In this document: one piece after another, positions 1 to 64,000 of the stretch
Layout: each line of letters begins with the position of its first letter
How positions within the stretch are numbered: the stretch's first letter is position 1
Origin: Lactarius indigo
Lineage: Eukaryota > Basidiomycota > Agaricomycetes > Russulales > Russulaceae
Direction: 5' to 3'
Assembly (NCBI GenBank): GCA_025766275.1
Contig: JAFKAC010000130.1
Location: 62,001-126,000, forward strand
DNA length: 64,000 nucleotides
The notes under the pieces: model-generated
Seen by the model: only the letters and a program-made list of their open reading frames with translations
What the model was told of the DNA's origin: nothing
Database searches by the model: none
Translations under genes and position numbers: made by a program

Positions 1-1
1 G

Positions 2-388
2 TCAACACCCACAACCGCAGGCCATGACGCAACGTGCGACCAAAACGAAGAACGTCGCGCGTCGATCTACTGTCGTACAGGACTGCCTGTCTGTATGTGG
101 TGCGACAGCCCTGATCACCTGACGTTCGAATGTCGTACGCCGCACGCCAAATGCGTTGACCGCCGTGTCTGCCACGTTTCAGCCACCACTGCACACACCA
201 ATACGTATTGCGCATGGCTCGCAGTCCTCGGACGAGCCGTTGACCACGAACGCGCCACTCAAGCCACCGCACGTCTTCGCGCACAACGACGCGGTGACCC
301 GTACCGCCGTCCCGAACACTACATTTTTCGACACGACTACAATTTCACTCACGCGACCGGCCGCGCAAGTCGAGACGACTCGGCCTAG
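2..388 (+). CDS. 3' end of a retroelement ORF with a zinc knuckle (partial)
   Basis: The frame is open from the left edge of the window to a TAG at 386-388, so only the C-terminal part of the ORF is visible. A CCHC zinc knuckle with spacing C-x2-C-x4-H-x4-C starts near position 92 (key residues CMWC, H, C). A second, irregular Cys/His cluster follows. The ORF stops 11 bp before a G-run and an LTR start, so it is the last ORF of a plus-strand element. It occupies the same place as the zinc-knuckle ORF at 16191-17609. A nucleic-acid-binding role is inferred from the knuckle only. Base changes outside the knuckle cannot be judged because the ORF is cut by the window edge. Confidence 0.55.
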   Translation, partial: STPTTAGHDATCDQNEERRASIYCRTGLPVCMWCDSPDHLTFECRTPHAKCVDRRVCHVSATTAHTNTYCAWLAVLGRAVDHERATQATARLRAQRRGDPYRRPEHYIFRHDYNFTHATGRASRDDSA

Positions 389-399
389 TAGGGGGGTTA
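389..399 (+). promoter_or_regulatory. Polypurine tract
   Basis: A purine run (TAGGGGGG followed by TTA) lies directly before the LTR that begins at 400. This is the expected position of the plus-strand primer in an LTR retrotransposon. Confidence 0.5.
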
Positions 400-832
400 T
401 GTCACAATCACGTGACATCGTGATGTAACGTCACGCAACGCGCGTCGAAATGTTTTGACCTCGAAAGTTTTACAGAAGTTTTGGACTCACCAGAGCACGC
501 CTTATGGTGCTCATATCACGTAGTAGTACGTAGCAATCGATAGGTGACGTGGCATGTAGAAAACGGCCCCCAAAAACCCCAGTATGTACGACTATAAGAC
601 GCAGCATGTAGAGTAGTACTACCTTGTCTACTCTTAGTTCTCGAATCCGACCTAGTTTGCCTTGTCTTCGAAACCCGCATGCTCTCCCCTCTCTCTCGCG
701 ATACTCTTTGAGTTGAGCCGAGAACTCCCCGAATCTTGACTTGTGTTAAAGACACAAGTCCCGACTCTACGCAACGTGTTGAGCTCAGCTCCACGTGACT
801 CAGTTAACATACGGTCCCTTGGAACCGTAACA
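400..832 (+). mobile_element. 3' LTR of a Ty3/gypsy-type element (family 4)
   Basis: The sequence starts TGTCACAATC after a polypurine tract and ends CCGTAACA, giving the TG...CA ends of an LTR of 433 bp. A TATAAG box is at 593-598. A hairpin (AGAGTAG at 610-616, CTACTCT at 628-634) has its right arm starting exactly 35 nt after the TATA T. The older minus-strand pol homology resumes within a few bases of 833, so this element appears inserted in it. The 5' end and its target-site copy lie outside the window, so the duplication cannot be checked. Confidence 0.6.
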
Positions 833-1303
833 AATAGTGCGTTTATCGTGAATACTGCCGGTGACCACCCGGCGTCCATCCTTGTACCATGTTCCTTCAA
901 TGTCTTTTAGCTTGTGAGCGTCAACCCAGGGTTTCAACTTAGCTATGTCTTGCTCATAGATGGGATGTTCTGGGGTCATCTCTACTGGTAGAATCTCGGG
1001 TCTCCAGTGTGGGTGTTGTGGCTCTTCTAGCATGGTGGCGCGTGCAAAGACGGTTTCTGGTAATACCGTTATACCCTCGTTGTCGTTTTCTCCTTGATCA
1101 TAGTCCGGTCTTCATGATAGTGCATCGGTGCATCCGTTGGAGGTTCCCTTGATGTGATGAATCTCAAAGTCATACTCCGAGAGTTCAAGTACTTCCCTTG
1201 CTATACGCCTGCTAATCTTTTGCGGCGATTCCAATATTGTAAGTTGAGATGGTTGGAGAATACTTTGATTTTGTGGGGGGAACCCGCTAAAAGGGGTCTC
1301 CAA
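800..1303 (-). pseudogene. pol fragment: RNase H end and integrase start
   Basis: Two minus-strand fragments read EVLELSEYDFEIHHIKG followed by TDALS, the conserved C-terminal end of gypsy RNase H, and then the linker EHPIYEQD..KLKDIEGTWYKDG that precedes the integrase zinc-binding region. Homology to the copy at 23050-23470 is clear. The frame shifts between the two pieces and coding similarity stops around 830-838, where the LTR of another element abuts. Confidence 0.7.
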
Positions 1304-1638
1304 TGGCGAAAGGCTTTGACGATTGCGAGGAGTTCGAGATCGTAGATGTCATAGTTTCGTTCGGCCTCGTTGAGAGTGGATGAATAGTAACCAATGGGAT
1401 GTCATTTACCATCTGCTTTACGCTGGAGGAGGACGGCTCCTGTTGCGAACCCCGATGCATCGACCTCTAGTTCAAATTGTTGGGTTAGATCTGGGTGTGC
1501 GAGCACGGGTTCACTGGTGACAAGGGTCTTAAGGTCTTGGAATGCTTTCTCTTCATTGGTTCCCCAGTGCCACTCAGTGTCTTTATGTGTAAGTTTGTTG
1601 AGCGGTCGTGCTTTTGTTGCGAACCCTCGTATGAAAGG

Positions 1639-2368
1639 TCAGTAAAAATTGCAGAAGCCGAGAAAAGAGCAGATGTCCTTAACTTTGGTTGGCGTAGGCC
1701 AGTCCTTGATGCTGGAAATTTTGACAGGGTCCATGCGTGTCACCCCCTTTTCAAGGATTACCCCCAGGTAATCCATGCGTGGAGAGTGGAAGAGACATTT
1801 TTCGAGTTTGTAGTATAGGTCGTGCTCCACGGATACGTGGAGTACATCTTTGACAGCTTCTATATGGTCTGGCAGCGAATGGTGAAGCCCGGTGGCGATG
1901 GCGATGTCGTCCATATAGACTCGAATGACAGTTCCCTGCTTTTCATGCTTTGCAATGATGTCCCTGAAGATGAAGTTCATCATAGTCTGGAACGTTGCAG
2001 GGGAGTTGGTTAGCCAAAAAACATCACCGTAGGTTCGAATAACCCATATCGTGTTTTAAACGCGGCTTTCTCTTCGTCGCCTTCTTTGATCCGCACATTG
2101 TTGTACCCCCATCTAATGTCGAGCTTTGTATAGATGTGGGCGTTACTGAGATCGGTAATGAGGTCTGAGATGAGGGGGAGTGGATACTGGTTGCGGATGG
2201 TGACTGCATTGATTTTTTGATAGTCTTAAATGGGTCGTAACTTTCCATCCTTCTTTTTGATGAAGAAGAAGGATGAGGCGTATGGAGATTTAGAGGGTCT
2301 TATGTATCCCTTCTTCAGTTGTTCGTCAATCCATTCGCGTAGTTTTTTATCCTCTTCTTGAGTCATGG
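1639..2368 (-). pseudogene. pol fragment: reverse transcriptase
   Basis: Minus-strand fragments cover the finger and palm of a gypsy reverse transcriptase. They show [20 protein letters not shown], then [13 protein letters not shown], and a YMDD catalytic box followed by the FLGFCNFY motif. An in-frame TAA follows LRPI where related elements read Q-D-Y, consistent with CAA to TAA. The family is normally uninterrupted here, so this is a dead copy. The N-terminal part of the domain continues beyond the solo LTR at 2369-2947. Confidence 0.8.
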
Positions 2369-2952
2369 TGTTATGATCCGACGCTTCGGACCTAAGCCAC
2401 AGTATGTCTCCACCCTGCCTTCCCCCTTCTGTACCATACCTTGTTACCAAAGGAGCTACTGTTACTAGTGGCGCTGTTTCTTTGATCCGAACTTCTGTTT
2501 ACTCCGTTTAGTCTCTCTGATATTGTGTGGACTTGTGTTCATGTTGTTTGGAACCCTGTCCTATATAAACCTGTACCATAGACCGTAGGAAGCCAGACTT
2601 GGCTTCGTTTGCAATCTAGCAACCTTGCCTTCGTACTTTGGTGTGACCTCGCCTCATCCCTCTCTTCTTGTGCATCCCCTACCTCAGTCCTTAACCAGGA
2701 CACTTCGAAGTCTTTGCAGTTGAACTATATCAACGCGTTACACCTGTTATACTCTGCACACTAGCAAGATCAAGTGTAGAGAAGTGTTAGACACTTCGGA
2801 CGAGGAGTCCTACATAGCAGAGTAGTGCTGCACCTTGTGCCACACTTTTACCACTCGTATTTCATAGCAATAAGACAACAGAGGTCTTCGCTTGATACTT
2901 GTGTGATTCAGAACCTTTAGAACCCACGCCCCTGCTAGGGCGTAACACATGG
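2364..2952 (+). repeat. Target-site duplication CATGG around a solo LTR
   Basis: CATGG occurs at 2364-2368 and again at 2948-2952, directly flanking the LTR at 2369-2947. A 5-bp duplication is the normal size for Ty3/gypsy integrase. It shows that a full element integrated here and was later reduced to one LTR by recombination. Confidence 0.9.
2369..2947 (+). mobile_element. Solo LTR (family 3)
   Basis: This 579-bp sequence begins TGTTATGATCC and ends GGGCGTAACA. It matches the 580-bp LTR at 17636-18215 along its length. It contains a TATATAAA box and a GAAGCCA/TGGCTTC hairpin downstream. It interrupts the reverse transcriptase reading frame of the older minus-strand element and is flanked by perfect 5-bp duplications, so it is younger than that element. 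Confidence 0.9.
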
Positions 2953-3739
2953 GATATATTTTGCAATCGATTGCATCGGCCGTTCTGGGTTTGAATTCGA
3001 TGGCATGATCCTAGGGCCTGCTGGGTGGAAACCTATCCGATGCTTCTTCACTGAAGAGGCGTTCAAATTCGCGATATTCAGGAGGTAACTCAGCTTTAGT
3101 AACATATTGTTGAGCGGCGATGGTGAGGTCGGTGGCGGTGGCTCGGATGCGACACTCTTCTTCGAACTGTTGTTGTTGTTCATTTGTAACAACACAGGAA
3201 TGTATCACCTCATAGTTGTCGTTTTGGACTGTGATGGTTGCAACGACTGGTGTTGTTTTGATGTATGGGTTGGTTGAGCAAATGATGATGGGGAGCATAT
3301 CCTCATGTATAGCAGCTTGCGACCATTTAATGTGTGGGTCATAGATGGCGAGCCAGGGGTACCCCAGCACGATGTCTTCATTGCCGATGTCGGTAATGAG
3401 GAAACGGATTTCCTTATGAATTCCTTTAGTTTGGACGTCAACATCGGTATAATGAGTGATATGTCCCGACTTATTTTTGGTATTGTCAATATTCCATATT
3501 TTCTTTGGGACGTCAAGTAATTTGGTTCCCAATCCCATCCTTTTTGCGAAGGAGGGTTTCATGAAGCAATGAGTTGCTCCTGAGTCGACTAGTGCTCGTA
3601 TGTTGGCCATTGCGTAACTTGTGTGAATCGATACTGGAACTCTCATAGAACAATAGCGAGTCATGATTACACTGTTACAATTAACTGCCCTCACCCAGGC
3701 CGATGGGTTCAGGTGTCCTGAAAACCCTCCTTCTTCCAC
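2953..3739 (-). pseudogene. gag-pol fragment: aspartic protease and start of reverse transcriptase
   Basis: The minus-strand frame carries a retropepsin-like active site, ALVDSGATHCF, about 50 residues in, then a DIVLGYPWL motif typical of the gypsy protease flap region. It continues into FPPSRP and, after a frame change, DHAIEFKP, the usual start of a gypsy reverse transcriptase. The frame is cut at 2952 by the solo LTR. It overlaps the zinc-knuckle fragment by 31 bp in another frame, which suggests an old indel. Confidence 0.75.
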
Positions 3740-4107
3740 AACTGTTGGAGGATAATGTCTTTTACGTCGTCTGATTCTCCTGCTACTCCATTAAGCCAAT
3801 CACTGGCGTGCTGTTGAGGAGGCACATCTTGAACCGCCCTAGTAGCGACTTCTGGTTCTTGTTGATGATAGTCGGTATCGATATAGCGACTAGTGGATGC
3901 TTGGGGTTGGTAGCCTCCCTGTGGTTGTCTACAATCGTGGGCCATGTGTCCGTCCTTTCCACAATTGTAACAAGTGACTGGCCTTTGATTATTACGTCCT
4001 CCCCCTCTTTGAAGAAATCCTCCCCTAGGTTGGTATGGGGGACAAGGAGCGAGTATGTCTTCTGCCCCTGCAAGTCGCCCTCGAATCCGATCTGCGGAGG
4101 TATCCAT
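3709..4107 (-). pseudogene. gag fragment: nucleocapsid zinc knuckle
   Basis: This minus-strand fragment contains one clear CCHC knuckle, CYNCGKDGHMAHDC, of the retroviral C-x2-C-x4-H-x4-C type. It would bind the genomic RNA during packaging. It is separated from the capsid fragment by a frame change near 4107-4171, so Gag of this copy is broken. Confidence 0.8.
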
Positions 4108-4170
4108 CGCATTTGGATTGCGGGGTAGGTTTCTTGGTTGCCAAGAACTTCTTGGTGGTCCCTGCCATTG

Positions 4171-4995
4171 TCATTGTTGATGCGGTCGTCCTTGCCCTTG
4201 TCCTGGAGGGACTCCTTTGTTCAACACTGCCTTGAGGTGGAGATACTGCTGTTGACGAGTGGTGGCTGCCTCTTTCCACTCACGGTAGCTTCGAGGGTTG
4301 TTGAGGGTATAGACCTTTTCATATAGGTCTTTTGGTAATCCACTTGCAAATAGATCCAGCGTTTGAGGATCATCGAGTCTGTACTGCGCTCGGCGTATTA
4401 ACTGTTCAAATTGGGTGCAATACTCATCTAAATTGCCCCCAATCATCTTGACTCCTTTCTTAAGCTCATATTGAGCTTGTTCTTGTTCCATTGTGTTTTG
4501 GAAGCGCTGCATGAAACTGCATGTGACTTCGTTCCACAGTCCTTCGCTAGTGCGGGGTATTCCTGTTTGTATCTGGCCGTTGAGCCAGGTGAGCATTGCT
4601 AGTACCCATTCACTAATGTTGACGCCCTTGATGTAGGATAAAAAGAGTAGGGCGCGTCGATATGGTGTGGCCATGATGCCCTCATCAGTGTTCATTCCCC
4701 AATAGACATGCCATTGGGTAAGGAAGGCTTCAACTTTCGCACGTTCTCCGTCAAATACTGTTGGTGCTTCGCCAGCTAATTTGTTACTTGGAGGGGGAAT
4801 GATAGGACCTGCACCTGGTAACCCTCCTCCTCCTGGTGGTCCTCCCGGGAATCCTCCAGGGAATCCTCCGAACCCTGGTCCTCTTGGTGGGGGTCCCCCT
4901 CCTGGTAAGTCACCAGGGGGTCCACCTCCACCACTAGGGGGATCAGCTACATCTGGCCCAATGGCACAATGGATTGCTACATCGTTGTCAGTCAT
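4171..4995 (-). pseudogene. gag fragment: capsid region
   Basis: The 274-codon minus-strand frame begins with ATG at 4995. It has a Gly/Pro-rich N-terminus (residues about 18-70) followed by a retrotransposon gag capsid domain (key words FDGERAKVEAFL, FMQRFQ, LDEYCTQFEQL, LFASGLPKDLYEKV). The ORF runs out before the zinc knuckle. A full Gag of this kind would be about 400 residues. It is likely non-functional because the downstream frame is lost. Confidence 0.75.
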
Positions 4996-5231
4996 TTGAT
5001 GACCGGTATATGGGTTGATTGGAGCTAAATTAGCTCATGATTCCTCTGCAATGCGTCTTTGTTCTTCTAGGGCTATTTGATCTCTTGCTTTGGTGGTGAG
5101 TTGTGCTTCTTCCTGTGTAATGGTGGCAGTTGCCATTGCGACTGCTGGACTGTGAATGTAGATTACTTCTGGTTCGGGTTGGTGGATAGTTAGAGACTCA
5201 GTTTGTTGTATAATATGATCTTCAATGGCTC

Positions 5232-5688
5232 CTAGACTGGCTTCTTCCGCTGGTGTTGTTCCCCTACTTGGTGACTGACTTTCGGAGGCTTCTTCCCCAC
5301 TAACTCCTTCGTCTGTATGTTCCTGTGCTTGTCCGTCAATAGGACCGTAATCTGCACGACTATTGAGTTCTTGTGTGTCGATGTCACAGTTGTAGTTTCT
5401 TCCTGCTGGTCATACAATATCCCAGCAATGATCTATGGGGTTCCAAGTAACCTCGACCCAACAGAGATGTTCGAAATTGAACTCAACGGGTCGGAAACGG
5501 TTAGGACCATTGAACTCTACGAAATATCCGGTGTCTTCTCCTCGTTCTCTCCACTGAGCTGCTCCCAAAAATCGTGTTGGTACGTTGCAGTCTCCTCGTC
5601 GTTCGATATGATAGGGATGGAAAGACGTCCACTGGTCTCGGGTTGAGTACACCACAATGAGGATCTTGGTCTTAATGTTACGCTCCAC
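5232..5688 (-). pseudogene. Leader ORF remnant between 5' LTR and gag
   Basis: On the minus strand a frame of about 90 codons runs out of the LTR end with no in-frame ATG (key words FVEFNGPNRFRPVEFNF). It is followed by a second short frame. Nothing is recognised. Its place, directly after the primer-binding site and before gag, matches the three extra ORFs of the young element, though no sequence similarity is visible by eye. Confidence 0.35.
5664..5673 (-). promoter_or_regulatory. Primer-binding site of the older element (self-primed type)
   Basis: Read on the minus strand, the LTR end is followed by a 2-nt spacer (TT) and AAGACCAAGA. This decamer is perfectly complementary to the right arm of the hairpin at 5907-5917 in the same LTR. 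That arm starts 35 nt after the TATA T at 5952. This is the layout of Tf1-type self-priming. Confidence 0.65.
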
Positions 5689-6057
5689 CGGCGTTAGTCC
5701 GACTTGGATTTGTAATAGGTGTAATCGACTTAGCGGAAGTTGGGCAAATGGGGATCACGTGTCAACCCAATGCAGGCTGAACAGGGGCACTCCGGCACAC
5801 GCTGCAGCAAAAGGTATAGAAGCACTATCCCTTGGTGGATAGAAGCAGAGGCACTCTTAGTCAGAGACTAAGGCAGACAAGAGACGAGTCAAGAAGGTGG
5901 ATTGAAGAAGACCAAGATGGGGACTCTTGGTCTTCAGAGACGACTACTTATACAGATACACGCGGGCTTTAAAGCGCCGCTTGGAACAGTAGGTAACCAA
6001 TAGCGTAACTAGCTCGAACCCTAGTACAGCTATCCTAGGAATGAGTCATACACAAGT
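5676..6057 (-). mobile_element. 5' LTR of the older element, first piece
   Basis: The LTR reads TGTTACGCTCC at 5676 and matches the 507-bp LTR at 20030-20536. It is interrupted at 6057 by the young element and resumes at 15892. It holds a TATAAG box on the minus strand (5952-5947) and an 11-bp perfect hairpin (5907-5917 with 5925-5935). Confidence 0.9.
6053..6057 (+). repeat. Target-site duplication CAAGT of the young element (left copy)
   Basis: CAAGT at 6053-6057 is repeated at 15887-15891, directly outside the TG...CA ends of the young element. Confidence 0.95.
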
Positions 6058-6525
6058 TGTCACGAACCTATAAACCTGGTCGTGACTCAAGGCGCTTAGG
6101 ACCGGTCCGGACCGGACCGGGCTTACATGATCAACTTCCTAAAGGGGAAATCCGAAATCGGAGTTTGAATTTCGCTCTCCGACAGTCACGTGATGTGTCA
6201 CGTGGTTACTCTGTCTTTCCAAGTCACATGTGCTCGTGCACGTGTATCAATCAACAGTTGATCGTTTATCAATCAACGAAGATAATCAACCAAGTCACAA
6301 GGAACACGTGTTCTTGTCACGAGTTCCGCAGCTGCTGCGGAATCACACCACTATGGCGCAATATGGCGTCATTTACTGCGGCGCAGTCGTACCATGCTTA
6401 TCCTTTATTCTGATTGGACAGTATTAATAACTTGGCTCTGGAATGTTCCAATCCGCAGTATTGCGCAGCACCCGCGGACAGGCCCTAAGCCTGCCCTAAA
6501 CCTACGCACGGACCACCCCCTGTAG

Positions 6526-6533
6526 TATATAAG
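6526..6533 (+). promoter_or_regulatory. TATA box of the young element
   Basis: TATATAAG lies 35 nt upstream of 6561, where the 10-nt sequence complementary to the primer-binding site starts. The transcript is expected to begin near there. Confidence 0.75.
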
Positions 6534-6548
6534 CTAGCGCAATCTATC

Positions 6549-6570
6549 GGACAGTCCCTCAGACTGTCCA
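6549..6570 (+). promoter_or_regulatory. R-region hairpin and self-primer sequence
   Basis: GGACAGTC (6549-6556) pairs perfectly with GACTGTCC (6562-6569) around a 5-nt loop. AGACTGTCCA at 6561-6570 is the exact complement of the primer-binding site TGGACAGTCT at 6756-6765. In Tf1 the first 11 nt of the RNA prime minus-strand synthesis this way; the same is inferred here. Confidence 0.65.
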
Positions 6571-6722
6571 CTTGTGACATCTTCCCTCTCTTGCCTCTCA
6601 GCTCCTTCGAGTGCCCCACCTTGTGTGCGCCACTATCCTCTTTGAGCCAAGACGCCTCCTCTTCGTCCCCTTCGCCGCTCTCTCCGTCTCTATCTCGCCC
6701 GCCGTCGTCTTCCATCGCCTCC

Positions 6723-6744
6723 CTCGCTGTCGAGTGACAGTGAG
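6723..6744 (+). promoter_or_regulatory. GAGU-loop hairpin 1 (U5)
   Basis: A 9-bp stem (CTCGCTGTC with GACAGTGAG, one G-U pair) closes a GAGT loop. Its right arm includes the predicted 5' splice site GTGAGT at 6740. Three more hairpins with the same loop lie between the following ORFs. Confidence 0.6.
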
Positions 6745-6795
6745 TTCTTCACACTTGGACAGTCTCTTCAATAGACTGACCTCGGGCTTCCCCAG
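6740..6795 (+). other. Predicted 56-nt intron that creates the ORF1 start codon
   Basis: The donor GTGAGT (6740), branch site CTGAC (6776-6780) and acceptor TTCCCCAG (ending 6795) form a standard basidiomycete mini-intron. Joining A6739 to TG at 6796-6797 makes an ATG that is exactly in frame with the 420-codon ORF1, with G at -3. The intron removes the primer-binding site, so the spliced RNA could serve only as mRNA. Splicing itself is inferred. Confidence 0.6.
6756..6765 (+). promoter_or_regulatory. Primer-binding site of the young element
   Basis: TGGACAGTCT lies 2 nt after the 5' LTR end. It is complementary over 10 nt to 6561-6570 in the R region of the same transcript. It could also match a tRNA ending in CCA, but the internal match and the identical layout in the older family favour self-priming. 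Confidence 0.65.
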
Positions 6796-8057
6796 TGACT
6801 GACTACAACTACGAGTACGACTTCTCGCAGTACGGTCAGTGGGACGGAGATTCTGCCAGCTACCAGTCAGAGTTCGACAACCAAGGTAGCCCCCTCGACT
6901 TTTCCTGCGCTTCCCCTGTTCCCTCCTCCTCCGCTGTCCGTCTAGACAGCCTCCGTTTCACCACCCCCTACACCCCCGCCACCTTTGGTGGTAACGAGCC
7001 CCCTGCCCCTGTTGCCCTCGTTCGGGACGCTACCCCCGAACTAGTTTACCCCTACGCTCCGGCTGAAGAAGCCACCCCTCGTCCATCCCCTCGTCCCTTG
7101 TCCCCCAGCACCGCCCAGTTCTACGAAGAGGTCCTCGAGATCATCGACCTCAACAGGAACCTTGTCCCCTTGTCCCCCGAACCCCGCGCTGAGTCTGCGC
7201 CTCCCCTCCGAGTCCCGACCCCCCGCCCCCCTCTTTCCCTTCGTGGCTCTCCTTCGCCACCTCCTATTCTCCCTCCGACTCCTCGTCGCTCTCCGTCTTC
7301 TGTTCCGGTCCCCTCCTGCCTTGCAACCCCCGACTTGCCGATTAACTACGAGCGAGTAGCAGAGCAAGGCCCCGTCTTCCCTCCGACCCCACACCTCGAC
7401 CAGGAGAACCTTCCCCCCCTCGGTCCCACCGCCTACCAAGCACCTCCTTGCCTCCGACACCAAGGAGAACACCCCCACCAGTACATCGCCATCGTCACCC
7501 CCCAAGGAGAATCTTGGCGGCCCGCCTCCACCACACTCCGGGAACTTATCACTCGGGTTCCCCTCGCCACCTCCCTTGCCACCTTTCCCCCGATCTTTCC
7601 TTCTGTCACCCCCTTCCGTCTCCTTCCTCCCCACGTCTACACCCTCTTCCCACGCGTCGTTGACCCCGCTCAACACCCCGACTTCCCTCCCCTGTACATC
7701 TGTTCAAAGGCCATCCACGACCTTCCCTCCCCTGACACCCCCTTCGGGACCATCCGTTACGACTTCAGGGAGGGACTGAGACGCGCCTTCGCCCCCCTTG
7801 CTAACGTCCACAGGGCAGGGTACATTGACTCTCTAGTAACCCTAGAGATCCAGGATTTCTTGGACGGAAGGATTGTGACTACTTACGGACATCTGCGTTT
7901 CGCTTTTGACGGACAAATTTACGCTTACCACCAGGCCTATTTCTTTGAGGACCTAGTGCGCTCTGCCCCCCACCTTCTTGCTTACTGCCTTTCGCCTCGA
8001 ATTCCTGCCGACCCCTTTAGTTTCATCTCCACTTTCCCCGACGACCAGCCACTTTAG
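6795..8057 (+). CDS. ORF1 of the young element: proline-rich protein of unknown function
   Basis: This is an open frame of about 420 codons with no in-frame ATG at all. The frame opens after a TGA at 6777. The likely start is the ATG made by splicing out 6740-6795, giving a protein beginning M-T-D-Y; a GTG at 6795 is the only unspliced candidate. Residues 1-45 are rich in Tyr, Asp and Ser. Residues about 50-230 are rich in Pro and Ser. The C-terminal 150 residues look globular (key words FGTIRYDFREGLRRAF, YGHLRFAFDGQIYAYH). A LPINYER motif near residue 180 recurs in the ORF at 16191-17609. No catalytic motif, signal peptide or membrane helix is seen, and nothing is recognised. The stop TAG sits exactly in the loop of a 6-bp hairpin (8049-8065). 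Confidence 0.7.
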   Translation: MTDYNYEYDFSQYGQWDGDSASYQSEFDNQGSPLDFSCASPVPSSSAVRLDSLRFTTPYTPATFGGNEPPAPVALVRDATPELVYPYAPAEEATPRPSPRPLSPSTAQFYEEVLEIIDLNRNLVPLSPEPRAESAPPLRVPTPRPPLSLRGSPSPPPILPPTPRRSPSSVPVPSCLATPDLPINYERVAEQGPVFPPTPHLDQENLPPLGPTAYQAPPCLRHQGEHPHQYIAIVTPQGESWRPASTTLRELITRVPLATSLATFPPIFPSVTPFRLLPPHVYTLFPRVVDPAQHPDFPPLYICSKAIHDLPSPDTPFGTIRYDFREGLRRAFAPLANVHRAGYIDSLVTLEIQDFLDGRIVTTYGHLRFAFDGQIYAYHQAYFFEDLVRSAPHLLAYCLSPRIPADPFSFISTFPDDQPL

Positions 8058-8164
8058 ATAAGTGGTTATATATTTGCCTTGTCTTGAAACGAGTGTTTTA
8101 AGTGCAACGCAAAGTAAGTAAGTGTTACTTATTTGGGTCTTAAACTTAAATCGAGTGATTTAAG
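8049..8164 (+). promoter_or_regulatory. Structured junction between ORF1 and ORF2
   Basis: Four hairpins follow one another. The first is CCACTT/AAGTGG (8049-8065) with the ORF1 stop in its loop. The second is a GAGT-loop hairpin at 8083-8102. The third is a long stem around 8112-8134 built on TAAGTAA/TTACTTA. The fourth is a second GAGT-loop hairpin at 8145-8164, ending directly at ORF2. The two GAGT hairpins differ by paired changes (an A-U pair in one, U-A in the other), which argues for an RNA function. The third hairpin overlaps two GTAAGT donor words (8114, 8118). Splicing either to the AG at 8163-8164 would create an ATG in frame with ORF2. Confidence 0.55.
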
Positions 8165-9147
8165 TGCCTCCTTCTACTCCATTCACCTTCAACTTATCTG
8201 AAGAACAAAGGCTCGCACGAGCCCGAGTTAACTTTGAGTCCCACAGACAGCGGCAACTTGACCGCTATTACCCCGTCACTTCCACTTACGACCTCATCGA
8301 TAACCCCCGTCTTGACTGTTGGACGGAACCCCCCACTGCCTTACGTACCCTTATCGACCTCTTCGACTTTGGAGAAGTCATCCCTGAAAGGGTTTACCAC
8401 GAGTTTATTGACGACCTTTCTGAAGTCGTCAAGGCTGCCGACGAGCAACTCCTTTATTGGCATCTTTCAAACTCCATCTCCGCCACCAACCACCCAACAG
8501 ACCAACTCCTAGTGTGGACCAAAAGCGACTATCTTTGGTTTGTCCACATTCCCCCTCGCCGAGACCACTACATTCGGCAACTAGAAGACGGTTTCTCCCT
8601 TCATTACGTTGATCGACTCCGCCTCACGTACCAAGAAATACAGATTTCCTTTCAAGAACTCCGAGTGATCATCCACCCTGACTCCGCCCCCCGTCTAGTC
8701 ATCTCCGACAGTTCGGAGCTCACTTATTCCTTCACCACCTCTGTGTGGGAAACTACCCTGACCAATCCCGACCGAAACCTTGTCAACCCAAGTATCTGGC
8801 ACTACCCCCCTTCTACCTCTGACGACCCAGAGTTAGTTTCAATTCTCAACACTAGAGAAACCTTCCAAACCCTGCCCTTGCTCCGCCGAATTACAGATCG
8901 GCTACCCCCTAGTTCCCCTGAAACTGAAGACGAATCTTCAGACTCCGACATCTCCCTGCATAACGGAGATACCAACCAGCCACCGAGTCCAAACGACGGT
9001 TGGGGACCAACTCTGACCTCAGGCCCCTGTTGGTGCTCTCAAGAAGTCTGTACCTGCGGTTATCGTCCCGACACCCCCCCGACACCCCCCAACGTAGTGT
9101 TGTGGTCCCCTGGAGTTAACTATCTACCTTATAGAAAAAGGGACTAG
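8164..9147 (+). CDS. ORF2 of the young element: unknown protein
   Basis: This is an open frame of 327 codons without any in-frame ATG. An in-frame TAA at 8161-8163 lies inside the preceding hairpin, so coding can begin only at the hairpin edge. Candidate starts are GTG at 8164, or an ATG created if a 51- or 47-nt intron (8114 or 8118 to 8164) is removed. The first 240 residues look like a folded domain rich in aromatic residues (key words LLYWHLSNSIS, YLWFVHIPPRRDHYI). The last 80 are acidic and Pro-rich and end with a small Cys cluster, CWCSQEVCTC. No family is recognised. The stop TAG lies in the right arm of an 8-bp inverted repeat (9119-9152). Confidence 0.65.
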   Translation: MPPSTPFTFNLSEEQRLARARVNFESHRQRQLDRYYPVTSTYDLIDNPRLDCWTEPPTALRTLIDLFDFGEVIPERVYHEFIDDLSEVVKAADEQLLYWHLSNSISATNHPTDQLLVWTKSDYLWFVHIPPRRDHYIRQLEDGFSLHYVDRLRLTYQEIQISFQELRVIIHPDSAPRLVISDSSELTYSFTTSVWETTLTNPDRNLVNPSIWHYPPSTSDDPELVSILNTRETFQTLPLLRRITDRLPPSSPETEDESSDSDISLHNGDTNQPPSPNDGWGPTLTSGPCWCSQEVCTCGYRPDTPPTPPNVVLWSPGVNYLPYRKRD

Positions 9148-9189
9148 ATAGTATAGATTGTCGAGATAAATTTTACGAGTGTAAAATTT
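9119..9189 (+). promoter_or_regulatory. Structured junction between ORF2 and ORF3
   Basis: ACTATCTA (9119-9126) pairs with TAGATAGT (9145-9152), placing the ORF2 stop in the right arm. It is followed by the fourth GAGT-loop hairpin, a 9-bp perfect stem (AAATTTTAC with GTAAAATTT) at 9168-9189. ORF3 begins at its 3' edge. Confidence 0.55.
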
Positions 9190-9871
9190 GACAATTTTCC
9201 GAGCCAAAACCCTGGATCCAATTCATTGGGCAATTAACCTGGCATCTTCACACAGAAGAACTCATCGTCGCTTCCAAGTAGACGATCGGCCCATAGCCTC
9301 CACCCCGAGTACCCCTGTAACCCCAAGAAGGGCCCCCCGAGCTCGTCGAGCTACCAACACCCAGATCCCCCTTCCAAGTATTAACCAAGCCGGTCCAAGT
9401 GAACCAGTGTACCCCAGTATCCAAGCAACTCCGACTGCGAGGCAGCATTCCACGAGCAGTGACGAAGCTCAGTATCTTGAGACCCAACCCCGAGAAATCC
9501 ATTGTCATCTCCCCGAAGCTATCTTAGTAACCAAGAGCCTACCAACCCGAACCCCCCGAGAACTCGACGTGTTCAGAAGACACTGTTCTCTGTTGTACCA
9601 AAACCGACACAATCTTGAAACCCTGTACTTTTCCCAGCCGCTTACACGCATAAGCGAGGTTTCGACAAGCCCCTTGTATTTCCAAGACTTCTTGTGGAGA
9701 AGTAAGACAACCCTGACCCACTTTGGTATTTGGGAAGAATACCATTGGATCCGTCGTTCACAAAGACCCCATCGTCCAGATAGAGCTATCCTCCTCCCTG
9801 CATACAAGGTCTACTACCCTTGGAACCTGGACAGTTGGACTGTCACCCGCCTCACCGGAAGAGGTGAATGA
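9188..9871 (+). CDS. ORF3 of the young element: unknown protein
   Basis: This is an open frame of 227 codons with no in-frame ATG. The only early near-cognate start is TTG at 9188, at the edge of the fourth GAGT hairpin, and an in-frame TAA at 9182 lies inside that hairpin. The N-terminal third is basic (runs of R around residues 22-55), suggesting nucleic-acid contact. The rest contains Pro-rich and aromatic segments ending LLPAYKVYYPWNLDSW. Nothing is recognised. Its TGA overlaps the gag ATG in the tetranucleotide ATGA, a layout used for termination-reinitiation in several fungal viruses. Confidence 0.6.
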   Translation: MTIFRAKTLDPIHWAINLASSHRRTHRRFQVDDRPIASTPSTPVTPRRAPRARRATNTQIPLPSINQAGPSEPVYPSIQATPTARQHSTSSDEAQYLETQPREIHCHLPEAILVTKSLPTRTPRELDVFRRHCSLLYQNRHNLETLYFSQPLTRISEVSTSPLYFQDFLWRSKTTLTHFGIWEEYHWIRRSQRPHRPDRAILLPAYKVYYPWNLDSWTVTRLTGRGE

Positions 9872-11418
9872 ATACACAACGACCCCTTACACCAGAAGAA
9901 AAAACCCATATCCCAGTATACTTCTTCGACCCCTATTTTTCCCTTACCGACAACCTTTACTACACCAAGTGGAAAGAAGAAGAGATATCCAGCCCTACGG
10001 GAAAACACCCGTGGATAATAGTTGCTACCCAACATCAAATCGTTTTCCAGGACCTCAAGGAAGCCTTTCCAGGTATCGAAAAGGTTGAAAACATAAACTA
10101 CAACACCCTACACGCCACCTTCAAAGGAAAGAACGTCCGTTGGAACTTTGTAAACGAGCAGTGGATCTACCTAAACAACAAACCGGTCCACTTCAATACA
10201 CCTAGTGAATCCGACGATTCGAAAAGTGATACGGAAGAAGTATCACAAATCCTAGATACTACCACAAAGAAACTTTCTGGTCTACTCTCCCAAGTAACCT
10301 CCCGACCCTCGACACCCCAGATTTCCCCTAGTACCTCCGGCCCAAGTCGCCTCCCTGCAGCAGTTCCACCACATCGACTCCCGTCACCACCCCTGACCAT
10401 TCAAGCCTCTTCCTCAGCACCCCCCTTACCCGTTCCTCCTGTACCTACTGCAATGGCAGCACCTGCACCCGCAAAAATCTTAGGCGCAGCGCCTGAGCCC
10501 TTTGATGGCAAGCCCAACCATGCCGAAGCTTTTTGGAACAACCTAGCCAACTACTTCCACCTAAACCAAGATATCTTTAACTCAGACGATAAGAAGATAT
10601 CTACTGCTCTCACCTACTTCAAGGTTGGGACCTCAGCCGGAGAATGGGCTCAAGATAGACAAAAGAAAGCCTTGAACCCAACCGGAGGAGCAGCAATATC
10701 CTTTGGCACCTGGGCGCAGTTCAAAACTGACTTTGATGCACACTTCGTTCCTGGTCATACTGCCATGGAATCCACCAACAAAATGTATTCTCTAAAAATG
10801 GGGACCTGACCTTTCAACGAATGGTTCCAAGAATGGTCAACCCATGCTACCCGAAGTGGTGCAAACGAACAGACCAAGATGTATGCCTTCCGACAAGCTA
10901 TCCCAACGGCTCTAAACATGAAGCTGCTTGGCATATCCCCCATCCCTACCACCTTCGACACCCTTGTCGAGAAAGCAAGAGAGTTCGATCGCGCCTATCG
11001 AATTTACGCTGGTCACGCCATTAACCAGTTCAACAAAACCCACAAGCCCACCACAGGACGAGCCGTCCTAGCAGAGGATGATAGCGTAAATGTCAACGCC
11101 TCCTCATCTCGTACTACCAAACCGAAAGCCAAACTTACAAAGGAAGAGCAAGAGTATCGCTTCAAGAATAAACTCTGCCTGTACTGTGGCAAGCCAGGCC
11201 ACGTACTTAAAGAATGTCACGCCAAGACGGCAGCCATGAAAGCCAAAGGAGGCCAAACCAACAACAATGCTAGGGCGCGCGGCGCCTTTGTTGATGAATC
11301 AAGTCAGGAGGAAGCACCCGCTGACCACCCAGCAAACATTGGAGCGATATATCGAGAGATACTCCCTTTTGACCCGGACGCACGTCCGCGTTCGGTGCCT
11401 ATAAATGAGGATTTTTAG
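9868..11418 (+). CDS. gag: gag of the young element (interrupted by one TGA)
   Basis: The ATG at 9868 is the first ATG downstream of the transcription start. The 516-codon frame has an N-terminal domain of about 110 residues (DPYFSLTDNLYYTKW). A Ser/Pro-rich linker follows. The gag capsid domain is at residues about 205-390 (EPFDGKPNHAEAFWNNL, FGTWAQFKTDFDAHFV). One CCHC knuckle, CLYCGKPGHVLKEC, is near residue 438. An in-frame TGA at 10807-10809 splits the capsid; CGA or TGG is the likely ancestral codon. The frame continues unchanged beyond it, so it is one recent mutation or a readthrough site. It ends TAG within a slippery sequence. Confidence 0.85.
11409..11415 (+). promoter_or_regulatory. 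Predicted -1 ribosomal frameshift site gag/pol
   Basis: The heptamer G GAT TTT directly precedes the gag stop TAG. Slipping back one base gives GGA TTT TTA GGC and enters the pol frame, which is open from here to 12848. It resembles the MMTV pro-pol site G GAU UUA. No other way into pol is visible because pol lacks its own early ATG. Confidence 0.65.
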
Positions 11419-14400
11419 GCTCTTCCATCGTAGCACTGTCGATTGGAAGTATTAGTGCCAGTAGCGTTATACACGGCCTTTCCCTACTAGAGACGCTCGG
11501 AGCCGAGCATGTACCTGCAGAAACAATTCGGAATAGGAGAGCTCCTTCAATTGTTCTCAGAGTTACACTAGTAGGAAAGAAGTCTGGCAAAGAAATCAGT
11601 GCCCGCGCCCTGTTGGACAGTGGCGCAGAGGGCATCATCGTGGATGATGGGTTTGCGCGTGCAAACAACCTAACAATGAGGACACTAATTAAACCCTTAC
11701 CAGTTAGAAACGTGGATGGGTCTCCCAACAAGACGGGATCTGTTAGGTATACTACGATCCAGAAGCTACGGATCAGAACTTCTGATAACGACTACCACGA
11801 CGAAACCGTGGAGCTCTACGCAACTACCCTAGGGGAGCACGATATAATCTTAGGAACAGATTGGCTCCAAGCACATAACCCTGAAATTGATTGGCATCAA
11901 CCCAAGATAGCCTTCACACGATGCCCAAGAACCTGTACCCTGTCCTCCTCAGCAGTTATCATCTCTTCACAGGTTCCACAGACACGACATACGACTATTA
12001 ACATCCTGGAGCTTGACCCTGACCAAGAAACCTGCCTCCCTGTGAACGAAGAAATTGAACCCCTGGAACCTACCTTCATCCAAGATGCCTGCGAACCCTG
12101 GCTGTGGATTCACAGCTTCAACAAGTATGACCACCTTGCCATCCAAGCAAAAGTAACTACAAGCACCAAGATAGCAGCACGCACTGCACCTAAGCCTTCC
12201 ACCGACCACATTCCGAGCCACTTCCAACGGTACACTAAAGTATTCAGCGAAATCGCATCCCACCGACTACCCCAACATCAGCCCTGGGATCACGCAATTG
12301 ACCTCAAACCAGGAGCCACTATGAAGAATTGTGGCATTTATCGACTTACGCCAAAAGAATCCGATGCCCTCAAGGAGTACATCTCTGAACACCTAAAGAA
12401 AGGTTACATTCGACCATCTAAGTCACCCATGGCCTCCCCCTTCTTCTTTGTCGACAAGAAGGATGGCAAACTCCGACCTGTCCAAGACTACCGTGCCCTC
12501 AACGATATAACCATCAAAAATGCAGCTCCGCTTCCCCTTATCCCTGAACTCATTGACAAACTTCATGGTGCTCGTTACTTTACCAAGCTAGATATTCGTT
12601 GGGGATACAACAATATCCGCATCCGCAAAGGCGATGAATACAAGGCAGCCTTCAAAACGTCCTTAGGACTCTTCGAGCCGACCGTAATGACTTTTGGTCT
12701 CTGCAACGCCCCTGCCACTTTCCAAACATTCATGAACCAAATCTTCGAGTCTTTGATTGACGGTGGACACGTAGTGGTCTACCTCGATGACATTTTGATC
12801 TTCACCGAGAATATCTCCTCACTCACAGCGTTGACACACGACGTGCTTTAACGGCTGGAACACCACGACCTCTACCTGAAACCTGAAAAATGTACATTTG
12901 CACAAACCTCCGTCGAATACCTCGGAATCGTCATTTCCGATGGCCAAGTCTCTATGGATCCTGCGAAGGTTGCAGGTATTACTCAATGGCCCACTCCGCG
13001 CACTGTCAAACAAGTCCAAGCCTTCCTAGGCTTTTGCAATTTCTACCGACGCTTCATTAAAGACTACTCCACTATCGCCCGCCCCTTGTTTGACCTAACC
13101 AAGAAAGACGTCCCCTTTTCTTGGGGTACCGTGGCGGAAAGCGCTTTCCGCACCCTGATTAAATGCTTCACCAAAGCTCCTGTCCTTGCCCTGCCCGACC
13201 ACTCCAAACCTTTCCGCCTCATCACCGACGCAAGTGATTTCGCTACCGGTGCCATCCTTGAGCAACCGGATGCCTTGCAACGTTGGCACCCCGTCGCCTT
13301 CCTTTCCAAATCTCTCCTTCCTGCTGAACGTCACTATGAAATCTGCGACAAGGAACTTCTTGCCATCATCCATGCCTTGCATGCTTTCTGCCACTACTTG
13401 GAAGGACGGGATGACGTTACTGAAATCTGGTCTGACCATGGCAACCTTGTCTATTTTACCACAAAGCAAAAGCTTTCCCGCCGTCAGGCCCGTTGGGCCT
13501 TGTTCCTCTCTCGCTTCCAGTTCATCATCATCCACAAACCCGGTACACAGAATAAGTCTGATGCACTGTCTCGGCGTCCAGATCATAAAAAGGGGATAGC
13601 GGATGAAGATGAAAAACGAGTGCTCCTGGATACCAAGTATTTTTCCATCAACGCAGTACAAAGAACTGCAGTAACCATTCAAGGTGATACCACCCTCCGA
13701 CAACGTATCAAAAGCACCCAGACCTACGACAAGGAAGTCAGCATGGCTCTAGAATCCCTCTTAAAAAATGGTCCTCGTTCCCTAGCTAAAGGCCTAGAAG
13801 AGTGGAACTTAGAAGATGGCATTATCTTGTTCAAAGGACAAGTCTACGTTCCCAAAGATGACAACCTACGAAGAGACATTGTTAAAACATACCACGACCA
13901 CATCGCCACAGGACACCCTGGACGATGGAAGACCTACGAGTTAATATCCCGAGACTTCTGGTGGCCAGGCATATCAACCTTTGTCAAAACCTATGTTGAT
14001 GGTTGCGCCATATGCCAAACCACTAAAATCAAACCACGTACCCAAGTACCCCTACAACCAAATGCAATACCTGAAGAAATATGGGGGACCATCACAATGG
14101 ACTTTATCACCGACCTTCCCCTATCCCACAAATACGATTCACTATTTGTAGTGGTCGATCGACTCAGCAAAGCTATAGTCATCTCCCCTTGCAACAAAAC
14201 CATCACCGCAGATGAAACAGCCCAACTCTACCTTGAAAACGTCTGGAGACGTACTGGCCTACCCCAACAAGTCATTTCTGACAGAGGCCCCCAATTTGCA
14301 TCAAAGGTCATGCAGGAAATTTGGAACAAACTTGGAGTCACATCCACGCTATCTACAGCTTTCCATCCACAAACCGATGGAGAAACTGAACGCGTCAACC

Positions 14401-15179
14401 AAGAACTTGAACAATACCTTCGTGTCTTCTGCAACTTCCAACAGGATAACTGGGTGGATCTAATCCCTTTCATGGAATTTGCACACAATGCCCGACAACA
14501 TAGCGCAACCCACAAATCACCCTTTGAGGTTTGGTATGGATACAAACCAGAGTTCATTCCCCCTACCCACTTCACCACCAAAATACCTGCAGCCGAGGAA
14601 AGACTAAATGCGCTAAATCAAATCCGCTCCGAAGTGACTGCAGCCCTTAAAGTAGCAGCGGAAGTCATGAGAGGGTCAAAAACACCCACCCCCTCTCACG
14701 AATTCAAGACAGGCGATCTAGTCTGGCTGGAAGGGACCAACATCCATACTACCCACCCCAAAGCTAAACTTGCCCCACGACGCCATGGCCCCTTTAAAGT
14801 CCTTTCTACCTGGGGAGTCAATTGCAAACTCCAACTCCCCAAAACGTGGCGCATCCACCCAGTCTTCCACAACTCCTTGATCTCTCCATACAAAGAAAAC
14901 ACCACGCATGGGCCCAACTTCACCAGACCACCCCCTGAAATCATCCAAGGGGAAGATAACCACTACGAAGTTGAAAGGGTCTTGCAATCCAAGGTATCGC
15001 CTAACAAGAAGGGCATACTCTACTTGATCAAGTGGAAGGGGTATCCCGACTCCGAAAACTCCTGGCTCCCCTCCTCCCAAATGACCCATGCGCAAGACCT
15101 TGTTACTCAATTTCACAAGGCCAACCCCAGCGCCCCTAAACCCAAGTCAACTAGTGCTAGTGGAATAGCACGACGTTAA
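11415..15179 (+). CDS. pol: pol of the young element (one in-frame TAA)
   Basis: About 1,255 codons in the -1 frame relative to gag. Order: retropepsin active site LLDSGAEG near residue 66; reverse transcriptase with [13 protein letters not shown] and catalytic YLDD near residue 456; RNase H with TDASD near 604 and HKPGTQNKSDALSR; integrase HHCC zinc region (HDHIATGHPG, CAICQ) and DDE core (TMDFITD, ISDRGPQFAS, TDGETERVNQ); GPFKVL; and a chromodomain near residues 1183-1237 (YEVERVL, YLIKWKGYP, SWLPSSQ). The chromodomain in related elements binds histone H3 methyl-lysine and steers integration to heterochromatin. A TAA at 12849 follows HDVL where relatives read Q, consistent with CAA to TAA. 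The stop at 15177-15179 overlaps the polypurine tract. Confidence 0.92.
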
Positions 15180-15190
15180 AAAGGGGATAC
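15178..15190 (+). promoter_or_regulatory. Polypurine tract of the young element
   Basis: AAAAAGGGGATAC directly precedes the 3' LTR and overlaps the pol stop codon. Confidence 0.8.
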
Positions 15191-15886
15191 TGTCACGAAC
15201 CTATAAACCTGGTCGTGACTCAAGGCGCTTAGGACCGGTCCGGACCGGACCGGGCTTACATGATCAACTTCCTAAAGGGGAAATCCGAAATCGGAGTTTG
15301 AATTTCGCTCTCCGACAGTCACGTGATGTGTCACGTGGTTACTCTGTCTTTCCAAGTCACATGTGCTCGTGCACGTGTATCAATCAACAGTTGATCGTTT
15401 ATCAATCAACGAAGATAATCAACCAAGTCACAAGGAACACGTGTTCTTGTCACGAGTTCCGCAGCTGCTGCGGAATCACACCACTATGGCGCAATATGGC
15501 ATCATTTACTGCGGCGCAGTCGTACCATGCTTATCCTTTATTCTGATTGGACAGTATTAATAACTTGGCTCTGGAATGTTCCAATCCGCAGTATTGCGCA
15601 GCACCTGCGGACAGGCCCTAAGCCTGCCCTAAACCTACGCACGGACCACCCCCTGTAGTATATAAGCTAGCGCAATCTATCGGACAGTCCCTCAGACTGT
15701 CCACTTGTGACATCTTCCCTCTCTTGCCTCTCAGCTCCTTCGAGTGCCCCACCTTGTGTGCGCCACTATCCTCTTTGAGCCAAGACGCCTCCTCTTCGTC
15801 CCCTTCGCCGCTCTCTCCGTCTCTATCTCGCCCGCCGTCGTCTTCCATCGCCTCCCTCGCTGTCGAGTGACAGTGAGTTCTTCACA
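15191..15886 (+). mobile_element. 3' LTR of the young element
   Basis: This LTR is 696 bp and identical to 6058-6753 except A at 15501 (G at 6368) and T at 15606 (C at 6473). Both differences are at CpG sites. Confidence 0.95.
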
Positions 15887-16019
15887 CAAGTCACAATCAC
15901 ATGCGAACTACTTATGCTGACTGATGCAATGTAAGAGTCCATGACTAATCCTAATACCGGGCCATAGTCATAACCAGCCATGAGTCGTTCGTAACACATA
16001 ATTAGTCCATAACGTAACA
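15887..16019 (-). mobile_element. 5' LTR of the older element, second piece
   Basis: After the duplicated CAAGT (15887-15891) the LTR interrupted at 6057 resumes and ends GTAACA at 16019. Together the pieces give 510 bp, matching the 507-bp copy at 20030-20536. Confidence 0.9.
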
Positions 16020-16190
16020 ATACTCTGATGCACACAATAGCTGGGAGCCAGAAAAGAACCTCAACGCCCCAGAGCTTATTCGGGAAAACACTTTGAAAGC
16101 AACCCCAGAAGTGAAGGAGCAAAGCAGTGGTTAAAACGGAAGGAAGTAACAATACAAACAGTAACCACCTTCCCCACTAGCTTCTCCACC
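16020..16190. other. Internal sequence of the family-3 element before its last ORF
   Basis: These 171 bp lie between the older element's LTR and the ORF at 16191. They are probably family-3 internal sequence into which the older element inserted. No reading frame or signal is seen. Confidence 0.4.
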
Positions 16191-17609
16191 ATGCCCTCTC
16201 GCTCCTCCTCTGTAGAACACCTCGTTGCTCATGCCATGGAAAGAGGCTCCTTTGATGAAACACCCTCTGTCACACCCTCCTCTGGCTATTCCCCTTTCCC
16301 AGTACAACCCCCTTCCTTGCCTTTGCTCATCCAGGAACCACAGCCCATCGATCCTACCATGCCCAGTGTCATAGAAACAGAAGGAGGGGGAATAGCTCTT
16401 TGCATTCCCCCTCCTGGACATACAGCTCCCCCCACTCCTGAAATACACCAACCCATCACCTCTCCCCCTGACCCTAGAGTGGCTATAGCTTGCCTCAGCG
16501 AAATAGCCAACGACCCAATCATGGACGCACTCCCCATTAACTATGAAAGGATGCACATCACTGCTGAAGAGGATGACGACCCTGGCTACCCCTTCTTTTT
16601 GAATGACCCCTGGAGCAGCCACTATGTCCACTTCCTCATCCCTGACGATGCTGACCCAACTTCATACATCCAGAAGGATGCCAAATGGATCAAAATCAGC
16701 GAAAACAAAGAAGAAGTTATTGGCACCATGGGCCAGCATCTCCCTCACTATGGCCTTCCCCTCTTCCTCCTCCCCAAAGACAACGATCCTCATAACCCGG
16801 CTCCCCTCATCACCCCAGCACAGATGCAGAACTTCAATGAAGCCTCCCCTATGACCAGCAAAGTCAACGAAGTCCTAGAAGACCTAGGAGATGACCACCT
16901 AACAGCAGAAGTCTACAGGACTCGTCGACTCCTACAAAATCAGAAGGCCCTCCGAAAGGAGATTGAAGGCCTGTACAAGACAATGGAGCCTCTCAAAAGG
17001 CACCACCTCAACATAGACATGCAATTGTCTAGTGCCCAAAGGAGGATGCAAGAACACAAGGCTCACATGAGGGTTGCAGACCGTTGGCTTGCCTTGCACC
17101 CCCCTCCTCCTGAAGAAGAGACTCACCCCTTTGAACTTCAACCTGTCCCTGCTCCTAACTCATCTCGATATCATCCCATGCCTCAGCTTCATGAAGAACC
17201 AGAAGGACCCACCCCTTCTGCCAAAAGAAAGAAGAGGCGCAGGCGCAGAACCAACAAGAAGGAGACTGGCACCATCCAACTTTGTTACAGATGCCAGTCT
17301 GAAGACCACCTTTCCTTCGCTTGCCCCCAGAAACAGAAGTACTGTTGGAGATGCTCCAGTACTGACCACTTCCCTTACCAGTGCCTCTGGCTAGCCCCAG
17401 AAGAGCGCACACAATGGTGTGGCAAGTGCTTCACTCACAACAGTCATGAAGAGATCAAGTGCCCCAAGTACGAACATTGTCACAAATGTGGGACCCATGG
17501 TCTTTTCAACTTTCTTTGCCAACATCGTTGCCCACTCCCTCGCGAAGACACCCCCTCCAATGATGTGGACAATGATGTCTATGACCTGATGGACTTTGAA
17601 GCACTCTAG
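16191..17609 (+). CDS. Extra 3' ORF of the family-3 element, multi-zinc-knuckle protein
   Basis: This is an intact 472-codon ORF with a good start context (CACCATG). The N-terminal 150 residues are Pro-rich and include LPINYER, shared with ORF1 of the young element. A coiled-coil-like stretch lies at about 230-305 (LTAEVYRTRRLLQNQKALR). A basic patch follows (AKRKKRRRRR), then two regular CCHC knuckles (CYRCQSEDHLSFAC, CWRCSSTDHFPYQC) and two irregular ones. It ends 26 bp before the 3' LTR, so it lies after pol, where retroviruses carry env. It has no membrane helix or signal peptide. RNA binding is inferred from the knuckles. A homologue without visible knuckles lies at 20548-21584. Confidence 0.7.
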   Translation: MPSRSSSVEHLVAHAMERGSFDETPSVTPSSGYSPFPVQPPSLPLLIQEPQPIDPTMPSVIETEGGGIALCIPPPGHTAPPTPEIHQPITSPPDPRVAIACLSEIANDPIMDALPINYERMHITAEEDDDPGYPFFLNDPWSSHYVHFLIPDDADPTSYIQKDAKWIKISENKEEVIGTMGQHLPHYGLPLFLLPKDNDPHNPAPLITPAQMQNFNEASPMTSKVNEVLEDLGDDHLTAEVYRTRRLLQNQKALRKEIEGLYKTMEPLKRHHLNIDMQLSSAQRRMQEHKAHMRVADRWLALHPPPPEEETHPFELQPVPAPNSSRYHPMPQLHEEPEGPTPSAKRKKRRRRRTNKKETGTIQLCYRCQSEDHLSFACPQKQKYCWRCSSTDHFPYQCLWLAPEERTQWCGKCFTHNSHEEIKCPKYEHCHKCGTHGLFNFLCQHRCPLPREDTPSNDVDNDVYDLMDFEAL

Positions 17610-17617
17610 GGAGAGTT

Positions 17618-17635
17618 GACTTAGAGAGGGGCTCA
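17618..17635 (+). promoter_or_regulatory. Polypurine tract of the family-3 element
   Basis: The purine-rich run TTAGAGAGGGGCTCA directly precedes the LTR start TGTTATG at 17636. Confidence 0.5.
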
Positions 17636-18215
17636 TGTTATGATCCGACACTTCGGACCTCAGTCACAGTATGTCTCTACCTTGCTTTTCCCCTTTTGTA
17701 CTATACCTTGTTACCAAAGGAGCTACTGCTGCTAGTGGCGCTGTTCCCTTTGATCCAAATATCTCCTTGTTCCATTTGGTCTCTTTGATATTGTGTGGAC
17801 TTGTGTTCATGTTGTTTGGAATCCCATCCTATATAAACCTGTACCATAGACCGTAGGAAGCCAGACTTGGCTTCGTTTGCAATCTAGCAACCTTGCCTTC
17901 GTACTTTGGTGTGACCTCACTCTATTCCCCTCTTCTTGTGCATCCCCTACCTCAGTCCTTAACCAGGACACTCCGAAGTCTTTGCAGTTGAACTATATCA
18001 ACGCGTCACACCTATTATACTCTGTGCACTAGCAAGATCAAGTGTAGAGAAGTGTTAGACACTTCAGACGAGGAGTCCTACATTGCAGAGTAGTGCTGCA
18101 CCTTGTGCCACACTTTTGCCACTTGTATTTCACAGCAATAAGACAACAGACATCTTTGCTTGATACTTGTGTGATTTAGAACCTCCAGAACCCACGCCCC
18201 CGCTAGGGCATAACA
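17636..18215 (+). mobile_element. 3' LTR of the family-3 element
   Basis: The LTR is 580 bp with TG...CA ends, nearly the same as the solo LTR at 2369-2947. TATATAAA is at 17830. A perfect hairpin GAAGCCA/TGGCTTC (17857-17874) starts its right arm 36 nt after the inner TATA T. The flanking 5-mers (GCTCA, ACTGC) do not match, as expected for one end of an element. Confidence 0.85.
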
Positions 18216-18889
18216 ACTGCACATCCCCAGAGCAGCACCACACTCCACCATCACCTCCCAAGATGACCCAGCCAGCCAATGGATAGTGATGGCTTATGTA
18301 ATTGATACCCCCAACCAATGGTGAGATTCTTTAATAGTTCATACTCAGCCGGCGCCAGCCAACAGCAGAGATTCCACCATAATTGATAGTCCAGCCAACG
18401 CTGGCTGGGTCGGAGATAATTGGAAATCCATGCGGATAGTCCTATGATAATGTAGGGTATCCAGAGATGCTCTTGAACTCAAATGTTTGACTGGGTGAGC
18501 ACTGTTTAGGTGTGTGAGATCTTTGATCACCTGTTGAGATATGTACAGCAAATTGCATACATATCAGACAACTACAATTATATTGGACAAGTAATGAACA
18601 TCTGATCACAAGTCAATATATAATGATAGATGATCAGTGTTGGGGGAAATAGCTAATAACTAATAGTTCATACTCAGAATATACATGTCGGGAAATCTGC
18701 TGTAATGATAGTCCAACAGCATTGCCCAAAAGCGGACCTCCGCTTAATTCCTGTCACAGGCAAATGGATATATATGAGAGGGGATCAGGGGGTTCAAGAA
18801 AAGCCATTCATTTCATTTGCAAGAACCAAACACTTATGTCAATTGATATGTACTATAAGAGGAATACATGAATCAGGACAGGCAATCTC
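18216..18889. other. Non-coding stretch
   Basis: No gene, repeat or element end was recognised. The stretch is AT-rich with some short repeats of the word CCAGCCA. It may be the 3' flank of the KDZ transposon remnant. Confidence 0.3.
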
Positions 18890-19996
18890 ATTTAATCTTA
18901 CAGTGCTTCAATGGAGCATCAGTAATCAGAGTAAGAGCCTTCACAGAGCTTCTGAAAAGTCCCTCCCATGCATGCATCTGGTATGATGCATATGCTTGAT
19001 GCCCCTTTAATGAACCTTGTGCAGCAATGATCATGAGTTTCTTCCATGTCTCTGCTTTGGAATGGAAGTATGCTGGGATCCATTTAGCTTCATTATGGAT
19101 GCTGTCTTGTTCCTCTGACCACCGCTCAAACTGTGCCCTTGCACAGAGCCAGTGAACCCTTTCAACTGTATGAATATATGAGCACATGAATATAGAATTC
19201 AATGGAGCACATACAATCATCCATCCATGTTCCATCATCTTCAGTGGTATTGCCAAAGCCCCAGATCCAGGATTGTTGTGTATTCCGCTGTCCTACTTGT
19301 TGTGATCCAAGGACCAATGTCGCTACACAGAGATCCTTTGAATGGAGCTTTGGGAGGTCCTGTGGAATGGGTGCAGCTTTGCGGAGCTTCCTATAGGCAT
19401 CCCATGCCATGCTATATATGCACGCATGCTCACAGACATTAGTGTCAACATTGTGTATGGCATTCCAGGTGCAGGTCTTTGTCTGTTGTGTGTGAGCAGG
19501 TCGTACCTGAGTGTGGAACAGAGCAGATTTAAATCCAAGAGCAAGGCAGATTCCATGAATGGATTCACTAGCTTGAGCATGGCGTAGCTGTACCTCCTTT
19601 TCAGCAAGGGATTGGAAACCATGCCTAACACACCATTCCCATCCAAGGGAAGATGGGAGGAGGACTGGAAAGTCCTCAGGATTAGTTGCATCCATCCCAG
19701 ATTCATCTAGTGCTTGTGGAGTAGGACGGATGGAGGCATGGGCTGAATGATCATCATCTGTATCTTCAGGATCTCCAAGATCATCCACATGGTCATATTC
19801 CTCATAGTCACCCAAAGACACTATTGAGGAATCATCTGCAAGTGGCTGGTGGAGTAGGAAGGAATCTCCCTGGTGCTCAAATATGTCAATGAGCTTCTGA
19901 AGGCGACTCCGCTTGTTTTCAATGACTTGAGCCTCCTCAGTGTTGATCTTCAGACCATGTGCTTGGAGTTGATATCTGATAGCAAGCCTTTACAGG
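18890..19996 (-). pseudogene. KDZ-type transposase, C-terminal fragment
   Basis: The minus strand shows words typical of the C-terminal part of Kyakuja-Dileera-Zisupton transposases of basidiomycetes: RYQLQAHGLKINTEEAQVI, then QQSWIWGFG, then VERVHWLCARAQFERWSEE and ETWKKLM. The catalytic N-terminal half is missing; the frame is cut at about 20000 near the LTR of another element. The frame changes near 19200. It is a broken DNA transposon. Confidence 0.6.
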
Positions 19997-20029
19997 AGGG
20001 ATGTTAACCAACAGTCAAATGGGTCATTG

Positions 20030-20536
20030 TGTTACGCTCCACCGGCGTTAGTCCGACTTGGACTCAAAGTAAGCGTAATCGACTTAGCAAAGTGAGGCGA
20101 ATGGGGATCACGTGTCAACCCAACGCAAGCTGAACAGGGGCACACTGGCACACACTGCAGCGAAGGGTAGAAGAGGACTTCTCCTTGGTGGATAGTAGTG
20201 AAAGCACTCTTAGTCCGAGACTAAGGCAGACAAGAGGCGAGTCAGGTGGTGGATTGAAGAAGACCAAGATGGGGACTCTTGGTCTTCCGAGTCGACTATT
20301 TATACAGATACACGCGGGCTTTAAAGCGCCGCTTTGAACAGTAAGTAACCAGTAGCGTAACTAGCTCGAACCCTAGTACAGCTATCCTAGGAATGAGTCA
20401 TACATGAGTTACAATCATATGTAAACTACTATGCTGACTGATGCGATATAAAGGTCCATGACTAATACTACTATTGGGCCGTAGTCATAACTGGCTGTGA
20501 GTCATTTCGAACACGTAACGAGTCCATACCGTAACA
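20030..20536 (-). mobile_element. 3' LTR of the truncated older-family element
   Basis: The LTR is 507 bp, TGTTACGC...CGTAACA, and matches the split LTR at 5676-16019. The internal side (20537 onward) begins with a polypurine tract when read on the minus strand (AAAAGGGGGTAA), which fixes it as the 3' LTR. It contains the same self-complementary hairpin with GAAGACCAAGA. Confidence 0.9.
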
Positions 20537-20547
20537 TTACCCCCTTT

Positions 20548-21584
20548 TCAGATGTGAGGCCCACCTCGCATGAAAGCCAACAATGGCCAGTCCTTCTGCA
20601 CCTCCTCAATCCGCCAAAACGTGTTAGCTCTCTCCAACCTATAAATGGAGTTGAGCTTATCTTGCGTGACATTTGCCAATTGGAGTCGTATCTCCCTCAT
20701 ACGCGTCAGTAGTTGATCTTCATGGAATGCGGCCACTCGGTAGTGGTGAATCTCAGCCGTGAGAGATTCATCCCCTATCTTCTCGAGGGCGCAATCCGTA
20801 GTGTTCCCTTCTTTGATCATGATAAGGTCTTTGTGGGCGATGAAGGCCCGGTCATTGTGAGGGCGATGTGGTTTGGCGTACAAGGGTTGGCCATAGACAT
20901 ATGGCGATCCACTCATCAACCCCAGCACAAACAGGTTGCCACACATGACCACTTGCACATGGTCAGCTTCTACAACTCGCCCTCCGGGGAGTTTGACCTT
21001 GAAGGGAATTGAATTGGGTCCCCTATTGCACCAGAACCCTTCTGGTGCCATAAGGGAGGCGGGATCATCTTCGGGAGATCTGGGCTCGTGGGGCGCCACT
21101 CTGAAGACTCGGATGTCTCCTTGGTACATAGGGTCTCCGTTGGTGTAGACAATATAAGGGGTGGCATCGGGATCGTCAGTGTGGCTTCGTGTTCTGAGGA
21201 ATGAATGCCTCGCCGGGTATTGATCGCTATCGTCATAGACAGCATTATCATCCTCCAATACTTCTGTCTCGCTTTCCTTGCTTTCCTCCACATCTCCACT
21301 AGGTGCAGCTGTTCATCCTGCCACTTGCGTGCCATCTCCTTCCACTGCATCTCCCATGCTCGGAGTGACTCCGCACTCATCAGCGCTTGGGAGAGCCGCT
21401 CGAAGGGCGGCGAGTTCTTCAGTGGTGATGGGGGTGGTGTTGAACTGTCGGCCGGTGTCGGGGTCAATAAGGTTGTAAGTGGGGGTGGTGTCGTTGGTGA
21501 GGACCCCTCCAATAGGTAGGGGGAATTGCCTCTGAATGGCGTCCCATTCTTGCTGGGTGATAAGCCCCTCTTTGTTGGGGACAT
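20548..21584 (-). pseudogene. Extra 3' ORF of the older family, frameshifted
   Basis: An ATG at 21584 lies 8 nt after the pol stop. The frame is Pro/Ser-rich and then helical (MSAESLRAWEMQWKEMARKW). It shifts near 21300 into a second frame starting with an acidic stretch (SETEVLEDDNAVYDDSDQYP) and ending at 20548. The region LTAEIHHYRVAAFHEDQLL resembles LTAEVYRTRRLLQNQKAL of the 16191-17609 ORF, so the two families carry related ORFs after pol. No function is recognised. Confidence 0.6.
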
Positions 21585-21594
21585 CTTCAGGAGC

Positions 21595-23474
21595 TCAGAA
21601 GGTGTGTAGCGTGTTACGGGCCACTGCTCCCCTTGCGAGATGTTCAATGAACGTGGGGTTTGGTGCGGAGGCATCAGAAGGAGTAGTCATGAGAGGGTGG
21701 AATTCAGGAGTGGGGGATGGAGACTTAGCACAGCATCGAGCTGCCCTTATATGCACTTCTTGGTTGGGGTTTGAAGCTTTGAAGTCCTGAATGGCTTGGT
21801 TGGCAAAGACATCATCCTTATCGACCCACTGATTGTCCGGGTCTGGATAGCCCTTCCATTTGACGAGGTATTGGAGCCGACATCTTCTGCCGAATCGCTG
21901 AGAGTCTAGAATCTTCTCAACCTCATATTCTTCTTCGTTATCTACCAAATCCAGTGGTGGACACTGGTAGTTTGGTCTGTGTGTGGGTGTCTTGTGATAA
22001 GGTGTGAGAAGATCTATGTGGAAGACATCATGGATGCTCCACTGTGTGGGAAGTTCGAGGTGGTAGTTGACAGGGGACATCACCTGGACGACCTTGAATG
22101 GTCTGTGCTGTTTTGCAGCTAATTTCGCGGTTGGCTGGTGCATACGTAGGTGGCACCCTTCAAGCCACACAAGATCTCCGTTTTGAACTTGGGCATATCT
22201 TTATGCTTGACCCATGACTTTTGTGCCCTGAACATGCAAGAGAAGGCACGTTGTCGCGCTTGCTTAAATTGGTCTAGTCTCAGGGACACTTGTGGGATGG
22301 GAGACGGCCTATCAGTCCAATCAGTGCGAGGGTTGAACCCTGATAGAAGGAAAAAGGGGGACTCCCGTGTGGTTTCGTTAGGCCAATTGTTATGTGTGAA
22401 TTCTGCCATAGGCAGATAACGAACCCAATCATCCTGTCGTTCATTTACCCAGAAGCGGAGGTATTGTTCCAGCCATTGATTTGTTCGTTCTGATTGGCTG
22501 TCGGTTCTGGGGTGATAAGCGGTTGAGATATTTTGGCTGATGCCAAGAATTTTGCATATCTCTCTCATGAACTTGGATGCGAAGCGGGGATCTCGATCAC
22601 TGATAACATGTGAAGGGAGTCCGAATCGTGGGAAGACGTGAGAGACATACAAGGCGGCCGTTCCTTCGGTGGTTACTTCTTCGTTACAAGGAATGAAAAC
22701 AGCGGCTTTGGTGCAATCATGATCCGTCACCGTTAGGATGGAATTGTAGCCACGGGAAACAGGGAGTTTGGTAATGAAGTCCACCACAATGGTTTCAAAT
22801 GGCAGGGCTTCTGGTTTGGGATAGATGGGTTGTAAAGGTGCTCAGATTGGGCGGAGATTAACTTTGTGCCGCTGGCACTCCGCACATCCCTTGACATAGT
22901 CCATGACATCGTTTTTCATTTGTGGCCACCAGTAGTGTCTTTCTGTGAGTTGGAGGGTGCGTTTGATACCTGGGTGGCCATATACAGGGGAGTCATGATG
23001 GGCGGCGATGATGGTGCATTTGTTGTGGAGGCCGCCGGTGACTACTCATCATCCATCCTTGTACCACGTTCCTTCGATATCTTTTAGTTTATGAGCGTCT
23101 ACCCAGGGCCTCAACTTAGCTGTGTCCTGTTCGTAAATGGGGTGTTCTGGGATCATCTCTGCTGGCAGGATTTCCGGTCTTCCGTGTGGATGTGGCTGCT
23201 CTTCCAGTGTTGTGGTGCATACAAAGACGCGTTCTGGTAGTACCATTACTCCTTCATTGTTGTTTTCTCCTTGGTCATAATCTGGTCTTCACAATAGGGC
23301 GTTGGCACATCCATTGGAAGTTCCTTTGATGTGGTGAATCTCGAAGTCATATTCAGAGAGTTCAAGTACTTCCCTGGCGACACGTCTACTGATCTTCTGG
23401 GGTGACTTCCAGTATTGTAGGTTGAGATGATCGGAGAAGACCTTGATTTTGTGAGGAGAACCCACTAGTATCGT
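21595..23474 (-). pseudogene. pol fragment: RNase H end, integrase and chromodomain
   Basis: Visible are EHPIYEQD..KLKDIEGTWY, an HHCC zinc region (HDSPVYGHPG, CAECQ), the integrase core (VVDFITKLP, ISDRDPRFAS, RTDSQSERTNQ), GPFKVVQ words in a second frame, and a chromodomain (YEVEKIL, YLVKWKGYP, NQWVDKDD) before the stop at 21595. An in-frame TGA near 22840 and a frame change near 22150 break it. As in related chromoviruses, the chromodomain closes pol. Confidence 0.8.
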
Positions 23475-23501
23475 GGTCTAGTCATTACCAGGCTCAAACA
23501 A

Positions 23502-23927
23502 ATGACAGAACCACATGCCTACAGCCCTTGCATGAACTCGCGCATGTATACAGGGAAGACAAGGAGGGCCAGTTCCTCACAGCACCACCAATTCAAGAGC
23601 GGGCAAACAAAACCCTGGATACATTCCTATGTATGGCGCTCACAAGCTGGACACAGCACCTCTGACAGCATGTTTCAAATACATAGCTTTGCGGAGATCG
23701 CACTGTCACACGAGGTTCACCGCACACGGCTCCCTGTCCCAGACCCCAAAAAGGCCACCAAGCTCGATCACACGATCAAGCAGCACATGAATACGGCAGG
23801 CAACGTACCCCCTAATGCCACTGTGGATTCTACATCTGCATCCACCTCTTTGACTGCTGAGACGTGTGCACCCGCTGTGGTTGTACGGACTAGCGATAGC
23901 AGAGGCTGCAGAGAGGGTGGCAACTGA
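23502..23927 (+). CDS. Unrecognised conserved fragment, copy 1
   Basis: This plus-strand frame of 141 codons includes SFAEIALSHEVHRTRLPVPD and DPKKATKLDH. It matches the fragment at 47330-47759 in protein words, so it has been under coding constraint. It overlaps nothing else. No family is recognised; the two copies may be 3' pieces of a duplicated gene convergent with the G-domain gene. Start and end are uncertain. Confidence 0.3.
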   Translation: MTEPHAYSPCMNSRMYTGKTRRASSSQHHQFKSGQTKPWIHSYVWRSQAGHSTSDSMFQIHSFAEIALSHEVHRTRLPVPDPKKATKLDHTIKQHMNTAGNVPPNATVDSTSASTSLTAETCAPAVVVRTSDSRGCREGGN

Positions 23928-24065
23928 AGTGTGAGAGGACGAATGATTGAGGGTGGATGCAGTCTATGACATCGAATTTGATTGTACACATCATACATGG
24001 CTCAACTAGTACACGATTCCTAGACCATTATATAATAGATCTACTTATCTTCCATGCGGTGTTGC

Positions 24066-27000
24066 TCAACTCCAGTAAGAAGATAAACTTGCATGGAAAT
24101 ATTGATTCCCAGAACGGCCTAAACCAACGATCTCGTCCGTGAAAATGTGGTTTCGAGCGAAGAGTAGGACTGTACTAAAGGATTCAGACAATATATTGAA
24201 AGATAAAAAAACAAACAAACGAAATCAGTGGACATAATAAAGCTTGCAAATGACTCGTCAGAGTGCTCTTGAGGTGCAGCAAGGTATTGTTGAATTTTCG
24301 AGTCAATGTTTGCATACAAATAGCAAACGTCCGCATGGGGTAAAGCTGATTCAGGTGACATGTTTGAGAGACATGATAAACTGGCATGCTTCAAGATGAG
24401 GATAACAGCTTGGACAAAAGTCAAATAGGCGCTAAAAATAATGACGTGAAATACCGAGAATCAAATGATAACCGATGCCGAGACCGGTGACAGTAAGCTA
24501 GAGAAATAGAAATAAAAATCATAAGCCAGGGATAGATGAATGGAGTACGAAAAGAACACATTTCGAATGGCGGTCAGTGACATAATCTGCACTGTCTGAA
24601 GGACAAGTGAGATTTTCGGTTCGGTGGATATACAGAAAGCACTTACAAACTGGAGAGCTAGAGGTAAACACCATTAGCAAGCTAGAAAGGGGAGCATGCA
24701 CGCACGCGCTAGTTGATCAGGGATGAGTGAGATCGATGAATAGTCAAAGAAAGGTATAATCAACAGGTAAAAAAATGCAGAAAGGCATACGGTAACTCAC
24801 ATCCTGAAGATCCGAGGGCAAGAGTCATCAGCTGGCTCAAGACACAGTGACAGATGGCAGCCACTCACGACCTGGGAAGCCGAGGAGAGCTGTCGTCAGC
24901 AGGCTCGAAACACAGAGAGCCACGGCAGCCACTCACGAACTGGAGAGCCAAGGACAGCCGTCATCAGCCGGCTCTAAACAAAGAGAGCCACGGCAGCCAC
25001 TCACTCTCTGGAGAACCAAGGAGAGCTGTCGTCAGCAGGCTCGAAATACAGAGAACCACAGCAGCCACTCACGAACTGGAGAGCCGAGGACAGCCATCGT
25101 CAGCAGGCTCGAAACAAAGAGAGCCAAGGCAGCCACTCACTTTCTGGAGAGCCAAGGACAGCCGTCGTCAGCAGGCTCGAAACACAGAGAGTCACGACAG
25201 CCACTCACGAACTGGAGAGCCGAGGACAGCCGTCGTCAGCAGGCTCGAAACACAGAGAGCCACGGCAGCCACTCACTTCCTGGAGAGCCGAGGACAGCCA
25301 TCGTCAGCAGGCTCGAAATACAGAGAGTCATGGTAGCCACTCACTCTCTGGACAGCCGAGGACAGCCGTCGTCAGCAGGCTCGAAACACAGAGAGCCACG
25401 GCAGCCACTCACTTCCTGGACAGCCAAGGACAGCCGTCATTAGCAGGCTCGAAACACAGAGAACCATGGTAGCCACTCACCCACTGGAGAGCCGAGGACA
25501 GCCATCGTTAGCAGGCTCGAAACACAGAGAGCCACGGCAGCCACTCACTTCCTGGAGAGCCGAGGAAAGCCGTCATCAGCAGGCTCGAAACTCAGAGAAT
25601 CATGGTAGCCACTCACTCCCTGGAGAGCCGAGGACAGCCGTCATCAGCAGGCTCGAAACAAAGAGAGCCACGGTAGCCACTCACATCCTGGAGAGTCGAG
25701 GACAGCCATCGTCAGCAGGCTCAAAACACAGAGAACCATGGTAGCCACTCACGGGCTGGAAAACCGAGGACAGCCATCGTCAGCAGGCTCGAAACACAGA
25801 GAACCACGGTAGCCACTCACGAACTGGAAAGCCAAGGACAGTCATCGTCAGCAGGCTCGTAACACAGAGAGCCACGGCAGCCACTCACGAGCTGGACAGC
25901 CGAGGACAGCCGTTGTTAGCAGGCTCGAAACACGGAGAGCCACGGCAGCCACTCACTCCCTGGAGAGCCAAGGACAGCCGTCATCAGCAGGCTCGAAACA
26001 TAGAGAGTCGTGGTAGCCACTCACTCTCTGGAGATGCGAGGACAACCGTCGTCAGCAGGCTCGAAACACAGAGAGTCATGGTAGCCACTCACTCTCTGGA
26101 GATGCGAGGACAGCCGTCGTCAGCAGGCTCAAAACACAGAGAGTCATGGTAGCCACTCACTCTCTGAAGATGCGAGGACAGCCGTCGTCAGCAGGCTCGG
26201 AACACAGAGAGTCATGGTAGCCACTCACTCTCTGGAGATGCGAGGACAGCCGTCGTCAGCAGGCTCGAAACACAGAGAGTCACGACAGCCACTCACGAAC
26301 TGGAGAGCCGAGGACAACTGTCGTCAGCAGGCTCGAAACACAGAGAGCCACGGCAGCCACTCACTCTCTGGTGAGCCAAAGACAGCCATCGTCAGCAGGT
26401 TCGAAACACGGAGAGTCACGGCAGCCACTCACTTCCTGGAGAGCCAAGGACAGCCGTCGTTAGCAGGCTCGAAACACAGAGAACCACAGTAGCCACTCAC
26501 TTCCTGGAGAGCCAAGGACAGTCATCATCAGCAGGCTCGAAACACAGAGAGTCACGGCGGCCACTCACATCCTGGAGAGCCGAGGAAAGCCGTCATCAGC
26601 AGGCTCGAAACACAGAGAACCATGGTAGCCACTCACCCACTGGAGAGCCAAGGACAGCCATCGTCAGCAGGCTCGAAACACAGAGAGCCAAGGCAGCCAC
26701 TCACTCCCTGGAGAGCCAAGGACAGACGTCGTCAGCAGGCTCGAAACACAGAGAGTCATGTCAGCCACTCACGAGCTGGAGAGCCAAGGACAGCCATCGT
26801 CAGCAGGCTCGAAACACAGAGAGCCACGGCAGCCACTCACTCCCTGGAGAGCCGAGGACAGCCATCGTCAGCAGGCTCGAAACAAAGAGAGTCACGGCAA
26901 CCACTCACGAACTGGAGAGACGAGACAGCCATCGTCAGCAGGCTCGAAACACGGAGAGTCACGGCAGCTACTCACGAACTGGAGAGCCGAGGACAGCCAT

Positions 27001-30000
27001 CGTCAGCAAGCTCGTAACACAGAGAGCCACGGCAGCCACTCACTTCCTGAGAGCCGAGGACAGCCGTCGTCAGCAGGCTCGAAACACAGAGAGTCACGGC
27101 AGCTACTCACTCCCTGGAGAGCCGAGGACAGCCATCGTCAGCAGGCTCGAAATACAGAGAGCCACGGCAGCCACTCACTTCCTGGAGAGCCGAGGACAGC
27201 CGTCATCAGCAGGCTCGAAACTCAGAGAATCATGGTAGCCACTCACGAGCTGGACAGCCGAGGACAGCCGTCGTCAGCAGGCTCGAAACAAAGAGAGTCA
27301 CGGCAGCCACTCACTTCCTGGAGAGCCAAGGACAGCTGTTGTCAGCAGGCTCAAAACAAAGCATCACGGCGGCCACTCACTTCCTGGAGAGGCGAGGACA
27401 GCCGTCGTCAGCAGGCTCGAAACAAAGAGAACCACGGTAGCCACTCACCCACTGGAGAGCCAAGGACAGCCGTCATCAGCAGGCTCGAAACACAGAGAGT
27501 CATGGTAGCCACTCACTCTCTGGAGAGCCGAGGACAGCTGTCGTCAGCAGGCTTGAAACACAGAGAGTCATGGCGGCCACTCACTTCCTGGAGAGCCGAG
27601 GACAGCCATCGTCAGCAGGCTCGAAACACAGAGAGTCACGGCAGCCACTCACTCCCTGGAGAGCCGAGGACACCTGTCTTCAGCAGGCTCGAAACACAGA
27701 GTCATGGCAGTCACTCACTTCCTGGACAGCCGAGGACAGCCGTCGTCAGCAGGCTCGAAACACAGAGAGTCACGACAGCCACTCACTCTCTGGAGAGCCG
27801 AGACAGCCATTGTCAGCAGGCTCGAAACACAGAGAGCCACGGCAGTCACTCACTTCCTGGACAGCCAAGGACAGCCATCATTAGCAGGCTCGAAACACAG
27901 AGAGCCACAGTAGCCACTCACGAACTGGAAAGCCGAGGACAGCCATCGTCAGCAGGCTCAAAACATAGAGCTACGGCAGTCACTCACTCTCTGGGGAGCC
28001 GAGGAAAGCTGTCGTCAGCTGGCTCGAAACAGAGAGTCACAGCAGCGACTCACTTCCTGATAGCCGAGCACAGCCATCATCAGCAGATTTGAAACACAAA
28101 GAGCCACGGCAGCCACTCACCCACTAGTAGTCAGGTGGTATCAAAGATTATCAATCCTGTACCACAATTTACTGTATCGCCTTATCGATGCTCACCCAGA
28201 TGTGTGGAAACGGGATGAGACACTCCCGAACCATTTTTTTGACCCCCATGTCATGATGGGAACCGGTACTGCGATGCTCATCGTCATTGTCGCTCACATT
28301 GCACTCCCATTGGCACACTCACCGCCTCAAAGCTTCTTTAACACTTAATGCTAAATTACCGTTCTGCACGGCCAAAAGCATCAATCCGACGATGTCGTCA
28401 TTTAAAGCTGCAGCTGTCGTCTCAATAAGCTTATCGCAGCCCATATTTTCCTTGTGCATTTCTGCCCAAAAGTATTAGCACGTAACTCTGGCATCTGCCC
28501 CTCCACTTACTTTCTAATCGTACGAATCTAACACCATCATCCAGTGCACGCAAGTAGTGCTCTTCAAATTGTTTCTCTGCCACATCAGATACATTGTCAT
28601 CTGGGCCTCCGAAATCCTCCACATAGATTTGGACATTTCGTAGGAATTGATCATATTTTGTAAATACGGCAACGATAGGGACTGAAAATTATCTTCTCAA
28701 TACAGTCACGGACGTCCGTAATGACACACCGTTTCCGTCAGGACAGATGTCCTTGAAAAATTTGAGATCGAGCTGTGGCCGTTGGTTGTCCATTGGGACG
28801 CAGTACCTCCAAAACCATGACTGTTAGTTGTCCTAATCGTGAACACTTGACAGTCCAAACCATATCGCATGCAATCTGTTTATCAGTCGCCTCTCTCCAC
28901 ACTTGCGTCGAATGAACTCTTGCAGAATCGTGAGTTCCTCGGCGCCACCTGACTCAATTCCACGCGAGTCGTGGAAAACGTAACCCTTATGATTAGAGAA
29001 CACGAGTTCGTCGTCGATTCCGTGCTCGCCTCGCTGGCTTCATGCTCAAGACGACCGAAGAGAATACTACTATCACTTACATCCATGGACGGGTCGAGTC
29101 TAGCCTGGTCGGCAGTGAGATCAGGTTCGCGGACAAAACGGTTGGACTACGTACTTCCTTCCCTCCCCGGTAAATGACGGGGCTTTCTGTGGTTTCGCAG
29201 ATTCTCTGCAAGATTGACGTCTTTCCAGCGTTTGCTCTTCCTATAATAAGCACGCGGAACTGGATTTCTGGAATTTGACGACGGGGTTGCCGTGTGTCCC
29301 TTGAAGCAACGGTGTTTGGGAAGGTAGCTTGAGGGTCAAGAACGCGAGTGACGTCTGTCGACTATAGGAGGAATTCAACGGCTTTCTGGTACCAGAGAAC
29401 AATCAAAGACACACCGATTTGGATTTCGTGTAAACAAAAGTCACGGCAACCCGATGGTCGCTATCTGTGAAGCCGCTCAGTAAGAAGCGGATTGTACTGG
29501 GAGGAAAGGCACCACCACCTTCCAGACGGACAACCTTGTCGTCTCCAAACTTATATGGCATAAACTCGACGGAAACTTCAGCGACCCTTATTTTGAACAG
29601 CGCCCGCTGGATGGTCAACGTAGCTTTTGTGTGGGTCTTAACATAGCTACGCGGAATAAATTAGCACTCGGTGGTGAGGGAAAAAACACGGCTAATGACA
29701 CGAACATGTTGGGGTCCCAACGAACAAGAACGCCGTTCTTGAATTTGTTAGACTTGTGTGTGAAACCGGCGTCGTCCTTGAAAACAAGCTCGAGGTCGGA
29801 TAGTATAGGACGTGCCTTGATAAAATCGACAGATATTCCTACGCAACTATATCAATTCTTATCAGAAGCAATTGTAGGTTCTATATACTTTTCAAACGAA
29901 TAACTCTGTTCATGAATCGGTCAGTCTATGCTCGGCGAGAGGAAGCTGTTCAAACTAACTGATGTTGATCGTCTATATCGGTTGCAGATCTTGGATTCAA

Positions 30001-30189
30001 TTCCATCCCAAAATATAAGAAATTTGGTTGTTTAAGCTTGGGGTGCTTTGTGAAGAACTCTGATGAAACAAGACGGATGTGTGAACGACGGTCGGAGGCA
30101 AGGATGGAGTCGTGACGCGTGATTTGTGTTACACGGACGGTGTCACGAGCTTGTTGAGGCCGCTGAGCCATTCTGTACCAACTTCTCAT
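24066..30189 (-). CDS. Multi-exon G-domain (P-loop GTPase-like) gene with a micro-exon array, copy A
   Basis: Minus-strand exons, in order: an N-terminal domain that may be C2-like (HPKLKQPNFLYFGMEL at about 30050; FLLSGFTDSDHRVAVTFV at about 29460); a P-loop GRANAGKT near 29245; a switch-like stretch; NVSDVAEKQFEEHYL with DDGVRFVRLES near 28560; and LLAVQNGNLALSVKEALRR. Next comes an exon ending FPHIW at 28196, about 50 predicted 3-nt exons (24801-28123), micro-exons CGC and TTT, a 36-nt exon (24560-24595), LTVTAVILILKH, and a tail ending SSYWS at 24066. All joins use GT-AG introns, mostly 50-70 nt. The G-domain family is expanded in agaricomycetes; its role is unknown. The first exon and start are uncertain. 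The DxxG exon of this copy was not resolved cleanly. Confidence 0.6.
24801..28123 (-). repeat. 68-bp tandem array read as about 50 mini-introns and single-codon exons
   Basis: The period is 68 bp (for example GCCACTCAC at 24860, 24928 and 24996). On the minus strand each unit is a 65-nt intron-like sequence. It begins GTGAGTGGC, contains CTGCTGAC or CTGCTAAC about 25 nt before its end, and ends CTCTCCAG. Exactly 3 nt follow before the next GTGAG. The trinucleotide is the most variable part of the unit (TTC, GAA, AGA, GGA, TGG, GAT, CTC, GTC, CCC and AAA seen) and is never a stop codon. The exon before the array (ending TGG at 28196) leaves phase 0, so each trinucleotide is a whole codon. As DNA it is a minisatellite; the splice reading is inference. 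Confidence 0.75.
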
Positions 30190-31070
30190 CTACGACAACC
30201 TGCCTGGAATTGCCAACTCCAGTCGACTCGCTGATGATGCTGGATAGTCCACCACGCCGTTTGGCCCGACTTGCAGCCATTGGCATTTCTCTCAAGAGTC
30301 GAGTAGTATCCAACCTTTCTCAGCATCAGAAACAGTCAGCTCAACGACATCCCCATTGCGACACTCTCAATAACGCGCAAAAAGCAAGCCCCACCCCTCA
30401 AATGCAGTAAGCACCCAATTGTCTTTGCTCGGGACTTCGGTCAAGCTCAGAACTCGAGATGGATTCAGGTGTCCACTGGCCCAATCTCAGGGTCAGTGAC
30501 GTAGAGAAAGAGTGCGCAATCCTCTCCATATTGCTCACCAAGCTGGCCACTGATCAGTTCTGCCCAGTCCCCGCCACAAAACCTGCATTGCGAACACCCG
30601 ACGACGTCAAGTCCAAACTCTTGTCGTCGGTGTAGCTAGAGGCTTTCCCCTGCGGTATGACGAAGGAGCAGTCGTAGTATCAGTTCTACATCCATGAGCT
30701 CGCCACCATATTGCTCGTGCTGGACGCTCACGGTTTAGTTGAGCGCAGCTGGTCAGTCGAGGAGGATGTGTGTGGGCGCGAGGCGGAGGGCAAGCGGTTC
30801 GGTTCGGGCTCAACAAGACTGGTACATGCTTTCCGCCTCCAACCATCTCCTGTCTCTTGAATTCTCGGATAGACCGGGTGCCGCGCGAGAAATCACATAT
30901 CCGATTGGAGCCCCTCCGCCCCATGACCCTAACGTTACGCTCCCACTTCCCGACCCGATAACAGCGCACTCCTCCGCCTTTCCATGGTATACAGGCCGAG
31001 TGTGGGCGCAGGCGGTCGCATTATATCCGCTGGAATGCCTATCCGTTTGAACTGGTTCCGGTAGACAGCG
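30126..31070 (+). pseudogene. Nucleostemin-like (GNL3/Grn1 type) GTPase, decayed copy 1
   Basis: Plus-strand words in changing frames match the N-terminal half of nucleolar YlqF-type GTPases: ILLVLDAHG followed by WSVEEDVCGREAEGKRF, then the remains of LVPRENAQAWLKHL. Stops and frame changes are frequent. Similar decayed copies are at 33594-34640 and 53291-54358. The assignment rests on a few motifs. Confidence 0.4.
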
Positions 31071-31561
31071 GTCAAGTCGATTAGGTTGGGTGAAAACTGC
31101 TTTCGGTGCAATACAGCAATGTTTTAATGATCTGATCCGATCTATCTCCCCCCAGCATCAGCATGTGCGTATGTGTGTTACTTTCTGATACTTACTTGCT
31201 ACAAGACTGTCATGAATTCGATCATAGTCATTATACCATACTCAACGACTATTCTCAGGTAGAAGAACGAAGCACGCGATTCGGGACAGTTTAGACCAGG
31301 TAACAAATTGCTGAGTACGTGTCGTGTTATGTACACGGTGGGATTAACGTGATGTATACGAGCTTCACGACGGAACTATAGACAGCTATTATGCGAGGAT
31401 ATCGGGTAGTAATTGTGCAGCGATCAAATAAAGAGAGGCTGTCTGTCTGGAGACCCGCGCCTATCTCTTCAAAGAAAAAAGTCAAGTCGTAATGAGCGTA
31501 ATTATCGACTGAGGGGGATATACGCGCAAAGAAAAAATCCCGAAAATGAACATATACGAGC
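31071..31561. other. Non-coding stretch
   Basis: An intergenic region between the decayed GTPase and the F-box gene. It is similar to 54360-54830 in the second duplicated segment. No gene seen. Confidence 0.4.
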
Positions 31562-33188
31562 TTAGCTCACACGTACCCACTCTCCCCGCTCGAGTTCCCA
31601 GTGCACCCCAGAAGAAAAGACGACGTAGCGTAATGCCGGTCCCAGTGGAGGTCGCGTCCACAGCACGAGACGTAACGGGTCTTCCTCCAACTTGGCAGCC
31701 CAGGTCGCCAAAGTGGCCCGCAGACGGAGCGTACGAAGTGATTGCCCGTTCGGCAATAGCGAGGCAACTTGCTTGTACAGCGCTTGCAGCGAGACCTAGT
31801 ACCGATCAGTCAGAGACAAGTGGTATAGAGAAGGGCAGCAAACGCGTACCTCATCTGAAGTGCCATCCAGGCCCAGTTCATCTCAAGCCCCGCGCCTGTA
31901 TTTCCCAGCGCGCCCAATAACCGCCAGCGCATATGCACGTCCACGTCGGGCGCAAGAACGAGCACGAGCTCCTTCAGTGCGCCGCCGAGCGCGCCAAACG
32001 GCGCCGCGGGGCGAAGGCCGTCGTACAGCGTGCTCGCGATGCTCAGCGTCACGCGGCGGAGCGGACGGCCAGGAACGAGCGCCACCGCGAGGCCAGGACT
32101 GCTGTTGAGCACAGCAAGGCGTGGCACGGCGGCGGGTGGAACTTCATGTGCTGCACGGGGCACGCCGATGAAATGGGGCAGCGTGAGGTGGGTAATACGC
32201 GCACGCGCGGGTGCGGCGAGAAAGTCGTCGAAGAATGCGTAGGGAAGCGTGTCGGTGAGCGGCAAGTAAGCGTGCCTGGCATCGTGGAGAGCAACTCCGC
32301 GTCGAAGGCTGACGAGGTCAACGCCGAGAGCGCACGCATAGCACAGAGTGTCAGGGACAGCGCGAGCACGAAGGACGGGCCGTGCGCGGGCGGGTAAGCG
32401 CGCAGCGCGAGCGTCGACACGAGCGCCGCGAGATGTGGCCCGCACGCTAGCCACGCGATGCACGCGTCAGCGAATAGGTCGAGCGTATGGTAAAGCGCCA
32501 GCTGCGCGGCGGTGCTGAAGCGTTTCGAGACCCGGGCGATAATGGGCAGCCGGGATCGCGGGACGTGAGCCAAGACGAATGAGAGTGGGATTGGAGAACT
32601 CTGGTGCACCTGCTGTTGGGCGAGCCGTGGGCTGCGTGGCTCGAATACCTGTGGGGTAGGCACTATGATACCTTGGGACGGTGGTGGTGAAGATGCGGGC
32701 ATGGACTCGGTCGGGGAGTGCAGGAATGCGGGTGGGCTGAGTGTGTGGGTAGGGGCGAGGTGCGTTTGGAAGGAGGACCGGGCACTGGGCAGGATGACGT
32801 GTGTTGGTACGCTCAGGAATATCTCGACATGCGTGGGAAGGAAGGTGAGACGAGCGAATCGGTTCAGGCCATGTCGAGCTCGGAAATAATGCTGGCGCGT
32901 CGCCCAAGGCTGCTGAGAAGACGGATATCTGGAGATGGGGGCAATGGCGAGCAGCTAGGAGAACGGGGCCACGGGACACTGGAGGTGGCCTTGGAAGAGA
33001 GGCGTCCCCTTCCCCTGCGGAAATGTAATATGGAAGTAATGGTCGTCATCTGGGATAGCGAGACGGAGGATTGGGATGTCGGTCGACGAGATCATAGATG
33101 GTGAGTGCATGAGACTGGGCGTGTTACACATTCTCCAACGGTTTGTAACTGGTTTACACAGTACTGGACCGGCCTCCAAGGTCGACAC
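31562..33188 (-). pseudogene. F-box-type protein gene, copy 1, frameshifted
   Basis: The minus-strand gene has a Ser/Pro-rich N-terminus, an F-box-like segment (IPLSFVLAHVPRSRLPIIAR, VSKRF) near 32580, and leucine-rich segments in which paralogues read LTLRIASTLYDGLRP (here LSIASTLYDGLRP). A last exon (31562-31756) ends WELERGEWVRV. The frame changes near 32270, where about eight residues present in copy 2 are missing. F-box proteins recruit substrates to SCF ubiquitin ligases; large families with this architecture exist in agaricomycetes. It is likely a pseudogene unless an intron spans the break. Confidence 0.55.
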
Positions 33189-33593
33189 AGACTCGGAGCT
33201 GCTGTCTCGGAATAGACATATTAGATAATTGTTATATTACATGATTACTGTATTTATGAATAATATCGAGGAGATAGGACCAACACCCGATGACAGAGGT
33301 ATTCTACTACGCTGTTTGGTTCTACTCGTGGCCACTCGCGTTTCTCAAATATCCCAGAGCCGATGCTCCGACCCTTCTTCCACCCCTCTCATTTATACTT
33401 CGTCATAGGACGAAACAGCCAGCTCGACAGCATTTAGCCTCTCAAAAGAAACCAAACCTGCTCCTCAAGTAATACAGTATGTGCCCGGTTTTCATCGCTC
33501 AGGACCATGTGGCTAACCTCGCGCTGGTGCGGAACTCAAAAAGGATCCAGCTGCGGCGCACAACAAAGTCCCCTACTGTAGCGCAGATGCTCT
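33189..33593. other. Non-coding stretch
   Basis: This is the end of the first copy of the large duplication. No gene was recognised. Confidence 0.3.
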
Positions 33594-34640
33594 GTGCGTC
33601 CATCCGAGTCCAGCTTACACGCAGACCTAGCTACCGATTCGTTCCTCCCAGTCTCCTCCGCGCGGCCCACGGCACGAAGTTGCAATGGTGACGCCTGCGC
33701 TGATGATTTTGTCGCTTGCGTGGCTAACAGCGTCTGCCACCATGCACGACATACCGCTCGCTGTATAGGAACGAGTCTCTGTCGGGAGCGGCAACGTGAA
33801 AGGGCACCACATCCGCACTTGTGCAAGGTCACCAACAAGGCAGGCATTGTGCTGCTCGTGCTTGATCCGCACAATACGACCGGGGTTGCAGCAAGCAGGT
33901 CGAGGTGCAGGTTCGAGGTGAAGGCCAAGCGGCTCGTGTTCGTGTTCAACAAGATTGGTGCATAGCCATTGTCACCATCCCTCCACTTTCCTATATTCTT
34001 GGATAGACCCACTGCCACGCGAGAACGCTCAGGGATCCGCTGAAGAATTTCAGCCCCGTGACCCCTACAATGCCTTCCCCCCTGGGCCCGGACCAACCTC
34101 TGCTTTGGCACTGCACCGGGGATCTCCTTCGCCTTTTCGAGGCGTCCAGAACAAGACCAGCGGGACATGGCGCCACATTGTCGGGTGTCGTCGACCTCCG
34201 AACGCTCTCAAGAGCGTAAGGTGGGCCACTTAATGTTTTTTTTGTGCCCACTCAATGGTGAATATTGTTAAGACTCGCTCATGAAAGTGGGTTTCGTGGC
34301 ATCCCAGCTGGAGGGACGTGCAAAGGAGTACTCTGTTTGGCTCGAGCGCGTCTTGCGATAGTTGACTCTTCTGGTAGCATCATTGACAGCGACAAGGGGA
34401 CACAGGGACGAAACGCGCTTTTCTGTGCTTCTGCGCAACATTGTCAAATCGGAAGATCTCAACGACCCAACCTCCGACGATGCGTTCTGTCATTCTGTGC
34501 TCTTCCTCCCATCTCGGCTCCGCTCTACTAGTAATGCTTCTCTACCGGATGTCGCGGAGATACTCGCATGCGTACAAGCCTCTACGGCCAGCATCCTAAT
34601 TTGCCCAGCATCCTGGAGAGAACTGTTCTTCAAGTGCTAA
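33594..34640 (+). pseudogene. Nucleostemin-like GTPase, decayed copy 3
   Basis: Words in several plus-strand frames match a nucleolar circularly permuted GTPase: GIVLLVLDPHN and KRLVFVFNKI (G4-like), then PRENAQ, then RLAIVDSSGSIID (G3-like) and LLRNIVKSEDLNDP. The P-loop is not intact. Many frame changes and stops are present. It is the most complete of the three decayed copies. Confidence 0.45.
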
Positions 34641-35857
34641 GGTTTGTTTGGAAACCGGCATCGTCACGCATCACCAGTGTCATTGATACTGTCGTATCTG
34701 TGATTCTCGTCCGGAGACACAGAAGGGCGGTGAATAGCCACCCCATCAAGTCTATCCCTAGGGTAAGGGCCGACGCATGCTTTGTGAAACGTATTTCCAT
34801 CATTGCGATTATGCTATCTCTTCAGAGACGGCAATTTGTGGATGCTAGCTCAGTCTCCCCTCGAGCGAGCGACGGTCCCTTTTACTTCTTTTGGGTGTAC
34901 TGTATATTGTGATACTTGCTATTTCCCTCATTTGTCAATTCGACCCTGTCAATTCGTCATCTAACTATCTATCTAATAGAATGCCTATCCCTAGATTCCT
35001 GTTCTGGTCTGAACGTACAGTGTTGGAGGAAATGAAAGAAATTGGGCCTGCCTATCATGCTGTGGACTCTTGATACTATGACGTGGATCTTTTCTATAAT
35101 CTCCCTTCTGACAAGTACGATTGTTGGAGGGGCAGATGCTAGGATTACGACTCTGCCCGGGGACATGATGGACATTAATTCGGCGGCCGTTGCGTATCCG
35201 TACCGCGGACCGTACGCATTGATTGTAGCAATGGCGTAGGGGAACTAATAGCAAGATTTCGATGCGAGTGAGTCGCACTAGAATTAATAAAGCCACATGA
35301 CTTCGTCAACGAAGCGCATTTCATCATCTAAGTCATCCGAGCTTGCATCCGAGTCTAAGTCGTCTGCTGTCTGCCAATAGTCGTGGACTATTGGTGCCCC
35401 AATCATATCGACGAAGAGTCGATGGCTCACAATTTACATCCCGGGCTGGGTTGTGCAAGTTTTCAACACACATCAGGTTGTAATTTACACTATAGTGGAC
35501 TTGGGCTGATTGTCGCCCCACGCCTTTCATTTCCTGGTCATCCGACGATGGGACTCGGATGGGAAACCGTCGCCGAATTCTCTTGATAACCATTACGACT
35601 TCTCTCCAGCGTAGCCAGTCGCTATTGTGTAATACCGTGACCGATGGGCGCTAATTTGATAAAGCTGTTGATCTTCACCGTCAAGGTCGCCGTCGCAAGC
35701 GATTCGGAGGTGGTGACCCAGGTGCATTATTCAGCCCTCTCTCCCTCAACTATCATGCAATCCGCGACTATTATCGAAAATGTCAAGACAGATAGGAAGT
35801 CGGTACCATTTAGAAGCTGAGTTGTTGTTTCTACTCACCCACGCGATCATACTACAG
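34641..35857. other. Stretch without a recognised gene
   Basis: Only short overlapping frames occur, without recognisable words. The last 150 bp probably hold upstream exons of the G-domain gene that follows, but none can be placed with confidence. Confidence 0.3.
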
Positions 35858-36784
35858 ATTTCGTATCTTGGCAGTTGGTCGGGTTAGTCACTTTCCGTCG
35901 TCTTGTTCCATCGTCGCACCCACACATATCTACTTTCAGTCCGGCGTTGGAAAGTCATCCCTGATCAATCGTATACTCGGTATCGACACAGCGGTAGGAA
36001 GTTATTATTCCGGGTTAACGACGACCAATCGCCCTACCACAGCCTGTTTCCCACCTCGTAGTCGGCCAATCGGATATCAGGCGAGAATATGTCTCACCAA
36101 GAAACACGAAATTCGTTCTACACGATTCTGAAGGCTTCGAACCCGGAGATCTCACGAAGTTCGATATTGTGTGTGATTTTATTTTGGAACGATCAAAAAT
36201 GGAAAATCCAGAGGACCGAGTCCATGGTATATGGTGCGCATATCCACCTTGTACCTTACGGGTCATATCTCACCATCATCAGGCTCTGCACAGAGACACC
36301 CCCTGCCGGAGGTCGTGTGTTTGAGAGAGGAGACGAGTTGTTAGTGAAATTTGCCCATGAGAACCAAGGTACGTTTCGACCTTCCGTCTTCTTACAACCA
36401 TACACTTCGATCGATCAGTGATTATCAACCAGTCCCCCTTGTGATTGTGTTCACTCAGTACGACCGACTAGTACGAACAAAGAAAGCCGAGATAGAAGAG
36501 GACGAGGGGATAAAAGACCCTGACCCTGTCCGGTACGAGGAAGATGCCCGGAGAGCGTATGAGAAATGTCTGTACCTCGTCAAGAGGACAATTGAGGGGT
36601 ACCTCAAGGTTCCAATGCCGTATTATGCCAAAGTCTCAGGTATATTATTATATTCGTTCCGTAGTGCTATTTGGTTATTGACTGTTCGCTAGTTCGTCCG
36701 AGATACCCTGCGGAAGTCACAGATCTCGTCAGGGCTACAGTTGATGTTATCAATGATAGAATGATTCAAACGCGTGGTCATTAA
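35858..36784 (+). pseudogene. G-domain (P-loop GTPase-like) gene D, likely broken
   Basis: Plus-strand exons read RFRILAVGR, then after a short intron SGVGKSSLINRILGIDTA (P-loop split by the intron), EYVSPRNTKFVLHDSEGFEPGD (DxxG), ETPPAGGRVFERGDELLVKF, and VPLVIVFTQYDRLVRTK (a TQYD motif at the NKxD position). Introns of 50-70 nt with GT-AG ends join them. Compared with gene E, the frame meets a TAA at 36782 after TRGH, and similar words continue beyond it (NFPVNIDA). One donor (GTGCGC) is weak. The 5' part with the C2 domain of gene E was not found. Probably a pseudogene. Confidence 0.6.
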
Positions 36785-37979
36785 ATAACGTGGGTGATTA
36801 CCCAACCGGAAAATTTCCCGGTCAACATCGACGCTCACACCTCTGGCACGCAGGCTCAATCCACACTTTTGGAATATCATTTACGTATATTCTCCTCTGT
36901 AAAGCAAGGGCATGAGTTGTATGTACCTCAGTGTTCCGCAGCAATGTAGAGTAGTTTGATACCAAGCGCATCGTCCTGGAAAAGCAAACGCGAGTGCAGA
37001 TATTTGGTAACGGCATCAGGCTCGACCCTCCGAATATCTATTTTTGGTAAGAAAACAATCGTCATTGTTGACGGCTGGGGTAGGAAAAAGTGGAAAGGTT
37101 TTGATTTGCTGAAGATCCCTGCGCCTGCAATGACAGCTGGGGTTTGACCAAGTTATCCTGCTTTTCGAATCCGTCTTGATAAACTCGCTCCTTTTTTTTG
37201 TCCCATAGTGCTTCACTGCCTGCACTCATATCTGGTGATAATCGGATCGCGTCCATTACTATAGTAGTATATAGGAACGAGTACCCGCACCTTTTACACA
37301 TAGTACCTAGTACAGGTATTGGTAACCAAGTTGGTAACCATATTCTCGACCTCTGGTACTAGTAACTTGGGATATACCATGAAAGCGCCATGCTTCTTCG
37401 AGACCGATCACCGTGACCGTGTTGTTCACTAGCACTGGGCCATATGGACCGAATGAAACCAAAGACATGGCCCTCAAATGTGAGGCTGTGCAGGCTCTCA
37501 TACCATGTGCATTTTGGTGGCAATTGCTCTTTCGTGTATGGTCCGGTTCAAGGACATGGAGCGTAGCGTTGACTGTGCGAGGTAACGCTTGGCGTGGGAA
37601 ATTGGGAAACGAACTCAGTGATAGTCACGTGCATAGACTATGAGCCCTATATGGCGCCTGGGCCGAAAAAGGCTATGAAAAGCGGTTTGTATGCAGTGAG
37701 TTGCAGTGGACACCGCGGAATACAAGTGTTGGGTTTGAACCACACGACTCGGAGGCGTGGCACCACGTCTTGACCTTCCTTCGAATCCTCCCCTCTGCCC
37801 TCTTATCCACGTTCTTCTCAACTTATAATGCCTAGGAGATCCAGGAGAAAAAATAACTCTCGAAGTGTTGACTCGGATGTTGAGGCTCAGCATCGGGCAG
37901 AAGGTGTGCATTACAACTTTCCTTGTGCTCTCCACTCACTGTTCTTTACAAAGGGTCTACATCGGGAGGAGTTCACGAA
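36785..37979. other. Stretch without a recognised gene
   Basis: The first 160 bp continue the decayed 3' end of gene D. The remainder holds only short frames. A promoter for the DUF6535 gene should lie before 37980. Confidence 0.3.
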
Positions 37980-40849
37980 ATGAGCACCCTCACGTCCGGA
38001 CGCAATGGTACGGCCTCGGGGGCATCTGGAAGCAATCCACCCGTGAGGCAAGCGGACCGCAAAGATTGGTCTGGCTCGTCAACTCAATCGCAGGTCCAGG
38101 CTCAAAAAGGTGGACCCTCCAATTCTGGTGAAATCTCTAGCATCCTACTGGCTTTGGGTTTTTAGTAACACATTGCAAATAGGCGATGACTATCAACCCG
38201 GCGACAGTAGTACTCAGGCTCCCGGTGACACCACCGAGCCTCGCGTGATTGGAGATTTCGACGACAGCGCCAACGCCCTGTGGTCTCTTCACAAGAAGGA
38301 AGCAAAGAGTCATGACGAAGCTCGAATTCAATCCCTAAAAGACAATATGGACGGTGTCCTCATATTTGTGTGTATCTATATTTGGCATTTTCTAGCTGAG
38401 CTGATGCGCCGTCGCCCAGGCCGGTTTATTCTCTGCTGCCCTCGTTTCCTTTATCACCGATAAGATTCACGATCTTCAAGTCGACCCTGCCCAGCAACTG
38501 GTCTATTATCAGCAACAGAATGTTGCGCTACTCGCCCAGATCTCCAACAATGTCTCCTCTATCGCCAGTGCTATCGCCCCACGAGCGTCCACCCAGTCCA
38601 GTCCACCTTCATCCTATCCCCCTTTCGCTCCAACCGCATCTGATGTCCGGATCAGCACCTTCTGGTTCATGAGCCTCGTGTTCAGCCTTTCCGCCGCGCT
38701 TCTCGCAACGCTTGTCCAACAATGGGTGCGAGACTACATGCACGTGTTTCAGCGGTATAGCAATCCTCTGAAGAGCGCTCGACTGCGTCAATATCTATAC
38801 GAAGGTGCAGAGGGATGGTATATGCCAGTGGTAGCGGAATCTGTGCCAGGCCTTGTCCACGTTTCCCTCTTCCTATTCTTCTTGGGTCTCGGTGACTCGC
38901 TCCTTAATCTAAACAGGACCGTTGGAATCACCATCATCGTTCTGATTACCATTTGTGGGTTTCTTTACGCGCTGAGCACGTTTACTCCAATCGCGAACCC
39001 CCAATCTCCATATCAAAACCCCTTCTCCCGCATGATCTGGTATCTGAAGCAGAAGGTCCACCCGCGACGTTTTTTCGATCGGAATGGTGCTCTTAAGATT
39101 GTGAGCTCGAACATGTCCGATGGGCGGGCGCAACTGGCGATGGAAGAGAACGAAGAACGCCAAGGTCGTGACGTTCAGGCAGTTCAATGGTTGATCGATA
39201 ATAGCACAGAGGACGACGAGATGGAATCCTTTGTCATGGCTATACCCGGCACTTTTACCTCGAAACGGGGCATCAAAGTATGGAGCGATATTTCGAAAGT
39301 AAAGCGATACGAAGACACGATCCCTAGGTCGAGTGGTCCGCACCTCACAGTCGGACCGCACCGCAATTCTCCACTTCCACAACACGCCGATCCTCGTAAC
39401 TTCCTCCATCACTTTAGACGTAATCTTGCCGCGAATGGCACCTCCCACTACCGCATGACGATGGCCCAGTCACCTAACGACCCTCATACAGCCATGTACG
39501 ATCTTTGCAGACGAGTGCAGCACCTAGTCGATACGTGCAACAATCGCAGCCAATTTGCGAACGATGAATTGTGGCGCAAGCGCTCACGTGGCTGTGTTGA
39601 AACGGTGGCGTCACTCGTGTTCTATACTGATGTCGAGCTAGAACTGTTCGGGGACCTTGGAAGCTTGCTCAGCGAACTAGGCGAATTCGAGAAGACTCAT
39701 GTACTATCAGCAACTCGATACAATGAGTCGTTTGTCACGCGCTGGACATACCTATCCCTTCTCGTCGTCACTCGAGGTGTTTCAAATCACGGTACTATAG
39801 AAGGAAATGCGCGCGAAGCTATCGATCGCCTTTCACGGCTCCAAGTGGAAGACGACGACGAGCAAACAAACCATGGTGACACTGATGAAAACGCCCTCGA
39901 GAATGCCCGAAGGATCGACAATCATTTCGAGACCGCGAGCCAATTTTTCACGCGTAAACTGTATGGTGCAATCAGACCGGGGGAGAGAGGGCTGGATGCG
40001 GTGAGGAAGGCCCTAGAAGATCACAAGGCCAGCATTTCCATGCTCGAACGCATTACCCGTGCGGCGCACCAGATGGAGTGGTTTGATACGTCCCTTTCTG
40101 AAGTCAGCAGTATCATCCGTTCCGTTGACCATGGTTTGAATGTAAACCTTCCTGGTGTAACTTTCGACGAGTTCAAAGAGACCGGACTTATCCAACCAAC
40201 CCGATTCTTCAATCTTTCGGACGACGGACGGCAAGGATTCACACCCCAGTTCATATTCCTCTGTCAGCGCCTTCAACTTTTATGTTCCTACGCCCACGCA
40301 TTCCGCGACATCCTCGACGAAAGAACCGATACCGTCCACGATAAGATCCTTGGCAGTCTGCATACCCTGTGGGACAACGCTAATCGTGGGCGATCAATTG
40401 TTCATCAACAACACCTGATGGAACGGCAACTATGGCGCCTGCAAGATCTCCGTGACGGCCGTGGCTTCGGATTTTCGGTCGAACTTTTCTTCCTTGTTCT
40501 CCCGCAACTGTTATCCGCGGCATCGTCCCGGGACACCCACTCTGCCCTTTACATCAGAACGTTCAGAGACATCACATCCGACTGGAGGAACAAAGATTCT
40601 ATCGGAACGCAGCGTGTCATTCTCAACCTCGTTTGCGACATAGCTACCCCTCGCCGTGGCATCTTTTCTAATCGCGATTACCCAGAATACATCACCAACG
40701 AGCTCCTGGTACTGTTGCAGAACACGGTGAATGGGCAGTTCGGTTCACATATTGACGATGCGATGTCGGACCTAGGGCGGCCCGATGTAGACAAGCCGTT
40801 TGCAGACAAGGCAAAGGCGGTTATCTCCCACTCACGCGCCCCCTCATAG
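37980..40849 (+). CDS. DUF6535-family membrane protein
   Basis: Three exons, 37980-38127, 38183-38367 and 38420-40849, give about 920 residues. The introns are 55 and 52 bp with GTGAAA/ATAG and GTGTGT/CCAG ends and restore a continuous frame. The domain begins with a first membrane segment (AGLFSAALVSFI), followed by FWFMSLVFSLSAALLATLVQQW. Next come YMPVVAESVPGLVHVSLFLF and a last helix (VGITIIVLITICGFLYAL), so about four helices in the first 250 residues. The remaining 650 residues are soluble and charged. These words are characteristic of the DUF6535 family of agaricomycetes, whose function is unknown. The ATG at 37980 is chosen because the frame and exon 1 composition (Ser/Gly-rich, disordered) fit the family. 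The gene looks intact. Confidence 0.85.
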
Positions 40850-41587
40850 TGTCTCGCAATGGCGGCCAGTACTGGTACCAATAGTTTTGCTTTCAGAACC
40901 AGAGACTCGCAATATATATACCCTGATCGATGATCCCTAACCTGTCGTATTAACGAGACTCAGAGAAATCATCCAAACTTATTCTAAAAGACATTGCTCA
41001 CGCTATCCTAACGCGCGGATATAACAAGTAATAAAACGAAAGACATAAAGAAAAACTACAGGTCATATACGCAATGCTCGTGCTGCTAGGATATCAATTA
41101 AGTTAGTTATTGATCTGATCTGAAAGAGATGGTTCGTCACAAGTGGTAAGATAAATAACAAACGCAAAGCAAAATATGGGGCCCGGGCAACTCGCGCCCT
41201 CTATCATAGCAATGCGGCAGGATATCGAGGTGTCTAGTGTGCCAATAAAGCTACTGCCGATATCCAACAGGAGAGTATGCGCCTCCGCCCGCTACAGAGC
41301 ACAATGCACTCATCCCATTTCTCCTGCAACACGCGCCCACTCTGTCGGTGATGCGAGACGCGACCAGGAACCGCATCGTAGACATTGCTTGATAAGGCTT
41401 GCGGCGCGCGCTCTCCAGTTTGCGTACAGTTCTGCTACAGTACGTCGGCGCGATTATTGTAGAATTTTCAATTGGTCGCATCCCTTGAAAAACTTATCAT
41501 ACAGATAACTAACGACAAGTAATCCCAACAGTTATGAAGCAAAGCCATAAGGCAAGCTACTTCTAAAGAGACATCTCGATCTCACAA
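40850..41587. other. Intergenic stretch
   Basis: No gene seen. The stretch lies between the 3' ends of two convergent genes. Confidence 0.5.
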
Positions 41588-44453
41588 CTATCCCGACAGC
41601 AATTCACGGACCATCCTGCTAATATCGTCGACAGTCATTTGTTGGCCATGAGTCGTGTTGGAATATATGCTATTGTGGATGCGTTGACGAGAGTAGGATC
41701 GTTCATAAGACTCAAAGGCTACTTGGAGCTCCTTCCAAGTCGTCGTGAGAGCCAAGTCAGGCCTGAGAGTTATGTCAAACAACTCTCTCAAAACGCCAAC
41801 GAGATCTACGGTGTAAGCGATTAGGAGTCGTTGGACCGAGGGTCTACTCATCGTCAATAAAGTGAGAACGAATGGATGGACGGCAATGCGTACATGCTGC
41901 TTTCGAGCTGGGTTGTTGAGAGCCATTTCACAAAGACGTATGACAAGCCTAGGATAGCGACAGGTGGCGCAATAGGAGCGGGGGCAACAGTGACGAGGTC
42001 CACAAATTGGGAAATTATATCAACATTCGGAAGACTGAGAGAAATGTCAAAACTCCTCAGGTAGTACGCGTCGACACATACACTGAGACATTGGGTTTGG
42101 TATGGACGTCTTGAACAAGACATAACATCAGTTGTCGAAATTCGGGACTGTTGAGAACCTAATGACGGGCGCATGAGCCATGCCAATGTAACCTGAATTT
42201 TAGTGATTTAGTACCTCGCCCTTGAAGTTCCAACAAGTTATAATATCTTTGTGGACCGCCTCGACGCAGTCGCGAAGTAACATTTGTCCCGATTTAGGCA
42301 CGCCACGCCGGTGAACCATGAGGGACTGTCTGTAATCTGAAATACCGTTATTTAAGCACGCGTGGTCGGACACTCGAAGTACATACAACTGATGCCCTTG
42401 CTTTCCAGAGATGAATATATGTGAATAAGGTTGATGAATCCAAAAGCTTAGCCGAAACCCACGTGACGCAAGCATCAATTTTAACCGGGAGGCTTGTTCG
42501 TTGTGCTATTGCCCACAGCACCCAAGCGTCGCCTTCGACTCGCTTCCTGACAACATCCCTAGTGACTTCAACAAGGGATGAAACATCCTCCTGATGACCC
42601 GGACGAACTAACAAGCGGTCAATACTAGAAATAGTACAATGGCGCAAATATACATATACCTGAAACCGTGGCATAGGGCGGCATCGGGATCCCGAGGCGG
42701 TCCATCGTACGCTGGAGTGATTTCAGACAATCTTCAAACGCCTTCTGAGCCTCCTCCACGCCACGATCATGCAGACGAGTAGGGTCCATATGTGGGTGCT
42801 CCTCTCGCAACTCAGCCTCTTTCGTCCTTACTAGTCGGTCGTACTGAGTGAACACGATCACAATGGGAACTGATTGATAATAATCACTGGTCGATTTAAG
42901 GGTAAAAGGACAGGAAGTTGAAAACGCACCTTGGTCTTTATGTGCAAATTGGAGTAGCTTCTCGTCCCCCGTCTCAAATACACGACCTCCAGCTGTCGGT
43001 GTCACTGTGCAGAGCCTGATGACGGTAAGAGATATCGGTAGATTACAAAAGAAACCCTCATACCATAATCCATGGATTCTTTCACCTAAGGGCAGTTGCT
43101 GTCGTGACCGTTGCTGAACAAATTTGCGTACAGTCTCGAAATTGGAGAGGTCTCCTGGTTCGAAGCCTTTAGAGTCGTGTAGAACGAAAAATTGGTTTTC
43201 CGGTGACACGAATTCTTGTTGGATATCCGCTTCTCCGGGTTTGTTGTCCTCAACATGCTACAACAGAAGGCGATCAGTTGCCGTTAGCTCGAAACGACAA
43301 GATCTTACTGCGGCGTCAATACCGAATACACGGTTAATCAGGGATGACTTGCCAACACCAGACTGAAGATAAATTACCGTTGACGGAACGAGTCTCAAGA
43401 GAAACAACAGAGAACAACTAACCCGACCAACTGATAAGATACGAAATCTAAATGACTCAGGTGAGTAATAACGACTCAGCTTCCGACTGGTGTACCGACC
43501 GCTCAACTGCCTTGAGGATATCATCGATAGTGTTTTCGCGCTCGGTGGTGATTGAGGTAGAAGGGCCTGACTGGTGTGCTCCAGGCACCAAACCACTTTC
43601 GGCCATCTCAGAGGTATTTGTAACTTCATCAGGATTACGGGCCTTCCCGGTAAGCGATGCCTCTGCACGAGCATCCGGTAGTAGTGACGGTGACGTTGAA
43701 GCGTTAGTTTCGACAGGGATGTGACCCGTCAGATGTGACCAAGGCTCGGCAGAGGCGGCGATGTCTACAGTTTCTGGGGTGTCCTGGGAAAGGCCTCGGA
43801 CCTTATAGGGGTCAGCGGGATTTTCAGTAGGAGGGTTATCAGCTTCGGAGACGAGGTTCGTGGTATCGATGGGTAAGCCTGGAGGGGATGACGCGTTCCC
43901 CGACACAGTGACCTTTAGGTGGACTGTGACCGGCTGCGTTGACTGTCCAGCTTGTCTATTATTGCCCTTGCTAAGGTCAAAAGAAAGATCTATTTGAGAG
44001 ACGAGAAATGTTCAGCCCGTCGAATGAGCGAGAATTCCAGTAAAGTACGGACCACTTGTAGGCCCGAGAGGTAGTAGTATCTCATGTGTTCCCACAAGGA
44101 AATCGTGATGTAAGAATCGCTTCGCAAGAAGATGTAGCTTAAGACGTGAAGGCGGCTGTACAAAACTGAGCAGACTTCTCAGCCGAAAAATAGTATTAAG
44201 AAAGGATATCTTACAAGGCATCAAGTTTCTGGTTCCATGACACTGTCTCCCCATCAATCTTAACGCTTGCTGATTTGACCGTTGTCTCTTGACAGGTCAC
44301 AGTGACGAAAATCCGCCTCTTCATGCCCAGCCATCTCTTAACATGAGGGAGGTTGTGCGCTCTGAGAACTAAGAAAGAGATCGAATGAAGTCAAAAAGTT
44401 AAAATGTATGCGCGTACTAGTCACTTCAACACGTAGCCTGGACGGACTTCCAT
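41588..44453 (-). CDS. C2 plus G-domain (P-loop GTPase-like) protein, gene E
   Basis: The minus-strand gene has many short introns. The ATG at 44453 starts a short exon. After a GTGACT...CAG intron it reads VLKAHNLPHVKRWLG and RIFVTVTCQE, a C2 domain. The C2 ends with LHLLAKRFLHHDFLVGTHEI. A disordered Ser/Pro/Thr linker follows (around 43460-43900). The G domain reads RFRILSVGR, then SGVGKSSLINRVFGIDAA (P-loop), FFVLHDSKGFEPGD (DxxG), and IVIVFTQYDRLVRTK. The C-terminal part has a hydrophobic segment (IAPPVAILGLSYVFVKW) and ends in RMVRELLSG at 41588. C2 domains bind membranes or Ca2+, so a membrane-associated GTPase is inferred. No break was found, though some exon joins after 42650 are uncertain. 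Confidence 0.7.
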
Positions 44454-44892
44454 GCGTTTCGGTGGTCCGAGCGCTGTCCGAGGATGGTTTTGAATCTAAC
44501 GTTGCTACAAAAAAGAAAGATCGGCGCACGTTGAGGGACCCGGGCTGGAGTAATGAGTCAGCAATGGGAAAGTCACTGGTCAGTGACCTTCACGCACGGG
44601 CGTGCCATGATATCTCGTGCAAGGGCGTAAGCGGGTATAAAGGGACTTGAATATGGTTCTGACAGTTACAGGGTGTCAGGCGTTGAGCTCAGCTTGACGC
44701 GCTTTCAGAGGTGAAGATGGTACGGTTAGAAGGAGAGAACGACATATGCGCGTGTTGTTCGAGTAATTGAAATAACTGTCACTGCAGAGGGGGGAAAGTG
44801 GCGATAGAAGACCACCACCAAAAAAGGAAGATGAAGGTTGATGGGATCGATCAACCACTGGGAGTGACTCTTGCTTCTCAAACCCAACAAAC

Positions 44893-45981
44893 ATGGGAAA
44901 CAAATACTCTAAGCCCCACCATCGACTGCCTGTCCAGTCTGCTTTGATCAGGGATTCTTCCCGTCCAAATACAGGTTCCCCGATGGACGCAAATAAATCT
45001 CATGGTCAACTCCCAAAGATCAAATTCCGGATCCTCATTATAGGACGTGCAGATTCCGGAAAAACCTCCATCTTGCAGAGAGTGTGCGATACTACGGACA
45101 GTCCAGTTTTTTTCCGGGAAAACGAGGAAGTACGCAGTCCAACCTTTGTTTATCCCTGCTTGCCTCGTCTAACTGCTCCCATAGGTTCAACTTGACCCGT
45201 CCACAGACGTTGGTGACACTCGCGCTTCGTTCCTTGTCGATGCCTGATCCTTGAGCTAGCGTGGCGAGCACGGTATCGAAGATGAACTTGTATTCTCCAA
45301 TCATGACAATTACATTTTTCACGATTCCTGTGGAATAGAGGCTGGTAGCAACGAAGAACTGACAATCGTCCAGGAATTCATTCGACAAAGGTCTGGACAA
45401 AGTCGATTGCAAGACAGGTTGCATGCAATATGGTTTACACTCTCAACTGTTCACCGTTACGAATACTGATGGTTATAATTTTAAGGTTCTGCGTCCCAAT
45501 GGACAACCAACGACCAGAGCTGGATCTGAAATACTTCAAGGACATTTGCCCTGACCGGAATGGTATGTTTGGTGAACATTCGTGACGGCGTTTAACGTAA
45601 CGTATCAATGCCAAGTCCCTGTCATTGCGGTATTCACCAAGTACGACCAATTTCTGCGTAACGTGAAAATGCATTTGGAGGACTGCGGAAACACAGAAAA
45701 CGTATCCGATGCGGCCGAGAGACAATTTAAAGAGCACTACCTGCGTCACCTTGACGATGGCGTGAGGTTCGTGCGATTGGAAAGTCGGTCAGCACCAAAT
45801 GTGGAGGCTGCGTGCTAACCTTCTTATAAAAGGGATGCACAAGCCAGAAACGCGCTGCGACGCTCTTCTTGAAAAGACAGCCGAAGTGTTGAATGAGGAT
45901 GTCGGCGCCTTGATACTCTCGGCTGTGCAGAGTGGTTTGGAGCCCAGCATTAATGTGGGAAATACTCGCGGTACGTTCTGA
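44893..45981 (+). CDS. G-domain (P-loop GTPase-like) protein, gene C, without micro-exon array
   Basis: The ATG at 44893 opens MGNKYSKPHHRLP; an N-terminal glycine could be myristoylated. Then FRILIIGRADSGKTSILQRV (P-loop). Further exons read RGEHGIEDELVFSNH and IFHDSCGIEAG (DxxG type), AIW joined to FCVPMDNQRPELDLKYF, VPVIAVFTKYDQFLRNV (TKYD), and LEKTAEVLNEDVGALILSAVQ. Clear introns include GTTTAC...TTTAAG and GTATGT...CCAAG (frames restored exactly), and GTCGGT...AAAAG with a CTAAC branch. The frame ends NTRGTF at 45981. It corresponds to genes A and B up to the point where their micro-exon arrays begin, and it is the best intact reference for the G domain. Confidence 0.65.
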
Positions 45982-47329
45982 ACATAACCAGGTTGGCTTC
46001 AATGACAGTGATGTCCACGACATCAATGGTTTTTTTATCTCCTATGTCAAACGATATATAGGTAAACTTTACCATCTAAGATCTCGCGATTCCGGCATGT
46101 CTAATGTGTCCGTACAGGCCTGGGAGGAACACACAAACAAGAACAGTGGGTAAATTCCTTTGTCTTTCTTTCATATCCGACACACGAGCAACCTAGAGAG
46201 ATGAATGGGCGGTAGTTGAGCAGCGAATGAACGAAGGACCCAAATGATTTAGTTTTGCTTTGTGAGTTTGTTCGAGATAAACGAGCTCTCATTCGACGTT
46301 TATTTGATTTTTTTTTGGGTGAGATGGAACTTATTCGTTCCCTTGAGACGCTCCCTGCATCAGATCGCTGAGAATGACGGGCACGCACGGATAACAATTG
46401 GAGATCAAATAGCAGATAGTATTCTGCAGACAATAAAATGACGGTGTGCTTTTGAAAATTATAGCAAATATCTACGCGAACTGTCTATCGATTTGCTCTA
46501 GATTGTCAGGTATCGTCGTTCACTCGGTGTCCATCCGCACACGCTTGGTCCCGTTCACCTTGCCGTTCTCGAGCGCTCAATCTGCAATGGCGGCGGCAAA
46601 GTAATCGAGTTTCGCAAGAGGATGCGCGCAGATTGTCTTTCTCCCTCCCTTCCAGTTCGCGTGACACACCTCCCTGTGAGCGCCCTTCAAATTGCCGCAC
46701 TACGTCAGCACGCTATCCGCCAACAACGAAGAAAATATATATAATATATCGATGGTGACGGGGTCCGGCAGCCGTGGCTTCTGTTTCCGCGCGCGACACG
46801 TCTCTTTTGGATTTTGTTTGGACACACTTCGAATAGGCATGCGAATACCCATTCTGGGCATTCTAGAATGGTAACTCATCTCGAGAAGCTTCGAGTCGGG
46901 TGTACATGTATGCAAAGGTAACAAGGAGATGTACTATCAGCCAAGGCCGTACTCGGGTACTATTGTGATTAACGGGCCGTGCAATCCAAGGTGCAATCGG
47001 TCTCCCTCGTGTTTACACTTCACTTCGTATATTATGCATTATTTGGATGCCAGTGGCTCCAGCTTGTCTCACCGCTTGAGATATCATTTGGATATCACCG
47101 TCTTCACCTAGAGTCCACCCACTGGTGCAAACTTTTGGCCGGACTCATATTATCTGAATTCTACTCGTCGTGCATCGCTTGCCACTTACTCTTGCGTACC
47201 ACGCTCGTCCGACTCTCAGTATTAAAACCAAAGGCCCATTTGAGATTGAGCTCCCTCGATAACAACCCCGCCATCGTGGTCTCTTCATTAGCGGCTCCAA
47301 ACCAAACGATGTAACAATATGCCTGCAGC
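45982..47329. other. Stretch without a recognised gene
   Basis: Only short frames occur. The first 170 bp after gene C contain further GT...AG words and may hold untranslated or alternative 3' exons of that gene. The rest shows nothing. Confidence 0.35.
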
Positions 47330-47759
47330 GCTCGCAGGAACTCTCGTACGCATGCAGCGAGGATGAGGAAGGTCAGTTCCTCACAGCGCCACCCACTCAA
47401 GCTGATCCGCGAGCAGCCGAACAAGACCCCTGATACGTTCCTACGCATGGCACTCACTGGCACGAGCATCCTGCTCATTGACGACATAGACTTCGACATG
47501 CCCAATTAGACATACGCCGAACTGCCACCCTTCTCCTGTCCTTTTTCCCACCTCACACAGGGCGCTTCAAAGACAGAGCTTTGCGGAGATCGCACAGTCC
47601 GATGCGGCGCATCTCACATGGCTTCCTGGTGCTGACCCCAAAAAGGTCACCAGTCTAGACCACGCTTTGGAGAAGCCCTTCCATATGGGCGTGGCGGGCG
47701 GCGCACCTCCCGCCGCCACTGTGTGTTCTGCGTCTGTACCTATTTCTTTGACTGCCTAG
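47330..47759 (+). CDS. Unrecognised conserved fragment, copy 2
   Basis: Plus-strand words RKVSSSQRHPLKLI and FLRMALTGTSILLIDDIDFD are followed, after a probable intron, by SFAEIAQSDAAHLTWLPG and ADPKKVTSLDHALEKPF, ending SLTA-stop near 47759. The same protein words occur at 23502-23927. Conservation at the protein level suggests a real coding piece. The family is not recognised, and start and exon borders are uncertain. Confidence 0.35.
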
Positions 47760-47970
47760 ATCTGTGCACTCAGTGGCCACGCGTGCTAGTGATAGCAGAA
47801 AATGCAGAGGGCGACAGCTGAAGCGTGAGCAGATGAATGAATGGGGAAGAACGCAGTCTAGGATATCGAGTTCGATCGTAGACATTGTACATGGCCAAAC
47901 TACTAGTACACGATTCGTGGACCATTTGATAATAAATATCCTTATTATTCCTTGCGGTGTTCTTCCAACT

Positions 47971-50900
47971 CTAGTAAGAAGATAGACTCGCACGGGGATA
48001 TTGATGCCCAGAAAGGTGTAAACCAATAATCTCGTCTATGGAGATGTGGTTTCGAACGAAGACTGAGGCTGGAATAAAGGCTTGAGGAGATGTCATCTTA
48101 ACAAATATAAGAACAAACGAACCAAATCAGTGGCCATAATAAAGGCTGCAAATGACTCGTCGGAATGCTCTTGGTAGGATCCGGCAAGGTGTTGTTGAAT
48201 CGTCAGGTCAATATTTGCTTCCTGATAGTCGACCCCCGCGTAGGTTAAAGCTAATTCAGGTGACATATTTGAGAGGCGTAAGAAAGTGGCGTGCTTCAAG
48301 ATGAGGATGACAGCTTTGACAAAAAGTTAAATAGGGGCTAAAAATAATAAAGTGAAATACCAAGGATGAAATGATAATCAGCGTTACGACCGGTGGCTGT
48401 AAGCTAGAGAGATAAAAATAATAAGCAAAGGTGAATAAGTGTAATATGAAGAACACATTTTGGATGGCGGGCAGTGACATAATCAGTGCTGCCTGATGGA
48501 CATGTAAGATTTTTGGCTGAGTGAGCATACAGAGAGCACTTACAGACTGGAGAACTAGAGGTGAACGCCATTAGCAGGTTGGAAAGGGGAGTATGCACGT
48601 ACGCGCTAGTTAATTAGGGAAGAGTACGATCAGTGGAAAGTCAAAGACAGTCATGATCAACGGGAAAAAAATGTAGAAAGGTGAACAGCAACTCACATGC
48701 TGAAGATCCGAGAGTGAGAGTCGTCAGCAGACTCGAAACACAGCGAGCGACGGCAGCCGCTCACATACTGTACAGCCGAGAACAGCCGTCATCAGCAGGG
48801 CCGAAACACAGTGAACCACGGCAGCCACTCACATCCTGGAGAGCCAAGAATAGCCGTCGTTAGCAAGCTCGAAACACAGCGAGTTACAGAAGCCACTCAC
48901 TGACTGGAAAGCCAAGGACGGGTATCATCATCAGGCTCGAAACACAGCGAGTCACGGCAGCCACTCACTCTCTGGACAGCCGAGGACAACCATCGTCAGC
49001 AAGATCAAGACACAACAAGCCACTGCAGCCACTGACTTCCTACACAGCCGAAGACAGCCACCATCAGCAGGCTGGAAACACAGAGAGCTACGGCAGCCAC
49101 TCACATCCTGGAGGGCCGAGGACAGGTATCGTCAGAAAGCTCGAAAAACAGTGGGCCATGGCAGCCACTCACTTTCTGGAGTGCCGGGGACAGCCGTCGT
49201 CAGCAGGCTCAAAATATGTCAAGCCACGGCAGCCACTCACCAACTGGAAAGCCGAGGGTATGTATCGTCAGCAGGTTGGAATCAGAGAGAGCCATGGTAG
49301 CCACTCACCGACTGGATAGCCGATGGTGGCCATTGTCAGCAGGATCGAAACACAGTGGGCCAATGCAGCCACTCACTCTCTGGACAGCCAAGGACAGCCG
49401 TGATCAGCAAGCGCAAAACACAGCCAGCCACTGCAGCCACTCACCAACTGGAGAGCCAAGGATAGGTATTGTCAGCAGGCTCGAAACACAGTGAGCGATG
49501 ACAACCACTCACATACTAGATAGCCGAGGACAGCAGTCGTCAGCAGGGTCAAAACACAGCAGGCCACGGCAGCCACTTACCAACTGGGGAACCGAGGACA
49601 GCAGTCATCGGCAGGCAGGAATTACAGCGAGCCACGGAAACCACTCACTGACTGGAGAGCCAAGGACAGGTATCACCAGCAGGATCGAAACACAGTGGGT
49701 TACAGCAGCTACTCACTTTCTGGAGAGTCGAGGACAGGCATCATCAGAAGGATCGAAACACGGCGAGCCACGATAGCCACTCACCAACTGGACAGCCGAG
49801 AACAGGTATCTTCAGCAAGACTGAAACACAGTCAACCACAGTAGCCACTCACTTCCTGGACAGCCGGGGACAGCCAGCGTCAGCAGGCTCAAAACACAGC
49901 GGGCCACCGCAGCCACTCACATCCTGGAGAGTCGAGAATAGGTATTATCAGCAGGCTCTAAATACAGCGATCCACAGCAACCACTCACATCCTGGACAGC
50001 CGAGGACAGGTACCATCAGCAGGCTCGAAACATAGCGAGTCGCGCGAGCCACTCACTCTCTTGACAGCCAAGGACAGACGTTGTCAGAAGGATCGAAACA
50101 CAGCGGGCCACAGTAGCCACTCACTTCCTGGAGAGCCGAGGACAGGTATCGTCAGCAGGCTCAGAGCACAGCGAGTCGCTGAAGTCACTCACTTCCTGGA
50201 GAGCCAAGGATGGACGTCGTCAGAAAGCTCGAAACTCAGAGAGCCACGACAGCCACTCACATACTGAAGAGTCAAGGAAAGCCGTTGTCAGCAGGATCGA
50301 AACACAGCGAGCCACTGCAGCCACTCACCAACTGGAGAGCCAAGGACAGCCGTCGTCAGCAGGATGGAATCACAGCGAGCCACGGTAACCACTCACTTCC
50401 TGGGCAGCCGAGGACAACCGCCATCAGCAGGCTCGAACACAGTGAACCACTGTAGCCACTCACATCCTATAGAGCCAAGGATAGCCGTTGTAAGCAAGCT
50501 CAAAATACAGCGAGAAACGGCAGCTACTCACTCTCTAGAGAACCGAGGATAGCTGTCGTCAGCAGGATTGCAACAGAGTGGGCCACGGCAGCCACTCACC
50601 AGCTGGAGAGTCAAAGGCACCCATAGTCAGCAGGATCGAAACACACAGCGAACTACAGCGGCCACCCACTCTCTTGAGAGCCGAGGATATGCATCGTCAA
50701 CAGACTCGAAACACAGCGAGCTATAGCAGGCACTCACATACTGGAGAGCCGAAGACAGGCATCGTCAGCAGGCTCGAAACACAGTGGGCTACGGTAGCCA
50801 CTCACTCTCTAGAGAGAGTCAAGGACCACCGTGGTCAGCAGGATCGAAACACAGCGGGTCAATGCAGCCACTCACTCTCTGGAGAGCCGAGGACAGCCGT

Positions 50901-53439
50901 CGTTAGTAGTCTCAGAACACAGCGAGCCACGCTAGCCACTCACTCTCTGGATAGCCGAGGACAACCATCGTCAGCAGGATCGAAACACAGTGGGCCACAC
51001 CAGCCACTCACTTCCTGGACAGCCAAAAACAGCGATCGTCAGCAGGCTCAAAACACAGCAAGCCACGGTAGCCACTCACATCCTTGAGAGGTGAGGAGAG
51101 GTATCGTCAGCAGGCTGGAAACATAGCGAGCCACGGTAGCCACTCACCGACTGGAGAGCCGAGGACAGCCATCGTCAGCAGGCCCGAAACACCCAAGCCA
51201 CGGTAGCCACTCACATACTAGAGTGTAGAGTACCAAGGTGGTCAAGTCAGTTGTTCTCGAAACTGTGAGTAAGAGCTGACGCTCACCCACTAGTAGTTAG
51301 GTGGCATCAAGGATTATGAATCCTTTACCACAATCTAATACTATCAATACTTACCCAGATGTATGGAAACGGGCGAAGACATTCCCGAATTATAACTTCG
51401 ACCCTCATGCCATTAGGGGCACGAACACTGCAATGCTTGTTATCATCGTTGTTCGCTTTGCGCCTTCAATTGGCACACTCACCGCTTCAAAGCTGTCTTA
51501 ACACTTAATTCTAAGTTGCCTCTCTGCACCGCCAAAAGCATCAATCCGACGATGTCGTCATTTAAAGCTGCGGCTGTCGTCTCAATAAGCTTATGACAGT
51601 CCATATTTTTCCTGTGCATTTCTGTCCAAAAGCGTTAGCATGTGACTCAGTATTTGCCTCTCAACTCACTTTCTAATCGCACGAATCTGACATCCTCATC
51701 AAGAATACCCAGGTAGTGCTCTTCAAATCGTTTCTCCGCCACATCAGACACGTTGTCATCTGGGCTTCCGAAATCCTCCACATGGTACCGGACATTTCGT
51801 TGGAATTGATCATATTTTGTAAACACGACAATGACAGGGACTGAAAACTTTCTTGTCAATACGGTCATGAATGTCCGTAATGACGCACCATTCCGGTCAG
51901 GACAGATGTCCTTGAAAAACTTCAGATCGAGCTCTGGTCGTTGGTTGTCCATTGGGACGCAGAACCTCAAAATAACATGGCCGTCAGTTGACGTCATCAT
52001 GAACACTCGAGAGTCCAAACCATATCGCATGCAATTTATCTCGCAGCTGCCTTTCTCCACACTTGCGTTGAATAAAATCGTTCAGAATATCGAGTTCGTA
52101 TTTGCTACCCGACTCAATACCGCGAGAGTCATGGAAAACATAGCCCGTATGATTGGAGAATACGAGTTCGTCATCGATCGTGTGCTCGCCTCGCTAAATC
52201 CATGTTTAGAGGCAATCGAAGAGAAGCACTATTATCACTAACACCCATGGACGGGTCGAGTCTAATCTGGTCGGAAGTGAGACCACATTCATAGACGAAA
52301 AAGTTGGACTACGTACCGTCTCCTCTCCCCGGTGAATGAAAGGGCTCTCTGTCGTTTCACATATTCTCTGCAGGATCGATGTTTTCCCTGCATTTGCCCT
52401 TCCTATAATAAGCACTCGGAACTGGACATCTGGAATTGGACGACGGTGCTGCTGGACGACGGTGTCTGAGAAGGTGGGCCGAGGGCCAAGAGCGCGAGTG
52501 ACGCCTGTCAACTACAGGGGGGATTCAACGGCTTCCTGGCACCAGGGAACAACCAAAGACCCACGGGTTTGGGTTTCCCGTACACAAAGGTTACGGTAAC
52601 GCGACGCTTGCTATCTGTGAAGCCTCTCAGCATGAAGCGGGCTGTACCAGGAACAAGACATCACCACCTTCCAGACGGACAGTATTTTTGTCTCCAAACT
52701 TGTCTGGCTTAAAATTGACCGAAATGGTGGTAGCCCTTATTTTGAGACGCGCTCGCTGCTGGATGGCCAACGTCGAACTGGTGGAGGTCCTAACATGGCT
52801 GTGCGAAAGAAATTAGCATTCGATGGTGAGGGTAAGTACTGCGAACATCTTAGGGTTCCACCAAACACGGGTGTTGTCGTTCTTGAATATGTTGGACTTG
52901 TATTTGAAACCGGCATCGTCCTTGAAAATGAGCTCTAGGTCGTATGTAGGACGTTTCTCGATAAAGTCGACAGATATTTCTACGGGAACATCAATTCTGC
53001 TCAGAAGCAATGATAGGTCCCATATACGTTTTAAATCGATATATCTGTACGTGAACCGGTCAGCCCATGTATGCTCAAGTGGAAGTTGCTCGACTAACTG
53101 ATCCTGAACGTCCACATTAGTTGCAGATCGTGAATTCGATTCCATTCCAAGATATAAGGAATTTGGTTTTCTAAGCTTGGGTGCTGTGTGAAGAACTCCG
53201 ATGAAGCAAAGGTGGATGTAGGAGCGACGAATGGAGGTGGATAGATGCAGGAAGACGCACGTGTGAAAAACAACAGCGGCATTCTGATGCATGAGCGTTA
53301 GGTTGAACGCTTTGAGCCGTTCTGTTCCAACTTTCTCGACGACATGCCCAGAATTGCCAACTGCCATCAACTGTCTGATGACATGGGGCAGTCGACCACG
53401 CCGTTTGGCTCGACTTGTGGCCGCCGGCGTTTCTCTCAA
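47971..53439 (-). CDS. Multi-exon G-domain gene with a micro-exon array, copy B
   Basis: Paralogue of the gene at 24066-30189. Minus-strand words: LGMESNSRSATNVD, DLSLLLSRIDVPVEISVDFI, VQFRVLIIGRANAGKTSILQ (P-loop), VFHDSRGIESGSKYELDIL (DxxG), VPMDNQRPELDLKFF, VPVIVVFTKYDQFQRNV (TKYD), an exon ending RPFPYIW, and about 39 predicted 3-nt exons (48697-51289). It then reads ALIMSLPAIQN, LTATAVILILKHATFLRLSN and a tail ending LSSY at 47971. Introns are GT-AG and restore the frame, including one with an extra T in copy B that falls inside the intron. At the 5' end the codon matching the copy A ATG reads ACG, so the start may be lost or lie elsewhere. Confidence 0.6.
48697..51289 (-). repeat. 68-bp tandem array, copy B, read as about 39 mini-introns and single-codon exons
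   Basis: Same design as the array at 24801-28123 but far more diverged between units. In every unit inspected the minus strand keeps GT at the start and AG at the end of the 65-nt segment, while flanking bases drift. Donors read GTGAG, GTAAG, GTCAG or GTGGG. Acceptors read CCAG, CTAG, TCAAG or ATAG. Branch words CTGAC, CTAAC or CTGAT are kept in most units. The 3-nt spacers (AGA, GAA, GAT, TAT, TTG, TCA, TCG, AAA, CTG and CAT seen) differ from those of copy A and include no stop. Confidence 0.75.
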
Positions 53440-54358
53440 CTATCTCATTGCTCTCGCTCTCGTTTACACAATTCATCAGAAATAGTCAGCCCGACAACAT
53501 CCCCCTCAATCAACCCTGTGACCCTCTCAACAACACACGCAAAAGACGATCTAAACTACCCCTCAAATGGGGTATGTGCGCAATTATCTTCGCTTAGGAC
53601 GTCAGTCTGGCTCAGAACTCGAAAAGGACCCAGGTGTCCGTCCGCCTGCGCGGTCTCAGAGTCAGCGACAACGCATTAGAAAATGGCATACCGCCCTCTC
53701 CACCTAGCTCGCCAACCTGGATACTGACCCATTTCTACCCAGTCTCCACCGCGTGACTCGCATCACAAAGACGCCACGATAAAACGTCTGAGCCCAGACT
53801 CCCCTCCATGCGCGATGTACATCCCATTCGCTGCATCGGAGCCGTCATCTACCAGGAGCGGAAAGACAATGGAGCGGCTATACCAGCTCTGCATTCGTTT
53901 TTTGCTCGTCCTTGATGCACACGACCCGGCTGTATGCCGCCGCCGGTCGTTCGAGGAGGACGTGCAGTGCTCGGGCGCGAGGCGAAGGGTGACAAGATCG
54001 GTACGTGTCTACCGTCTCCATACCCCCTTCTTAGATAGACCTGATGCCGCGCAAGAATGTACATGCCTGGCTGAAGTACCTCCGCCCCATGACCCTAACG
54101 TCACGCTCCCGCTCCCCGACCCGGTACCAGTGCACGAATTGCCCTTGGCGCTGGTCCGCGCAAGAACGTACATGCCTGGCTGAAGTACCTCCGCCCCATA
54201 ACCCTAACGTCACGCTCCCCGACCCGACCCGACCCGGTACCAGCGCACGAATTGCCCTTGGCGCTGGACCGGCGCTCCACCTTCTCATGGTATACAGGCT
54301 GATGTATCCGTTGTCACTCTTCGAACCAATTCCGGTGAACGGCGGTCAAGTCGATTAG
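53291..54358 (+). pseudogene. Nucleostemin-like GTPase, decayed copy 2
   Basis: This is the counterpart of 30126-31070. Remains of the LVPRENAQAWLKYLRP segment are visible as RKNVHAWLKYLRPMTL. That part is duplicated in tandem: about 105 bp at 54050-54155 is repeated at 54161-54268. Several stops and frame changes are present. Confidence 0.4.
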
Positions 54359-54830
54359 GTTTTGGAAAAACTGTTTTCGGTGCAATACATTAATGTCTCA
54401 ATGATCTGATATATCTCCCACCAACATCAGTATGTACGTATGTGTGTTATTTTTATACTTGCTACATAGACTCTGTCATGAATTCGATCATAGTCTGTAC
54501 TTAACGACTATTCTCAGATAGAAGAGCGAAGCACGCAATCCAGGACAGTTTAGACAAGGTAATGATTTGTTGAGTGCGTGTCGTGTTATGTACACGGTGG
54601 GAGTAACGTGATGTATATGGGCTTTACGACGGAACTATAGACAGCTATAATGCGAGGATATCGGGTAACGACCATGCAGCGATCAAATAAAGAGAGGCTG
54701 TCTGGATGGAGACCTATGCCCTTCTCTCTTAAGAAAAAAAGGTCAAGTCGTAATGAGCGTGGTTATCGAATGAGGGGGATATATGCGCAAAGAAAACATC
54801 CAAAAAAAAAAAAAGTATACATAAATAAGT

Positions 54831-56675
54831 TCAGTTCACACGTACCCACTCCCCCTGCTCAAGTTCCCAATGCGCCCCCGAAGGAAAGACGACGTAGCGT
54901 AATGCCGATCCCAGTGGAGGTCGCGTCCACATCGCGAGACGCGACGGACCTTCGTCCGACTTGGCAGTCTCGGTCGGCAGAGAAGCCCGCAGGCGGAGCG
55001 TTCGAAGCGCCTGCACATTTGGCAATAGCGATCCGACTTGCTTGTAAAGCGCTTGCAGCGAGACCTAGTACCGATCAGTCAGAGACAAGTAGTAGTACAG
55101 AGAAGGGCAGCCGACGCGTACCTCATCTGAAGTGCCGTCCAAGCTCAGTTCGAGTATCTCAAGCCCCGCACCCGTATTTCCCAGCGCGCCCAATAACCGC
55201 CCGCGCGTACGCACGTCCACGTCAGGCGCAAGAACGAGCACGAGCTCCTTCAGCGCGCCGCCGAGCGCGCCAAACAGTGCTGCGGGGCGCAAGCCATCAT
55301 ACAGCGTGCTCGCGATGCGCAGCGTCACGCGGCGGAGCGGACGGTCAGGAGCAAGCGCAGCCGCGAGGCCGGGGCTGCTATCGAGCACGGCAAGGCGTGG
55401 CACGGCGGCGGGTGGGACTTCGTGCGCTGCAGGGGGCACGCCGACGAAGTGAGGAAGCGCAAGGTGCGTGAGACGCGCACGCGCAGGTGCGGCGAGAAAG
55501 CCGTCGAAGAACGCGTAGGGCAGCGTGTCGGCGAGCAGCGTGAGATGTGTGAGCGTGCCCGGCGCCGCGGAGAGCAACTCCGTGTCGAAGGCCGGCAGGG
55601 TCAGCGCCGAGAGCGCGCGCATAGAGCGGAGCGCCAGGGCTAGCGCAAGCACGAAGGACGGGCCGTGCGCGGGCGGGTAGGCGCGTAGCGTGAGTGTCGT
55701 TACGAGCGCCGCGAGATGAGGTGCGCCAGCTAGCCGCGCAACGCATGCGTCGGCGTCGTCGGCAGGTCAGCTCGAGCGCGCGGTATAGCGCGAGTTGGAC
55801 GGCGGCGCTGAAGCGTTTTGAGACACGTGCAAGGATGGGTAGCCTCGAGCGTGGGATATGTGCCAAGACGAATGAGAGTGGGATCGGCGGGCTCTGACGC
55901 GCCTGCTGTCGGGCCAACCGTGGGCTACGCGGCTCGAATGCCTGTGGGGTAGTCACTATGATACGCTGGGGTGGTGGTGGTGGTGCAGGAGGTGTATGCG
56001 CGGACTCGGTTGGGGAGTGAAGGAATGCTGGTGAGCTGAGTGTGCGGGCGCGGGTGGGGTGAGTTTGGAAGGAGGATCGGGCGCTGGGAGGGACGATGTG
56101 TGTTGGTACGCTGGGGAACATCTCGGACATGCGCGGGAAGGTAGGTGAGACGGGCGAATCGGTGCAGCCCATGTCGAGCTCGGAGATGATGCTAGCACGT
56201 CGGCCGAGGCCGCTGGGAGGACGGATATCAGGAGATGGAGGCGATGGCGAGCGGCTAGGAGAGCGGGGCCATGGAACACTGGAGATGTGAGAAATGGCCT
56301 TGGAGGAGGGGCGTCCCCGTCCCCTACGAAAATGTAACATAGGAAGCAAGGGTCGTCATCCGCCGGCGCAGGGATATCGAGGCGGAGGATTGAGATGTCG
56401 ACGAGATCGTAGATGGCGAATGCATGAGACTGGGCGTGTCTTTGATGTCGAGATTTTGGGACTGCTTGAACCTACGCATGAAGGACGGCATGGTGGGAGG
56501 AGGAGGATGAGAGAGTCGTAGGGGGGGAAAGCGAACAGACGAGCCAGAAGAAAGGCTGCCCAAGTGGAGTGTGAATGAACATTTTGAAGCCGTGCGTAGG
56601 ATGGTGATTTGCAATACAAGTCGAATTTAATTTCCGAGGTTCTGCGGAGATGGGTGGCCATGCCAGTGGCTGCAA
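54831..56675 (-). pseudogene. F-box-type protein gene, copy 2, frameshifted
   Basis: Paralogue of 31562-33188. The minus strand reads a Ser/Pro-rich N-terminus, RRASIISELDMG, an F-box-like segment IPLSFVLAHIPRSRLPILAR near 55870, then leucine-rich repeats (TLPAFDTELLS, LRIASTLYDGLRP, GALKELVLVLAPDVD). A last exon ends WELEQGEWVRV at 54831. The frame breaks near 55770 after YRALEL, where the other frame continues DADACVARLAGAPHLAALV. The break is in a different place from that in copy 1, so the two were damaged independently. Confidence 0.55.
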
Positions 56676-57459
56676 AGCAAAGAATCGCTAGTCACGCATT
56701 CACGCCGATCTTGGTCCTTCGATTTTGATCCCGTCCACGTCTTGACGATCGACCAGCCCCTTCCTCCCGCCGGACTGACGATCCTCACGTCTCGCCTTTG
56801 ACCAAGACATTCCCAGGTTTGGTGAAGTGGATGTGAAATTAGAGAAATGTTGAGTTTTGCGCACCCTTCACACGGCGTCAATAAGGCGTCGTCGTTCTGG
56901 CAACCAATTATCTGTGCGCTCTCCCCCGCGGGCTCCTGTCTAGATCCGCTTCTCTTCTCCATCAGTTCGCCAAAGCGCATAGTCGCACTACACCCACTTC
57001 ATATATACATATAGGTACCATGTTCATCAAGCAGAGCCCACGGATGTAGTTATTGGTGGTGAATCACGCACATGCATCTCTTCATATGTATCCATTGTAT
57101 GTATCGTTGCTGTATTGCTCGTGTACGAACACGCTCCCAGCTTCGTTATGATTGATCTTACTGTCTAACTGTCATAAAAAAGGTTTTTCATACAGTGATG
57201 ACAGCCTACGACATTATTCCGTCGAACTCGGCTACGTAACGCAGCATTGAACATTGACAGCACATGACACCACGGCATCTTAAAATTAACCCATCAAGGC
57301 GCATCAAGTTGCGAACGCCCGCCCACCCCAGCCCCAACAACAACGAAGCGCTTTACTGAAATTTATGGGTAAAGTGAAAACAAGCGCAGAAATGCTCGTG
57401 AGCAAAGCGGGGCCGATATGGCACCATTTATGAACCAGTCACGATCGGCAGAGCATATT
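56676..57459. other. Intergenic stretch
   Basis: No gene was recognised. This is the right end of the second duplicated segment. Confidence 0.4.
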
Positions 57460-58290
57460 CCTGACGCTGGGGTTGTGTCTTCACTAGCCGAAGGCGACTA
57501 TGATAGAACCCATCCATTCCATCATGTCACGCGTAGGCGCGCAAAGGCGAAATGACACGGAGTCGTTCGACGCTTTGCGAATTCAGATGAACGAGTACTG
57601 GGGGGGAAGGTACGTCGTTGGGGCCCACACGGGGTCAGTTCGTCAGATCGAGCTGTATCTGCATCGTGCGTGGCGTCGTCAGCGACCAGAACCGATCCCC
57701 ATGCCTAAGGGAACAAAGACATACCGCGTCGTTTGGACAGGGCGCCCGTTTCCAAGTTGCGACGCGCTGCCCTCGACGAAAGTGTTCTGTTTTTGGGACA
57801 CAGTCCATCATCGATCAGCGACGCAACCTTTTCCAAAAGTGGTCGTCGCGCTCAAGTTGATGATGAGCGACACAGACTGGCACGTGCCTCGGCTCGCTGC
57901 TCAACGTGCCAATGTGCACTGCGATCGCCTTGGTGCGCGCTGACGCGCTGACGGGCGGCGCGCAAGCTATTGTTCAGAGCCAATCGCAAAACTGCAATAA
58001 ATGACTAATCTGCAGCATCCCGGCAGAAGAGTGGAGCCGAATGCGGTCCCGACGCGTTCCACGTGCCCTCATAGGACAACGAGCCGCCGACGACGTTGCA
58101 GTACCCGCGGGGAAAGTCCGTTGTGACCGTCGTGCACCACTCGCGGTTTGCGTTGTTGTTAGTCGCGACGAAGTTATGTCCCCAAACGCGTCAAATATCC
58201 CCACTACGAGTTGCCATGAGGAGAGGCAGGGTTGAAAGGTGCATCTAGCCAGCCAGAGGAGTTGGTAGTAACTTACCTGCAAAGGGCGAC
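57460..58290 (-). pseudogene. Alpha-amylase C-terminal fragment
   Basis: The minus strand shows GHNFVATNNNANREWCTTV and GYCNVVGGSLS, the C-terminal beta-sheet domain of a fungal GH13 amylase, followed by words of a CBM20 domain (NTFVEGSASQLGN). They parallel the intact gene at 60884-63635. The catalytic barrel is absent and the rest is broken by frame changes. It is a decayed partial duplicate. Confidence 0.55.
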
Positions 58291-59129
58291 AAGTCAGATC
58301 ACTGTATCAGGCCTGGGGTCACGTAACATACTGTATGGTGCCCCCCACCCTTACTTACGGCAAGTCTTCCGTCCTCTCTCGCTATTATTGTATTTCTACG
58401 ACACCTCCATGTGGCCATCTGTTCTCTCAAACATAGGAGCCCCCAACCTGGTATGACCCACATTATTCTGGTAACTGGACCCATTTTCAAGCCTTGTTCT
58501 TCTTGCTGGGCGCGGGAATCTGTTTTGGTAAAGCCGGAATAGATGGGTGAGTAACTTGGGCGGTAAGCGCTCTCCCCAACCATTCGTGGAATGCAAAAGC
58601 CTACACAGGAGTGATCAGGCGGCGGCAGAATTGAACCAACTCTGATCAATGACCGCCAACGCAGTGATAATCGTGGAACAATGGTCAAAGCGTCCGTTTT
58701 GAGTTTCAGACGCTGTTGACGCGCTTACCACGCTGTACAGTAAGTTACATGATGTGGCAGTGATGCGCACATCAAAAAAGAAAAAAAAAATTTGCAAGGG
58801 ATGCTGGCACAGTATATGAAGTTGCACACCCTATCCCGTCGTCCTAAGTTGTCCAGGTACCCCACTGTTTCCATTAATGGGTTCTCATTGGTGTGTATGA
58901 TCTCCTTTTTTTGGCATCACTCGACTATCAATTAACCAAGGACTGGCCGTTAATCCCTCAGTAGTCATATCGCGTCCCATGGCCCGCCGTGTGATCCTGC
59001 TTATTTTTATTCGCCCAATCACAACACTTCAACTCGGACACGTGGGCTCCATAACGGCTCAAATATTGCTGGAAATTACTCTAAGAAATCGAGGGGAATG
59101 CGGGCTCGAGGTACGTTTCCAAGCTCCTA
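58291..59129. other. Intergenic stretch
   Basis: No gene was recognised. It should contain the promoter of the F-box gene that starts at 59130. Confidence 0.4.
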
Positions 59130-60545
59130 ATGGCCCTTGCGACGACCACTGACCGGTATGGCCCGGCCATAGTTGTAACAATCGGCGCTCTTCCGGACAG
59201 TGTCCTTCTAGAAATATTTGACTTCTGTCGAATGGATTTTTACGGGCTTCCAATTCTCCCAGTATGGGGCTGGAACAAACTGGTACATGTTTGCCGACGA
59301 TGGCGATGTATCGTATTTGCATCACCACGCCGTCTCAACCTGGAACTTCTCTGTACACACGGAACACCTGTCAGGAAGATTCTGGGTCACTGGCCAACCT
59401 ATCCTATCATCGTTGACTATTTCATCTATTCTTACTACGGCAGCAACGGTACTGCTCCAAACGACGAAGACGATGTCATTGCTGCAATCGAGCACCCCGA
59501 TCGTGTACGCCGTGTCGAGATTGTTGTCACGAACTCGCTATTAGGAAAGATGGCCACCGTGATGCAAGAGCCATTTACGGAGCTGACACGCCTTCGGCTT
59601 TCGTCGAATCAGAAGGATGGGGAAATGCCCATCCTTCCTGGTTCATTCCTGGGGAGATCTGCCCCACGTTTACGAGATATCCACTTAGACGGAATTCCCT
59701 TTCCGGCACTGCCAGCGCTTCTCCTGTCGGCAGGTGACCTTGTCGCTCTCAAACTCGACAAGATACCCCACACTGGTTACATTTCACCGGAGGCAATGGT
59801 AACCGGTCTAGCTGCACTGACTAGGCTCAAAACCCTTTCCATTCGATTTCAATCGCCGACCTCTATCCCTGATCAAAGACACCCCGCTCCCCTAACGCGA
59901 GTTATCCTTGCTGCTCTCACTTTTTTCGAATTTTACGGTGTTTGCGAGTATTTGGAGGCGCTCGTGGCCCGAATAGACGCTCCCGAACTCACCATCTTAG
60001 AAATAACGTATTTCAATCAACTCGTCTTTCGAGTTCCTCAACTTTCCCAGTTCATCAGTCGTGCTGGAACTCTCCCGGCGGCCCACCTCGAGAGCGCGGG
60101 CGTATGTTTTGGTGGTAACAGTGTCAACGTCCGCCTTGATTGTCGTCGAGAGCAGCCCCTTAAAACCTACCTTCTCCTTCAGGTCTCATGCCAGGGGCTA
60201 GATTGGCAAGTATCCTCGATGGCCCAGCTGATCAACCAATGCTCCACCATGCTCTCCAGCTTGCGACAACTCTCCATCGATGAGGTCGCTCTACAACGCG
60301 GATGGCGGGACGATATGGACCATCACGAATGGCTAGAACTCCTTCGCCCATTTATCGCTGTGAAGACGCTGCGTGTATGTCGGCGGTTGGCGCGACATGT
60401 TTCTCTTGCGCTCGAAGAGGTCACAGAGGCGATGGTTGCCGAGGTGTTGCCATGCCTGCACTCGCTATACTTAGAGGGCCAGTCAGTGACAACTTTGGAA
60501 CGGTTCACCGCTATGCGCGGGCACTCTAATCGCTCTGTAATGTAA
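59130..60545 (+). CDS. F-box domain protein
   Basis: An intact single-exon frame of 471 residues starts with ATG at 59130. The F-box is at residues about 17-70 (LPDSVLLEIFDFCR, WNKLVHVCRRWRCIVFASPR, LNLELLC), followed by irregular leucine-rich repeats (APRLRDIHLDGIPFPALP, LTRLKTLSIRF, LPCLHSLYLEGQ). Proteins of this kind are abundant in agaricomycetes and are thought to serve as substrate receptors of SCF ubiquitin ligases; no substrate can be inferred. The gene looks functional. A GTACGT word shortly upstream (59111) could mark an intron in the 5' untranslated region. Confidence 0.85.
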   Translation: MALATTTDRYGPAIVVTIGALPDSVLLEIFDFCRMDFYGLPILPVWGWNKLVHVCRRWRCIVFASPRRLNLELLCTHGTPVRKILGHWPTYPIIVDYFIYSYYGSNGTAPNDEDDVIAAIEHPDRVRRVEIVVTNSLLGKMATVMQEPFTELTRLRLSSNQKDGEMPILPGSFLGRSAPRLRDIHLDGIPFPALPALLLSAGDLVALKLDKIPHTGYISPEAMVTGLAALTRLKTLSIRFQSPTSIPDQRHPAPLTRVILAALTFFEFYGVCEYLEALVARIDAPELTILEITYFNQLVFRVPQLSQFISRAGTLPAAHLESAGVCFGGNSVNVRLDCRREQPLKTYLLLQVSCQGLDWQVSSMAQLINQCSTMLSSLRQLSIDEVALQRGWRDDMDHHEWLELLRPFIAVKTLRVCRRLARHVSLALEEVTEAMVAEVLPCLHSLYLEGQSVTTLERFTAMRGHSNRSVM

Positions 60546-60883
60546 TACCTAAGAGATAGAAAAGGTCGATTTATTAGATTGCAGGTAGTCCAATGTCATC
60601 ATGTCGTTCAAAAAAAAAACAAAATTGTGTAGCCCACATCGATTATCATATCTCTTGTCCAAACAACACTTTATTAGGAGCACCTCGTTGATGTGATATT
60701 AAGGACATTAACGCGACTCCTAAAATCAACTCAACATAACTTTTCGGTGCTTGCATGTTTACTGCCTAGCCAACCTTAACGAGCAATAAGCTCTTTAATG
60801 ATGGTCAACACAAATTAGTCAATAAATAAGAGACAGGAAAATAAAAACCCAGGTGTAGAAGTATGATATGGTACTATTGATGA
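60546..60883. other. Convergent 3' intergenic stretch
   Basis: AT-rich, no gene seen. It lies between the 3' ends of the F-box gene and the amylase gene. Confidence 0.5.
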
Positions 60884-63635
<2,752 letters not shown>

Positions 63636-64000
63636 AGGTAGAAATTGCTGCTATGAGCTGGTGACTAAAAAGAAAAACGAGGGTACTAAATGGACTCGTT
63701 TCAATCCCCGGGCTGACTGCTGCTGGTTAACCTTAAGCAACGCCCCAGATTGACTTCAGAACGTGTGGCTGATGGGCCGGCCCCCCAGTGTCCCGTGCAA
63801 CGCAGCCGCGGCATATGTTTCAAAAGTTTGACGTCACCTTATGATACACATGGCGTTACTATCCTTCTATCGGAAGTAGACACATCCGGATGGAATGAGT
63901 TCGTAACCGCTCACCAGGACTTGTTGTTAAATTCCTCGGTAATCTTGAGGCTTGGAATTTGAGGCAAAACAACGACATTGTCGAAAGAGCCAATTACACA
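63636..64000. other. Upstream region of the amylase gene
   Basis: No gene seen. It should contain the minus-strand promoter of the amylase. No convincing TATA box was picked out. Confidence 0.4.

Follow-up and report, generated by a model that had tools for sequence, protein, structure and literature searches.

Tandem mini-introns and predicted one-codon exons in a GTPase-like gene family of Lactarius indigo

A G-domain gene of Lactarius indigo, here called window gene 1, is interrupted on its way to a conserved C-terminal tail by a tandem array that is very probably a run of spliceosomal mini-introns between one-codon exons. As read from the DNA, each of these exons would be spliced into the mRNA, and together they would encode a variable in-frame peptide. 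The gene lies on the minus strand of the window, which is the whole stretch of 64,000 nucleotides that was analysed, and is read as follows.

29155..29361, minus strand: G-domain exon with the P-loop GRANAGKTS
29081..29104, minus strand: G-domain exon ARLDPSMD
28861..29033, minus strand: G-domain exon RGEHGIDDELVF...LHAIW
28730..28806, minus strand: G-domain exon YCVPMDNQRP...
28511..28681, minus strand: G-domain exon VPIVAVFTKYDQF...
28323..28461, minus strand: exon KMHKENMGCDKLIETTAAALNDDIVGLML...
28196..28268, minus strand: last ordinary exon upstream of array 1, ending FPHIW in phase 0
28121..28123, minus strand: first one-codon exon, TGG, with a diverged intron (28195-28124) upstream
24801..28123, minus strand: array 1, 50 one-codon exons and 49 mini-introns of 63-65 nt (from the spacer/intron chain and the repeat call); mini-intron form GTGAGT...CTGAC...CTCTCCAG; predicted peptide WERFEREGERWEELEGEFFGLGWDEERFRRRRGLFPDGEWEREFKFRFVD
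24706..24708, minus strand: one-codon exon CGC, preceded by a 92-nt intron
24647..24649, minus strand: one-codon exon TTT
24560..24595, minus strand: first ordinary exon downstream of array 1, TVQIMSLTAIRN, with a similar, in-frame counterpart in the aligned paralogues
24455..24497, minus strand: tail exon LTVTGLGIGYHLIL, the counterpart of LIISDIGWYHLNL / LIIHKSSHLHLIF in transcript-like proteins of relatives
24221..24408, minus strand: tail exon AVILILKHA...FASFIMSTDF

An earlier note had described about 50 tandem mini-introns with 3-nt exons at this place, and the sequence anatomy is confirmed. The pattern (C/T)AG-NNN-GTGAG recurs 50 times without a gap (28123 to 24803), so that 50 consecutive 3-nt spacers each lie exactly between the AG and the GT of neighboring introns, and Tandem Repeats Finder reports a 68-bp repeat of 49.1 copies with 85% matches (24795-28120). 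When the spacer length k was varied in a control, AG-N(k)-GTRAGT was found 51 times at k=3, never at k=0, 2 or 4-9, and 10 times at k=1, a count equal to the number of AGA spacers. When each strand was divided into 64 overlapping tiles of 3 kb, chains of at least four units occurred solely in tiles overlapping array 1 or a second array described below, with the longest chain per tile reaching 44 on the minus strand and at most 5 on the plus strand. The 3-nt spacers of the note thus stood, while its fixed 65-nt intron gave way to a range of 63-65 nt in array 1. Its roughly 50 codons are the 50 of the array proper; past these, two more spacers of 3 nt, CGC at 24708 and TTT at 24649, sit beside unrelated introns. 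In 11 of 11 aligned tails both positions hold 3 nt, the first as CGC, AGC, CAC, CAT or TCT and the second as TTT, TCT, CTT, TTC or GTT; the position of the first array spacer is occupied in paralogues by TGG, TTG, TTT, TCG, TAT or CAT. Between phase-0 flanks, the frame runs open and without a stop from the G domain across all 52 one-codon exons into the conserved tail exons.

By motif criteria the host protein is a putative P-loop GTPase, with GRANAGKTS matching GxxxxGK(S/T) and FTKYDQF matching TKxD in the translated exons. Its G domain matches Pfam below the curated cut-off: MMR_HSR1 scores 20.9 bits in P0003 and 19.2 in P0018, where the cut-off is 21.9, and the partial proteins P0121, P0127 and P0130 have no GTPase-type match. 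In the proteins scanned, Pfam gave no NACHT, NB-ARC, WD, ANK or TPR domain. Two other readings of the gene were discarded. An early N-terminal model of the window genes contained stops and raised the idea of a pseudogene; set against the annotated models of P0003 and other sister copies, the stops appear to fall in introns. An intron at GTCTCGG in the tail was rejected in favor of the exon LTVTGLGIGYHLIL seen in transcript-like proteins of relatives.

The note had tied the array to one gene. It does sit between coding exons of that gene, but it is not unique, as paralogues carry arrays too. One of them lies in the window.

51355..51427, minus strand: paralogue exon upstream of array 2, ending FPYIW
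48697..51289, minus strand: array 2, 39 one-codon exons with introns 76% alike; predicted peptide WYSDERRRYRLRDELYEERDDELKSLYLRSLKDERSDYH
48605 and 48546, minus strand: paralogue one-codon exons CGC and TCT, upstream of the AALIMSLPAIQN exon
48457..48492, minus strand: paralogue exon downstream of array 2, AALIMSLPAIQN
48123..48403, minus strand: two tail exons of the paralogue (48403-48361 and 48313-48123)

Tandem Repeats Finder describes array 2 as a 68-bp repeat of 36.8 copies with 73% matches (48721-51223), and the spacer-length control finds 36 occurrences at k=3, 7 at k=1 and 0 for the other k tested. Across the genome, 50 copies of the G-domain gene were examined out of 66 matches to the G exon, and 41 of the 50 carry an array behind the same exon, with 27 to 84 one-codon exons where the array was followed to its end. 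All 31 aligned copies have open exons from RLDPSMD to FPxIW, and all junctions of the G part are AG/GT in 24 of 26; the exceptions are L048, with GC at the last donor, and L054, in which the first exon of this series lacks a preceding AG. Arrays are absent from 8 of 19 fetched copies and from a window copy at 45260 (plus strand). Among the longer open stretches of six of those eight and of the window copy, no FPxIW or tail exon was found, so these copies display no ancestral uninterrupted exon. That the repeats are a non-coding minisatellite, or code on the plus strand, with incidental splice signals is hardly credible. Long plus-strand reading frames do run through array 1 (up to 487 aa), but they are fragmented in array 2 (127-182 aa), 68 is not divisible by three, and both the 50 exact spacers and the recurrence of arrays at the same place in the gene copies are beyond chance.

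The units bear the marks of two different constraints, one on the intron and one on the codon. Within five arrays, intron identity is 0.76-0.89 against 0.33-0.42 for the letters of the spacers, which differ as much as random letters and in 5 of 5 arrays form the most variable three-column window of the unit. Mean intron identity is 0.745-0.941 within ten arrays and 0.63 in the most diverged, the 84-exon array of contig C1. After 9 of 31 array sequences had been dropped as near-copies, no stop codon was found among 402 spacers, where 48 were expected and the minimum in 10,000 column shuffles was 30, nor among a larger set of 568, where about 70 were expected. Two apparent TGA spacers were rejected as in-frame stops: one in L049 reflects broken unit spacing, and one in the C175 copy was picked at the wrong place, next to an intact GAA. 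Spacers that would supply a rival GT or AG are likewise rarer than chance predicts (GTN 9 against 54.4 expected, NGT 5 against 39.8, NAG 2 against 38.6). While 104 of 546 introns depart from 65 nt by a number that is not a multiple of three, the spacers hold at 3 nt. The GT and AG at the intron ends were imposed by the search pattern; outside the imposed columns, that of the branch-point A is among the most conserved. In column statistics restricted to 65-nt introns, this A is present in 429 of 433 units after de-duplication, and in 367 of 368 units of an earlier table that includes near-copies. A YTRAY motif lies near the 3' end of 50 of 50 introns in C270 and 68 of 81 in C1. With GT, AG and a CTRAY-like branch site, the array introns appear to fit the U2-type spliceosomal class.

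Proteins of relatives, of which the best 120 of 796 were considered, point to a translated array. Twelve transcript-like proteins from short jgi contigs, which are environmental sequences, are continuous over the intron positions and read FP(Y/F)IW, a variable peptide of 25-57 residues, and the tail. In 10 of the 12, the 60 upstream residues are 77% identical between pairs and the variable part 35%, where shuffled peptides give 30%. The residues DEFLRSKGYW make up 91% of the L. indigo array residues and 83% of the variable parts in relatives, against 54% of the flanks. In P0092, FPYIW-FFFN is followed by 22 residues, 19 of which fit a profile built from L. indigo mini-introns in translation (i-Evalue 2.5e-8), and the protein reads as four joined codons and then one retained mini-intron. 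In P0080, FPHIW-LFEEEGDTFIE-VSGCNGLI ends in a part that by eye resembles the start of a mini-intron. Three array peptides match no Pfam family above the cut-off, and one has two weak matches to PDB (E 0.006 and 0.41), taken as chance. It is highly improbable that one large intron instead spans all 3.6 kb between FPHIW and TVQIMSL and is removed directly or recursively, with its spacers never in the mRNA. Such an intron could be skipped in frame between two phase-0 flanks, every AG-NNN-GT could serve it as a recursive site, and the annotated Lactarius tabidus model P0034 joins the flanks without an insert. It gives no reason, however, for the avoidance of TAA and TGA (0 of 568 spacers against 57 expected) or for the spacers being the hypervariable letters of the unit, and neither the residues at this site in the 12 proteins nor the codons followed by an apparent mini-intron in P0092 and P0080 agree with it. 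The note had offered both micro-exons and a ladder of recursive sites leaving no codons; the former is largely supported, by the open frame between phase-0 flanks, the missing stops, the out-of-frame intron lengths, the branch-point A, the 84 one-codon exons of C1 between introns of 63% likeness and the in-frame peptides of relatives, while the ladder, just as improbable as the large intron, leaves the stop avoidance and the relatives' proteins unexplained.

If the codons are used, it may be asked whether all of them are. Splicing of variable subsets, giving many peptides per gene, would be compatible with the micro-exon reading, though we consider it rather unlikely. Every subset would be in frame, exons so short may be easily skipped, and partly spliced forms seem to exist in relatives (P0092 and P0080). 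On the other hand, the data analysed contain no two isoforms of one gene, the order of the codons is preserved across 67 units in near-identical copies, and the predicted C1 peptide holds a block of 22 uncharged, Cys-rich residues that none of 20,000 order shuffles reaches. The conserved order and this block suggest that the full series matters.

The arrays differ from one another by blocks of units. Two copies have 28 and 30 units, a few multi-unit blocks are repeated, and in one array a block of six units occurs again with introns that are 100% identical. Coupling between a codon and the intron halves that would travel with it as a cassette is a weak signal. Simple duplication of neighbors was rejected, as adjacent introns in ten arrays show no clear excess of similarity over distant pairs. 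Recent point hypermutation of the codons is not supported, as codons and introns have diverged to about the same extent among three copies of 67 units. The arrays could also have arisen from an ordinary exon entered at every codon boundary by one mobile introner-like intron, without tandem amplification. Near-identical introns, codons that are unrelated and nearly uncoupled from them, and the likeness of the C1 array to an ordinary protein segment would suit this origin, yet it appears quite improbable: it demands an insertion at every third letter, always in phase 0, over 27-84 consecutive positions, for which we know of no mechanism, and the differences by blocks of units are those of a minisatellite.

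Under the micro-exon reading, window gene 1 would itself be spliced in one-codon steps, its roughly 50 mini-introns being removed one after another through intron definition. The mature mRNA would gain an in-frame hypervariable peptide between the G domain and the conserved tail, of 52 residues in window gene 1 and 27 to more than 80 in paralogues. Gain, loss, duplication or exchange of units through repeat recombination would then add or remove whole amino acids, and the frame would never shift, since each unit of about 68 bp in the DNA contributes exactly one phase-0 codon to the coding sequence. Recombination would find its homology in the homogeneous introns, with the codons remaining distinct. 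Recombination and selection would lie behind the variation of the peptide, which we infer to be a recognition or binding surface; a role in recognition is possible, at somewhat below an even chance. Slightly more tentative is the proposal of a germline diversity generator of single-residue resolution, in which a surface segment of a GTPase is kept as a cassette array and edited without frameshifts by recombination, possibly also by exon skipping, giving many recognition specificities per genome as in an immune or self/nonself repertoire.

Searches of open-access literature turned up no account of one-codon exons in tandem. If series of 50 to 84 three-letter exons hold, they would be, to our knowledge, the most extreme splitting of coding sequence, and would test intron definition where the exon leaves no room at all. 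They would also represent a new mode of protein evolution in which minisatellite instability, usually ruinous in coding DNA, becomes harmless and useful because one codon alone per unit is translated. The layout looks built for making new protein variants. Gene finders break at the arrays: among the best 120 of 796 relatives, the 10 L. indigo gene models all lack the tail. This is a large mushroom gene family, and its variable part has therefore probably gone unnoticed so far.

Several known systems share part of this layout. In the PRDM9 zinc-finger minisatellite and in TAL-effector repeats, a few codons per unit vary and the remainder is conserved; that remainder is coding, whereas in the L. 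indigo arrays it is intronic. Introner-like elements of fungi, as described in PMC4457414, are near-identical short spliceosomal introns found many times per genome in unrelated genes. The array introns are near-identical too, but the units seen lie head to tail at one site of one gene family, behind the same exon in 41 of 50 copies, rather than dispersed, mostly singly, through unrelated genes. The 1-nt exon of Arabidopsis APC11 and 3-nt alternative exons show that splicing can handle exons as short as 1-3 nt; for the former, PMC4674806 favors intron definition combined with recursive splicing, with the introns removed in turn. Those cases involve a single tiny exon, and the L. indigo arrays dozens in series.

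The repeats of fungal NLR proteins, such as HET-E/NWD of Podospora, are described in PMC4986451 as homogenised by exchange, diversified at few positions, varying in copy number and spread over a multigene family, and are thought to serve nonself recognition. The L. indigo arrays, if exchange keeps their introns alike, share these four features. In HET-E/NWD, however, whole protein repeats are translated, whereas the repeat in L. indigo is intronic and translation is predicted for one codon per unit; and in place of a NACHT or NB-ARC domain with a repeat domain, the proteins scanned gave only sub-threshold GTPase-type Pfam matches. Schistosome micro-exon genes (MEGs) share with the arrays a series of many short symmetric exons. 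The abstract of PMC10526429 gives MEG exons of 3-81 bp, and its text 6-81 bp, mostly 15 bp, with 10-20 short exons per gene; most are multiples of three, they vary the protein through splicing, and they are hard for annotators. The array exons are all 3 nt and, in window gene 1, in phase 0. MEG introns of 0.1-5 kb and exons of mixed lengths contrast with tandem introns of about 65 nt and 27-84 exons of one codon each, and the long introns and mixed exon lengths of MEGs, which encode small secreted proteins, are absent from the arrays. Compared by gene layout, the L. indigo arrays are further set apart by a host protein with a G domain and by the codon as the varying part.

The window holds two minus-strand arrays, in paralogous G-domain genes 23 kb apart.

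28123-24801, minus strand: array 1, 50 trinucleotides flanked by AG and GTGAG at a spacing of 66-68 nt
51289-48697, minus strand: array 2, 39 units in the second gene

Array 1 thus agrees with the earlier note, which had described about 50 mini-introns with 3-nt exons on the minus strand. In neither array does a spacer in front of GTRAGT measure 0, 2 or 4-9 nt. Chains of at least four units occur only in window tiles overlapping the two arrays, with a plus-strand maximum of 5. When the ordinary exons of the first gene are joined through 52 one-codon exons, a single open frame runs from STDVTRV to FIMSTDF, which supports the earlier reading that each spacer is a full codon keeping the frame. 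Past the array, two more 3-nt exons precede an exon reading TVQIMSLTAIRN, and all three are kept, with diverged introns, in 11 of 11 aligned tails. On the other side, each of the 31 aligned copies (26 plus 5 re-read) has an open frame through the exons from RLDPSMD to FPxIW, the end of the last ordinary exon before the array.

The arrays belong to a family. Within the 90.3 Mb assembly (291 contigs; the window is C36:62001-126000), the G-domain exon as query gave 66 matches, 50 of which were examined. All 30 best loci (L031-L060, both window genes included) carry an array that begins about 900 bp downstream of the G-domain exon's first base; these arrays were called from strict chains of 7-12 units in the sequence stretch read. 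An array is also present in 11 of the 19 next-best matches and absent from the stretch read in the other 8 and in a window copy at 45260 (+). The resulting 41 of 50 is not a count of independent genes, since several copies are near-identical. Longer arrays have 27, 28, 30, 37, 39, 46, 49 (cut), 50, 67, 67, 67, 73 and 73 (cut) units; counts that also cover the one-codon exons following the array are about 50 on contig C270 and 84 each on C1 and C175, a near-copy of it. Except in near-identical copies, the codon series are unlike one another. Near-identical pairs or triplets lie at C231 about 117-124 and 220-228 kb; at C231 200.7 and 397.3 kb with C223 164.5 kb; and at C2 35.8 kb, and represent either recent segmental duplication or unmerged dikaryon haplotypes. 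The surroundings of the window genes include the following.

45260-45454, plus strand (read to about 45980): third G-domain copy, on the opposite strand and probably truncated; the stretch read contains neither array nor FPxIW exon
31810-33045 and 55065-56471, minus strand: two related ORF sets, both containing RAYPPAHGPSFVLAL, upstream of the array genes, each of which may therefore sit in a duplicated segment
42625-44011, minus strand: separate G-domain gene with P-loop GVGKSSLINRVFG, outside the array family
9868-15179 (plus), 1639-5034 (minus) and 20548-22841 (minus): ORFs whose motifs resemble those of Gypsy-type retroelements
6045 and 15169: the same short ORF, as in a long terminal repeat

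Several features point to splicing and coding constraint. Across five arrays, intron identity is 0.76-0.89 versus 0.33-0.42 for spacer letters, and no other three-column window of the unit is as variable as the spacer columns. A branch-point A is present in 367 of 368 units of the column table; for de-duplicated units the figure is 429 of 433. Stop codons are missing from 402 de-duplicated spacers (48 expected; minimum 30 over 10,000 column shuffles) and from a larger set of 568 (about 70 expected). In that set, splice-competing codons are also rarer than expected (GTN 9 versus 54.4, NGT 5 versus 39.8, NAG 2 versus 38.6), column independence being a rough null because AGA, GAA, GAT, TTG and TTC make up 370 of the 568 codons. 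The palette goes beyond what splice-site avoidance alone explains. In the loci examined, nearly one codon serves each amino acid (GAT 70 versus GAC 2, TAT 20 versus TAC 1, but TTC 48 versus TTT 12). Of 546 introns, 104 are longer or shorter than 65 nt by a number not divisible by three, yet the chains of 3-nt spacers, which the unit finder itself demands, remain unbroken. The most diverged array, on C1 (introns 63% alike, 55-88 nt), keeps 84 consecutive one-codon spacers, and its peptide includes a 22-residue uncharged Cys-rich block reached by none of 20,000 order shuffles. On the other hand, unit 8 of locus L049 is broken: its 3' splice site lies two letters away from the usual place and only 1 nt of spacer remains, a decayed unit within an otherwise intact stretch.

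Proteins of relatives were drawn from the best 120 of 796 database matches and from two region searches (6 and 20). Several are encoded on jgi contigs of 0.9-3 kb; being continuous across the L. indigo intron positions, they were taken for cDNA products. Twelve (P0018, P0121, P0124-P0132, P0135) read FP(Y/F)IW, 25 to 57 variable residues and the conserved tail, P0132 stopping soon after the tail begins; P0137 and P0138 end inside the variable part, and P0133, P0134, P0136 and P0139 resemble genomic ORFs that run on into introns. In a set of ten from the twelve, pairwise identity is 77% over 60 upstream residues and 35% in the variable part, versus 30% for shuffled peptides; for P0125 and P0132 the agreement is 56 of 60 residues before the variable part and 15 of 33 aligned positions within it. 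Ten residues (D, E, F, L, R, S, K, G, Y and W) account for 91% of the L. indigo array peptides, for 83% of the relatives' variable parts and for 54% of flanks, and composition correlates with the L. indigo arrays at 0.62 for variable parts and 0.43 for flanks.

Of 139 fetched proteins, 25 match profiles of translated mini-introns in one of the three frames (i-Evalue <0.05, uncorrected for the three frames, some at only 0.01-0.04), mostly shortly behind FPxIW. Two are jgi proteins and 23 are gene models from L. tabidus, L. vividus, L. sanguifluus, L. hatsudake, L. pseudohatsudake, L. hengduanensis and L. indigo, in which gene finders read into a unit. At least one unit therefore lies at this position in seven species, L. 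indigo included; full arrays were observed in L. indigo. P0092 reads as four joined codons plus one retained unit, FPYIW-FFFN being followed by 22 residues of which 19 match the profile (i-Evalue 2.5e-8). P0080 has FPHIW-LFEEEGDTFIE-VSGCNGLI, whose last part resembles a mini-intron start by eye (too short to score). All 10 L. indigo models among the best 120 of 796 lack the tail, and P0013, on the window's contig, runs into the intron past the second codon. Against an insert stands the L. tabidus model P0034, with FPYIW joined straight to TEQVVSLPAIQK; its gene may lack an array or may skip it.

Copies of one array on C2 and C231 have 28 versus 30 units, the C259 and C218 arrays coincide in the first 12 codons and in 8 others and are otherwise largely different, and one array repeats a six-codon block with 100% identical introns; units are thus gained, lost and moved. 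In the young-looking array C231_99r (introns 94% alike), the codon is shared in only 25% of 210 intron pairs at least 97% alike, so something holds codons apart while introns stay similar. Intron invasion is an alternative origin; our preferred account is that recombination, together with selection for diversity, would drive the variation. Codons are nearly independent of letters in neighbouring introns. Three near-identical 67-unit arrays differ in 3-5 of 201 codon letters and 58-96 of 4250 intron letters, and four of six changed codons are silent, which argues against ongoing codon hypermutation and gives no clear sign of recent positive selection on codons among them.

The 3-nt exons should be spliced stepwise, by analogy with a 1-nt exon of Arabidopsis, for which intron definition combined with recursive splicing is proposed (PMC4674806). 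In this large GTPase family the hypervariable segment, rich in charged and aromatic residues, may serve as a surface for binding or for self/nonself recognition, like the repeat domains of fungal NLRs (PMC4986451).

No report of tandem one-codon exon arrays was found in the open-access literature searched, in line with the earlier note, whose author knew of no such description in fungi. We know of no system in which one-codon exons occur by the dozen, the introns are near-identical tandem copies and only the codons vary. Schistosome micro-exon genes (PMC10526429), introner-like elements (PMC4457414), NLR repeats (PMC4986451) and single tiny exons (PMC4674806) each have one aspect in common with the arrays.
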